64,000 bases of DNA, from contig NC_089273.1 of assembly GCF_963678975.1 (NCBI RefSeq), positions 23,454,356 through 23,518,355 of the forward strand. The letters are read 5' to 3'. The stretch is from Dysidea avara (lineage: Eukaryota > Porifera > Demospongiae > Dictyoceratida > Dysideidae). A program made the translations under genes and the position numbers. This document shows, in pieces, positions 1 to 64,000 of this stretch (positions within the stretch are counted from its first letter, which is position 1; the number at the start of each line of letters is the position of its first letter). The notes below the pieces were generated by a model that saw only the letters and a list, made by a program, of their open reading frames with translations, made no database searches and had not been told where the DNA came from.

Positions 1-1727
1 CTCGGTCAACCTATCCAGTGTTGTGATGGCTACCTTTATCCGTTACCCGTCACGGTCTCATCCATCGCACGGGCATAAAATACTGTGAGTTGCCACTGTC
101 GTGTATGACACCCTTAGGGTTACCCACACGCACGTAGCACCGGCCAGCTGACAACCAGCTACCAGATGTGCATGTGCTGCCCACCTGTGTGTATGTATGC
201 TGCCCTAATAGTCCCATCAAATGTATGAAAGGATGATGGAAGGGGTGTTAATGATGGACTATTAATGTTGGCTTCAAACAAATTGCATGTGCTGATCTAC
301 CACAGACACATCTATTGGTGGGCTTCAAAAAAAATTGTGATCAGCCATTGTCGGCTCATTTGTGTGTGTCGTGGTCTACATTAATGTACGAATGAGTACA
401 GCTTACCACCCTTGACATATGCTTTGTTCCCTTGCAGCGGTCCTTATGGGTGAGTGCTACTTTAGAGGAAGACACAACTGTCAACTCATCCAGTGTTGTG
501 ATGGCTACCTTTCACCATCGCATGGGCATAAAATATTGTGAGTTGCCACTGTCGTGTATGACACTTTTGGGGTTACCGTCGCACTTGCCAGCTGACAACC
601 AGCTGCCAGGTGTGCATGTGCTGCCCACCTGTGTGTATGTATGCTGCCCTAATAGTCCCATCAAATGTATGAAAGGATGATGGAAGGGGTGTTAATGATG
701 GACTATTAATGTTGGCTTCAAACATAATGCTTGTGCTGATCGACCACAGACACAAACCCTATATGTATTGGTGGACTTCAAAAAAAAATATTTGTGATCC
801 GCCATTGTCGGCTCATTTGTGTGTGTTGTGGTCTACATTAATGTACGAATGAGTACAGCTTACCACCCTTGACATATGCTTTGTTCCCTTGCAGCGGTCC
901 TTATGGGTGAGTGCTACTTTGAAGGAAGACACTACTCGGTCAACCCATCCAGTGTTGTGATGGCGTCATCCATCAACCACGTGTCACGCACGGACATAAA
1001 ATACTGTGAGTTTCCACTGTCTTGTATGTCACCCTTAGAGTTACCCACACGCACGGTCACACTTGCCAGCTGACAACTAGCTACCAGATGTGCATGTGCT
1101 GCACAACTTTGTGTATGTATGCTGCCCTAATAGTCCCATCAAATGTATGAAAGGATGATGGAAGGGGTGTTAATGATGGACTATTAATGTTGGCTTCAAA
1201 CAAAATGCATGTGCTGATCTACCACAGACACATCTATTGGTGGGCTTCAAAAAAAATTGTGATCCGCCATTGTCGGCTCATTTTTGTGTGTCGTGGTCTA
1301 CATTAATGTACGAATGAGTACAGCTTACCACCCTTGACATATGCTTTGTTCTCTTGCAGCGGTCCTTGTGGGTGAGTGCTACTTTGAAGGAAGACACTAC
1401 TCGGTCAACCCATCCAGGACCACTGCAGGGCCGGAAGATGGACAATGACTGACTGAAGTGCTCTTTATTTTCTTATTTAAAAAAATTTTTTTATGAATAT
1501 TTATTATTATGAATATTTTGTGCAAATAAATTTTAACTCCTAGTCATCCGGATAGTCTTTAGCTCACACCTTAAATTGCCACAACTTAGATGTGAAATAC
1601 TTTGAAAGTTCTACAGCCCCTAAATGGTGACACAGCAAATTGTTTATAATGCCACGTAATTGTAATCCAGATGACTTGTTTTGCAAAATCGGGTCACACA
1701 TGTGTACTGAACCACCCATCAGTGAGA
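1..1727 (+). repeat. Left terminal inverted repeat of giant transposon, with ~460-bp tandem units
   Basis: This block is the inverted counterpart of 15945-17866. Its outer part is a tandem array. The landmark GCAGCGGTCC recurs at 434, 891 and 1356, giving periods of 457 and 465 bp, and the window opens inside a further copy. The inner ~300 bp (about 1420-1727) is single-copy sequence that also matches the right arm in inverted orientation, up to the shared segment around ACATGTGTACTGAACCAC. The right arm is about 195 bp longer, so the true left end should lie just upstream of base 1. Each unit carries a polypyrimidine tract with TTGCAG and, 12 bases later, GTGAGTGC, which look like a splice acceptor and donor. 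Confidence 0.85.
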
Positions 1728-1764
1728 CATGGACAACAGTTTGATATTTGCTTCACCAGTTATT

Positions 1765-1978
1765 ACCAGGTACCCACTGATGTTACAGCTTGGTGGGCTG
1801 TTTCCCTAGTTAACACCAGGTCCCCATTTAACAGCTGTGGATACTGGAGCAATGTGATTAAAGTTTCTTGCTCAAGGAAACAACAACACAACCAAAGTGT
1901 CCTGACTGGGAATCGAACCTGCAACCTTTCGATTAACACGTTGATGCTCTGAACCACTTGACTATGCTGGCTCATGCA
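1765..1978 (-). repeat. Old tRNA-derived SINE
   Basis: On the minus strand this segment starts with a tRNA-like head. It has an A box TAGTCAAGTGG (1954-1964) and a B box GGTTCGATTCC (1909-1919), and both fit the RNA polymerase III consensus exactly. The region between resembles a tRNA-Asn anticodon arm (GTTAA), but the stem bases no longer pair, so a functional tRNA is unlikely. The part at 1765-1895 resembles, from memory, a conserved central domain seen in SINEs of many marine animals. It lies just inside the left terminal repeat of the giant transposon. Confidence 0.55.
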
Positions 1979-2934
1979 GACACTCACACAAATATGGACA
2001 CCCACACACACTTGCTCACATAATGGCATATTCTTTAAATTTGTAGCATGCAGTGGACACACTGACAGTATACATACGATGATGAGTTACCCATATTGAC
2101 TGTGTGGACTTTATAGTTTATGGCTGTTTAAGCTGCGGATGTTTTTGTCACTCTCTACTCTGGGTGGAACAGGATTAATTACTTCAAGTAAGATTGCTCT
2201 TTAAAGCATTTGATATGCAAAACAAGTTTGTATTTGGTGTAACCAAACCTGCCTTGTCTACCATATCTGCAATAATATTAATGAGTTTACAATGACTGGA
2301 TTCAAGTAGGCATATTGGTATCTACTTACAGCTGATGGAGTCTAATATGATATTTGAATGGAGGATTTACCACAAGGGGTGATGCATGCTCCAGATGTAC
2401 AAGATGTACATCATCGGTGTGCCAGCATCATGGATATCATCAGTGACTTGTGACTTCATCATATCATAAAATCATGTGTCCAATTATTTCGAGTGTTTAA
2501 TATTACATGTACACTTACAATGTACAACATTATATCAGTGTGTTTGCTTAATCTAAAACTGTGCACGTATGTGCCATACAATTTCTATTACAGAGGTCTG
2601 TATTTAGGTCTATGCCAGCCTTGCCAGGCAATAGAGAAAATGAGTTATCTGACTTGAGCATTGCAATTGATTTGTGATGGCATTGACTACACAAAATCAA
2701 ATTTTACTAATTCCTTTATCTTACAGTTATATAATGAATTATCGAATGTCAATATAATTTATCTCAAATGGTTTCCAAAGAATCCAATTAGATGGGTTGT
2801 TAAGTATTTACCTGCTAAGAAAATTCCTATAGTTTAATTATGACTACATAATATTATGCAAACACACTATCATATTATTAATGAGGGTGTGGCATACCAA
2901 CTAACTTTACATTGATTTCAATATTTCACACATG
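1979..2934. other. No gene seen
   Basis: AT-rich interior of the giant transposon. It contains a CA-rich patch near 1980-2012. No open frame with recognisable content or paired splice sites was found. Confidence 0.5.
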
Positions 2935-3770
2935 TATTTCATACAACACTACTACACTTCACTCAAGCTACTTGGCTTGTAACAGGCAATAAGTATGGAA
3001 ATTTGAAGTGCTTTTTTTCAAATTGGGTTTTTTAGTTTGACCACTAACCACACCTACTTTATAAAATTTACTTATGTAATGCGTTATGGTGACTTCTATG
3101 ACATTTTCCTCTATTTAGAACATCAAATGATATTTAATTGTAGACTCCACCCTCTCAGTATTAAAACGGATAATTTTGGTAGTGGAAACACCCACCGACC
3201 ACAAAATTTACATAGATAGACGTCATTCAAAATAAATAATAATGAAGGAACAATGCGTAACATAAATTGACCATGCTAGGGTCAGATCATAAAGTGATTT
3301 TTAATCCTAATAAAACACACGACTACAAGTGTTATCCTGTGGTACCTACATGTATAATCAGACCATATTATAGAAAAGTGTGTTGTATTAGGATTAAAAT
3401 CACTTTGTGGTCCATACACGGTCAATTTACGTTGCACATTGTTCCTTCACACATCAAGTTACTATTTATTTTGAAAGACACCTTTCTATGAAAAAATTGT
3501 GGGTTGTGGATGTTTCCCTCCCGATATCAGCGTTGTTCATATTGAGAGGGTGGAGCCTACAATTAAGCATCATTTGATGTTCCAAATAGTGGAAAGCATC
3601 ATAAAGGTCACCATAAGGCATTTTGTTAAGTGAAATTTGTAAAGTGGGTGGTTTGTGGTTAAACTGCAATCCCCGATTTGAAAAAAAAGCACTTCAAATT
3701 CCCGTACTTATTGGCTGTCCCAAACCATATAACTTGAGTGATGGGTAGTAGTGCTGTATGAGTATCCATG
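2935..3770. repeat. Foldback element with ~390-bp arms
   Basis: The left arm (about 2935-3335) is an imperfect reverse complement of the right arm (about 3375-3770), around a short spacer centred near 3355. Matching landmarks are AATTTGAAGTGCTTTTTTTC on the left with GAAAAAAAAGCACTTCAAATT on the right, and the shared ACATCAAATGAT block. The open frames inside it are by-products of the repeat, not genes. It probably is a non-autonomous foldback transposon nested in the giant element. Confidence 0.75.
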
Positions 3771-3870
3771 CGTAAAATATTGAGGACAATGTATAGTCCA
3801 TTGTTACGATATTGATATTCGTATGAACTTATGAAAATTTGCATCAAGGTTTTGTTTTAGTGAGTACTTA

Positions 3871-6800
3871 ATAATGTAATCCACATAAAATATACAAGAG
3901 GGAGTTAACCATCTAATTGGATACTCAATTAACCTAAAATGATTTTACATGATGCAATTAACACTTGAGCGCAGAGGCTTTAGTAGTTCACAAGAATGAG
4001 TAGTGTTAGTGTATAATAGGATGTAGCTTCCAAATAACCCCATCCTCCCCCCCCCCCCCCCCTTCCCATAAAAGAAATCTTACCCTAACCAGAAAGGATT
4101 TTCAGCTATAATATAATAGTATAATAAATCACGGTCTTGTCCTCCAGCCTGTTTGCAAGGGGTGGTACCTATATATTAGATATTAGTGTCAATAAGCATC
4201 AGCACAGAGAATATGAACTGGAGAACAAGACTTGAGCTGGAGTACAAATCAGTTTTAAATCATCTGGAGAAGTTGTATGTCTCTGACCTGGATCTGTGTC
4301 CACTTCTGCACTTCTCTGTAATGCATGTCTAATTGCTACCTACCAAAATATTCTTAGTACATGCCTCTCTTAGGGTTAGACTCATCTGATTTTACTATCC
4401 AGGTCAGTGGGTAATCTGGGGGGATCATTGCAATACAAATTATAAAGTGATGAAACTAGTGACAGGTTAATCTAATCTCTTTAGCCAAGCAGGTTAGATC
4501 TGTGTATTGATTCTAATTGATTTAATCATTAGCTCTTAGTACATTAATTTAAAAAAAATGTAATCAGTCTGAATCTTCTTCTCATCGACGAGTAAACTGA
4601 AACAATTCAATAACAACACACATGTAACTGTAACAACATAACATAACAATAATTACTGATTAAGCACTTGGGTTGCAATATAGGCTCCATTTAACATATA
4701 CTAGAGGAAACTAGAGGAACCTTGATTGATAGCTAGGTTGTAACTGGATCGAAGTACATGTTTATAGGCATAAACGACAATTTAGGAAAAGATATTGTAC
4801 CCAATACAATACAGAACAAACTATTAATCGTGATTATCTTTTAACTTATAGGATGGCCCCCTTCTAGGAGTCATGTGTGGTTTATCGTTTTATTTTGTAT
4901 TAAACCTGTGTGATACGAATTTAGTTGCATAACAGATTATCTGTTCATGATTTATAATGCAAAATTGGGGTTGATGATTTCATTAACACATGCATGAACA
5001 CCATGTTGAGTAAATTCAAAACATTTTCTAACAATATTGCAGTGAACGATAGTCAGTGCTGTTTAAATGGCAAGTTATCACTTGAGTCTTCCATTAAATT
5101 ATCCATCAATTATTTTGTCATAGAAATTTATTTAATCTACTTAAAATGACATGCCTCGATGACTCTACAGTACAGTGTATATGCGAAGTACCGATACTGT
5201 CGCATACTATCCAACTAGTATCTACCCCTACAAGGAGAACTAACTATTTGTATGGGTATCTTAACAATTCTGTATTTTTGGGTTTGGATATCCAAACAAA
5301 CAATTCAGTATCGTGGTTTGGTATCCAAATAATTATGTTTCTTTGTACTAAATATATATATATACAACTTTAAAGTATGTGATAGACTGATTAACTAATT
5401 TAGTGATATGTTATATAACATTTCAAGGTGCCATTAACAGTACCTGTGTCTATGTCGGCTGTGTGTTTGGCATTGTATTCTGTTGACTATGGCATTCCTG
5501 ATCCATATGTAATAGACGATAGCCGGTTTTTTATTTTTTATTATTTTGCGTACATATGATAACTACTGTAAAGCTAACTTTTCAGACGTTGATACATGAC
5601 ATATTGGCGACGAGGATGGGATTCACCATGATTTAAACCCGTGCAACTTTATACTGGAGCATCACTTAACTGGGAATCGTGAAAACTTAATGTGGCCAGA
5701 GCATGCTACCATTGAGCACTCCATTTTTAATTGTGGGAAACACACTGGGGAAGCTGTAAAGATGGTAGGTAGTAGCTACCATCACTGAGGTGCATCATGC
5801 TGAGCAATGCATTCACCAGTATATGTGACTGGATTTTGGAAAAACGATCCAAATCGCACATTAGAAGTTTCGAGATAAACGGTTTTAAAGAATTGAAGCC
5901 AGCGTAACTCTCCAAGGATAGCAAGCACGCGTATGAAATTTACACAAAAGATGCATCAATCTGTTACCTTTCAAGCCACTTCCAGTACTTGTAGCTGCTT
6001 GTACAGTTTCCCGCCAAATAAGATAGAAAATCTGAGCAGTTGGACGAGCGCAGTAGTATCACTGGTGCTCACAAAAGGGTGGAGGCTGGGGGGTGACGGG
6101 GAGGGCAAAAGATAGGCCTCAAAATGGAGGCAGACCACGATTGGAGTCCAGACACGAGATTACAGGGCTGTGCTGGCTCCTTAGTGGCTGATATGTAGCA
6201 AAATCTACAGAGAACACGTCTGGCCAACATTATAAGGCTGTCCACCAGTAAGCCACTGATTCTTGACAGGCCAGGTCCTTCACAAGGCCTGAAACCGCCA
6301 TTTGGGCACTCCACACCACCCAGAAAAGACGTCTACTAAAACCAGCCTCGTGTAGTTTGAGTAGTGCTGAGGGTCAAAACTTGTAGTACGATAGTGTAGC
6401 TATTCACTGGTGGTGTTAGTTTGATTTTGCCTGATGTGCGATTTGGTTCGGTTCTGTAAAATCTGGTCACATATAACAGGTGCCAAATCTGTGTTATAAT
6501 AAAGTGTCAAACTCCTACAGTAGGTCTGCACCCCTGGAACTGCTGACAGTAAGGCAACTTGAGGTGCAAATTAGAAAATACTTTTAGTGATATTTTGCTA
6601 AAGGTAACTGTCATACTTGTAGGGAAAGACTGTCATTTGGCAATGGATTCCCTCCTCTATAACATACTGATGCTAAACAATGCCAACTCACTTTTTTTTA
6701 ATTTGATCAGCATCCATTTTAAAACAAACAAAAAAAGTGAATAAACAAATCATTAAACATGATAAATAAAGTTTTTAATTTATTTATTTTCAGTAATACA

Positions 6801-7234
6801 GCTTTGGTATGCTACAATGTACGACAACTGTATGAACACTTCAATTATTTACCTTATTTCAGTCATGCTTCAGTGCACTGCACCGGCCTTGCACACCCGG
6901 TACATTGCACCGGCCTTGAAATGTCTGTGCATTGCACTGGCTCTCTGGAAACATACAAATATTAAGTAATAATTCTTTTTGACTACAGCTAAGTCACACA
7001 ATACAGTATAGCTTGGTATACATGCATAAAGAAAATTACAGTTACTTCAGTAGCCTCTATTATTGCCAACGTAATCTACTTGTTCTATTAAAGTACAAGA
7101 GTAAATAATGGTAGATACTGTATCACAGTGCCCTGTTAATTGTACCAGTGTAACTTTTGTTGTCATAAAAGTGTCTCTGTCTAAGTACAGCTCTATACAA
7201 ACCATATCATCACTTTGAACACTAAAGCACAATA
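3871..7234. other. No gene seen
   Basis: A long AT-rich interior stretch. It includes a poly-C run at about 4047-4062 and three imperfect copies of a GCA.TGCACCGGCCTT motif at about 6877-6945. An AATCTGGTCACAT segment near 6461-6475 resembles a lone end of the TGTGAC MITE at 7235. No coding exon could be supported on either strand. Confidence 0.4.
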
Positions 7235-7480
7235 TGTGACCAGATTTGCGTAAAGGCCTAGGGGTCTTCCACACACATCCACTTTTATGAATCTGAAAGA
7301 TCATAACGTGATGCTCACTAAAGCTACAAACCTGAAAATTGTACCACCCCTTACACTATGTTAGTGCTCTCGACAGTGAAAATTTCAAGTCCATAGTTTC
7401 TCCATGTTCAAAGTTATGATATGCTGAATGTGTTAAATTGGATGTGTGTGGAAGACCCCCTTTTCGCTAATCTGGTCACA
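7235..7480. mobile_element. MITE with TGTGACCAGATTTGCG terminal repeats
   Basis: A 246-bp element with about 50-bp terminal inverted repeats: TGTGACCAGATTTGCG and GGTCTTCCACACACATCCA on the left, and their complements on the right up to TCTGGTCACA. The same ends flank the larger element at 50570-51600. No coding capacity is seen. Clear target-site duplications are not visible. Confidence 0.7.
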
Positions 7481-10400
7481 AATGTGCATACCACTTGTAT
7501 ATGTGCAGACAGGCAAATAACCAAGAGGGGTTCTGAGGACCCCCCCACATACACACACACGTGCACACCAATTGTGAACAAAAGTACACCTTTTCACCAT
7601 ACAGGGGTTTTTTTTGGAGATAAAAAAGGATCTAACCCATGACAAAGTCTGATTAAGGGGCCTGATAGACTAATTTAGGACCACTTGTTAATAGAGAATG
7701 TTAGCACCTTCTTTGAGAATGTTTAACAATCTACCATTACTTAACACATTGAGACCCCTGTGTCAGCATTAACTAATGAAAGTTATTAATGGCTCACCTA
7801 TCTTCATCAATATAATTAATTTCTAAAAGGTTAAACAAATATTAAAAAGAAACAATAATACCACAATTCACATGATTGTATTAGCACTCATGCCACACAA
7901 GAACACTGCTATATAGACGTTAACAACACATAGACATTCACATGGCGCATAACCACACACATATTATGCATACAACTCATGTTTATACACTCGCAAACGC
8001 ATATCTGCGCAAACGTGAAAGTATACCTTAAAGGCTAGCATGGGTAATACAATGATATAAATTCCTGGTAAACTTGCTTGTAGCTATTTGTTGTGGACTG
8101 CTCTGTATGCATGGTCCTTATGTGACCCTAGGGTCCGCAGTCTGTACACTACCTGCTATTAGTTAAGTAAACTTATGTTCGAAAACATAAGAACAATACC
8201 GCAACAAAAGAAAAAATTTTAACCTTTCCAAATTAAAAAGTGCCCTGACCAAATTGGATAATGCACACGTATACATTAACTCTAGCCGTTGAACTCGCTT
8301 GCACGCATGTACACATACACTACATCACACACACACAGACACACACAGACACACACAGACACACACACACACACGCACACGCACACACACACACTACACG
8401 CACACGTGCACTGACAACCTTATACCATACATACAGTAGACACATTTGACAAATCACAACTCTACGTACATTTGAAACTGCACACAAATCTCACCCTTTA
8501 ATATCCCAGCAGCTGCAGGTGGTGTACTATCAGCATTACTACAAAGCCAATGATATTGAGTCATGGATGCAGCTAATGTCTTACAACAGTGTACAAGCAA
8601 TTATGTGTACACCAAACTTCAACTGTGGCTTTTAAGTTTAGGCTGGCCAGTGGTTATCTCACTGGATATATCTCATTATACATAATACAACCATGATCTC
8701 ACTACCTATATGTACTTGGCTCCATGCTCCCATACCCTGTCAAACAACTTACTTGTAATGTTTGCAACAGCAAGCGCCCATGTTCGGTTTCAATCAATTA
8801 TAACATTCTAATCAATCATAGTGATCAACACCCTGGGTCCCATTCCATATGCACGCACTGCTATGGTACATTGCCGGCTGCGGCCATCATAACTTCAATT
8901 TCAGTGCGGCGCCCGTGTGTGTTATCAGGACCACGGTGATCACTTACTAGCATATTTAAGCTGATATCAATCTCTTTTCCGATTAACTACTCGATATTGC
9001 TTACCCGCTCGCTTACAGCTGATTTCAAAATATCAGGCCGTCACGTGACTCTACTGTTAGTTCGTCATCGCTGAGTGTCCATGACACCAAGAACCTATGG
9101 ATATATTCGAAATGACTCACGTTGCAGACTAATTAATGACTATGCTCTATTGACTTTTTTTGGGTCATTTGTGGAATGATTTTAGTATTCATTTTCTATT
9201 TTCCTACAACCAGGAGTTCATAATAAAAGTGAGATGGGGGGCTAGGGGTTTGGGGGTTATAGACTCTTGCTACAATCAAATCCCTAGCCGGTTATAACAT
9301 ATGTTTTGTCACACTAAGATTCCATTCAGTGTATATATACACTAGTAGAGATAACTAAACTGAGGTAGCTTTTCACGATCAATGTTTATTGAAAGGAAAT
9401 TAGTAAGGAATTCAGCTGCAGGATGTCCAGTCTGCCTGTCACATCTGTTAAGCTGGTACAGATTCTCAGTTGGACACCTACGTATGTTACCTATTGTGAT
9501 GAATTACTACAGGACTGAGCCACTGGCAAGGGGCAGTTGTTTGTACAAGTATTGCCGAGAATTGACACTTTGACACTTTCACTGAATACGGTTATTTTTT
9601 TCCCCTAATGTTGTTCAGTTGTGGAGCAATCTTCCTGATCATATAACCTCTTTAGAATCCTGACATTTCCATCAATAATTCATTTTATAATGTATTGACC
9701 TTAGCTATATTTATTGACCTCATGAGAACATGACCATATTTGATATAATTGCAACATCCAACAACAACAAACCATTATTGCATTGTAACACTTTAGACAA
9801 TATGATGCATTCTATAAAGAAGGTATTGTGGCATGCAGCTACAGTTCTGGATCTGCAACGACCAGCAGTACAAACCGTAAGGTGTATGTGATTGTAGTGT
9901 GTGTACTGTGTATAAGGCTGTGTACGGTTTAGTGTTTATGTTTAGGCTTAGTGTGTATACACAAAAAAACCGTGTGTGTGTGTGTGTGTTTGTAGTATAT
10001 GCACATGAGCAGTGTAAAGAGTGGTGTGTAATGTTTGTATGAATATATACATATCTATACAGGGATGCCATGCTCGCCTGTGCATGTGAGTGAGTCATGA
10101 TGTGTCTGCATTAATATTCTTTATCAGTATTTCGACTCCTTTGTGTATACCTATGGGAGCATGTCATTGCATGAACAGAGCAAGATTGAAGGGCAATCTG
10201 GGCCTTTTCAGATTAGGGTGGCTTGATGTTTTGTGGTAAAATTCATTGATTTGTCCACAAAGGCTTATGGTGTACTGGTCCATGTTAATACGGGTATTAT
10301 TGTACAGACTGTATCATTGCCCTTTTAAGGAATAAATCATTGGGAAGGTTATACAATATATATGTAAGTTAATTCTAGGAAATATAGCCAGACCGCAACA

Positions 10401-11972
10401 TATGATGATTAATGACACAGTTAACCAGCCCACCTTATCCAGGATCACCCACGTCTTTATAGCTACTGCAGATGTATCTGAAATCCACAGTAGGGTATCA
10501 TTACAAACTCTATCGTACCTTATTCTAATCAAATATAATACACATTGACTGCTGAGAGTACTATGACTGAATGCAGTGCGTCCATCTAGTGGTGTGGGGG
10601 GACAACATCTGCCATTGAAAGCAGGCGCATGTTGACGCTTCCTGTGAAGGGGGTTAGTATCTACCATTAAAGCAGATGTACATTGCAGGTATCAGTATCA
10701 CTGAAAATGTAAATTGGTCCACTCAAACTGTTGACTCTTTGCCAATCATAATATCCCTGATGTGTAATGTATCTCTATATGTAATGCGTGCAACGGTTGT
10801 ATACAGAGTGTAGTGCGTGTAACAGTTGTGTAAAGAGTGGATAACCGTGCAGTTATATTAGTCATTTTGAAATGGTATGTTAAAATTAAATATTCTTCAT
10901 AGGCTTTATGGGATGCTCTATACAACAGAACTATTGTGAGTGTTCAATTTTTGTATGTGTGTGTATGTATGTGTTATAATGCGGTGGTCATGTCTAGTAT
11001 ATGGTGAATGTATACATTACTTGAGATGGGTATAGGTGGCATGGGTTGTATAATGTGGTTGGTATACGTGTAGTGTGTGTTCATAGTTACATATATTGAT
11101 TCTGGGTCAATGAGAGTGGGACAAAATGTAGTCCTAGCCATGGCAAGGTTATTACTACACATTGTTTTTGACAATTTACTCCAGTGTACACGTGTTACTC
11201 TGTGCAGTGTGTTCATGTGTGCATGTTTGTATTCATATATACAGGCTTGTATATACATTTTTAGCCTTACACATAAACCCCTTTTATACTCAGGACCATG
11301 TATTTACAACCATCATAGAGTGTGTATGTCTTTGACAGTTAAGCCGGCAGAAACACATGTTGACTGCGGTTCACTGGCTTATGTATTTCTTTAAGTATAT
11401 TTCTAAGGGAAGTATGCATCATTATGAATACGGCTATGGTTATGGTCAGTAACAAAAAAAATATAAATTACATGGACAGGTATTCACATTACATGATACC
11501 TAAGAAAGATATGTGGCAGTTGCATTGGACTCTGTGCTCAGGATTATAGCTAGTACATTGTACCTTGTAGTAGGGTTACATTAACGTACATAGTTCCATG
11601 TCTGTATGCATTAGGAAAAATGTGTAATGTTTATCTCCAGGTTCAAGATGCCTTATCTACACTGAAGCTTTAATGGTATATCAACTTGAAACTATTAGTA
11701 CATTTTAGGTACAATTTAGCCAAACAAATTTTATTACATGTATGTATATAGATTGTATATATGTGTATATTAGTCATAACTGAATACAAAAAAAGAACCA
11801 AATTAAATTTATCTGTGTAAAGTACATACTACAAGAGTTGAAAAGTGATTACATAGGAGGAGCTATACAATCATACAATACTATCAAATGTATTTGATAA
11901 TTAGCTTGAATTAACACACAATGTGTATGTTATGTCTGTAGAGTTAGCGGTTTTTTTTTTGGTTTTTTTTTT
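7481..11972. other. No gene supported; microsatellites only
   Basis: This is transposon interior without a recognisable gene. It holds a CA-rich microsatellite (about 8320-8405), GT-rich tracts near 9976 and 10960, and a palindromic TCACGTGA E-box-like site near 9041. A minus-strand open stretch at 10314-10667 has splice-like sites but no recognisable domain. Confidence 0.4.
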
Positions 11973-12515
11973 TCAAGGTAAATAGTTTATTTTTCCACAT
12001 TTTGCTTGGATGTCTATTTCCTTTACCTGCTGAGACAGTTTGCTGGCTACTTGAGGTAGTGTCTTGTTTGCCAGTATGATGTCAATGCCATCCCTTTCTA
12101 TAACCTGCTGTACTTGGTTGTATAACTGCAGTAAGTTTGTGGCGTTTACGTCTTTACTGTCTTGTTTTAAAGCATTGAATGCAGCTACAAATACATAATG
12201 CCCGTGTTCTGTCCAGAGTCCACTGATGGTCTGTTCATTATGACTTTTCATAAATTTCCAGCCTTCTTTTTTCAAGTATTCTTGTTCAAAGTGTCTTGGT
12301 CTCTTCTTCCTTTTTATTTCCTAACCTGAACATTTATTATGTACATCATCGTCATTGCCATTATCACAATGTAAGCATTGGCAATTATCTGTACACAATA
12401 CCATTGCCTTCAAACAAGGACATCTGGATGAATATCGATTGTTTTTTGTACAATTGTGACGATTGCTATCCAGTGCTGGTTGACCTCACCCACATCTACA
12501 AGACTTGTTTTTAGG
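11973..12515 (-). pseudogene. CXC-type cysteine-rich tail of the transposase with in-frame stops
   Basis: Reading on past the TAA that ends the OTU domain, the same frame encodes SCRCG, then CTKNN, CPCLKAMVLC, NCQCLHC and a final C. This spacing is typical of CXC (tesmin/TSO1-like) DNA-binding zinc modules, which also occur in some transposases. A basic stretch (KRKKRPRHF) and about 100 residues follow, ending at 11973. A TGA inside the CXC module and a TAG after it interrupt the frame. Because TAA, TGA and TAG all occur, stop-codon reassignment is an unlikely explanation. Ordinary decay is the simplest reading. Confidence 0.6.
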
Positions 12516-14276
12516 TTATGTCTGCTTATCATCGCTTTTAGCAGGAACATCAGCTTCATTAGTGATGCAATTCTCTTCCATTAGCTTTACCACAGGGGAA
12601 TAGTGTCCACTGCCGTCATGTGTATAGGCCAAGCACATAGATTCCTTGGAAGCAATGGCACTATGTGGGTTAACAGTGAGGTAAGGCCAACTTGGTATTG
12701 ACATAAACACTATTATTTGCAAACGCAGTACATTACTTAGCCCAAGCAACATCGCATCCCCTAGTGAGGTAGTGTAAATACCACTGGCCCTGTAATTATC
12801 AGCATCTTGCTCAAAGTTAATGATGTCATCCAGAAAAGGTATATATTCTTGTTGATTTCCAATCCATTCATCCACCATTAGATTCCTCAATAACCCCACA
12901 CACAGACTATCAATTCTGATACCTATTGATTGTAAATGTTCTAGCAAACATAAGTCACTACTTGACTGTAACACCTGCCTAAGGTAATGTATTACTGATG
13001 AAAATAGACAATCACCATTCTTAGGAACTTCAGATAGTGTCAATCCAAATGATTTCAGTATATTGATTAGAGTGGCCTCACTGCAGTCATTACCCCGGAT
13101 ACCATCTTCCTGTCTACGCATATTGGAGCATTCTTCAAGGAATGGCATTACTCGGCCAACAGGCACATGTGAATCCGAAATCTTATTAAGTACTTCCTGT
13201 GCATATAAAAGACTAAGTGCATCATGTAATACATTGTAAACTGAATCTTCATTAGTAAGTTCGATTTCTTTATGGGTAAGCTTATACTGATCTACTGTCT
13301 GTAAAGTATTACATGTGTCAGAGCTGAAGCATTTACCTAACAAAGGTACATTATCAATTAGGTGTGTCCTTTTAGAAGATACACCTATACCAAATTTTGG
13401 TCCTTCATAGGTGGGTAATGCATCACTACCAAAGCTTGACATTAGATACTGGGATATGCTGGATGAGTCATTGTCATTCCGCTTGTTATTCCACATGTGT
13501 AGAAACACAGCTATAAAGGCCACAGCTACTTCAACTCCCAAACGATTACCAGAAAACCTTGAGTTTAAAGACCTGTGCAAATTTTCATTCCTGTTTGTAC
13601 CAAAGTGAGCTGGAATACCACTGAGACATCCCCTGTTGATATGAATTTTGAGGTTGTTTATTTCCTTAAACACTGCTGTTGTTAGTATGGGATTTGAATT
13701 CTGGTCACATATAGAAGTCCATTTAGATAAGTACACCTGCAAGTTCTGCAACAGTTTGTCAGGAGAAGGCGTGGGCTGTTTTCTTATCATGCCATTATCA
13801 CCGCATGATCGGAAGACCAGACGAAAATCTTGTAGTGCTTGAAAGAAGTATGGGTGTTTCTTTGATATAGCTGTTGATATTCTTTTAACAGCATGAAACA
13901 AGTCTAATTTAACAGCTATATCATTACCAAGACTACCAGTTAACATATTCCTCCACATACAGCAATTATCAATTACTACCATTTTAATATCGTTCCTGGT
14001 TTTCAAATGTTCAATGCCATCACGAATTGCTGAATAGGCAGTTCCCATTGTTAGCTGCCAGTACAAAACTTCGCCATTTTTGTTTTGTATGATAAACAGA
14101 GAGTCATATTGTGGAACCCACTTGCCACAACGATAAATTCCCACATGAGAAGCAAGTTTAAATGTATGGTCACAACTGATCATTTCACCTTTTATCGTTG
14201 ACATTAGAGATGACATGAAACCTTTAACTTCATTGTAGGTAATAACAAAACAATTTATGATGAGATCAATGCTCAA
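12516..14276 (-). CDS. Transposase core (DDE) fused to OTU cysteine protease, longest open part
   Basis: This is an uninterrupted 586-codon stretch of the decayed transposase. The likely DDE metal ligands are D36 (SCDHTFK), D103 (VVIDNCC) and E231 (GTNRNENLHRSLN). An LDLFHAVKR segment lies between the second and third, as in several cut-and-paste transposases. The C-terminal part (about residues 410-562) is an OTU fold: PKNGDCLFSSV holds the nucleophile C423, and HDGSGHYSPVV holds the general base H558. OTU proteins are normally deubiquitinases. All predicted catalytic residues of both domains are present, so these parts seem better preserved than the flanks. No ATG start belongs to this fragment; upstream sequence is frameshifted. 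Confidence 0.7.
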   Translation of the reverse strand: MSIDLIINCFVITYNEVKGFMSSLMSTIKGEMISCDHTFKLASHVGIYRCGKWVPQYDSLFIIQNKNGEVLYWQLTMGTAYSAIRDGIEHLKTRNDIKMVVIDNCCMWRNMLTGSLGNDIAVKLDLFHAVKRISTAISKKHPYFFQALQDFRLVFRSCGDNGMIRKQPTPSPDKLLQNLQVYLSKWTSICDQNSNPILTTAVFKEINNLKIHINRGCLSGIPAHFGTNRNENLHRSLNSRFSGNRLGVEVAVAFIAVFLHMWNNKRNDNDSSSISQYLMSSFGSDALPTYEGPKFGIGVSSKRTHLIDNVPLLGKCFSSDTCNTLQTVDQYKLTHKEIELTNEDSVYNVLHDALSLLYAQEVLNKISDSHVPVGRVMPFLEECSNMRRQEDGIRGNDCSEATLINILKSFGLTLSEVPKNGDCLFSSVIHYLRQVLQSSSDLCLLEHLQSIGIRIDSLCVGLLRNLMVDEWIGNQQEYIPFLDDIINFEQDADNYRASGIYTTSLGDAMLLGLSNVLRLQIIVFMSIPSWPYLTVNPHSAIASKESMCLAYTHDGSGHYSPVVKLMEENCITNEADVPAKSDDKQT

Positions 14277-15079
14277 AAGTGTGTCACATGATTGTCAGGG
14301 CATTCTAACGCTTCTTGCAGCTGAGATTGTTTGTTCATAACCCTCCGGATCAGATGAGTTTGAATGGACCACTTTACGAGTTTATGAATGTCATGAAATG
14401 AAATTCCTAATGCACAATGATGAAAAATAGTATACTGTAAGTTCACGGGTCACACCAGCTTTGTGTAGGAGAAAGAATGGAATCACACATCGTTTGTTAA
14501 ACTTGACCAGAAACCTAGGATCACTAGTTGCTATGAAATGTCCATTGGGACATCTGTAAATTTTACACACCAACAATACGCATCCTTCAAGACCATAAAT
14601 ACACCGAGGGTTATATCGTTGTTGTGATCCATCCTGCCATGTCAGAAATGTCATGTGCTTGTCGCATCCAGCCTCATTGCATGACATTGAACTTTGAAAA
14701 CTGGCAAATATATCAGGGAATTGTAAGATAGGATCCCAGATTATCACTCCAGGAAAGTTGTTATCAATACTGTGATCAGCAATCTGTTATATACATTAAA
14801 AAAAGGTGAACGGCATTTCATAGTACAGGGCTAAGTGTGTTTCCTTACTTGTCTAGGAGATTCAATATCACCACTACTTTGACTTTGCATCCAAATTATC
14901 GAAAATTGGGTAGGACTTAAGACACATGGTCCCTGTGTGTTCCTTTGATGTTGAGCTATTACCAGTTGAACATAACTGGCCCATTCCGACTTGAAGTGTA
15001 CCCCTGACACGAATCCAATAGTGCAGAACATTGCTAAGCAGCAATTGAACAAAGTCACCAGTAAGACTAAGCTTGTCAT

Positions 15080-15944
15080 TATGAGATCGTAGACTGTATA
15101 TGACTGTCATTTAAGCTTACCCTTTATATAGGAATTCTAACGGTGATGACATAATGGGACAGCTACAGGTGGTGATGAACTATACAATGATTGTGCTAAT
15201 TTGTTATGTTTCCTTATTATGTCAAGTTTTCTTTTAAACATTACAATAACAAGTGCAATGGCAATCCATGCCAGTGATAATTCGAACTACTGTATACGTC
15301 CTACCATATCACTACCTCATTCATTGGCGACATTCAACACCTTAAAAAATTTTTAAAAGGCATTTAACTCAAAACTTGCAATTATGTATAGCTAGGCAAT
15401 AGGACTGGGTTTAGTGTATAGAGCCATATACAGTCATGTTTGTCAATCTATCTTCACAAACAACAATACTATTATAGTTAGAACATCTTTAGCTAGTGAC
15501 AGGGAGTCGTGGATCTGGACATAATAGGGTTAGGTGATGATAAAATGTCAATAGGTAGAACCCAAATTAATGTAGGCGTACCCTAAGGTTGATGGTTTAG
15601 ATTCAGCATGCAGTTTACCAGGTGGTCACCAAGGTGCAGGTAGCTTCAATGGTCAGCTGGTGATTGACACTTCTGTAGCTTGATTATGTCTTATGTCAAC
15701 CCAAGGGTTTCTCAGTATCCTGACAACACATCATCTAAAAATTAATGTTCATTCAACACCATCATTAACACATTTTTTTATTCTCAGAAGTGGCTACACA
15801 TACCACAAATCATAGCACTAGTGGCAAATAACACAAAACAAATATTAGTCAACCACCCCTAACCTTAAGGCCCACAAGCCATCCAGGCTTTGATAGTTAT
15901 TGTTGATGGTTACAATGCAACAGAGCGCCCCTTAGGGTTCTCAG
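15080..15944. other. Spacer between transposase and right terminal repeat
   Basis: No gene was recognised. It probably holds the start of the transposase gene and its promoter, but no first exon with an ATG could be identified confidently. Confidence 0.35.
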
Positions 15945-17866
15945 TGGTTCAGTACACATGTGTCAGATTTTGCCAAACAAGTCATCTGGATTATAATTAT
16001 GTGGCATTATAAACAATTTGCTGTGTCTCCATTTAGGGGCTGTAGAACTTTCAAACTATTTCACATCTAAGTTGTGGCAATTTAAGGAGTGAGCTAAAGA
16101 CTATCCAGATGACTAGAAGTTAAAATTGATTTGCACAAAATATTAATAATAATAAATACTCATAAATTTTTTTTTTTAAATAAGAAAATAAAGAGCACTT
16201 GAGTCAGTCATCGTCCACCTTCCGGCCCTGAAGTGGTCCTGGATGAGTTGACCGAGTTGTGTCTTCCTCGAAAGTATCACTCACCCTGCAAGGGAACAAA
16301 GCATATGTCAAGGGTGGTAAGGTGCACTCATTCGTACATTAATGCACACCACAACACACACAAATGAGCCGACAATGGCGGATCACTATTTTTTTTGAAG
16401 CCCACCGATAGATATAGGGTTTGTGTCTGTGGTCGATCAGCACAAGCATTTTGTTTGAAGCCAACATTAATAGTCCATCATTAACACCCCTTCCATCATC
16501 CTTTCATACATTTGATGGGACTATTAGTGCAGCATACATACAGACAGGTGGGCAGCGCATGCACATCTGGTAGCTGGTTGTCAGCTGGCAAGTGCGACCG
16601 TGCGTGTGGGTAACCCTAAGAGTGACATACAAGACAGTGGAAACTCACAATATTATTTTTATGTCCATGCGTGACACATGGTTGATGGATGACGCCATCA
16701 CAACATTGGATGGGTTGACCGAGTAGTGTCTTCCTTCAAAGTAGCACTCACCCATAAGGACCGCTGCAAGGGAACAAAGCATATGTCAAGGGTGGTAAGC
16801 TGTACTCATTCGTACATTAATGTAGACCACGGCACACACAAATGAGCCGACAATGGCGGATCACAAATATTTTTTTTGAAGCCCACCAATACATATAGGG
16901 TTTGTGTCTGTGGTCGATCAGCACATGCATTTGTTTGAAGCCAACATTAATAGTCCATCATTAACACCCCTTCCATCATCCTTTCATACATTTGATGGGA
17001 CTATTAGGGCAGCATACATACACACAGGTGGGCAGCACATGCACATCTGGTAGCTGATTGTCAGCTGGCAAGTGCGACGGTAACCCCAAAAGTGTCATAC
17101 ACAACAGTGGCAACTCACAATATTTTATGCCCATGCGATGGCGAAAGGTAGCCATCACAACACTGGATGAGTTGACAGTTGTGTCTTCCTCTAAAGTAGC
17201 ACTCACCCATAAGGACCGCTGCAAGGGAACAAAGCATATGTCAAGGGTGGTAAGCTGTACTCATTCGTACATTAATGTAGACCACGACACACACAAATGA
17301 GCCGACAATGGCTGATCACAATTTTTTTTGAAGCCCACCAATAGATGTGTCTGTGGTAGATTAGCACATGCATTTTGTTTGAAGCCAACATTAATAGTCC
17401 ATCATTAACACCCCTTCCATCATCCTTTCATACATTTGATGGGACTATTAGGGCAGCATACATACACACAGGTGGGCAGCACATGCACATCTGGTAGCTG
17501 GTTGTCAGCTGGCCGGTGCTACATGCGTGTGGGTAACCCTAAGGGTGTCATACACGACAGTGGCAACTCACAGTATTTTATGCCCGTGCGATGGATGAGA
17601 CCGTGACGAGTAACGGATAAAGGTAGCCATCACAACACTGGATGGGTTGACCGAGTTGTGTCTTCCTCCAAAGTAGCCCTAACCCTAAGGACCGCTGCAA
17701 GGGAACAAAGCATATGTCAAGGGTGGTAAGCTGCACTCATTTGTACATTAATGCAGACCACAACACACACAAAGTAAGTAAAAGGAGTGGAGAATGGTGG
17801 ACATTTTTTTTCAAGCCCGCCCATAGAGATAGGGTTTGTGTCTGTGGTAGATCAGCACATGCTTTC
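15945..17866 (-). repeat. Right terminal inverted repeat of giant transposon, with ~460-bp tandem units
   Basis: This is the reverse complement of 1-1727 with many small differences. The landmark GGACCGCTGC occurs at 16758, 17213 and 17689, giving periods of 455 and 476 bp. The inner single-copy part (15945-16250) matches 1420-1727. Repeat similarity ends near 17866, where the sequence switches to unrelated DNA. That point is taken as the outer end of the transposon. A clear target duplication cannot be tested because the left end is outside the window. Confidence 0.85.
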
Positions 17867-17974
17867 AGTTAGAATCACTAGCCTGTATACGGGAGTTTGT
17901 AAAACCCGAAATAAAGAATAGAGGAATAAGGAATAGCGGAATAACCAAAAATTTAATTCTAGCCTATTTCTACC

Positions 17975-18865
17975 GTATAGAGTCATTAATCGATTCCCGG
18001 ACGATTCTATATCCGGACACCTGTAGCAGCCAAACGAATTATCCCACAATTCTGATATTTGGACCATAGGTGGACCTAGGTGTTAGGACTTTACATACCA
18101 AAATTTATGGCAATCGGTTGAAGCAGCTAGGAATGCAAAGCCCAAATACCCGTCCGACAAAAAAATCGTTATCCGGACAACAGCTCGTAAATCCTCAACC
18201 AATAAATGGATTGCTTCCAAACTTGAGTATATGTAACTATAGTCTATGCTTATACTATGATAAAAATTTGGAGTCCAAACTCCTCACCAGCTGGGAGATA
18301 CGGCTTGCTAAACTTGACCTACTGCAACGACCCTATTTCCGGATACCTCATCAACTGTAAGTAACTTGAGTGTATCTACAGCAACTTTTACTCCACTCAA
18401 TCAATCTAAATGCTTTGAATGAAGGTTATATTGACATATTTATGTTATTTCTCCTCTCTAAATGTGTTTTATGGATACTTTTAGCTGTCCAGCTATTGCA
18501 GCTCTACACCCTACAATACATGTAAAGACGAGGTGTCCGAAAATAGTGGTCGTTGTAGTAGGTCAAGTTTAGCAAGCCATATCTCGCAGCTGGTGAGGAG
18601 TTTTAACTCCAAATTTTTATCATAGTAGAAGCATAGACTATACTTACATTTACTCAAGTTTGGAAACAATCCATTTATTGGTTGAGGATTTACGAGCTGT
18701 TATCCGGATAAAGATCTTTTTGTCCGGTCATCGATTTTTTGCTGGACGGACATTTGGGCTTCTCATTCCTAGGTGCTTCATCCGATTACCATAAATTTTG
18801 TTATGTAAAGTGTTCCGGATATAGAATCGTCCGGGAATCGATTAATGACTCTACATGCTCTACAG
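17975..18865. repeat. Foldback repeat with ~350-bp arms
   Basis: The left arm (about 17975-18355) pairs with the right arm (about 18534-18865) around a spacer of about 180 bp. Paired landmarks are AGAGTCATTAATCGATTCCC with its complement at the far right, and AATCCTCAACCAATAAATGG with CCATTTATTGGTTGAGGATT. No transposase is encoded. It is probably a non-autonomous element lying between the giant transposon and the P-loop gene. Confidence 0.8.
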
Positions 18866-19270
18866 TTATTATACGCTACTTATCTCGTAGTAAGACTACA
18901 ATCGCGACGACGGAGCGATATCATTAGCGATCCTCAAGGTGATCTTTAAATAGGATGCACACAAAACAATCACTCTATTTCAGACTGGCTGAGCTAAACT
19001 ACCTTCAAATACAATTTACTGTAGATCCGCTATTAAAAGATTGGTTCTTTCTGGTGTGCTTGCTGCTTATTTCAGCTATCACACTCTAGGAACTGCCCAA
19101 ATGTCAGCACCATCAAGATGCCCCTGAAGGACTTCACATCCAGTGATGGAAGCTATGCTAATCGACGCCCAGTCACATGATCGACCATGTAAGGTTGTTC
19201 TATTCAGTAGGGATTGTGATGTAATGAATGAGCTAACCCTAACCTCACTGAACATTTAGGTGGATGTGAG

Positions 19271-19278
19271 TATAAATA
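19271..19278 (+). promoter_or_regulatory. TATA box of the P-loop ATPase gene
   Basis: TATAAATA lies 103 bp upstream of the proposed ATG at 19374. This fits a start site near 19300 and a 5' leader of about 70 nt. The assignment rests on sequence match and spacing only. Confidence 0.45.
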
Positions 19279-19373
19279 CAGCGAGGTTAGCATGCTGAGA
19301 CTAATTTTGGAGACAAGTGTGTTTAGGCTGCTCTAGAGACTAGCAATTTACCCTAAGGTGAACAATTGTCGCG

Positions 19374-22317
19374 ATGGAGTCAGACAACAGGAGTGTTGAA
19401 AGTTACCAGAGTCTTAATGTCTCTGTGGAGACTGAAAGTGAAAAGAAGGTGCAGTTGGGTGTGCATAAGGCTTCCATTTCATGTTTGCTTTAACAATTAG
19501 AATTTCCATGTGGATGGGGAGAGTGTGACGTTCGGGACGGTGACCAGCAAAGGTGAATACAAGCCAAGATCCAATTTCACCCTACAGTTACAGACGTTTG
19601 TGGAAGTTGGCAAGATGACTGGGTATTTTGCCACCGTCAAAAGGAAGCTGGACGGCAGAGAAAGGTGATACTGACTGATCGTGTTAGGTGCATGGCTGCA
19701 AGTGGCTTAGGATTAGACTTTGTGAAAGTGCTAGGGTTAGAAAATGTACAAATAATTCTCACTTGAAGTGTAGAGGCCTAAAGAGGTTACTGAACATAAG
19801 ATTTGGCAGCTGGCAATTTGGTAACCCAAACCCTAAGGCAATCAATAAGCTAGGGTCTGTAGATATGTGCTAAATCACTTACAAACCTTGTGGGCTCGTT
19901 CTAACTTAACAATTGGGTTTGACTTTTCACAGAATCTGCTACTACACGACAGAAAGTCTGCTGTTTAAACACCGCTTCCTTCATGAATTAATGACAACCT
20001 TTAAGAGTGGCGGCTTGACTTGTTCTCTGACCGATAGGGAGCTGGTGGAATTTCACAATCACCTCGAGAATTCTTTTCCGCACGGAGAGGAACACAGAAC
20101 CAAGCAGGGCCTGGAGTGCGTAGGTAGGCAGGAAAAAGACAACACTTGGGTGCTGAGCCCCGAAATTCACATTAGCAGATCTGGCATTCTAATTCCTACG
20201 AGAGAGTCCAAATATGCTTGGCAGCCAATTGGAGGACCAAACATTGAACTGCCCGCTGGTAAGAGCCAAAGTCTGACGCTGCCACTCTTCAGCAACATTG
20301 CCGTACCTTTGGAGTCCAGCAACACCCTTAATGCACTACTGGAGGTAATGAAGAGCACACTGAAGCACAATTTTGTAGCAGGTGAGCCAGGCTATTGCAT
20401 GGATGAGGTCTTACACATTGGTTTGTGGAGCAGGTGTGCTATCAGTAGCAGCGGGCATCATGGCTCTCCACTATGACATTGTGCTGGACCTGAATGGTTC
20501 GTGTCTGATTCCATTCTTGTTTGGAGACACCGAGACAGGTATGTGCGGTGTGATCTTAGCGAGGCCGACTGTTATGTATAACCCTAAAGGAAAATCCACA
20601 GCCATAGAGTGCACTCTGTCTGTGTTTGGACAGAGAGAGGTCAGCCACCTCATGAAGACGAAGGGGACTTCCGATAGTCTGTGTATGGAGAGAATAAAGA
20701 AATCCACTCTGTCGTTTGCCCTGGATAATCCAAAAAACATGGACGACATTGGAGATCTGCTGATACAGCTGTGCAACGGCAAGATGACCGGAAACATGCG
20801 GACAGGACTTTACAAGCTGCGTTCAATCCCACTTTTGTGCTGCAATTTTAATGTGTGCAGCGTAAGGAGGTAAGAGTCAAAATAAGATTAAAATAAAACT
20901 GTACAAAGTTGATAAAGCATCAATGACCTGTTAACGATGGTTGGTGGTAATATTCTTCTGTCCCATGTGTAGGTACATGTCAAGAGCGCTGCTGATACCC
21001 TTTGATAAACCGGCCATGGGACCAGTTAATGAAATTGAGTCTGCTGCGTTCAGTGGCTTGAGAGTGGCATGCAGAAATGCTTTATCGGCAGTTGGATGGG
21101 CCATCAGTATGGGTGAAGCGCTCAGGAATGATGTTGCTTACGTCCACAATGAACTTTTCAAGAGGACTATGAGCAGACTGGCCGGGGTGGATCCCAGATT
21201 GGTGACCGGGTATACGGTGTGCCTTTACTTTGCAGAAAAGGTAATAGTGTAGTAGTTAGAACATACCGTCTGTTGAGACAGCACGCATGTGCATGTGTAC
21301 ACTGTGCCTGATCGTAATAACCTTTGCAGCTTGCTGTGGAGAGTAACTTTGGCTACCTGATGGATGAACTGGAGGAGTTCATCGAAGAACGGGTATTGCC
21401 CATCTTGTGCCCTACAGAACCACAATGCCTAGCTGAGCATTCCCTTGACCCTCTGGATGCTAAAAAGGCAGTAGTCCTCAACACCATAGAAGAGGCGGTG
21501 AGTTGGGCAGAAAAAATTGTGGAGGAAAAAGGAAAGCATGTGGTGAGCGGATTGGGCACGTGTGGTTTATACTTAGGGTAAATCTTAATATGACACACAG
21601 GTATTACAGAGCATGCGGACAGGGGTAACGCTCCAAGGGAGAAGAGCCGTGGCAATCTGCCTCGAGGACATGGCGCAAGCTCTAACAAACAGCGCAACCG
21701 CTATCAGGGATGCAGTCAAATGCTGCAAGATGGGGGCTAACAACGTGGCAAGGGACTTTGTGCCGAAAGGAACCAATAACTGCACTATAAAGAGAGGCAC
21801 AAATTCCAAATCTAGAAAGTGCACGGTAGTTTGGCAGGACACACTACCGGAAAACATTACCGTAACAGTCTGCCAAGGTGATTATAAGTTTTTGTGACCT
21901 TGTGGGGACATGATCAATATTACGCTTACACAGCTGCCAGTGTGCCAGTGGAAGGGGTGGAACCCAAGACAGGGCCATTGACTAAACCAGCCAGCCCTGA
22001 TGGTAAACGCAGGCTTCTTATAATTACAAACTAATATTGTCTGTGTCTACAGGTAGCACAGAGCCTGTGGATGACAACAATCGTACAATAATAGAACCAA
22101 AGGATGATCAATTTTCGGCAGGTGAGCACACTAGCCACGCATGATGTCATGGTTTATTTAACATTGGACAGGTGAGATCACTAGTAGCAGTGATGACGAA
22201 GAGGGTCATAATGGGCAGGACAGCGAGAATGGAAAAAGGCGTACAACAAGGAGCGGCTCAACCATTCCAACAAAGAAATGGAAGAAGAATCTGGATCCAA
22301 ACAACCCTTTGGACTAA
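19374..22317 (+). CDS. 11-exon P-loop ATPase (SF3/DUF927-like), 704 residues
   Basis: Exons: 19374-19448, 19501-19664, 19933-20381, 20434-20538, 20590-20869, 20973-21240, 21330-21542, 21601-21877, 21934-22002, 22053-22121, 22172-22317. All ten introns are GT-AG and keep frame, giving 2,115 nt with one terminal TAA. The start is the ATG at 19374, the first downstream of a TATA box. Splicing exon 4 to exon 5 creates Walker A, GDTETGKST (residues 260-268). LSFALDNP (D310) fits Walker B, CCNFN (N350) a sensor asparagine, and RRYMSRALLIPF (357-368) an arginine-finger region as in SF3/AAA ATPases. Residues 1-230 are unfamiliar. The C-terminus (from about 610) is acidic and Ser-rich with basic patches GKRRTTR and KKWKKN, possible nuclear signals. 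The layout resembles DUF927-type helicase-like ATPases, but substrate and role are unknown. It could be a host gene or captured from a mobile element. Confidence 0.8.
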
Positions 22318-22322
22318 CTAAA

Positions 22323-22342
22323 CCCCCCCCCCCCCCCCCTAC

Positions 22343-22375
<33 letters not shown>

Positions 22376-22410
22376 CACACACAACACACAACACACAACA
22401 CACACACACA
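22323..22410 (+). repeat. Poly-C followed by CA microsatellite
   Basis: A run of 17 C (22323-22339) is followed by (CA)n with ACA variants. It begins six bases after the stop codon of the P-loop gene. The same CA tract next to ACAATTGTAC and a shared flank appears inverted at 49080-49235. Confidence 0.9.
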
Positions 22411-23300
22411 CAGTACAATTGTACACCATTTATAAACTAAATAGTAATTGTTGTTCTATATACAACCAAGACTCACAGTGTTATTTGATGAACCATTTTT
22501 GTCAGTCTCCTCCCGATTACAACCCGCCTTAGGGTTGGACGAAAGCCACCTCGCCTTTCCTGCAATCTGTATTTGGGATGGCGAGCACCTATTGGGATGT
22601 TCACAACAATTGTAACAATTGGATTAGGGATTTGACATACTGGCTAAGCAAACTAGCATATTCAGGTTAAAGTTTGTCCACACTGCCGATGGTCTACATG
22701 TGTCCTAAAGTAGAAAATAACAAAATTAATATGTATCAGCGGCTTGCCACGGTGGGAACAAATTAATAATCCAATGTTGCAACTAAAGGGACATCTCCAA
22801 ACTGAACACTTGCTAACTCCTGACCGCCCCCCCTTAACGTCACACAGTGGAAAACAATGTATTAACACAAAACTCATGTCTCCAGCTCACAAGAATCCTT
22901 ACTCTGTTCTCCAACATTTCAGTCAGAATAAACTCAAACCCACAATCACAGATAATAACTTCCAACGCACATTCATAGCCTTCCAACTTACCTCGATCCA
23001 TTGTGTGCTTTTACACAAGTAAGCCATCCAAGTGTTTAAATATAATTCATATGAGCAATTTATTAAATAAATAGTAATAGAACACTATTGCTCTATACCC
23101 AACACTCACAATGTTATTTGATGGAACCACGGTTGTCGGTCTCCTCCCGCTTGTAACCCCGCCTTTCCTGCAATCGTTATTTGAAATGGTGTGCACCTAT
23201 TGGGATGTTCACATCAATTGGATTGGAGACTTGACGAACTGATGGTTGAATCACTAACCTATTCAGGTTTAAGTTTGTCCGCACTGCCGATGGTCGCCGA
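22411..23300. repeat. Two tandem copies of a dispersed repeat
   Basis: The copies lie at about 22430-22695 and 23040-23300. Both share CTCACA.TGTTATTTGATG, GTC.GTCTCCTCCCG, CCTATTGGGATGTTCACA and GCACTGCCGATGGTC-like blocks. A shorter reversed copy lies at about 48965-49105. The first copy is joined directly to the CA microsatellite, as with retroposons or MITEs that carry simple-repeat tails. No coding content is seen. Confidence 0.7.
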
Positions 23301-23944
23301 TTGTTTACACGTTTCCTAACAAATAAATGAAGGTTGGGCAAAACCACAATTTCCTCACCCAAGTATTGAAAAGTCCACTTCCACGTTAACAACCACCACT
23401 AATACACGAGTTGAGTTCTGTGCCAGCCCTGGTTCAGTGCCACGCTATTCACACCGACATTTTATTTATGTGTGCACGTGCATCTGGTGAGGTGGATATG
23501 GCACACGTGAGAGCATAGATTACTATGTGAAGGTATAAACAAGTTTTAAACAGTTTACAATACAGAACACAAGTAAATTAAAACTTGAAATAATATATAC
23601 ACAGATCTGAAGCGATGTGTATGAGTATTACAAGTTAATCTTTGCCACAGCCGGCTTTGCTAGACTTGGGATTCCAGTTCACTGCAATGTGGTGAGTCGT
23701 CAGTACAACAGATGAGACAGTGATGATACGGATGTCTATATTGGATGATTAATGACATAAGCAGGTTAATACACAATACACAATATTAGTAATAAGCAAT
23801 TATTAATATTATTGCAAAATTCTGACCAGCATTGGCTATCTAGCATAGCTTGTCATACGGCTAGTGCATAAATGGAGTAGCTAGCTTGGATTTGATGAAT
23901 GAAATAATGTTTATGTGTATGGGGTAGCAATATATGATATACTA
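23301..23944. other. No gene seen
   Basis: Unique AT-rich sequence. No recognisable coding or RNA feature was found. Confidence 0.4.
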
Positions 23945-24405
23945 TAGGAGACTACTATAGAGACTATAGGAGACTACTAGAGACCATGGGAGACTGCTAG
24001 AGACCATGGGAGACTACTAGAGACTATAGGAGACTACTAGAGACTATAGGAGACTACTAGAGACTATCTGAGACTGTCGGAGACTGCTAGATACCATGGG
24101 ATACTATAGGAGACTACTAGAGACCATGGGAGACTGCTAGAGACTATAGGAGACTATCGCAGACTGCTAGAGACCATGGGAGACTACTAGAGACTATAGG
24201 AGACTACTAGAGACTATAGGAGACTACTAGAGACTATAGGAGACTATCAGAGACTACTAGAGACTATAGGAGATTACTAGAGACTATAGGAGACTACTAG
24301 AGACTATAGGAGACTACTAGAGACTATTATAGGAGACCACTAGAGACTATAGGAGACTACTAGAGACTTTTGGAGACTATTAGAGACTATAGGAGATCGC
24401 AGAGA
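23945..24405. repeat. Minisatellite, 20-bp unit
   Basis: Roughly 23 tandem copies of a unit like AGACTACTAGAGACTATAGG. Variants include CCATGGG, ATCGC and an insertion of TTAT near 24327. A short array of TGAAATATA.CTTTAAATA follows (24408-24465). Confidence 0.95.
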
Positions 24406-24469
24406 AATACTGAAATATAGCTTTAAATACTGAAATATAACTTTAAATAATGAAATATAGCTTTAGCAA

Positions 24470-26739
24470 AATAATGTATTTTATTTCTTTATAATTCGTG
24501 TGTGCAACATGAAGACAGCACCACATTCTCTATTGGTATTTATGTATCATGTCGGATTGTGTTGTTGTAGGCAACAAAAGTCTGCATGGTGTCAAGAACA
24601 TGTGCTATGCCTGCTTATGGGAGCCTGTAGACTATCATGGAGCCACACCCACTTATTGATCATTGACTATGTGTGTTTTGGTACCTGTAGGTACTTGTTC
24701 ATTTTCTTTTGCAGACAATTTCCTCCTGTTGATCAACAACCCTGACTTGCACTATTTAACTCTTACTTCTGAATTTAAAGCAGCATTGAATGGATTATCT
24801 AACTTAAGTACTGTAGAACCTCTCTTAAAGCACCCTCCACTATAAAGAAACATTTCTGTGGTTCCTATAGAATACAATTTAAAGGACCTATCATCAGTTT
24901 GTCTCAAACTGTTCGTTACGTACGTAGTGGTTCATTACATAGTGGTTCCAACAGATAAGAAACCTCTTAAAGATTGGTATTTTTGTCCTTTGTAATAATA
25001 AAGTTAAGAGGGTAATAAACTACTACTGCTATTGATTTGGAGCCTAGGTTGTCTACAATCAAGGGGTTCACTGTAAATGACTAACTGAATGGTTGAGTCA
25101 TATATGTAGAACTATGTTCTACATTAGCCAGTAAGTAGCCTGTCAGTTACTCAATTAAATGGTTAACAGTAACCACATCTGTAGACTATGATCATACACA
25201 ATTCTTGCACAGTACGTAACATAGGTATTAGAAACTAGTGAGTTTCTTTTCTGTATTCATCAGCTCCCACATATTTACCCATTATTGCAGATTTAACAAT
25301 TATTTTGTCTGAATAACAAAAATTGAATATGCACGGTCATTTAAAAAAAGCAACATTTGTATATAGGTACCTAAATAGTCTCATGTGCCAGACAGTTTGT
25401 GTGGGGACAGGAAATAAACCATCTGGTCACTGTTGTACACTTTCCATGAATACACTTTCCATGCAATTAGATTACATCACACTTGTTTTTTTGCCAAGGA
25501 TAATCGTGCCAGTCATGTCTGTGAGCAGGCTAAGGCAAAAATTATACTGTTAATGTCATGATGTATTTGAAACATTGCTGAAGGTCTTCCTCGACAATTC
25601 CGCTACTTCACAAATCCATAGCGAAGCATACTAAACAACGATTTTAAGAACTCTGTACAAGGGGAACAAAGATCCTAAGCCCATGGCATTGTTCAACTTC
25701 AGTCCTTTATTACAGTAAGATTTTTAATAATTGGTGTTTATTTTATCATAGAGCCCGCAAGGCAATCTGATTGGCTCTGCCAACATTCTGGCAGTGGTCA
25801 CAGAATGTGTGCAACAGTGACTAGAAGGCTTATTTACCACCCCCACACAAACTGTCTGGCATGGAGTTAGAACAATGAGTCCGTATTTTCACAATGATTG
25901 CATGAGGATGAGATGACTTTGATCCAATAAGCATTTCTTGGTATTCTGTAGTGTGTTAGGTTACCTCATTAGACGTTAAATTTCCCGGCCAGTTGTTCGC
26001 AATATCTGAGTTTCCACCTACAAATAAGAACATCATACCCAATATACATGTGATCACATAATAACACACAAAATCATGACCACATAATGAAGTGGTGATG
26101 AAAATTATAATATCTATAATGCACCTATCAATGTATTTACAGGAAGAATTGACACAAAACTGTTGCCACAATATGGGGCATTAATTTTGATAATGATTCA
26201 TTAAGCACACAAGTACTTTTTCTTGTACATAACTTGTCATATCCCTGTGTGGATAAGTGGGGATTTGATACAATAGGTTTGTCCTTCTATGGGTCAGTTG
26301 ATTCAGCTGTTTGAAATCCCCATATATGCCCAAGGGTGGGATAGTGGGGTAATACATTGATAGGTGAATTAACGTATATAAAAACAGTAATATCTCTATA
26401 GGGCAAGGAACATATCTAAATAGCGAACCGGCACACACTACACACAGTGGTGTCACAAGAATAAAACACAAGCTGCTTCACACTCACATTATCAGTTTCA
26501 CCCTCGGTTTCACCAATAGTTGTGAATAGCTCTGTGCTGCCAGGTAATGCGAGACGTCTAAAACAATTTTTCGCCCTCCTTTTCTAGCTGCTGCCAGCCT
26601 GGCGGAGAACACGACTTTGTTCTGTTGTTGGCCCTGCGAACTAGTCGGCTTCAAACATGTCAGTATCCGGGCTATGTACACAACATTATCCGGAAAAAAT
26701 GTTTCGTGAAAATTTTCTAAGTCTTTGTATGCCCCCAAA
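24470..26739. other. No gene supported
   Basis: AT-rich sequence. A minus-strand open stretch at 26484-26786 codes 100 residues of no recognised family and overlaps a LINE tail, so it is not called. Nothing else could be supported. Confidence 0.35.
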
Positions 26740-26740
26740 A

Positions 26741-26936
26741 AAAATTCGCATGGACCGATATCTTTATTCATTTCTGCCAAGGACAATCCTTGACTGGAAT
26801 AACTTGAATATTGAGAATTTAAGTAATTGTAATCTAGATTTTTTTAAGGATTGTTTATCTAGTTAATCACTTACATGTCCTTTTTTGTACATTAGCGTAT
26901 ACCCTTGATGGGTTTTGCTAATCAATAAATAAATGT
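26741..26936 (+). mobile_element. 5'-truncated LINE 3' end (APE-type family)
   Basis: The frame encodes the last ~40 residues of a CR1/L2-like LINE polyprotein, with the conserved SFLPRTILDWNNLN motif, ending at TAG 26866. The 3' UTR has a hairpin with ATTAGC (26891-26896) and GCTAAT (26917-26922) around CCC...GGG. It is followed by AATAAATAAAT. The same terminal hairpin ends the LINE at 61560-64000, so both belong to one family. Confidence 0.75.
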
Positions 26937-27245
26937 ATGATTTCGTTAATTCAATAAAAATAAATAATAGTAAGCCTGAGGAGTTGTTTGACATATGTGT
27001 TGCTGACACTGACGTCCGTTCTTATTTGTCTCACTGCCCATAATCTGTACTGATCTCTGCAGAAAATGAGAAGAAGAGAAAGAATTCTTTGGCTTGCAGT
27101 GACCTTATTTTTCCACTTTGTTTTTCTGTGGATGGTCTTTGTGGCCCAGAGACAGGAAGTTTTCTAAAACACCTGGCGTATTGCCTTTCACTGAAATGAG
27201 AGAAAAGTTCAGCAGAAGTTATGGGATGGATCCTTGCTCGATTAG

Positions 27246-27400
27246 TTTTTTTCCATCTAACGTACCACTGGAATGTGTATCCGTGAATCTCGCACGAAGT
27301 GGAGGTCCATTGGACTTGATGATGTTGCTACAATTACTTTGGACTAAATTATTGATCTGTTTGTGTTTATTTTGTGTGTGATTGTATAACAATATTGAAT
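27246..27400 (+). repeat. Dispersed fragment shared with 33505-33620
   Basis: It shares AATCTCGCACGAAGTGGAGG, TGGACTAAATTATTGATCTG and TTTGTGTGTG-like blocks with 33505-33620, at roughly 80-90% by eye. In the second copy this segment sits just before a LINE tail, so it may be part of a LINE. The identity is not established. Confidence 0.5.
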
Positions 27401-27545
27401 GGTTCTTACTGAAAAGAATTTGCTGTGAACGTTCTTTTGGGCATGAGGTTTGAAAAAGTTTAAAGTCAAGTCCCCTTGTGACACTTGACGAATTCAGGTG
27501 GAAGAATAATCCAGGTTGGAGATTAACATTCCCTTGTAAGATATT

Positions 27546-27870
27546 ATCTAATCAAAAAACAGCCAAGCTGTAAAAAAGGTGTGGCCCCCATAAAGGCCAT
27601 GGTGAAAAAAGATGTGAAATCCAAGATGGCGGCCAAGAAATGGCTGTGATGGTAGGTTAATGGTTACATTTTAATAACAACAATTCAGGTGAATTTGGTG
27701 CCAAGACCAAGCGGCACAAAATTCACCTGAATTGCCGTTATTAAAATGTAACCATTAACCTACCATCACAGCCATTTCTTGGCCGCCACCTTGGATTTCA
27801 CATCTTTTTTCACCATGGCCTTTATGGGTCCCCCACCTTTTTTTACAGCTTGGCTGTTTTTTGATTAGAT
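27546..27870. repeat. 325-bp near-perfect palindrome (copy A)
   Basis: ATCTAATCAA at the left end pairs with TTGATTAGAT at the right, with arms of about 135-150 bp around GCCAAGACCAAGCGGC. The arms match almost throughout, including ATGGTTACATTTTAATAAC with its complement. Single-stranded DNA or RNA from here would form a long stem. Confidence 0.95.
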
Positions 27871-28079
27871 ATCACTTCTTTTTGTATTTGTATACTGCAA
27901 AGCTGGCCTATGGCTGGCTTTGGGGCTTTTTTAACCCATGTGTTTTTTTCTTTACCACAGGAAGAAGAAAAGAATTTTAGTACTTCAATTATTTTTGATT
28001 TTATTAGTAATTATACAAATTATATACATATATTTATTACATGCTCATTATTCCCCACAGGATTTTTTTTGCAGCTGAT

Positions 28080-31000
28080 CTCTCTACTGGGTGACTTGAA
28101 ATGTAGCTGAACTATATACAGGATGGTTTCTTTGTAGCTGAACTCTCTGTAACAGGTGATTTGTTTGCAGCTAAACTCCCTACATGGTGGTGTCTTTATA
28201 GCCGAACTCTCTACATGATGGTTTCTTTGTAGCTGAACTCTCTATAAGGTGACTTCGTCTAGCTGAACTCTCTACAGGGTGATTTTTTTGTAGCTGAACT
28301 CTCTGCAGGGTGATTTGTTTGCAGCTGAACTCTCTACATGATGGTTTCTTTGTAGCTGAACTCTCTACAAGGTGACTTCGTCCAGTTGATCTCTCTACGG
28401 GGTGATTTGTTTCTAGCTGAACTCTCTACAAGTGAATTGTTTGCAGCTAAACTCTCTACATGGTGGTTTCTTTGTAGCTGAACTCTCTACAAGGTAACTT
28501 CTTCTCTACAGGGTGATTTGTTGTAGTTGAATTCTCTACTAGGTGGTTTGTATGAGGCTGAACTCTCTACATGGCGGTTTCTTTGTAGCTGAACTCTCTA
28601 CAGAGTGATTTGTTTGCAGCTGAACTCTCTACATGATGGTTTCTTTGTAACTGAACACTCTACAAGGTGACTTCTTCTAGCATGATCTTTCTACAGGGTG
28701 AATTGTTGTAGCTGAACTATCTACAAGGTAACTTCTTCTAGCTGATCTCTATACAGGGTGATTTGTTTGTAGTTGAATTCTGTACAGGTGGTTTCTTTGT
28801 AGCTGAACTCTGTACATGATGGTTTCTTTGTAGCTAAACTCTTTACAAGGTGACTTCTTCTAGCTGAACTCTCTACGGGGTAATTTCTTTGTAGCTGAAC
28901 TCTCTATATGATGGTTTCTTTGTAAATGAACTCTCTACAAGGTGAATTCTTCTACCTGATCTCTCTACAGGGTGATTTGTTTGTAACTGAACTCTGTACA
29001 AGTGCGTTTTTGTGGGTGATCTCACTGCAGGTTGATTTGTTTGTAGCTGAACTCACTAAAGGGTGATTTTGCTTGTAGCTGAACTCCTTGCATTGTATCT
29101 AGTTTCTAGCTGATCTTTCTACAGGGTGATTTGTTTGTAGCTGATCTCTCTACCAGTTGATTTGTGTGTATCTGATCTCTCTGCAGGTTGATTAATTTGC
29201 AGCCGATCTCTCTACAAGGTAATTTGTTTGTAGCTGAACTGTCTATAAAGTGATTTATTTGTAGCTGATCTCTCTGCAGGTTGATTTGTTTTAGCTGAAC
29301 TCTCTATAGGGTGATTTACTTGTAGCTGAACTCCTTACATTGTGAGTAGTTTCTAGCTGATATCTCTACAGGGTGATTTGTTTGTAGCTGATCTCTCTAC
29401 AAGTTGATTTGTGTGTAGCTGATCTTTCTACTGGTTGATTTGTTTGTAGCCGATCTCTCTACAGGGTAATTTGTTTGTAGCTGAACTCTGTACAAGGTGC
29501 TTTTTTGTAGGTGATCTCACTGCAGGTTGATTTGTTTGTAGCTGAACCCACTAAAGGGTGATTTGCTTGTAGCTGAACTCCTTACATTGTGTCCAGTTTC
29601 TAGCTGATCTCTCTACAGAGTGATTTGTTTGTAGCTGAACTCTCTATAAGGTGATTTATTTGTAGCTGAACTCCTTACATTGTGTGTAGTTTCTAGCTGA
29701 TCTCTCTACAGGGTGATTTGTTTGTAATTGATCTCTCTACAAGTTGATTTGTGTGTAGCTGATCTCTCTGCAGGTTGATTTGTTTGTAGCCGATCTCTCT
29801 ATAGGGTAATTTGTTTGTAGCTGAACTCTCTATAAGGTGATTTGTTTGTAGTTGATCTCTCTGCAGGTTGATTTGTTTTAGCTGAACTCTCTACAGGCTG
29901 ATTTGTTTGTAGCCGATCTCTCTACAGGGCAATTTGTTTGTAGCTGAACTCTCTACAAGTTGATTTGTTTGTAGCTGATCTCTCTGCAGGTTGATTTGTT
30001 TGTAGCCGATCTCTCTACAGGGCAATTTGTTTGTAGCTGATCTCTCTACAGGGTGATTTTTTTTGTAGCTGACCTCTCTTCAGGGTGATTTGTTTCTAGC
30101 TGATCTCTCTACAGGGTGATTTTTTGTAGCTGACCTCTCTTCAGGGTGATTTGTTTCTAGCTGATTGCTCTACAGGTTGATTTGTTTGTAGATGAACTCT
30201 CTACAGGGTAATTTGCTTGTAGCTGAACTCCTTACTTTGTGTCTAGTTTGTAGCTGATCTCTCTACAGGGTGATTTGTTTGTAGCTGAACTCCTTACATT
30301 GTGTGTAGTTTCTAGCTGATCTCTCTACAGGGTGATTTGTTTGTAGCTGATCTCTCTACAAGTTGATTTGTGTGTATATAGCTGATCTCTCTGCAGGTTG
30401 ATTTGTTTGTAGCCGATCTCTCTGCAGGTAATCTGTTTGTAGCTGAACTCTCTGCAGGTAATCTGTTTGTAGCTGAACTCTCTATAAAGTGATTTGTTTG
30501 TAGCTGATCTCTCTGCAGGTTGATTTGTTTTAGCTGAACTCTCTACAGGGTGATTGCTTGTAGCTGAACTCCTTACATTGTGTCTAGTTTCTAGCTGATG
30601 TCTCTACAGGGTGATTTTTTGTAGCTGAACTCCCTTCAGGGTGGTTTGTTTCTAGCTGATCTCTCTACAGGTAGATTTGTGTTGATTTGTTCATTGCTGA
30701 TCGTTCTAAAGGTAATTGATTTGTTGCAGTTGAACACCCTGCAAAGTGATTTGTTTGTAGCTGATCACTCTAAAGGGTAATTTGTTTGTAGCTGAACTCT
30801 CTCCACAGTGACTTGTGTGTAGCAGAATTCTGTGTAACTGAATTCTCTAGAGAGTGACTTAATTGTAGCTGAATTCTCTACACAGTGCATGACTTGTTTA
30901 TAGCTGAACTTTCTTCAGTGTGACTTGTAATGTTCTGAATCTCTATAGTGATATATTTGCTTAACTCTCAAAATGGTGACTGTCTTCTTGCTGAACTGTC

Positions 31001-31080
31001 TATAAGATTAACTGTTTGCAGCTGAACTCCCTACAGAATAACTTGTGATGTAATAAAATTCTATAATGGAGTAAATAAAT
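28080..31080 (+). repeat. 31-bp minisatellite, about 95 copies (copy A)
   Basis: The unit reads roughly TGATTTGTTTGTAGCTGAAC followed by TCTCTACAGGG. Many variants exist (GATC for GAAC, TTCTAGC for TTGTAGC). Unit order near both ends matches the array at 41830-45035, so the arrays are copies of one ancestral array, not independent expansions. Confidence 0.95.
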
Positions 31081-31109
31081 TAGCCGAATGCTCTATTAGG
31101 GTGACTGTT

Positions 31110-32206
31110 CTGCCAGTGACTGTTCTGTGTCCTCATCACTGGCCTCCTGTTCTTTCACAATTCATTCTGGACCGGGGTATCAATTCGGCTATTGTTAAAA
31201 CAGAACAGCTATCTCGCAAGTCCGCAATCCGCAATTCCAAATCTTCCAACTATTCGGATAGATCTTCCAGTTTGCGTACCCACTTAGATCCCTCCTCTCA
31301 ACGTGCTTTAGATCTAGCCTCAGCCAAAGGGGCCTCCAACTGGCTTACCACCCGGCCCCTACAGGAACATGGCTTTGCACTGCATAAGTCCGCGTTTCAC
31401 GATGCCGTGGCACTACGTTATGGGTGGTCTCCTCAGCGGACTCCTGCTCACTGTGCATGTGGGACTTCCTTTTCAGTGGAGCATGCTTTATCCTGTCCCA
31501 AGGGTGGCTTACCTTCTATCCGACACAATGAGATCAGAGATCTAACTGCTACCCTGTTGACTGAAGTATGCTCTCAGGTAGCTGTTGAACCAGAGCTCCA
31601 GCCGGTTTCACAGCAGGACTACCCTGCTTCTGCCAATATCCAATATGGTGCCCGTCTTTACATCGCCATGAATGGTTTTTGGGGTGGAAGAAGTGAAAGA
31701 TGTTTTGTGGATGTGCGGGTGTTCAACCCTCTGGCTGCTTCTAATGCGTCTTCATCACTGGCCTCCTGTTATCGGAGGCACGAGAACATTAAGAAACGTG
31801 CGTATGCTCAGAGAATTCGTGAGGAGGAGCATGCCTCTTTTACCCCCCTGGTAATGTCTGCCTCTGGTGGTCTGGCTCATGAGGCTTCTGTTTTTTATCA
31901 ACGCTTGGCTCATCAACTTTCAAACAAGTGGGGCGATGATTACTCTGTTGTCATGGGGTGGTTAAGGTGCTGTCTATCTTTTTCTCTCTTGCGGTCCTCC
32001 ATACAATGCATCCGCGGAGCCCGCTCATCCATCGGTCACTATGTTAATACTCCCCCAATTGTGGAGATGATTCGGGCAGAGTCTCAGTTTGCCGTGGACT
32101 AAGAAAGTCCCGGTTTGTCCAGCACAGGCCATTTATGTGCTGGGGGTGGTAGGCAAGGGCAGTCCATCAAGCCCGGGTAAAAAAAAAGAAAAAAAAAAAA
32201 AAAAAT
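31110..32206 (+). mobile_element. 5'-truncated LINE fragment with poly(A) tail, inserted in copy A
   Basis: An open frame (31101-32102, 333 codons) encodes the C-terminal part of a non-LTR retrotransposon polyprotein. It has a CCHC knuckle (CACG...HALSC), then SIRHNEIRD, then NGFWGGR and FVDVRVFNP, then SFTPLV. This order fits the zinc-knuckle plus restriction-like endonuclease of R2/NeSL-type LINEs. Related proteins, from memory, have GARLD where this copy has GARLY, which could remove a catalytic Asp. The frame is followed by a short 3' UTR and an A-rich tail (32178-32206). Upstream reverse transcriptase is missing, as expected for 5' truncation. The first codons belong to flanking minisatellite-tail DNA, so the listed ATG is not a true start. 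Confidence 0.75.
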
Positions 32207-32211
32207 CTATT

Positions 32212-32991
32212 AGAGTATCTCGATCTCGCATTTGCTACACGGAGTTGGCTTTCGAATCATAACTCAGTGGTTTGTAATCCGATTCTTCTGTACTACTGCA
32301 AGAACTTTCTATGAAGATTATTCCAGCTATACACCGATTTTCAGCTCATTGCTCCAAGCGGTTTGCCTTGTAGGCGTGAAAACTAATACTTTTTTTATTC
32401 ATAAAAATCGATCGCGTAATTGTGACACAGGTTGGATTTTGTGTCATATCTCCGTGGTCTTTATCTCGATTCCTTTCAAACCACCAAAAGGCACTCCTAC
32501 GATGGTTACTCCATCTACACAGCAATTTTCAACTGATTCCATGAAGCGGTTTACCCTGTAGGCGTGACAACAAATCGATCTTGTTTTACGCGCATAATCG
32601 GTCGTAACTCCTGAACCATTCATCGGATTTGTACCAAATTTGATGATAGGATTCGCCTTCGGACTCCCTTTCTGTGTGCCAAATTTCAAGGCGATCGGAG
32701 TACGCGTTTGCTTGTTATAGCAATTTTTGCAAGTGTGCGAAAAGACGAAGAAGAAAAAAAACGAAACTTTGGCAGCTCGTATCTCGGAAATGGCTACAGC
32801 GATTTCCTTCAAATTTGGAATGTAGACTCCCTTGGCTGGCGGTCAACTGTGTAGCAAATTTGGTTCTAATCAGATAAGTGATCACCGAGATACAAAGGTG
32901 TGAAAATGACTTTTTTGTTCTTTCTGTCAATATACTCACGGTGTGGCGCGCCGGCTTCTTGGGCCGCACGACACACTACCGTGTGTCTTGA
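32212..32991 (+). repeat. Unique tail of palindrome-minisatellite element, copy A
   Basis: About 780 bp, ~95% similar by eye to 45055-45841. It contains internally similar blocks such as TATCTC.G..., AAATTTG and GCGGTTTRCC. The minus-strand open frame within it (32444-32812) is partly preserved in the other copy, but it has no recognised domain and is probably fortuitous. It ends in the hairpin at 32970-32987. Confidence 0.85.
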
Positions 32992-33139
32992 AATGCCATA
33001 ACTTTTATGACTAGATTTATGTTAATGTAATAATTATATTCATAGTTAATTTTTGTTTATTGCATCTAGTTTATGTATGTGTATGTATGTAATTGAATGG
33101 GTGTACAGGCTCTAAGTATCAACCCAAATCACATCATAG

Positions 33140-33480
33140 TCATGATCATAATCATAATCATGTCAGCACGATGCCTTCAATATGACAATGTAGGAAGCTT
33201 GAGGGTAACCAGACGTTCATCATACTCTAAACTGGAGAACACATTTAGTGGCTCTTCTTTGCACTTTCTCCATCCTATCACAATCTCCAATGTAATTTAG
33301 GTCCCATCTTTTTTCAGTAAGAACCATCAACTCATGGAAAAATTTTCCCAATTATGTAGTGTCGTCTAATTCTACTGACAATTTTAAAATTTTGATTGAT
33401 AACTTTTATTCTTAATGTATTAGTTTATTGTAACGAGGAAGTCTCACAGGCGTAATGCATTTTTCTCTGTATTTAATAAT
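33140..33480 (+). mobile_element. LINE fragment with inverted 5' part (twin-priming-like)
   Basis: The minus strand of 33165-33302 encodes a reverse-transcriptase thumb segment: IGDCDRMEKVQRRATK, then in another frame YDERLVTLKLPTLSY and RHRADMI. The plus strand from 33303 encodes the later C-terminal segment SVRTINSWKNFPNYVV...ILIDNFYS, stop 33413-33415, followed by a 3' UTR and an AAT-rich tail. Upstream LINE sequence is thus inverted and joined to downstream sequence with a gap between, the signature of twin priming. Frameshift and stop mutations show it is old. Confidence 0.65.
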
Positions 33481-33639
33481 AATAATAATAACAATAATAA
33501 TAAAAAATATCTGTGGATCTCGCACCAAGTGGAGGTAAATTGGTTGGTGCTGCAATTACTTTGGAGTAAATTATTGATCTGTTTATGTATATTTTGTGTG
33601 TGTATGTATAATAATATTAAATATAATAATAATAATAAT

Positions 33640-33909
33640 AATTCCAGTGAAATTCATGAAATAATAATTTATACTGATCGTGGTATTGCTGCTAGACGAC
33701 TTGATTTAGTTTTGGTAGATAAGATGGCCAGGTGTACCAAATTATTGATATTGCTTGTGGATAAGCACAAGGAGAAAATTGATAAGTATTTAGACTGGGA
33801 AATTGAACTGCAGGTATTGTGGAACTCCAATGTTGAGGTAGTACTATTAGTTTTTGGTGCCATGGGTGTTCTACATGAAAAGACAGTCAAAATTTTTGAA
33901 CTGCTCTAG
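33640..33909 (+). mobile_element. LINE 3' coding relic (RLE-type), copy 1
   Basis: The frame encodes RRLDLVLVDK, then EKIDKYLDWEIELQVLWNSN and VLLVFGAMGV. These motifs close many restriction-like-endonuclease LINE polyproteins (family pattern RPD...D...KY.DL.IE...W...V.V.P...GALG). The PD of the nuclease motif is LD here. It is followed by a sequence rich in AATAATAAT (34070-34093), which looks like its tail. Confidence 0.6.
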
Positions 33910-34093
33910 TTAAAATAAGTTAGTGTTCACCAATTGTTACAGAAGACAGTGCTGCTTAAGACTGATATAATGCTGGGGAACATCTCCCACTCCTAAACTT
34001 CGAGTTGAACTCGAGTGACATTGATTTGAATCTCCTGTATGTATGCTTTAAAGTATATATATATGGTGTTAATAAAAATAAAAATAATAATAG

Positions 34094-34296
34094 AGAATGA
34101 GAAAGTGGAGAAATATTTAGACTTAAGTATTGAATTACAGCACTTATGGAACACTAATGTGCAAGTCATACCCCTTATTTTTGGAGCTCTGGGGTCAATC
34201 TCTAATTCAATTTGCACTACCTTGCTACTCTACAAGTTGCAGAAATTGGTGTCCACCAGCTTAAGAAGAATGTTGTTTTACGAACTGCTAAACATC
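34094..34296 (+). mobile_element. LINE 3' coding relic (RLE-type), copy 2, cut by assembly gap
   Basis: It starts at GAGAATGAGAAAGTGGAG and encodes EKVEKYLDLSIELQHLWNTN and QVIPLIFGALGS. It is almost identical to 38952-39160. It runs directly into the run of N at 34297, so its end is unknown. Confidence 0.7.
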
Positions 34297-34496
34297 NNNN
34301 NNNNNNNNNNNNNNNNNNNNNNNNNNNNNNNNNNNNNNNNNNNNNNNNNNNNNNNNNNNNNNNNNNNNNNNNNNNNNNNNNNNNNNNNNNNNNNNNNNNN
34401 NNNNNNNNNNNNNNNNNNNNNNNNNNNNNNNNNNNNNNNNNNNNNNNNNNNNNNNNNNNNNNNNNNNNNNNNNNNNNNNNNNNNNNNNNNNNNNNN
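34297..34496. other. Assembly gap (200 N)
   Basis: Exactly 200 unknown bases, probably a placeholder length. It interrupts a LINE relic in a region with several near-identical LINE tails, so mis-assembly or collapsed repeats are possible here. Confidence 1.
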
Positions 34497-34682
34497 GTAC
34501 TTTGTCAAATATTAAGACATTATTTAACTCATTCAGCCATAAAGTGACTCACACAAGTTGTGTTCATGTTGTAGTAGGTTTTTGTTTTTCCTTGCACATA
34601 TACTTGGTTGGTATTGGGATTATGTACCAGATTGCCACTGTATCTGTATTATTAAGTAAATAATAATGGTCATCGGTTCACT

Positions 34683-34890
34683 AGGAGCTATTTCAAAGCG
34701 GTTTAGCAGATACAAAAGCTTAACCCCTTATTCTTAAGAAAACTGCCATCTTGGGAACTGCTGCAATACTTTGCAGAGCTCTTCAACTCTCAGATCTAGG
34801 ATAGATCAGAGTTGGACAGTTTATAGCTACCAGTTGCATTTTTATATATTCTGTGTTTAATAAATAATAACAATAATAATAAAAATAGAT
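34683..34890 (+). mobile_element. Short LINE 3' relic
   Basis: The frame around 34683-34800 reads LGAISKRFSRYKSLTP, then KTAILGTAAILCRALQL. This resembles the final residues of RLE-type LINE proteins (GA+....Y...L....+..LLGTA.I+R..L). It is followed by AATAAATAATAACAATAATAA. Decayed and short. Confidence 0.5.
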
Positions 34891-34944
34891 GGCTGCGAAC
34901 AGTTCACCCAAAACCAGTAACAGAAGCTCTTATAACTGCACTGT

Positions 34945-35150
34945 AAAAAATTAGTAGTGAATTGCTCTGCCACAATACTCACTACTTTTAAGTAGTGACG
35001 TTCACTACTTTTTGCAGTGAACGTGACTACTTGGTGGTCAATGTAGTGACGTTCACTACAAACTTAGTGAACGTCACTACACAAAAATAGTGAGTATTGT
35101 GGCAGACATTAGTAGTGACGTTCACTGGTTTGTTTTTACTGTGTGCAGTC
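34945..35150. mobile_element. Palindromic MITE with GTAGTGACGTTCACTAC units
   Basis: The element runs from CACTGTAAAAAATTAG to TTTTTACTGTG. It holds at least four copies of the 17-bp unit GTAGTGACGTTCACTAC or its arms. An outer inverted pair CTGCCACAATACTCAC / GTGAGTATTGTGGCAG surrounds the core. It lies immediately upstream of the LINE relic starting near 35150. Related arrays are at 48285-48700 and 57020-57310. Confidence 0.8.
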
Positions 35151-36239
35151 CAGGATAGGCACTCTGCCCCAATTGGCTGGGATGTCACATATTGAAAATT
35201 TGAACTACAGATCATTGTAGGAAATGTGGACAGTTCCCTGAGAGTATTGAGCATATCGGGGCAGGATGTCCTTTGATGGCACAGACGGTGAACCTTGAGC
35301 GTCATAACGCTGCGATTCACTGGTGTCTTTTTGGCAGTTGCGACTTTCAGCGATCAGACAAGTGGTGGAAACACCAGCTGGAACCAGTACAAGAAAATTC
35401 CAGCTTTAAGCTTTTATTTGACTTTAAACATCTACACTGATACACGAATTTCACTATTTCAGCCAGGCGTCCTGATCTAGTTTTCATTAACAAGGAAACT
35501 AGGGTTACTATTACTCCACGGAACGGCACGGAACGGAATGGCATGTTCCGTGACATTATTCTCCGGAACGGAACAGAGCAGATACACGTTACCCCCAGCG
35601 CATCAACTAGTATATTATTTGGTGGCCATGGGCGTCCTAGAATGGCTAAATTTAAGGGAAGTTCTATTCACTACATTCAGCTTTATATAGCTATCATGTC
35701 TGCAAAGCTATAGTAGCTATTATATCTGATTTATTAGCTACTAATAAACTTGAAATTCAGTGTCTCTCAACTTGGACCATTCGCTAAGTCTCAACTATGT
35801 ACGTAGCTATATAGCATGTCTGATTTAACCTTACTATATATAGGTTGATGCCACAGTAAAAAAAAATCTTATAGGAAGCAAGAATACAGTTAGCAGCAAA
35901 AATTGAATAAAATATTTAGGTTTATAACACCAACATTATCGAGTAAAATAAGTGACAAAGTAATAGCATATACAGTAAATTAACAGAATTAAATTTAAAG
36001 CAGTACAGCAAATAAATGGTACAGCGATAGACTACACTGCAAAAGTTAATAAACACTAACTAGTTTCAACACAACTTTGACAACTCCAGCGTACATTCTT
36101 TGCCTAAGGTGCTTCAATAGAAACTGGAGAAATGCATACATCCCCATGGTACCATTCTGAACACTCCGAACAACATGTCATTGGAGGTTGCTTGATGTGG
36201 CATGCCAGGCATCCAGTATACCTTCAGTATATTTAACAT

Positions 36240-36620
36240 TCAGATTTTTCTTCTTTTGCCTCTGATTGATAACATAGAAAAACATTGCTGTTCAATAAAA
36301 TATGAGAGATGGCTACACATCTTAGGTTGGTCAAATACTAGTGTGCCAGGGTTTTCACCTAAACACAGTAGCAACTGCATATGCAATGCTGAACAAACCA
36401 CAATCATTAGATCCAGTCTGTTTATGAACATCTACAAAGTTCAGGTTAAATTCTGATTTGCTGATGTGCAGTAAACAGGCCACTTGTGTTAGCTGCCATA
36501 AGAAAACATACTATCTAAAACCAATACATCTTTTCGGATTGACTACTAGCAAGGTTACTAATTGTCACCCAGTGATTTCTGTTGCTGTCATGTATAACTT
36601 GAGTGAAAGTACTTTCAACA
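36240..36620 (-). pseudogene. Ulp1/SENP-type cysteine protease relic
   Basis: Read on the minus strand across frame changes, three catalytic signatures occur in the right order. NHWVTIS has the His codon at 36572-36574, VLVLDSMFS has the Asp codon at 36513-36515, and TGSNDCGLFSIA has the Cys codon at 36400-36402. GENPGTLVFDQPKM and SHLSYFIEQQCF follow, typical of the C-terminal part of Ulp1-like proteases (C48 family, SUMO or Nedd8 peptidases). A one-base shift near 36375 and several stops show decay. It lies within the 3,389-bp transposon and probably was part of its gene. Confidence 0.65.
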
Positions 36621-37532
36621 ATCTAACAACTCATCGTCAACCCATACCCAACATCTTGAAATTTTGTTTGAACTACTTGTTCAATATTATATTGGCTAAC
36701 TTAGATAATTGCAACATTAATCCAATCACCCGACAATACCACAGCCTTGTCCATGTCCATCAAGTGTAATTCATCAATCCAGAAATGGGTGCCTTCATCT
36801 TTGGGTAATTCTCTGTATGTATCAGCAGTCTTTTATTTTGCAAGAGGATGCTGCTACTTTTCACCAAGTCGTATACATTTGCAAAAGGTTTTGGAAGCTT
36901 TATTGACAGGTTGACTCAATGGAGAGTTGTCCAAAAGGAGTGATCCACCGTGTGATGAGTCTTCCTCACTGCACACTAGATGATCTGCATGTTGGAGCAC
37001 ACATATTAACTGTTAACATAATGATATTAACTACAAAACAAGTAAGGAAATATTAATCCTTTTTCCTGCTAAAAAATTCAATAATCAAAATTGTATGGTT
37101 AATTGTTAGTAGCAGAGCCAATATTATAAAATGGGCTCTAAATAGAGTAGAAACCTGGTCAGCATGTTCCATATAATTTCATTGGTGTGAATCAAGCAAA
37201 CAAAGAACAGTATTTAGAGAGAAAGTGACAAAATGGGTGCTAGCATTGATTTACCATTAGATGTTTGTGTATCACCATTACAATGTGACACTGCAGTGCA
37301 TCAAAAAGCTACTATCAATGCTATTCTTGTCCAGAAAGTAAGCAATGACATTTTGTTGTTGGCCTTGACAATTTGTTGTTGGCCTTGCCATTTTTTTCTA
37401 TATAGTAAACAACTACAGGCTACCAACACTTCAGTAATCCCACCATGGGCTTCTATTGCATTTAGCAAACCCATGCAGATATCAAAGAAAGAGATTTGAT
37501 AAAATTTAACTTAACTTTCAGCCACTAAAATA

Positions 37533-38170
37533 GGTACAAATTATCACCACTAGTGTTTATTTTGCTCAATTGATGGTAAATTGATTCTAAAGTTGTTGCA
37601 GTTATAAAAAGATTATAAAATTGTAGCATAAGTCACCAATTATCAGCAGGTACCAATTATCGGCACTTGTAAACTATAGAGGCTACAGGGTATATGGAAG
37701 CTACCAAGTTCCACAATGGGCTGTTACATCCTCTAAAACATTTCTTAGAATCATTTTCATTGGGTAATTATTGTTGTTAAAGTGCTATACAAGCTATGCT
37801 GGTTAAGCATGGAAATGCATAAAATAATGGAAACCAGTATGCTTTTATGTCTAACCTGAATATCTCTTGAATGGCTGGCCTCACAAAGAACCAACAAGGC
37901 ATTACGGAGTTACATACAAAATTGCACACTGTGCCGATAATTGGTCAATCACGAAAGTACAGTGGTCGATAATAGGTATCCCATGACAATAATTGGCACA
38001 ATAGGCATTGCAATTTTCCTTATAACAAGATGTCCACTCACGTGAGATAATTAGAATTTGGTGCGCTAAGAGATGAAGGACTGCTCTATTAACTGGTTCA
38101 AACTGGAAGTTCGTATGCCATTGAATTAAAGAATTACAACTGTGTGATGAAACGGTGCCGATAATTGGCG
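37533..38170. repeat. Cluster of AATTATCGGCAC-like motifs
   Basis: At least seven related sites on both strands: 37533-37550, 37634-37648, 37651-37666, 37931-37944, 37962-37980, 37985-37999 and 38155-38170. The best form is CCAATTATCGGCAC. They lie in what looks like an intron of the transposon gene. They could be protein-binding sites or a dispersed micro-repeat. Confidence 0.6.
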
Positions 38171-38266
38171 ACTTAGGTTTGGAGCAGTCAGGCTGTTCCA
38201 CTGAGAGACAACATATGTCAAACAAACACACACTCACCAACACCCAAAAGATCCTTGTCCACTCAC

Positions 38267-38399
38267 ATAAGTTTTCAAATTGTGTGTTAGGGCCATACTT
38301 ATTGTAACATGCAGCAGTACTAAATTTCTCTTTCATAAATTCAGCAAGCCAAAAGTTGAGTGGCTTGTTTGTAAAACTATGAATCTCAGTACTCATCAA
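38267..38399 (-). pseudogene. Possible N-terminal exon of the 3,389-bp transposon's gene
   Basis: The exon encodes MSTEIHSFTNKPLNFWLAEF followed by MKEKFS and YNKYGPNTQFENL, and ends at TTAT|GTGAGT. The pattern L.FWL..F.......Y.PNT resembles the start of DUF3504/ZMYM-like domains, but the match is short and from memory. Downstream exons that would link it to the Ulp1 relic were not found. Confidence 0.35.
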
Positions 38400-39429
38400 A
38401 AATCACGGCGATCTGCTAAAGTACCTAAAACGTAATTCTCAATCCTTCTTAGCTCTGGTATACCACACTGGTTCTGCCGTCCAGGTCGTTTTCCACTCTG
38501 GTTCTGCCGTCAGAATCGCCTTCCATTCTGGTTCTTCCTGCCTAAGCACCTTCTATAACTACAGCAAAGAGATTGAATTCACCACAAAAGGGCTTCTTTG
38601 CATTCGTCACCAACTCATCTTCTTCACCTTGTGTTCCTCGTCGTGTTGTCACCTCGGATGACAGCTGCATGTCACGTGATAAAATCCCACATTAGCATAA
38701 TTATAGCCTGAAGGCTAGTTATCAGCTACAAGAAACAGCCGGCTCGTTTCGTTTTTCACAAAAGTAACATAGTACAGTGTTTGAAAGTGATTTAGAGGAT
38801 ATATCTAGGAACCTTAGGCGTTCCGTTCCGGAGAATAATGCCACGAAAGATGCCATTCCGTTCCGTGCCGTTCCGTGGAATAATGGTAACCGAAACTAGG
38901 CACACTTGATAGATGTAGCCTGTGTTATGGATAGAAACATATTGACCAAAGAGAATGAGAAAGTGGAGAAATATTTAGACTTAAGTATTAAATTACAGCA
39001 CTTATGGAACACTAATGTGCAAGTCATACCCCTTATTTTTGGGGCTCTGTGGTCAATGTCTAATTCAATTTACACTTACCTTGCTACTCTACAAGTTGCA
39101 GAAATTGGTGTCCACCAGCTTCAAAATACTGTTGTTCTGCGTACTGCTAACATCATAAGAAGACACATCATTCTCCTTGTTCAAGTTGAACTCGAGAACT
39201 TACTGATATCTATTTTTGTATTAATATATGGTGCTAATGAATAAATAATAATAATAATAATAATAATATTCAATCTGTGCATGTATGGTTTGGTTAATTC
39301 AATATAAAATAATAAAATAGGCTGCATGATCTCTACGGGATTCTCCAAGTTGTACTGAGAAACTGTGTCTTTGCAGACACTGTTTTTAGCTCGAGCAATG
39401 ATTCTAATCATAATGTCACGACGATTCAC

Positions 39430-40638
39430 AGAATCTACTTAAAACTTAGGCATTCCAGCCCGGTTTTTAAATTTTGGAAAAATGGGATTTTTATATGCTA
39501 AATAGTTAGAGTATTGATTGTCGATCTCAGTAATATATTGTAGTTTGTTGGTTTGGAATTAGCTACTTTGGCATGTACAGTGCTTAAAAACTGAAAAAGG
39601 TCTAGAGCTCCCCATACATTTTGAAGGGAAAAATGGCACAATAGAATCAAGAAGCCATATAGCAATTTGGACTACCTTGAAACTGCAGTTGCTTCTATAG
39701 TATGTTCACGTTGAGCTGAATCCTCAAAAACATTTAATAACTCATGGATGCAATTACACACAATCTTGAAATTTGGTTCATTTGTAGTACTGCTTGACCC
39801 GCTAAAAACATTTCAAAATCTTGTTCGAATGTTTGACATAATATTTACAGCTAATCAAAATTTTCACAATACATTTCCTATGGGGAAGCCATTTAAGTAC
39901 AGGGTCCATTACAGCCATTTCCCGAACTTGTAATGGAGGCAAACTGTACGTGTCTGTTGTTGACACCTTTGCTGTTACCAATAGTCATCTGGTTGGCAGA
40001 AATGTTAACTCTGTTGAGAAAAAATCCACTTTTAATTTTTAGCTGTTTTTCAGGATTCAGCTCAACATGAACATACTATAGCTGCAAGTTTGTACATGTA
40101 GTGAGAGTAACTTCAGATCGTTTCGGATCTCAGCGATCTTTGTATGCTTTGTGGTGATCAAATATATTTCACCTACTATACACTTTCAATACAATGGTAT
40201 ATACCCTTATGCAGGGGCTATCTCAAGTTAGTATAAACATCAAGTTGAAAACTTAAGGTAAACAACTAAAGTGGAGGTGCCACACTTATGCAACACTACC
40301 AAAGGTGGAGTTGTGGTTTCAATTATGGCATTTTTATGCCGACTTTGAAGTGGCCTATACTTTTAGCTCATGACACAGCCATCAGAAAATTGCTCTGGAG
40401 ATGAAAATCTCTAACCAAAGTGAGGTAACTACGCATTTAAAAGTAGGCACCAGTGACTACCTTCCACCCAACAGTACGTTTTCAAAGTTTTAAAGTGTTC
40501 TACATACAATGCATGGATTGAAAATACTAAAAAAAACACAAAACTAACTTATATGTAACGCGCACGATAAAATTAAGATTTTCATCATCACAAATGTGTG
40601 GACCAAACCCACAGCGATTTTCATCCTCATTGAAACTC
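39430..40638. other. No gene; weak inverted repeat
   Basis: No coding feature was found. The arms TATAGTATGTTCACGTTGAG and CTCAACATGAACATACTATA (39683-39730 and 40046-40090) form an inverted pair about 400 bp apart, perhaps the ends of a MITE. Confidence 0.5.
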
Positions 40639-41053
40639 GGACGACGAAGAAATCCCAAATTAAACTGAGACGTAAAATATCCAGATTACAAGCACTTTTT
40701 AAAATTATACATCAAGATTATTCACTGTCAATTCCTCCTCATTTTATTTCAATGACAAGATCCACCAGACTATATCACCCACATCGTTTTATTCTACCAA
40801 ATTCATGTACCTATTCATACCAACAGAGCTTTTACTCCAGATCAATTAAGGATTGGAACAACTTACCATCTTCCATCATTGAGAGCAACAATATTGACTC
40901 TTTTTCAGCGGAACTGCAAACATTGTATGGAACTCAATAACTGTAATCTTTGTAACTACGTAGCTAAATTCATTTTATGATTGCTTTTTTCCTGAGCATA
41001 TCAGCTGTGCTGTCTGCTCAGTAACAATAATAATAATAATAATAATAATAATA
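40639..41053 (+). mobile_element. 5'-truncated LINE 3' end (APE-type family)
   Basis: The open frame (to 40940) encodes RRKISRLQALFKIIHQ, PPHFISMTRSTR, then SYQQSFYSRSIKDWNNLPSS, the C-terminal part of a CR1/L2-like LINE protein. It is close to the protein at 57982-58776. The 3' UTR has a stem CTGAGCA (40992-40998) / TGCTCAG (41015-41021), followed by (AAT)n. The 5' part is missing. Confidence 0.75.
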
Positions 41054-41311
41054 AACACAGTTGTTATTTTGTGCCTAGGTTCCATTGGGGAATATACGGA
41101 AATATTTTTATTAAAAGAATCTCGAATACTAGAATGCCTACTTAAATACTATTACTATGTGAAATGTCAATCATCTCCTTCCTCATGGTCAAACTTCACT
41201 CCGAATTTTCTGCTCACGCGACCACCCTTTGGGTTCCGGAATTTTCCGTGTGTGGTATTTGCGAAAATTATCTGAGTGGCAGAGTATGTTGTGTTTTTAA
41301 AAGATAAATAG
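41054..41311. other. Spacer, nothing recognised
   Basis: Unique sequence between a LINE tail and copy B of the palindrome-minisatellite element. Confidence 0.4.
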
Positions 41312-41634
41312 ATCTAATCAAAAACAGAAAAGCTGTAAAAAAAGGTGCGGCCCCCAAAAAGGCCATGGTGAAAAAAGATGTGAAATCCAAGGTGGCGGCT
41401 AAGAAATGGCTGTGATGGTAGGTTAATGGTTACATTTTAATAACAACAATTCAGGTGAATTTGGTGCCAAGACCAAGCGGCACAAAATTCACCTGAATTG
41501 TCGTTATTAAAATGTAACCATTAACCTACCATCACAGCCATTTCTTGGCCGCCACCTTGGATTTCACATCTTTTTTCACCATGGCCTTTTTGGGGGCCGC
41601 ACCTTTTTTACAGCTTTTCTGTTTTTGATTAGAT
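41312..41634. repeat. 323-bp near-perfect palindrome (copy B)
   Basis: This is the counterpart of 27546-27870, with the same central GCCAAGACCAAGCGGC and the same ends ATCTAATCAA / TTGATTAGAT. Confidence 0.95.
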
Positions 41635-41829
41635 ATCACTTCTTTACTGCAAACCCGGCCTATGGCTGGCTTTGGGGCTTTTTTAACCCATGTGTTTTTT
41701 CTTCACTACAGGAAGAAGAAAAGAACTTAAAGAAGAATTTTAGTGCTTCAATTATTTTGATTTTATTAGTAATTTTATATACATATATTTATTACATGCC
41801 CATTATTCCCCACAGGATACTTTTTTGCA

Positions 41830-44800
41830 GCTGATCTTTCTACTGGGTGACTTGAAATGTAGCTGAAATATATACAGGATGGTTTCTTTGTAGCTGAACT
41901 CTCTACAAGGTAACCTCTTCTAGCTGGTCTCTCTACAGGGTATTTTGTTTCTAGCTGAACTCTCTACAGGTGATTTGTTTGCAGCTAAACTCTCTACATG
42001 GTGGTGTCTTTGTAGCCGAACTCTCTACATGATGGTTTCTTTGTAGCTGAACTCTCTATAAGGTGACTTCGTCTAGCTGAACTCTCTACAGGGTGATTTT
42101 TTTGTAGCTGAACTCTCTGCAGGGTGATTTGTTTGCAGCTGAACTGTCTACATGATGGTTTCTTTGTAGCTGAACTCTCTACAAGGTGACTTCGTCCAGC
42201 TGATCTCTCTACGGGGTGATTTGTTTCTAGCTGAACTCTCCACAGGTGATTTGTTTGCAGCTAAACTCTCTACATGGTGGTTTCTTTGTAGCTGAACTCC
42301 CTACATGATGGTTTCTTTGTAGCTGAACTCTCTACAAGGTAACTTCTTCTCTACAGGGTGATTTGTTGTAGTTGAATTCTCTACAAGGTGGTTTGTATGA
42401 GGCTGAACTCTCTACATAGCGGTTTCTTTGTAGCTGAACTCTCTACAGAGTGATTTGTTTGCAGCTGAACTCTCTACATGATGGTTTCTTCGTAACTGAA
42501 CACTCTACAAGGTGACTTCTTCTAGCACGATCTTTCTACAGGGTGAATTGTTGTAGCTGAACTATCTACGAGGTAACTTCTTCTAGCTGATCTCTATACA
42601 GGGTGATTTGTTTGTAGTTGAATTATGCACAGGTGGTTTCTTTGTAGCTGAACTCTGTACATGATGGTTTCTTTGTAACTGAACTCTCTACAAGGTAACT
42701 TCTTCTAGCTGATCTTTCTACTGGGTGATTTGTTTCCAGCTGAACTCTCTGCATGGTGGTTTCTTTGTTGCTGAACTCTCTACAAGGTGAATTCTTCTAC
42801 CTGATCTCTCTACAGGGTAATTTGTTTGTAACTGAACTCTGTACAAGTGCGTTTTTGTGGGTGATCTCACTGCAGGTTGATTTGTTTGTAGCTGAACTCA
42901 CTAAAGGGTGATTTTGCTTGTAGCTGAACTCCTTGCATTGTATCTAGTTTCTAGCTGATCTCTCTACAGGGTGATTTGTTTGTAGCTGATCTCTCTACAA
43001 GTTGATTTGTGTGTAGCTGATCTCTCTGCAGGTTGATTAATTTGCAGCCGATCTCTCTACAAGGTAATTTGTTTGTAGCTGAACTGTCTATAAAGTGATT
43101 TATTTGTAGCTGATCTCTCTGCAGGTTGATTTGTTTTAGCTGAACTCTCTACAGGGTGATTTACTTGTAGCTGAACTCCTTACATTGTGTGTAGTTTCTA
43201 GCTGATCTCTCTACAGGGTGATTTGTTTGTAGCTGATCTCTCTACAAGTTGATTTGTGTGTAGCTGATCTTTCTACTGGTTGATTTGTTTGTAGCCAATC
43301 TCTCAACAGGGTAATTTGTTTGTAGCTGAACTCTGTACAAGGTGCTTTTTTTGTAGGTGATCTCACTGCAGGTTGATTTGTTTGTAGCTGAACTCACTAA
43401 AGAGTGATTTGCTTGTAGCTAAACTCCTTACATTGTGTCTAGTTTCTAGCTAATCTCTCTACAGGGTGATTTGTTTGTAGCTGAACTCTCTATAAGGTGA
43501 TTTGTTTGCAGCTGAACTCTTTACATGGTGGTTTCTTTGTTGCTGAACTCTCTGCAGGGTGTTTTGCTTGTAGCTGAACTCTCTACAGGGTGATTTGTTT
43601 CTAGCTTACAGTATCTCTCTACAGGTTGATTTGTGTGTAACTGATCTCTCTACAAGCTGATTTGTTTGTAGCTGAATTCTCTGCAAAGTGTTTTGTTTGT
43701 AGCTGACCTCTCTTCAGGTTGATTTGTTTCTAGCTGATCTCTCTACAGGGTGATTTTTTTGTAGCTGACCTCTCTTCAGGGTGATTTGTTTCTAGCTGAT
43801 CTCTCTACAGGATGATTTTTTGTAGCTGACCTCTCTTCAGGGTGAATTGTTTCTAGCTGATTGCTCTGCAGGTTGATTTGCTTGTAGATGAACTCTCTAC
43901 AGTGTAATTTGTTTGTAGCTGAACTCCTTACTTTGTGTCTAGTTTGTAGCTGATCTCTCTACAGGGTGATTTGTTTGTAGCTGAACTCCTTACTTTGTGT
44001 CTAGTTTGTAGCTGATCTCTCTACAGGGTGATTTGTTTGTAGCTGATCTCTATACAACTTGATATGTGTGTAGCTGTTCTCTCTGCAGGGTGATTTGTTT
44101 GTAGCCGATCTCTCTACAAGGTAATTTGTTTGTAGCTGAACTATCTATAAGGTGATTTGTACATAGCTGATCTCTCTGCAGATTGATTTGTTTTAGCTGA
44201 ACTCTCTACAGGGTGATTTGTTTCTAGCTTGTCTCTCTACAGGTTGATTTGTTTGTTGCTGATCGCTCTAAAAGTTGATTTGTTTGTAGCTGAACTCTCT
44301 GCAAAGTGTTTTGTTTGTAGTTGATTTCTCTACAAGGTGATTTTTTGTAGCTGACCTCTCTTCAGGGTGATTTGTTTCTAGCTGATATCTCTACAGGGTG
44401 ATTTTTTGTAGCTGACCTCTCTTCAGGGTGATTTGTTTCTAGCTGATCGCTCTACAGGTTGGTTTGTTTGTAGCTGAACTCTCTACAGGGTGATTTGCTT
44501 GTAGCTGAACTCCTTATATTGTGTCTAGTTTCTAGCTGATGTTTCTACAGGGTGATTTTTTGTAGCTGAACTCTCTACAGGGTAATTTGTTTCTAGCATA
44601 TCTCTCTACAGGTAGATTTGTGTTGATTTGTTCATTGCTGATCGCTCTAAAGGTTGATTTGTTGCAGCTGAACACCCTGCAAAGTGTTTTGTTTGTAGCT
44701 GATCACTCTAAAGGGTAATTTGTTTGTAGCTGAACTCTCTCCACAGTGACTTGTGTGTAGCTGAATTCTGTGTAGCTGAATTCTCTAGAGAGTGACTTAA

Positions 44801-45035
44801 TTGTAGCTTAATTCTCTACACAGTGCATGACTTGTTTATAGCTGAACTTTCTTCAGTGTGACTTGTAATGTTCTGAATCTCTATAGTGATATATTTGCTT
44901 AACTCTCCACATGGTGATTGTCTTCTTGCTGAACTGTCTATAAGATTAACTGTTTGCAGCTGAACTCCCAACAGAATAACTTGTGATGTAACAAAATTCT
45001 ATAATGGAATAAATAAACTAGCCGAATGCTCTATT
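41830..45035 (+). repeat. 31-bp minisatellite, about 100 copies (copy B)
   Basis: Same unit as the array in copy A. Blocks of units at the left and right ends match that array in order, while the middle differs by gain and loss of units. Confidence 0.95.
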
Positions 45036-46004
45036 AGGGTGACTGTTCTATTGTAGTATCTCGATCTCGCATTTGCTACACGGAGTTGGCTTTCGAATCA
45101 TAACTCAGTGGTTTGTAATCCGATTCTTCTGTACTGCTGCAAGGACTTTCTATGAAGATTATTCCAGCTATGCACCGATTTTCAGCTCATTGCTCTAAGC
45201 GGTTTGCCTAATAGGCGTGAAAACTAATACTTTTTTATTCATAAAAATCGATCGCGTAATTGTGACACAGGTTGGGTTTTGTGTCATATCTCCGTGGTCT
45301 TTATCTCGATTCCTTTCAAACCACCAAAAGGCACTCCTACGATGGTTACTCCATCTACATAGCAATTTTCAACTGATTCCATGAAGCGGTTTACCCTGTA
45401 GGCGTGACAACAAATCGATCTTGTTTTACGCGAATAATCGGTCATAACTCCTGAACCATTCATCCGATTTGTACCAAATTTGATGCTAGGATTCGCCTTT
45501 GGATTCCCTTTCTGTGTGCTAAATTTCAAGGTGATCGGAGTACGCGTTTGCTTGTTATAGCAATTTTGCAAGTGTGCGAAAAGACGAAGAAGAAAAAAAA
45601 CGAAGAAAAAACGAAACTTTGGCAGCTCGTATCTCGGAAATGGCTTAAGCGATTTCCTTCAAATTTGGAATGTAGACTCCCTTGGCTGGCGGGAAACTGT
45701 GTAGCAAATTTGGTTCCAATCAGATAAGTGATCACCGAGATACAAAGGTGTGAAAATGACGTTTTCGTTCTTCCTGTCAATATACTCACGGGTGTGGCGC
45801 ACCGGCTTCTTGGGCCGCACGACACACTACCGTGTGTCTTGATATATTAATGATACACGGTTATTTAACATAATAACTGCGTACTTCATAGTAGATTTGG
45901 AAGAAACTGTACGCCGACGTTAATTTAAGGCTGAACCAAAACACTGGACCGTGTAAGTTTTTACATTGTAGGAATGTCAAGGTACTAAGATTAGCTAGCG
46001 CATT

Positions 46005-46651
46005 TGTGACCGTCTCAGCAAAAACCCGACTTGTTCGCACAAGCATGCGTATTGTTAAAAATGAAATTTATAAATAATTCGTAAAATTAAGCATGCATGC
46101 TACAAAGAAAAATACGCAAGTTTTTATCGGGCCAGTATTCGAAGAAGGAAGATTTAAATCGATTAAAACTATATACTATCTTATTCACCTGCTCATGGAG
46201 AGTTCGAAAATCTTTGTTTCGTTTCTGTAGCTTCAACAGTATTCGTGTCACGTGTGTTTGTTTACGATGTGGTAAACGTAAACAGGATCGCCATCGTTTC
46301 TTCTACCAAACCGCTTTTGTATCCATATCTGCAAGTGTCTACAGGGCTAATACTATACCTTGACTGATGTACTGATCCATGGTGAACATTTTAAGCCAAA
46401 TTGCAATGCTGTAGACTAATCCAAACGGAAGTTATGACTGCGAATGTAAGCAACTGTAATTTATTATTAGTATAGCCGCTGTACAAATCGATTATCTTAC
46501 TCTTCCTACTGGCTAGTGCTATAATTTCACAACTACACGTCACAGAAAGCTGAAACTTTGGCGATCCATTCCTTCGACACAGATAATAATGCTGAGTGAA
46601 TAATTTTTTTAACTTTGCGAAGAAGTCGGTTTTTTTGCTGAGACGGTCACA
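46005..46651. mobile_element. MITE with TGTGACCGTCTCAGC terminal repeats
   Basis: About 647 bp. The left end TGTGACCGTCTCAGCAAAAA and its complement at 46629-46651 form the terminal repeats, extended by CCGACTT.TTCGCA. No transposase is seen. A variant single end, TGACCATCTCAGCGAAAAC, occurs near 57887. Confidence 0.7.
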
Positions 46652-47841
46652 TTTGTAATCTCTAGGAAGTTATGCGTTCCATCCGATAGCCGCACGCTTC
46701 GCGTGTATGCTAGAGCATTCATCAATGTTTCCTGTCTTCCGATATTACGCTAGCTGCAAATCTATTTTCATTGATAGCTAAGATTGGCAGATTTTCAAGC
46801 CATTATTTCAATACATGGGCACGGCACTAGCAAACTACATGCTTACAAGCTCGTGCCTTTATTTTTTAAAGATCTAGGAATGACACAAGTGCAGCCAAAA
46901 GTGAATGCTAGCTAGCAGCTACCAAAAGCTTTTAGGGGAAGAACTCCGCCTCCATTCCCTAAAATGTCACACACCCTAAAGTTGTAAGTGACTTCTATGC
47001 ACTGTAAACTTGTTTTTAAAATGTCTCACGAATGCTCTCAGATTCAATCTCAGAGTATTGAATATAGCTAAATTTTTCCGGTTTGAAAATGCTGCAAATA
47101 CAAATCTGACTGATTGCATAGGGGTATGATGGGTCTGATAGCCTTTCAAATGGTATGTACTTGGCAATCCATAACTTGATGTGTGAGTATGGTACCAGCT
47201 TGAAATGTGGTTTTTTCTAGCATACCAATATTCTTGTATGTAATTTTAAGACATTATGTTAAACACATAATGAGTTATAACTAGTCAAACTTGGAAAGGC
47301 TATAAGACCCCTTGTTTGTATATCCGGTAATTTAATGCTTAGTAACGTGTTTGAAAATTAGGGTGTGCAAATAACTTAGCTTTTACCAACATTTAGTTGA
47401 TAGAGTATGTGGATATTTCAGGAGTGTTTATTACTATAAGGTGAGGTAAAACAACCAAACCTATATAATGTGTGTGTGGATACATTTAGAAATCTATAAA
47501 ATTGGCTGCATACAATGTTATGGTACTGGAAGTTGTCTTGTTAGTATAATACAAAAATTGCCTCAAGTAACGAAGGAAGATTGAAAGGAAATAATGTAAC
47601 ATATTATAGAAAGGAGACAATGTAACATATTATGTCACTTGTTTGATAAGAGGTACTCTACAGATGTTTGATAATTAGTAAATTGTATGGTGTTCAAAAA
47701 TCCATCCATAATGTGAAAACAAGGAAATTGATGCTCAAAATTATGCAAGATAACATAGCACTACTTATTGGTGTTATTTATTTTAAGTTGATGCAACTGT
47801 CCTGGTGGTTTTTACATTTGATATTTAGTCATATTACTATT
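46652..47841. other. No gene seen
   Basis: AT-rich unique sequence with no supported coding or RNA feature. One GC-rich patch, GCCGCACGCTTCGCGTG, is near 46690. Confidence 0.4.
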
Positions 47842-48092
47842 TGTGACTGGGCCTGTGAAAATAGGGCATGTGTGCACATAAAATTTGCCTACTTTTTCAA
47901 ACGTGCATGGCTCATAACTTTTGATACAATTAAGCCATTTTCTTTAAATTTTCTGCATTTATTATGCCTTCAATTGGCTTTATAATGCAAGTGATAGAAT
48001 GCAGCTATTCTATTCCATTATTGATATATTACCCGTTGTGTGACAGGATATAGTTTGCATCCACATGCCCTATTTTTGCATTCCTGGTCACA
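47842..48092. mobile_element. MITE with TGTGAC...AAAATAGGGCATGTG terminal repeats
   Basis: A 251-bp element. The left end TGTGACTGGGCCTGTGAAAA continues TAGGGCATGTG; the right end is its imperfect complement, ending CTGGTCACA. The open frame across its left end is fortuitous. Confidence 0.65.
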
Positions 48093-48284
48093 TTTTAATA
48101 ACTGTCACCATTATTTGTTGAATGGTAAGCACCTAAACTTTTATACTAGCTGTAAATTTGTTAATGAGATACTTGCCACAGTAATAATTATATAGCAGAG
48201 TCACATTTATTTCTGTGTATCAAGATCAAAATACATGTGAAGGTGATTCCCTGCACCACTATACAGTAATTACGGTGTAGGTAT

Positions 48285-48700
48285 ACACAGTAAAAACAAA
48301 GTAGTGAACGTCACTACTTTATGTAGTGACGTTCACTACTTTTAGATTCACTACAACGTAGTGAATTATCAAAGTAGTGAAGGTCACTACCAATGTAGTG
48401 ACGTTCACTACATTTTAATTCACTACGTTGTAGTGAAATCATAATGTAGTGACGTTCACTACATTTTAATTCACTACGTTGTAGTGAAATCATAATGTAG
48501 TGACGTTCACTACAAAAAGTAGTGACGTTCACTACATTTTAATTCACTACGTTGTAGTGAAATCATAATGTAGTGACGTTCACTACAAAAAGTAGTGACG
48601 TTCACTACATTTTAATTCACTACATTGTAGTGAAATCATAATGTAGTGACGGTCACTACAAAAAGTAGTGACCGTCACTACATTATAAATTTTTACTACA
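48285..48700. repeat. Array of palindromic GTAGTGACGTTCACTAC units (MITE-like)
   Basis: More than ten 17-bp units alternate with TTTTAATTCACTACGTTGTAG-type spacers, giving a higher-order period of about 60-80 bp. The left border CACAGTAAAAACAAAG matches the border of the related element at 57310 in inverted form. The small minus-strand open frame here only reflects the repeat. Confidence 0.9.
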
Positions 48701-48964
48701 CATCAATATAACAGCATGTCAAGAACACTGTTACTGTCAAGAACACTGTTACTGTCAGTAACATTTAACATTGGTATATAAAGGACAGTTTCTGAGGTAT
48801 CATAACAGACTATAAACCAAAATTGCAGGTTGATAGACTTCTTTAAATAAAATGTTACCTCTGAAAAATGACAACCTCTTTATAACAGTATGGTCACAAA
48901 GTGTCCACTAGAAGTATCATCTGCATATTTCACCACAACTATGTAAACTTGCTGTGTATTCACA

Positions 48965-49236
<272 letters not shown>

Positions 49237-49789
49237 TAACACTGGAAAACAGCAGTCATGTATTGTAGCCTCAGATTTTCTATTGGTAGGGACTATATAG
49301 TACATTTGATAAATTTCTGATTTGAAGATTAAGATTCCCACCTGAAGCCATTTATTGATGTGAAAAGGATGCTTATAAGAAGATACTATGAGTTTGCACA
49401 TGCATGAAAGATCACATGACAACCTTTAGAAATTTGCAGGGGATATGGTATGGGATGCTGCTGTCAATGCTAAGGAGCTAGGATTTACTTCACAAAGGAC
49501 TTTCATTCATTGATTAGGTTCAATATGTACTTCTGCAGGAACGTCAATGAAGTCTTTGCAGACATTCTACTAGGCTGTAGTAAGCCAAGTAAAAAAGTTT
49601 TGACTACTTTTCTGGACATGGGGAAACTAGGCAAATCTGATGTCAAACTGTACTCATAAATTTTAGTATGTAAATGCAATAAATACCTGCATTTATGAAA
49701 CCACTAAACTTTCACATTCATGTAATCAAAATGGTAAATGTAAAATATTATATAACATCAACTATACGTACTGTTAAGTTTAACAATGG

Positions 49790-49877
49790 AAATATACGTA
49801 TAATGTACATACGTAACAAAAACACATCTTTGACCAGCTTCTGCATCTTTCATCCAGCAGCGGGCAGAACGAGTCTG
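49790..49877 (-). pseudogene. Possible exon, diverged copy of 51922-52037
   Basis: After TTTCATTTACAG the minus strand reads TRSARCWMKDAEAGQRCVFV. This resembles the exon at 51922-52037 (C.MKD....AG..CVF). The surrounding gene was not found and the frame soon loses similarity. Confidence 0.3.
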
Positions 49878-50569
49878 TAAATGAAAAACAATATATCATG
49901 TACATGTATCTGGAAACATAGACATTTGTGAAATGTGCCTTGTTCTGTATTTATTAGGGATGAAAAAATTACTCGCTAAGGAAATTCACTCAGACGGTCT
50001 TTCTAGAATCCACTCAAACTAGCTCATTATGTCACACGACCATACAAATCCCCTTCTAGCCTGAATATTCCTAGGGTTTGCAGGTCGAGACATGGTCGGG
50101 GTTTACATTGTCAGTGCTTACCCGGTAGGTGGGAAACTATAATTTTCAGTGATGCAAATCCCCACCTTGGCCAGGCAATAAGAATGTAAAGCTTCTCTAA
50201 TTGCAAGTCCTGATTTTGACTTGAAAGGCAAGCCATGCAAATGGTAACCCAGAACCTTTGCATTATGCAATGTTTCAGAGTCTAACTGTTATTCTTTAAT
50301 TTATAATACAAATACTGTATTGCCTTGAGTTATGCACCTATCAGTGTAATCCCCGACTATACCACTGATACGGGATGAGGTGGAGGCAAACAGGCTGTGT
50401 GAAATAGTTCACTTGTGAAGGTGGGTTGATATTTCCCTGGTTGAGAATATGTAGCTGACACAGATAAATAGTCTGGGCATGTGAAACTATGTTGGGTGGA
50501 GGTGCATGTGTGTAGAGTATTTTCTGTCCAGGTTTAGACTATAGAACAAGTGCCCGCAAACAACATATA
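49878..50569. other. No gene seen
   Basis: Unique sequence with no supported feature. Confidence 0.4.
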
Positions 50570-51600
50570 TGTGACCAGATTTGCGAAAGGGGGTCTTCCA
50601 TACATCTAATTTACCAAATTTAATGACTCATAACCAGACCTCTTAACTATCACAATTTGGTCATGAGACGCATGATTTCAGCCTTCATATCACGACCACT
50701 TGTTGATCTCACAATTTCCAATAAAATTTTCTAAGGCACGCTAAATCTCCTTGATTTAAGCCCCAAAACATCTTGTAGCAGGTGTCACGTGATCAGTTAA
50801 TTAGAATAGTGGGGTTCCTCTGTATTTTGAGCTGAAAATTTTGGCAGTTTCCCATACTTTTGAATGTGTCACAATCAAGTCACTTTGCTGCCAAACTCAA
50901 TGAACTGACCCCTATTTAAAGGTGAAATCCTTTGAGAAAAGACTCAGTACACTGAAGAATTAGGTGAAATCCTACCAGTTGTGTTATTGCAAATGTTTAT
51001 TGCTTAATTTCGGTTGTTGTGAGATGTACTTGTGCGGAAAATCTGTGCTGAACACTAAATCCACAGCTGGATACTGATTACTCAAGAAATGGGAGGTGAT
51101 TTCAACAACGAATCACTGGTGAACCAGTACATCAGCTGAGTTGAAAGACTGATATCACGTGATTCAACGATGGAGCAAAATAGTAGGTTCTTGTCATATA
51201 GTAGGCTACACTATAGTATAGAGATACTATAAGCTGCAGTAATCAGCAGTACTGCGCTCACATAGCTAGCTAGTTGTGCCTTTTAAAACATTTTTTTGTT
51301 AAAACAAATGTAACTACTGTATGTGCATGAGCCCCAGCACAAAGATGGTAGGCTTCACAGCTGCATGGGGATGGGTGGCTGGCTTTCTCACAACCAGATC
51401 TGCTTCCAAGTTGAGAGGTCTGTGATATCTTTAGACTGAAAAGGCTATTGATTAAAAAATTGGACAGTAGTGAGCACTAACATAGTTTAGTGGATGGACA
51501 AATTTTCAAGTTAATACATTCCTTGAGCAATGAGTTATGGACTTCTGAGTTCATAGAATTGGATGTGTGTGGAAGACCCCTTTTCATAAATCCAGTCACA
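50570..51600. mobile_element. 1-kb MITE with TGTGACCAGATTTGCG terminal repeats
   Basis: It has the same ends as the 246-bp element at 7235-7480: TGTGACCAGATTTGCG and GGTCTTCCA on the left; TGGATGTGTGTGGAAGACCC and CCAGTCACA on the right. TA flanks both ends, which could be a target duplication. The interior is unrelated to the shorter element and has no transposase. Confidence 0.65.
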
Positions 51601-51921
51601 TACCGAGTAACCATTAATTATCTATGAAGGAACACACCTAACACTCACACTTAAGTTTCATGATGATTCTGTATAAGGCCACCCCATGTAGTTTCCCATC
51701 ATCCGTCCAGCATCATCATAACTTAATATATGCACTCTCATAGCGTATTCATTTACACGTACTTTTGATATGTACTTTCATAGTGTATTCATATTAGTAA
51801 TAATGTACAGTACTCATGTAAACTTCACACTAACGTATTTTAAGGAATATACAGGATTTTACGCTACATAGTATATACTACGTAAATAAACCACATATAG
51901 TCTAAAATTATAGTACCTTGA

Positions 51922-52037
51922 GTATCTGGTTATGTTTTTAAATACAACGTAGCCACCCTGAAGACACATCCTTTGCCAGCTTCTTTCCAAGTTCCAACTT
52001 CTTTTTTATCTTTCATCACGCAGTGGCCATTACAGAT
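51922..52037 (-). CDS. Possible terminal exon of an unknown gene
   Basis: After the acceptor TTTCTATTGCAG the minus strand encodes ICNGHCVMKDKKEVGTWKEA, then GKGCVFRVATLYLKT and a TAA stop. The short Cys-containing peptide has sensible codon content and a relative at 49790-49877. Upstream exons were not identified. The product is unknown. It could be a gene end or a fragment carried by a repeat. Confidence 0.35.
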
Positions 52038-52149
52038 CTGCAATAGAAAACAATACTTTAAACTGAAAAGATATAATGAAATAATTGCACATATTTTGTG
52101 ACTTTGCGTATGTGATTGGCTGAGCAAAGACCGGTTATTTTTGCCCATT

Positions 52150-54420
52150 CCTTGGATTCTATTTTATTGCTTCTCCGTTATCTATAGTAACAAAAGGAGT
52201 GGACAAAGAAGAAGACCATTCCAACAATGAAGTGACCATGGTAAACTTAATTTTTACCGCATCACCCATAACTCACATGGCTTCTGATGTATATACATGA
52301 AATAAAGATTGTCTTACTCCCCATGAAAAGGCAAATCTGATGGTTTATATAGGTTTTATTGATTCGTGCTTTGTTTCAGTACATAAAAACTAAAACATGC
52401 ATAATTTTTTATGTAGCATGCATATTTTTATACTCAATACTTTTTTACTACAAAATAGAACCATACAAAAACAGCTGGTTTTCGCTCACTATTATAACTG
52501 TGGATAATCGACTCTGCTATATCTGATTACTAGAGATCCATTAGCTACAGTATTAAGTAACTATTGATACCTCCAAGTTTACCCTTAAAGCTTCTGAGAA
52601 AGCTGGTATGTGTCTCAGTGACACTATCATTTGGCAGTGTTTCATCTAGGGGTGGTGGTGAGAGTATTCATGGCAGCAGGCAATCACATATTATATGCAT
52701 AATTCAATTATTTGTGAATGGTTATCGCTATCATACAGAAGCGATCATGGAATTGAATTGAATAAAAGCCGATGGCATATAACAGGTTTAGCATCATCCT
52801 GTTTCTTGCAGTATTGAAATGTTAAATATTTGCTCAGCACTTGCATTTACTGGAAGTGATACAATACAGACTGGAAATACGGCTGGTCAAGTATAAACAC
52901 AGGGGCAGATCCAGGGAGTTCAAAGGGTTCCATGGAACCTCATTCTGGAAATTCCCCATGCTAAATCCGCCATTGCTTTGGTTCCATTCCAAGAAGCCAA
53001 AATGCTCCAAATGTCTCTCTATAAATTCTCTCTTGAAAAGCACCCTAGTGATATGACTATGGTTGACAGTCTCACAGTAAACAATGAAGGTGCAAGATAC
53101 TCTAATAGAGCATACCAATACTACAAGAATAATGGCTGGTCTCCGTAGTCAAGCGATGAATAGATGTTTGGTTCCCCTTTTGCATTGGTCCCATCAGCAG
53201 CATATGGAGAATATAGTAATTGTTTAAACAGAACGACTTCAGAATTTACTTCTGGGGGCCGCACAATGTAAGGATTCCACCCATACCCTACTAGAAAGAG
53301 TACTACCCTGGCAGCACCCACTCCTTCACAAAAAGAGGAAGGATCTGGTCACTCTCACTATAGCATTACAGAGTTGCAACTATGGAAGATAATTAAACAA
53401 TGAGATCACAATGGCAGCAAGAATGGAATGTTTAACAACCATACGAAGTAAGCATAGTTATAGGTTAAACAAACTCAACCAAAAAGCACAACCAAAAAAA
53501 TAGTTTTTATATTGATTAGGCATCACGAGTACATCAGCTCCAACTACATGGCCCTCTACCTCCATCTTTTGTTCTTTTAAAGAACATCCTATTGTTGACT
53601 ACAAGCAGCCATTACATCTTCACAAAACATATTACATAATTCCAAGAGCTATTATTAACTCTTGATAATTCTATAGTATCAATGCATGATAACTTAAAAA
53701 AAATTGTGAATACCAACAACATAATCTGATTGGCACAGCCTGTTTTCTGTAACATGCTACTGATTTGAATGCTAGAGTAACCGGACCAGGATGGGCACCG
53801 GCACATTATACAGTAACTGAATTAAAATAACTTGACCAGAAATGAAAATCTTCCAGCACTTGCAAAGTCGAGGCTTCATATTCTGGGAATGGCATTACAA
53901 GACCAGTGAGCTCTTTAGGATGTCTTTGGAGTGAGCTCCATAAAAAAGTTATCACAAAATGATCTCAGTAGTATTTCTGACCCTTTAAAGAACTCTTAGA
54001 TAACAAGGGAAGAACAAAAATTTTGGTCTCAACAGTTATGGTTAATACATTTTTTACCTCTGAAAGAGGAAAACCTGCAAAAAATGGATAAAAATTCTGG
54101 GTCCCAAAATGTCCAAAATAGCACATGAATAAATAGTACATGAAATCAGTCAATAGTGAGGACAAACCTTTCCATAAATATTAATTGAGGTCTGGCTGAC
54201 ATTGACCACAGTTGCAGGTCGCACAGTGGACTGGCAGCTAGTATCCTAATTAATGCCTGCACATCCACAAACTTTGGCACAGTCGCAATGTGTCATTGGG
54301 TTCAGAAAAGAAAAGAATGCCATAAATTCATTTTCCAGGTCAGTAGTCTGGCCATGCAAGTATATATATAATAATAATAGTGAGAGACTATTGACCCCGG
54401 GCCATCAATAAATAATGTCA
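52150..54420. other. No gene confirmed
   Basis: A minus-strand open stretch ending in a TAG near 53121 encodes AARVVLFLVGYGWNPYIV, then LLYSPYAADGTNAKGEPNIY. It looks protein-like and could be a terminal exon, but the family is unrecognised and the acceptor is weak. No other feature is supported. Confidence 0.3.
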
Positions 54421-54427
54421 GTAGTAT

Positions 54428-55205
54428 ATAGACCCTTTGCAGGTGAGCTGCTGCCATAGCAACATTCACCATTTTGGAGTACAACCTGATTTGCAACCCT
54501 GATAGCCAGTGTTGGGCAAGTTACTTTGTAAAAGTAACTAGTTACATATTACATATTACTTGCAACTGAACTATTTAGTTACAGTTACATATTACTCATA
54601 AAATAAAGTAACTATAATAATATTACATATTATATTACTTTGTGTCCACAGCCTTAAGCTGTCACGTGTGAAACTACCACTTTATCACGTGACATGATTG
54701 CGTTGTTGGAAAATGTGCAAATTTTGGTTTTAAATAAGAAGCTGGTGAATAAGCTTCATTCAGTAGGCTTCGTTACTTCGTTGTGGCTAGGCATTACTCA
54801 GAGGACAATGAACGAGATTAGTAACTTCGTTACTTGTAGTAATAATATTACGCAATATTACAGTAACTATATTACATAGGTAACGCGTTACATTTGTAAG
54901 CAAAGTAACTTGAGTTATATTACCTGTTTTTATAGCGTATTTCGTTATATTACTTAGTTACCACAAAAGTAATAATATTACGTAACGCGTTACTAATGTA
55001 ACGTGTTACTCCCAACACTGCTGATAGCATAGGGGAGAGTGTACGTTTAACCTACATGGTCAACCTTTGCTGTGGAATGCAGGAGAAGCAGCCCTAGGTA
55101 TTGTTTTACTCTTATGAAAAGCAATGCTATCAGGTTTGCAAAACTGGTTGTACTCCAAGATGGCGGATGCTGCTATGGCAGCAGCTCACCTGCGAAGGGT
55201 CTATA
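54428..55205. repeat. Foldback element carrying a nested hAT-like MITE
   Basis: The left arm 54428-54504 and right arm 55126-55205 are reverse complements (GCAGGTGAGCTGCTGCCATAGCA and TTGGAGTACAACC are shared landmarks). The hAT-like element at 54507-55020 sits between them, inserted beside the left arm. Confidence 0.8.
54507..55020. mobile_element. hAT-like MITE, 514 bp, perfect 8-bp target duplication
   Basis: It starts CAGTGTTGGGCAAGTTAC and ends TGTTACTCCCAACACTG. It is flanked by CTGATAGC at 54499-54506 and 55021-55028. CAGTGTTGGG ends and an 8-bp duplication fit non-autonomous hAT elements. The interior is rich in AGTAAC / GTTACT motifs and encodes nothing. Confidence 0.9.
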
Positions 55206-57009
55206 GCCATACCAGGGATGGCGATGACCAGGGTTAGAGCCCTGGTAATCAGTCAAAGCACCGGTAATTTGTCAGTGTAAAGTGCTATTAGTCCTGGTAA
55301 TAACATCTTAAAACCTTCGTAATTATGAAAGGCTGGCCATAGACAGTATATTGTACGTAGAATATACTGGCTAACGCCCATTAATTCAAATGTGTGTTTA
55401 CAGTTACAGCTTGTTTACTTACGATTTTAAACAGACTAATCAGGAACGGTTGATTACAGACGATAAACACTATAGATCTTCAGATAGAGTGCATAGCACT
55501 AAGCAGTAGCACCCGGGTAGCACCAGAGGTAGCACCTCGAGTAGCATCATGTCAAGGAAACTCTAAATAATGCCACATATAATTGATGACGTCATCTACT
55601 TGGTAACATCGTTGCTCACTTAGTTACGTGCTGTAGAAGTCGTGTAAGTGGAAGACTAATAATTTTTCTTTTACTTCTGTTTTCTATTGACTAGGGACTG
55701 TTTCGTAACTGTGACGTGCGGTTAGGTGGCCGCAGAGTGGTCTCTCGAGTCAACTGAGTAGGCTAGGCAGCTTAGCACTGCGTACCTAGTAGCTGTTGCA
55801 TTTAGCAAGTGGTTAACAATTCAGAAAAGTAAGTCTTAAATTATAATTATTTGTTTTACACTTTTGCACACGTAGACTACCCCAGCCTGCAAAGTTGGCT
55901 GCCCGCCAATTTCCCGGCGCCGGCACTGTAGTACCAGAGCAGAGAGGTGATGAAGTTTGGGGCTTTCATTTTAATATACCATAAGGTATAGCACATAGTA
56001 ACTGAATTGAGTGATGGAGTACTGACACTTATGGTGTGACTGGCGGTTGCTTACAAACTGGATTGTCACAGTGTACACTGACGTATTTTAGCTTTCTGAC
56101 ATACCTGAGCTTCACGGTTTTACCACTACTAGCTAATCACTTTTTTTTTTGTTTTCTGTATGTATGCATGTTTGTCAGTTTTGTTCTTGTATTTACCTTG
56201 CCGTTCCCACGCAGATCTTTTACTACGATCTGATTGTGGTTGCATGAGACCGAGGTCGCACATACTGTAAGCTAACTCTACTTATTGTGTTTTCTCATTT
56301 ATAATAATGATGGTTCTCTCTCCATGCAGTAGCCCATTGATATTCATTGCAGTGGTGTATACCTGTGGGGTACTGCTGTGTGTCTGCAAGTGTTTAAGGT
56401 TTGTAGCTTTAAACAACCATTCTGCAGTTAAAATGTTGTTTGGCAGTTTAGGTAATACTGACTTTCCATTGGTAGCAGTTTTAAACAGGTAAATGCTTTA
56501 GCTTATTACATTGGAGATCGTTTACGATCTTTGTTTCTTGATATAGCGAATACTGCAAGACTAGCAAATGAAACAATTTGCTATCACTATACTGTGGTTA
56601 CTAATAGGAACTGATCTAACATATCAGATGGTTATACCATGCACCCATCCCTTACGCACAGTTGTGCAATAGTTGGTAAGTGCATATATGTTTATCTCAT
56701 ATTACATATCAACAATTATTTTATCACAGCATAAATCATGTACATCTGCTCTATTGTAGCTATGCTGGTAAGATTTATTTAGCTACCATAGTTTGTATTA
56801 TATTGTTATATCTTGCAGTTCAATGAGAAAACTTGCAATATACACTGCACAGTATCTGATGCATCTTTGCTGCTGCAGAATCTTCTGACAAGAAATTTCT
56901 GGACTAACATGTATTCACCTATACAAAAAAACTGACATTTTGTATACATGTATTTTTACTTGTATGCAGTATTGTTTTTAATGGAATTCTATGGTGCATG
57001 AATGCATAA
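55206..57009. other. Possible promoter region, no gene confirmed
   Basis: The 10-bp palindrome ATGACGTCAT (55586-55595) contains a perfect CRE. About 230 bp downstream a donor-like AAAA|GTAAGT occurs at 55829. These could mark a promoter and an untranslated first exon on the plus strand. No coding exon was found downstream. Confidence 0.25.
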
Positions 57010-57019
57010 ACTGGATGCA

Positions 57020-57310
57020 AATGCGATGTAGTGAAATCACTGCAAATAAGTAGTGACGTTCACTGTAAAACAGTAGTGAAGTTCACTACTAATGGCACTG
57101 CAAGTAGTGACGTTCACTACAGTTAGTAGTGATGTTCACTACAGTTGGTAGTGACGTTCACTACAATTAGTAGTGACGTTCACTACTTTTTTGTAGTGAC
57201 GTTCACTACAAAAAAGTAGTGAACGTCACTACACAAAAATAGTGAGTATTGTGGCAGAGGTTTCACTACTAATTAGTAGTGACATTCACTACTTTGTTTT
57301 TACTGTGTAC
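57020..57310. mobile_element. Palindromic MITE with GTAGTGACGTTCACTAC units
   Basis: At least six units of the 17-bp palindrome or its arms, ending TTTGTTTTTACTGTG. The right part shares AAAAATAGTGAGTATTGTGGCAG with the element at 34945-35150. Confidence 0.85.
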
Positions 57311-57574
57311 TCTTATGTTTGTGTACACAGTTATGACTAGGCTATAGAGCCTACTATAAACTTTGAAATTGAAATTAAACCACATTTCCTGTTACTTACC
57401 ACAGATATGTTGAGACTCCTGAAATAAAACTCCCTGTATTCATATGTGACCTCCTTGTGGTGAAGGGGTAGTTTCACCTTTGTTCTTGCTGCCCAAAGAG
57501 AACTGCCATACACTAAACAACTAAAACATAACATAATAGGTGCTCTAAAAAGTGCTAATTCTTTTTGAGTGCTA

Positions 57575-57824
57575 CACTGTTAAAAATAAAGAGTAACCAG
57601 CACTCTAAAGAGTTCCCAGTGTAGGAAGGATTTAACATCCAATGGAGAGTAACCAACACACTGAAGAGATTAACCATCACTCTGAATAGTAAGTGACACT
57701 ACCTTCAGAGCATGTGCTACTCCCCAGTAACTCATTTAGTGTGATGATTACTCTCCAGGGGTGTTAAATCCTCCCTACACTGGGAACTCCTTGAGAGTTG
57801 TGGTTCCTATTCATTTTAACAGTG
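57575..57824. mobile_element. 250-bp MITE with CACTGTTAAAA ends and TA duplication
   Basis: It starts CACTGTTAAAA and ends TTTTAACAGTG, flanked by TA at 57573-57574 and 57825-57826. The interior is a long imperfect inverted repeat (AGAGTTCCCAGTGTAGGAAGG against CCTCCCTACACTGGGAACTCC). TA duplication and short ends fit Tc1/mariner-type MITEs. Confidence 0.85.
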
Positions 57825-57944
57825 TAGGTAGGTGGTAAAGGGGCTACATACCAACGTTTCGCTTTTGACACTGAACTTTTAAAACATGACCATCTCAGCG
57901 AAAACTTATCTAGTTATGCAACTTCCCAAATTGTTATCATTTTC

Positions 57945-58864
57945 TTAGCATTATCTGCTCCGCCTGTTCGCTGATGATTGCTTGCTTTACAGAGTTATCA
58001 ATAGTGTAGAAGACATCAACAGACTTCAAGAAGATTTAAATAAACTGTCAGAATGGGCCGATACTTGGCAACTTAAGTTCAATATTAGTAAATGTACAGT
58101 TATACGTTGCACGAGATCCTTATCACCACTCACTTACGACTACACACTTCACAGTCACATACTAGATATATCTGATCAACATATGTACCTAGGAGTCTTA
58201 ATTCATAAATCACTGTCTTGGTCACCTCACATATCAAATGTTGTCAATAAAGCATCTAGAACACTCAATTTCTTAAAACGCAATCTAAACAAATGTTCAA
58301 AACAAGTTAAAGAATCAGCTTACCTAACAATGGTGAGACCACAACTAGAGTATGCATCTACTGTCTGGGATCCCTACCACGTTGGAGATATTTCAGAGTT
58401 AGAGAAAGTACAACGAAGAGCAGCGCGCTGGGTGTTGAATGACTATGGCAGATTCAGTTCAGTTTCTCTAATGTTAGATCAGCTGAAATGGCCTACATTA
58501 CAAATTCGTCGGAAATTATCTAGGTTACAAATATTGCATAAGATACACTACCAACAGTTATCACTCCAAATTCCTCATTATTACTTACCAAAAACACGAC
58601 CAACAAGACAATACCACCATCTTCCCTATATTTTACCTACCTCATCCACCACGGCATACCAAAACAGCTATTTCACAAGAACAATAAATGAGTGGAACAT
58701 ACTACCAACTGACACAATTGAAATTGCAGATACTGATCTATTTACAGCTAGACTCCAATCATATTATTGTACCTAATGTATTTGTTTATGTGATTCCTGA
58801 GCACACCAGCAGGGCTGACTGCTCAGTAAACAACAACAATAATAATAATAATAATAATAATAAT
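57945..58864 (+). mobile_element. 5'-truncated APE-type LINE with intact RT C-terminus
   Basis: It begins just before the reverse transcriptase catalytic motif LRLFADDCLLY (57961-57990) and stays open for ~270 codons to 58776. Conserved blocks are DLNKLSEWADTWQLKFN, MYLGVLIHKSLSWSPHI, LEYASTVWDPY, LEKVQRRAARWVLN and FTRTINEWNILP. The 3' UTR carries a stem CTGAGCA (58797-58803) / TGCTCAG (58820-58826), then (AAT)n. It lacks the endonuclease and most of the RT, so it cannot be autonomous. The open frame suggests a recent insertion. Confidence 0.9.
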
Positions 58865-60970
58865 GGTTCACCCAAATTCCAGTCGATTATGGTGAGTTGT
58901 TTTAGAATTTCAATAATAGAAAGTAGGAAAAGCAAGGAAATTGATTTGTTCAGTGAATATGCTTTAAAACTACAATCGCGTAAATTTCCTGCCATCACTT
59001 CCGTTTGGATCAGTCTACAAGGTTGGAATTTGGCTTATAGTAGATTGGCAGACCTGCCAAGGTATAGTTTATCCCTGCAGTCACTTGCGCATAAGTAGGG
59101 TCCGCAAACCGAAAAATCTATATTTTCAAATCAACTTACAAACTATAGTCATGTGTAAGGATAGGATAACTAAGAAAACGCTAGAGTGGCAGTAAATTTA
59201 GTCCCATTTCTCCTAGTGAAAATCACACGAAATACCTTGAATTTGATTGTTTTTGCCGTCGTAATTTGCATTGTTATTCTTTGGGATAAAACTCACTCTC
59301 AAGGTTTGAGAGGTGTCCACTCTTACTATGGAATATAGGTAGTTTATATAATTAATTAATATTTGGTCGTGGCTTCGCGCATATTGCCGATCGTCGAAAA
59401 AAGACGCTTCGTGATCTGAAGCACAGCAGAATTGCAGGAAATTCTGTAACATTTACTGCAGTGATCACCTCCAAGTAAACTACCTGTGTGCAGAATATGG
59501 TGTGGATTGTTGGCCATCTGGCTGAGACCAGCATCGCCCGATTTAGCGAAAAACTCCCTCCGCGATTCAACAAATACTGTAGTCTTGTGCAAATTAACAC
59601 CTTTAGGTGTGCTGAAGTATGGAAATGATAGCTTAGAGCAAGTGTAAACCTACAGCGATGGCTTGATTACTGACGGTAAATTTTACAGTTAGCCGATATC
59701 GCAGTTTATTATGCAAAAGTAAAACTCTTGTAATGAAAGTTTTACGGCACACAGCTAAATATTGCTGACTTGATATGATTATAAATCACTGTGAGCACAA
59801 TAAGATGATCATTTCTGTAGTAAGGATGAAGTTCAGAGGTCTTGAGTGCATTGCCAGATCTATATAGCTATAGCTAGATACGCACATTCAGGTCTTGCAG
59901 CATAGTTATGATCATACACACTATTTTGATAGTTAAATCAGAACTTATAATTATCTGATCATCTATTATTATGGATACTCAGATGCAGTAGCATGCAAGG
60001 TCAGATGGTATGCTCCCCAGACAAGTTTTTACATGCCTTGAAATCACATCTGCATGGAACACTATCATATACAAAGACATGATATTTTCTGTTGGCTAAT
60101 TTTGTACTAAAGAACCAATTTATTCAGTCTCAATCATGTCTAGTAGCTATTATCATATCCTGTGAAAGACATTAAAAACACAGTATTACTTCCATGACAC
60201 AAAATCTCAAAGAATGAAATTTATTTGTGATTTGTAAGAAATTTTGATTTCAACTGTTATAATGAGATGTCAATCAGGTCATTTACTGGAACTTGAAATT
60301 GATATAGTTATATTGGATTGGAACAAACATTTAATAAAAGCAGTAGTAACATGTCACTGAATTTAGAGTAATTGTTGTGATGACTTTGTCATATTAATAA
60401 TAGATCATTTCACAAAACTCAAATAGTTGAAAATTTGTCATTCACTGGGTCTTGATTTTTGAAGGTTTTAAGGTAGAATTTTAGTAGTTTGGAAAATTAC
60501 ATGGAATGAATAAGAGTGGTCCAAACAGATAGGTATACAAATGTACATACATCAAACTGCTGGCTTGAAGATTGCTTTCAGCATATATCTCAACTTTTGA
60601 TTTATTTTACTTATCCTCACAGTAGTCAGCAGAGCAACTCTTCCCTACCATGAACTAAATATAATTGGAGCAAACCCTTGATTTCTGCTTTTGATAGCTA
60701 ATATAATTGTTGCTAATACTGCTCAATGCATAAGTAGGTTCAGCACATACATAAAATAGTACAATTGCATATCAAAATGAAAATGCAGATGCTATGTCTA
60801 GACTATACCTTTTAACCCTGTTAAGTATGGAGAAGAAGATATTTTTCGCAAAAAGGTACAATGATTTTACTATAGCATACGTTAAATTATATAGGTCAAT
60901 TTACACCAATGCAACATAGCTATAACATGTACAATTTGAAGGAAACTCTCCAGGAGAGTAGTCAGATATC
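58865..60970. other. No gene seen
   Basis: An open frame continues out of the LINE tail to 59098 without recognisable content. Short minus-strand frames at 59213-59600 overlap one another and have no domain. Otherwise AT-rich unique sequence. Confidence 0.35.
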
Positions 60971-60992
60971 AAACGGTACGGCCGTACCGTTT
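60971..60992. repeat. 22-bp perfect palindrome
   Basis: AAACGGTACGG is followed directly by its exact reverse complement, centred on GGCC. It could be a dimeric protein-binding site. Nearby sequence (61012-61030) is GC-rich with TTTTCGCGCGCC. Confidence 0.9.
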
Positions 60993-61299
60993 AAGTAGGA
61001 ATCCAGGGGAAATTTTCGCGCGCCTCCAAATATTCCGCCTTTAAAAATCATCCTAGAGATATCTTACGAGAAGAAAATCACCTTTACGGAATAGTACTAG
61101 TCCATATAGTACATAAAACAGCATTAAATACAACAAAACGCTTACAAGTGGCCGGATATAAATTTTTTTAAATCGCCTAAAATCGAATTTTAGCCTCACT
61201 ACCTCACTGCACACTCACTGATCACAGTCGCAAGCCTAGAGCCCAAATGATGCAGCGAACGGCCACCATTTTACGCCACAATAACAATAACAAACTCAC

Positions 61300-61395
61300 C
61301 GGTGGGATGTGCCTTTTGGGGTTCCGACGAGTGTGTGCCCTCTGCGCCTTGTCTTTTCTTTTATCTTCAATCAGGCTGCTTGTTTTCTTCTTCAT
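61300..61395 (-). CDS. Possible first coding exon of an unknown gene
   Basis: On the minus strand an ATG at 61395 opens 32 codons (MKKKTSSLIEDKRKDKAQRA, then HTRRNPKRHIPP). They end in phase 0 at the strong donor CCG|GTGAGT. The peptide is basic and low in complexity. The next exon was not found, so this may be chance. An upstream ATG (61465) in another frame ends within the exon. Confidence 0.25.
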
Positions 61396-61559
61396 CCACC
61401 GAAACCATATTTAGGCGTGAATTTTCCGTATCAACACTTTCTTTAAACAGCGTAATAGACTCCATAAGCTTATTTAAGACGCTTAGACTACGCTACTGTA
61501 CGTAAGAATAGATTATATTCCTTACTGATATAAGATACTAAGACAGTTATTATTATTAT

Positions 61560-64000
61560 TATTATTGTTGATTAGCAAAGCCCACTAGGGGCAACACGCT
61601 AATGAGCATTACAATCACACATTATATTATATTACTTACAGCGTTCTTAAATGTTTCAAGATCTATTGTGTCGATGTTAGGAATTTGAAGGGAGTTCTAT
61701 TGAATAATTGTTCGAGGGAGGAAGGAGTATTTGTACACATCAACTCTTGTTTGCAATTGAGTTAGCTTTTTGAGCACGGGTGGAGGACACTGGAGTTGGT
61801 GACGGTAAGCAATGATCAGGTATTGCTAGTAAGTTCCTGACAATCTTAAATAGGAAGGTGAGTCTAGCAATTGTTCTTCTGTTTTGAAGTGTAGGCCATT
61901 CAAGACTGGTTAACATGTCTGTGATGCTATCATGGTTTTGGTCAGATCTGTGCCAGGGTTTGTTCAAAACGAAACGAGCAGCGCGGTGTTGAATCATTTC
62001 TAGTTTACTAATACTAGTGTGATGATAGGGGTCCCAGATGGTTGAGCAGTATTCTAATGATGGTAAGAGCAATTGTTTGTAGATGTGTTCTTTAATTTCT
62101 GATGGTGCATTGTGGAGATTTCTTTTTAATAATCCAAGGAGTCGATTTGCCTTGTTACAGATGTAATTGATGTGAGGATCCCATGATAATTTGTGGTGGA
62201 GACGGATTCCAAGGTAATTGTGTTCTAATACTGTAGCCAGTGGAATGTCGGACATTTTGTATGTGAAAGTACTCTTGTTATGGTGTGTTGTTATCTGTAA
62301 AATTTTACATTTGGAGATGTTGAATTCCATCATCCAGTCAGTTGCCCATCTTGTCAGTGAGTTTAAATTATCTTAAAGTATTTTATGGTCTTGTGGTGTT
62401 TTAATGGTTTGGTAAATAAGGATATCATCTGCAAAAAGACGGATCTCACTTTGGATGTTGGCAATGATGTCATTGATATAAATCAAGAATAGAACTGGTC
62501 CAAGAACAGACCCTTGGGGAACACCAGATGTTACATCACAAGTGGATGATTTAGAACCTTCTACTATAACTTGCTGTGTGCGACCATGAAGAAAGGATTC
62601 AAGCCAGTGTAATACACTCCCTCTTATTCCATAGTGCCTTAGTTTGTAGAGGAGTCTTGAGTGTGATACTTTATCAAAAGCTTTAGAAAAATCTAGTATT
62701 GCAGCATCAACTTGTAAACTTGTGTCTATTTGTTTGGCAATGTCGTTGATGGTGATAAATAATTGTGACTCACAAGAGTGCTTAGACCTAAATCCGAACT
62801 GTCTGTCAGAAAGAATATTTTGATCTTCCAGATGCTTCATTATTTGACTTACTATAATGTGTTCCATTGATTTGCATATTACTGATGTTAATGAGATGGG
62901 GCGATAGTTTTTTGGGTCAGATTTTTGGCCTTTCTTGAATATTGGACTGACATAGGCATGTTTCCATTGGGATGGTACAGTTCCAGTTTCTAGCGATTGT
63001 TTAAATATGTGAGTAAGCATAGGAGAAATTTCAGCTGCTGTTGTCTTTAGTACAAGTGGATGTAAGGAGTCTGGACCAGGAGATTTTGATGGATCACAGT
63101 TGGTTAGAATGTTGTAAACTCCTTGTTCAGTGATTTCAAATGCTGGTAGAGATGGATGTAATGAAGGACCTTTGTCAGGAATGGTACTGCTGTCGTCATC
63201 AGTTGTGAATACAGATTTGAAATGATCATTTAAAACAGTTGCCTTTTCAATTGGGTGTATTAAAGCATTGCCATTTTCGGGATGTATTAATGTACCAATG
63301 CCATTGTTATCTTGCTTACGGGTTTTCAGGTAGTGCCAAAGAGATTTTCTGTTGTGTGATGATGATACCAGATTTGTCACACATGTTTTGTTCTGGTGTT
63401 TAAGTTTAAAGTTTAGCTCTTTCTGCAGCAATTTGTATTCGGACCAATCAGTGTCACGATGATAGTGCCTGGCTCGATTATACAGTCTTTGCTTCTTTCG
63501 GATTAGCCGTTTCAAAGTGTTAGACATCCATGGTAAGTGAGTTCTAGTACTTGATGTTTTGGTAGGAGTGTGGTCTTCAATAATTTGCTGAAGATTCTGC
63601 ATAAAAAAGGTCCAGTTTTCTTCCAAGCTTGGAGATGATATGCGATTTAATTCAAAATAGGTATGAGAAAGGTTGCATAGTTTTTCTCTGATTGTGTCCC
63701 AATCTGCCAATTTGTAAAGGTAGATTGTTCGGGAAGGTTTCTTCGATATATGATAGGGAATTTGAATGGTTGCTAATACTACATCATGATCACTTAACCC
63801 TGGTGCTGGATGACAGGATAGTACAGAGACAGGATGAGTAGTAAACAATAGGTCTAATGTATTAAGGGCTCTTGTAGGAAAGGTGACTAGATGTGACATC
63901 TGGGTATCATGTGCTAGTGTAACAAGTTTTTGACGGAAATGACATGAAATATATGATTCAGTAGAGTACCATGTTCCCAATCAATACCAGGGCAGTTAAA
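61560..64000 (-). mobile_element. APE-type LINE (CR1/L2-like), nearly full RT, decayed; runs off the window
   Basis: Minus-strand order: end of the AP-endonuclease domain (PGLSDHDVVLA), then RT blocks KSPGPDSLHPLVLK, VSPIFKKGQKSDPKNYRPIS, FGFRSKHSCESQL, AAILDFSKAFDKVSH, TSGVPQGSVLGP and catalytic FADD. Thumb blocks DPHINYICNKANRLLGLLKR and HRAARFVLN follow. The reading frame 63980-61740 is broken only by TAA at 62373-62375, where the sister LINE at 57982 has Gln (LQEDLN). One-base shifts near 63955 and 61765 and a TAG at 61697-61699 (Trp expected in the PRTI..WN motif) complete the damage. The 3' end has the stem GCTAAT/ATTAGC (61571-61603) and an (AAT)n tail (61540-61570). The 5' half lies beyond 64000. 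Confidence 0.9.

Follow-up and report, generated by a model that had tools for sequence, protein, structure and literature searches.

Evidence for a giant DNA transposon with satellite-built inverted arms and two divergent genes in the sponge Dysidea avara

Inverted arms built of tandem satellite units enclose a transposase-like gene in a stretch of 64,000 nucleotides from the genome of Dysidea avara (contig NC_089273.1, positions 23,454,356 to 23,518,355; this stretch is called the window, and negative positions lie to its left). Do these arms delimit a mobile element, where does it end, what does it encode, and does it belong to a known family of transposons?

Extent and architecture of the element

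A preliminary description had proposed a giant transposon of about 18 kb, with a left arm continuing about 195 bp beyond the window. The inverted, satellite-built arms themselves were confirmed: -234..1715 aligns in inverted orientation with 17890..15944 (94.9% identity, 1,963 columns), and both sides consist of tandem units spaced 444-481 bp apart (cores at -90, 386, 843 and 1308 on the left and, n=4, at 16294, 16772, 17227 and 17703 on the right) plus a common inner part. The contiguous repeat stops 234 bp left of the window, near the predicted point, which is not the end of the element, as inverted matches resume farther out (-371..-283/19188..19100, -1947..-739/22963..21741, -2740..-2522/23294..23076 and, outermost, -5822..-4753/24522..23298). 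In the host genome sequence the left end of this copy, E1, lies 5,822 bases beyond the window's left edge. Since the tips, GGTG...CACC, are located at -5822 and 24522, the element measures 30.3 kb and not 18 kb (30,345 bp, C2:23448533-23478877), and the 18-kb boundary was rejected. Leftward extension thus yielded an arm end, though not where it had been expected, and a target duplication whose left copy, ACATTCTT, agrees with the right one, ACATTCTC, in 7/8 bases.

The arms of E1 are discontinuous, about 7.5 and 8.6 kb long, and had been recognised only in their inner part; the right arm seemed complete at 17866, as the 1.2-kb stretch that comes next has no left-arm match. This stretch, which contains an inverted pair of 285 columns (18088-18352/18527-18811), is probably a nested insertion. 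An inner repeat boundary can therefore pass for an element end in a window-sized view. In addition to the ~460-bp units, the arms contain a second kind of tandem repeat, a subterminal 10-bp array, with 40 GTCTC and 0 GAGAC motifs in the span listed below. GTCTC recurs about every 10 bp, in a single orientation, at 11 ends across both subfamilies described below, while no array was seen at the right end of E5. As the helical turn of DNA is 10.5 bp and the array period 10.0 bp, the sites drift round the helix.

Table 1. Features of copy E1 in window coordinates.
Feature	Position	Strand	Remarks
Copy E1, part within window	1..24522	.	assigned by termini and flanks
Left arm, inner part	1..1715	+	tandem units of ~460 bp, then inner portion common to right arm
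Transposase gene remnant	11976..15106	-	broken by frameshifts and stops; stretches 15106-14831, 14786-14394, 14294-12519, 12485-12324, 12320-11976
Right arm, inner part	15944..17890	-	inverted copy
Stretch without left-arm match	17891..19099	.	1.2 kb; also in E6
Right arm, outer part	19100..24522	-	inverted matches to left arm beyond window, at 19100-19188, 21741-22963, 23076-23294, 23298-24522
Gene 2, seven exons found	19501..21879	+	GT-AG introns; exons 19501-19664, 19933-20381, 20434-20538, 20590-20869, 20973-21240, 21330-21542, 21601-21879; start and end of the gene provisional
Subterminal array	23941..24396	-	10-bp units starting GTCTC, read inward from tip
Right tip	24486..24522	-	inward GGTGCTGTCTTCATGTTGCACACACGAATTATAAAGA
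Right target duplication	24523..24530	+	ACATTCTC; left one outside window

Copies, target duplications and a second subfamily

Other copies with the same ends, which the preliminary description had suggested looking for, do exist: the arms occur at six places in the genome, E1-E6. Arms standing alone as plain satellites were not seen, as the arm-unit matches scored (the best candidates of a genome search) and all tip matches fall within these copies. Hereto belong the 12 genome matches, with no more than 3 mismatches, of a 35-base tip sequence (reversed control 0) and all listed matches of the 10-bp array. Target duplications of 8 bp are perfect in E2 (AAATATTG) and E3 (TGAATTAG), so that, with the 7/8 match of E1, three of the five two-ended copies carry one. 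At both ends of E5 and E6 a matching duplication was looked for and none was found, which rules them out as clean insertions, and a search for the right tip of E4 was negative. Homology among the copies ends at identical GGTG/CACC tips in differing surroundings. The flanks (0.6-3 kb, 10 of 12 ends compared) have only four common matches, all short (46-284 columns); they are thus unrelated, which identifies the element as a transposon. E2, E3 and E4, mutually 99.4-99.85% alike across about 4 kb, spread recently. Their transposase content is the N-terminal exon only, and copies without working transposase are best read as having moved in trans.

A second, diverged subfamily comprises four two-ended elements of 0.3 to 17 kb with tips similar to those of the E copies. 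All four were examined for 8-bp duplications, which agree in 8/8 bases at C14:3.06M and C9 and in 7/8 at C8 and C6; in the four 8/8 duplications of both subfamilies the ninth base, read by eye, is mismatched. Both subfamilies carry two divergently oriented genes with satellite between them. This 460-bp satellite is probably either arm filler that recombination has spread, or a promoter-bearing spacer. Defined ends, target duplications and several insertions in unrelated flanks are features of a TIR (class II) DNA transposon, as is a transposase of its own, here a DDE gene that is broken in E1, E5 and C6 and open in C8.

The two genes

A transposase-like gene lies between the arms, as described previously, yet it is not the only recognisable one. 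In E1 an N-terminal exon is followed by a zinc-ribbon-like region, HTH, DDE, OTU and CXC. The main transposase exons are present in E1 and E5 only, and none of five transposase exon queries matched in E6. The C8 element contains a paralog in the form of a 937-aa open frame (67% identical, dN/dS 0.13). Judged by its sequence, protein 1 is a DDE transposase carrying OTU and CXC at its C-terminal side; it is probably ISL3-like, though the link is weak. The best transposase family match of the DDE part is phrog_5749 (5.5e-4 in L039, 0.0095 in E1), which ISPpu12 matches at 3.5e-126 and the C8 protein does not match. Pfam DDE_Tnp_ISL3 (0.11, L039) and HTH_Tnp_ISL3 (0.046, C8) stay under the cut-off, Zn_ribbon_ISL3 is absent from the Pfam scan matches, and in a PF01610 search of the genome the loci of this family are not among the matches listed. 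An hhalign comparison with ISL3 aligned zinc-ribbon-like region, HTH and DDE collinearly, with a reversed template scoring 15.9 vs 32.9, one IS5 and one frame-broken IS3 sequence scoring near zero, and 0/60, 1/60 and 0/60 shuffles reaching the score in sub-regions; it was dropped as proof of ISL3 because 4/100 column shuffles equalled the full score. The ISL3 reference sequences from the contig collection turned out to be near-identical copies, of no use as a reference set. PDB sequence searches gave weak OTU matches to 4bou (0.008 for E1, 0.14 for C8) and otherwise chance-level rows, the NCBIfam scan gave no match, and no relatives were found in GTDB contigs or, by tblastn, in plasmids. In one paralog the CXC is MSL2-like; the MSL2 CXC reads GA-rich DNA.

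Contrary to the earlier impression of little other coding content, a second gene was found within the outer right arm. Its Walker A motif, GDTETGKST, is formed by splicing, and its intron positions are identical in both subfamilies. Between these the proteins are 65.5% identical (pN 0.21 vs pS 0.76), and gene 2 evolved under purifying selection between them. A DUF927 match is just under the Pfam cut-off in C8 (E 2.5e-4) and well under it in E1. Protein 2 is a P-loop protein of the DUF927 type and likely serves as a helicase or another DNA-dependent ATPase. Such helicases (Cch, SaPIBov1 Rep) are also encoded by staphylococcal SCC and SaPI mobile elements, according to PMC10061031; these are bacterial islands with other recombinases, and the likeness to gene 2 is limited to the P-loop region.

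Alternatively, the element might have captured gene 2 from its host or from a phage-like source and carry it as a hitchhiker with no part in transposition. In E2-E5 the gene is truncated, lacking exon 1 and part of exon 2, which did not keep E2-E4 from spreading recently. However, exons 3-7 are present in 6/6 E copies, the gene recurs in the elements C8 and C6 and close to two further transposase loci, and its place relative to transposase and satellite is kept, which, along with the purifying selection, makes hitchhiking unlikely, albeit worth keeping in mind.

Classification and proposed mechanism

Taken together, boundaries, duplications, copies, both gene regions with their conservation, and arrays make it very probable that the locus is a giant TIR DNA transposon with 8-bp target duplications and two divergently transcribed proteins, a DDE-OTU-CXC transposase and a DUF927-type P-loop protein. 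It perhaps represents an undescribed superfamily; among the matches listed in open-licence PMC papers we found no description of it.

One alternative is that the element belongs to a known superfamily as a foldback type, either in Mutator/MULE (Rehavkus included) or in the P superfamily like Galileo, and that satellite growth lengthened its arms; its D-D-E layout with a DxFH-type block is also found in MULE-like families. Foldback elements such as Drosophila Galileo (P superfamily) and Tetris likewise combine long inverted arms with tandem repeats inside them; in Galileo these repeats contain additional transposase binding sites, as PMC4079207 reports. In contrast, the present element has a second gene and another transposase and keeps the 10-bp array near its tips in two subfamilies. 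No MULE, THAP (E1 N-terminal exon included) or KDZ (KDZ/Zisupton) model appeared in the Pfam scans, which accepted E up to 1 (one) or up to 10 (two), with HMMER filters dropping most matches above about 0.1. Moreover, the best transposase family match points to ISL3 and the duplications are 8 bp long, not 9 as in MULEs. We thus regard a foldback origin as improbable.

The bacterial ISL3 insertion sequences share 8-bp target duplications, the phrog_5749 match of L039 and E1 and, in the weak profile alignment, the domain order, whereas the present element is eukaryotic, has introns, OTU and CXC, a second gene and a size of 24 to 30 kb, and its sequence similarity is very weak. Animal Ginger1 elements resemble it in that their DDE transposase is followed by a fused OTU protease (PMC2836005). 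As given in that source, they have CCGG/CCGT-type 4-bp duplications, TGTNR ends, TIRs of 40-270 bp, lengths of 2.6-7 kb and a Gypsy-integrase-like DDE; neither a 4-bp CCGG-type duplication nor TGTNR ends occur in the duplications and tips of our element.

A virus-derived or replicating element (Polinton/Maverick, Teratorn) that lost its capsid and polymerase genes is very unlikely. Starships and Mavericks are of the same size class and have other enzymes and large gene sets. Size and the helicase-like gene would fit such an origin, and the long inverted repeats recall Teratorn as described in PMC5601938; Teratorn differs in that its piggyBac transposase is combined with genes of a herpesvirus. 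The ORF listings show no large frame besides the transposase, and the IMG/VR scans that were run gave no relative for either protein; with the Pfam scans confined to selected ORFs, a viral fragment could still be missed. Finally, a segmental duplication or satellite block, for which the missing duplications of E5 and E6, the repeat nature of the arms and copies sharing a chromosome (C1, C15) might speak, was rejected as extremely improbable, being contradicted by the common tips in differing surroundings, the perfect duplications of E2 and E3, the diverged subfamily with similar termini and duplications, and the confinement of all tip and listed array matches to six copies.

For the two-gene transposon, we propose that the transposase binds tip and 10-bp array, that the arms would bring the distant ends together, and that the ATPase may remodel or help copy so long a unit; copies lacking a working transposase would be mobilised in trans. 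More tentatively, and at somewhat less than even confidence, a new eukaryotic superfamily could be envisaged in which an ISL3-like DDE-OTU-CXC transposase and a DUF927-type helicase move units of up to 30 kb, perhaps replicating the excised DNA, after a protein row has formed on tip arrays with sites about one helical turn apart, the CXC reading the GTCTC/GAGAC units.

To our knowledge, a helicase-like partner gene is rare in eukaryotic cut-and-paste transposons. With the 10-bp array and the satellite between the genes present in both subfamilies, the questions of how very long elements pair their ends and why satellites grow in transposon arms become directly testable. If the proposal is true, the cut-and-paste transposons of eukaryotes would gain a large two-gene lineage, which may be a eukaryotic branch of ISL3.

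Arms, tips and copies of the giant element

The giant element is a transposon with 8-bp target duplications, two conserved genes, long inverted arms and tip arrays. In the copy of the window (E1, on contig C2, of which the window covers 23454356-23518355; negative coordinates lie left of the window), positions 1-1715 and 15944-17890 are inverted copies of each other, a match far beyond chance. The contiguous inverted segment (-234..1715 versus 17890..15944) shows 94.9% identity and is built of tandem units spaced by 444-481 bp, as the preliminary description had proposed; its mirror prediction, by which the left arm would extend past the window edge by about 195 bp, came close for this segment (234 bp observed). 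The size of ~18 kb and a left arm ending near the window edge had to be abandoned, since both the inverted match and the homology to other copies run further outward and stop at -5822 and 24522. The left arm of E1 thus measures ~7.5 kb and the right one ~8.6 kb; their matched segments, 82-96% identical, follow one another as a chain in which gene 2 and unmatched stretches intervene. Each arm of E1 contains four unit cores, those of the other copies one to five. At the tips, i.e. the outermost element ends, the copies have the inward sequence 5'-GGTGSTGTCTTCRTGTTGCACACACGAATTATAAAG in common, from which the right tip of E5 differs by one base. A 2-kb stretch of the left arm of E1, absent from the other arm, contains ORFs with GGNDCGLFAAAY, which resembles a Ulp1 (C48) protease motif; this stretch is probably a nested element.

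The host genome (550.8 Mb, 108 contigs) was searched by scoring the best candidates only. The arm query yielded at least 55 matches (40 of 2,123 first-look candidates scored), every large one in six places (E1-E6); the others were the dispersed repeat of window 1713-1900 alone or short pieces of the same elements. The outer-arm query pointed to these same six places, along with a widespread simple-repeat part and a few 90-200 bp pieces on C2. The 35-base tip pattern (up to three mismatches) matched 12 times, always at these six places (reversed control: 0), and a 32-base stretch from the tip array matched 351 times (control: 0), among the matches listed always within the six copies. Flanks of 0.6-3 kb, compared at 10 of the 12 ends, have just four short matches in common (46-284 columns). 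Target duplications are present in three of the five two-ended copies; E4, with a single tip and none in a further 3 kb on the right side, lies outside this count.

A protein search of the genome led to a 937-aa open frame on contig C8, 67% identical to the transposase, and thus to a second subfamily. Its tip pattern has 16 matches in the genome (control: 0), eight of which form four facing pairs (C8, C6, C14, C9, named by contig), the other eight being single or tandem.

Copies of both subfamilies and other features in and near the window
Feature	Position	Length	Flanking sequence (left/right)	Remarks
E1	C2, window -5822..24522	30,345 bp	ACATTCTT/ACATTCTC, 7/8	
E2		27,587 bp	AAATATTG/AAATATTG, 8/8	
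E3		27,063 bp	TGAATTAG/TGAATTAG, 8/8	flank itself a short repeat
E5		24,290 bp	AAAATTCA/CAAATTTT, no duplication	
E6		about 26.3 kb	CAACTTCT or CCACTTCT/GACATTAC, no duplication	left tip present twice
C8 element	C8:26229813-26246833	17,021 bp	TGGATTTG/TGGATTGG, 7/8	tips GGTGCTGTCTTGGTGTTGTACGCACC, right one partly doubled; inverted arms, tandem repeats
C6 element	C6:16233300-16247247		GATAACCC/AATAACCC, 7/8	both genes, transposase frame broken
C14 element	C14:3058753-3063854		ATTTTCTG twice, 8/8	gene 2; no transposase among the matches listed
C9 miniature element (L142)	C9:5129519-5129833	0.3 kb	CAAAATAT twice, 8/8	second-subfamily tips, GTCTC units in arms
ORFs with GGNDCGLFAAAY	window -3924 to -3360			left arm of E1
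Dispersed repeat	window 1713-1900	~190 bp		inner edge of left arm; many genome copies, 71-92% identical among matches listed
Composite repeat, two copies	window 27545-32994 and 41312-45847			long array of 31-bp units (TCTCTACAGGGTGATTTGTTTGTAGCTGAAC), common ends; tail part also within E2-E4
Palindromic tandem arrays	window 48297-48700 and 57028-57233			GTAGTGACGTTCACTAC-type units

Transposase and gene 2

The transposase (protein 1) is broken in E1, with six stops compared to the C8 frame and one stretch in another frame, and likewise in E5, where pieces lie in two frames. The C8 frame served as reference for an alignment of twelve family members from the host genome, several of which are incomplete or interrupted by stops. 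Two aspartates, in SxDHT and in [IV]D, are conserved in 12/12 members; the glutamate of the NRNENLH-type motif and the aspartate of LDLFHA are conserved in 11/12 each. The remaining letters of these motifs vary in members L041, L043, L044, L045 and elsewhere. The conserved residues are the putative DDE set. OTU motifs (NGDCLF-like, GHY-like) occur in most members retaining that region, with Pfam OTU E-values of 0.0085 (E1) and 0.037 (C8), neither match reaching the curated cut-off. MSL2-CXC is matched in family member L039 (E = 3.6e-5, just short of the Pfam cut-off); C8 has no listed match and shows the cysteine pattern.

A weak link to ISL3 is suggested by phrog_5749 (5.5e-4 in L039, 0.0095 in E1, none in C8), by weak matches to Pfam ISL3 models and by a collinear, statistically weak profile alignment. 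We assign phrog_5749 to the ISL3 family on the basis of four ISL3 transposases with matches of 7.6e-60 to 3.5e-126. Against this link counts the PF01610 search of the host genome, where the 12 loci listed all lie outside this transposase family. These ISL3-type DDE matches (e.g. C15:8728127, C14:11332756) are separate from the giant-element transposase; six of the 12, together with their neighbours, exceed the Pfam cut-off, with open frames of up to 500 aa.

Comparison of the right arm of E1 with C8 by tblastx revealed a chain of coding blocks, gene 2, whose seven exons can be joined through GT-AG introns that are identically placed in the two elements; alternative GT-AG choices exist, and those chosen agree between E1 and C8. 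Splicing creates the Walker A motif of protein 2 (GDTETGKST in E1, GETETGKST in C8). Pfam DUF927 matches at 2.5e-4 (C8) and 0.011 (E1), both short of the cut-off, and a PHROG primase/helicase at 1.2e-4, with a query containing a wrong junction. DUF927 helicases are carried by SCC and SaPI elements (PMC10061031). Between E1 and C8, the transposase is 66.8% identical over 588 codons (dN/dS 0.127) and gene 2 65.5% over 583 codons (pS 0.757, saturated; pN 0.210), so purifying selection acted on both of them between the two subfamilies.

Gene 2 is present in all six E copies (in E2-E5 without its start) and in the C8 and C6 elements. It also lies close to transposase loci at C14:8.66M and, ~19 kb off, C15:1.81M, as well as at places without a listed transposase; conversely, gene 2 is missing from the neighbourhood of many degraded transposase loci. 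In both E1 and C8 the two genes are divergent and separated by the tandem-repeat part of the right arm, which has an inverted copy in the opposite arm. The intergenic satellites of E1 and C8 have no nucleotide match to each other; therefore, position is kept and sequence is not.

Tip arrays and proposed mode of action

At 11 ends (nine of E1-E6, two of C8), GTCTC occurs 16-165 times and GAGAC not at all, where counts for long arrays are lower bounds as 1,800 bp were searched per end. Gaps are mostly 10 bp (156/164 in E2 right, 24/28 in E1 left, 78/90 in E2 left). The period is 10.0, not 10.5, and the sites therefore leave one face of the helix. Units differ between the subfamilies (GTCTCTAGTA/GTCTCCTATA versus GTCTCTCATA/GTCTCTGATG), while period and orientation are kept; as units were chosen by the pentamer, its conservation in the unit profile arises by construction, spacing and orientation being independent of that choice. 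The right end of E5 has no GTCTC array within the 1,800 bp searched, and the left array of E6 was observed solely with the 32-base stretch.

Among the matches listed from open-licence papers, none describes this giant element. By analogy to Galileo, whose repeats contain extra binding sites (PMC4079207), the transposase would recognize the tip and its CXC or an HTH domain the array. The putative ATPase, protein 2, could help in synapsis, repair or replication of the long unit. The OTU domain may act on ubiquitin in repair, a role proposed for Ginger (PMC2836005). The 0.3-kb C9 element, judged by its tips, units and perfect duplication, is a possible minimal substrate. Interiors of E2, E3 and E4 are 99.4-99.85% identical over ~4 kb, compared to 96.9-98.1% (1.3-4 kb) for other pairs. 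E6 matches none of the five transposase exon queries, and E2-E4 match the N-terminal one alone (1/5). Since E2-E4 are this much alike, yet retain only the N-terminal exon of the transposase, they most likely moved recently and in trans.
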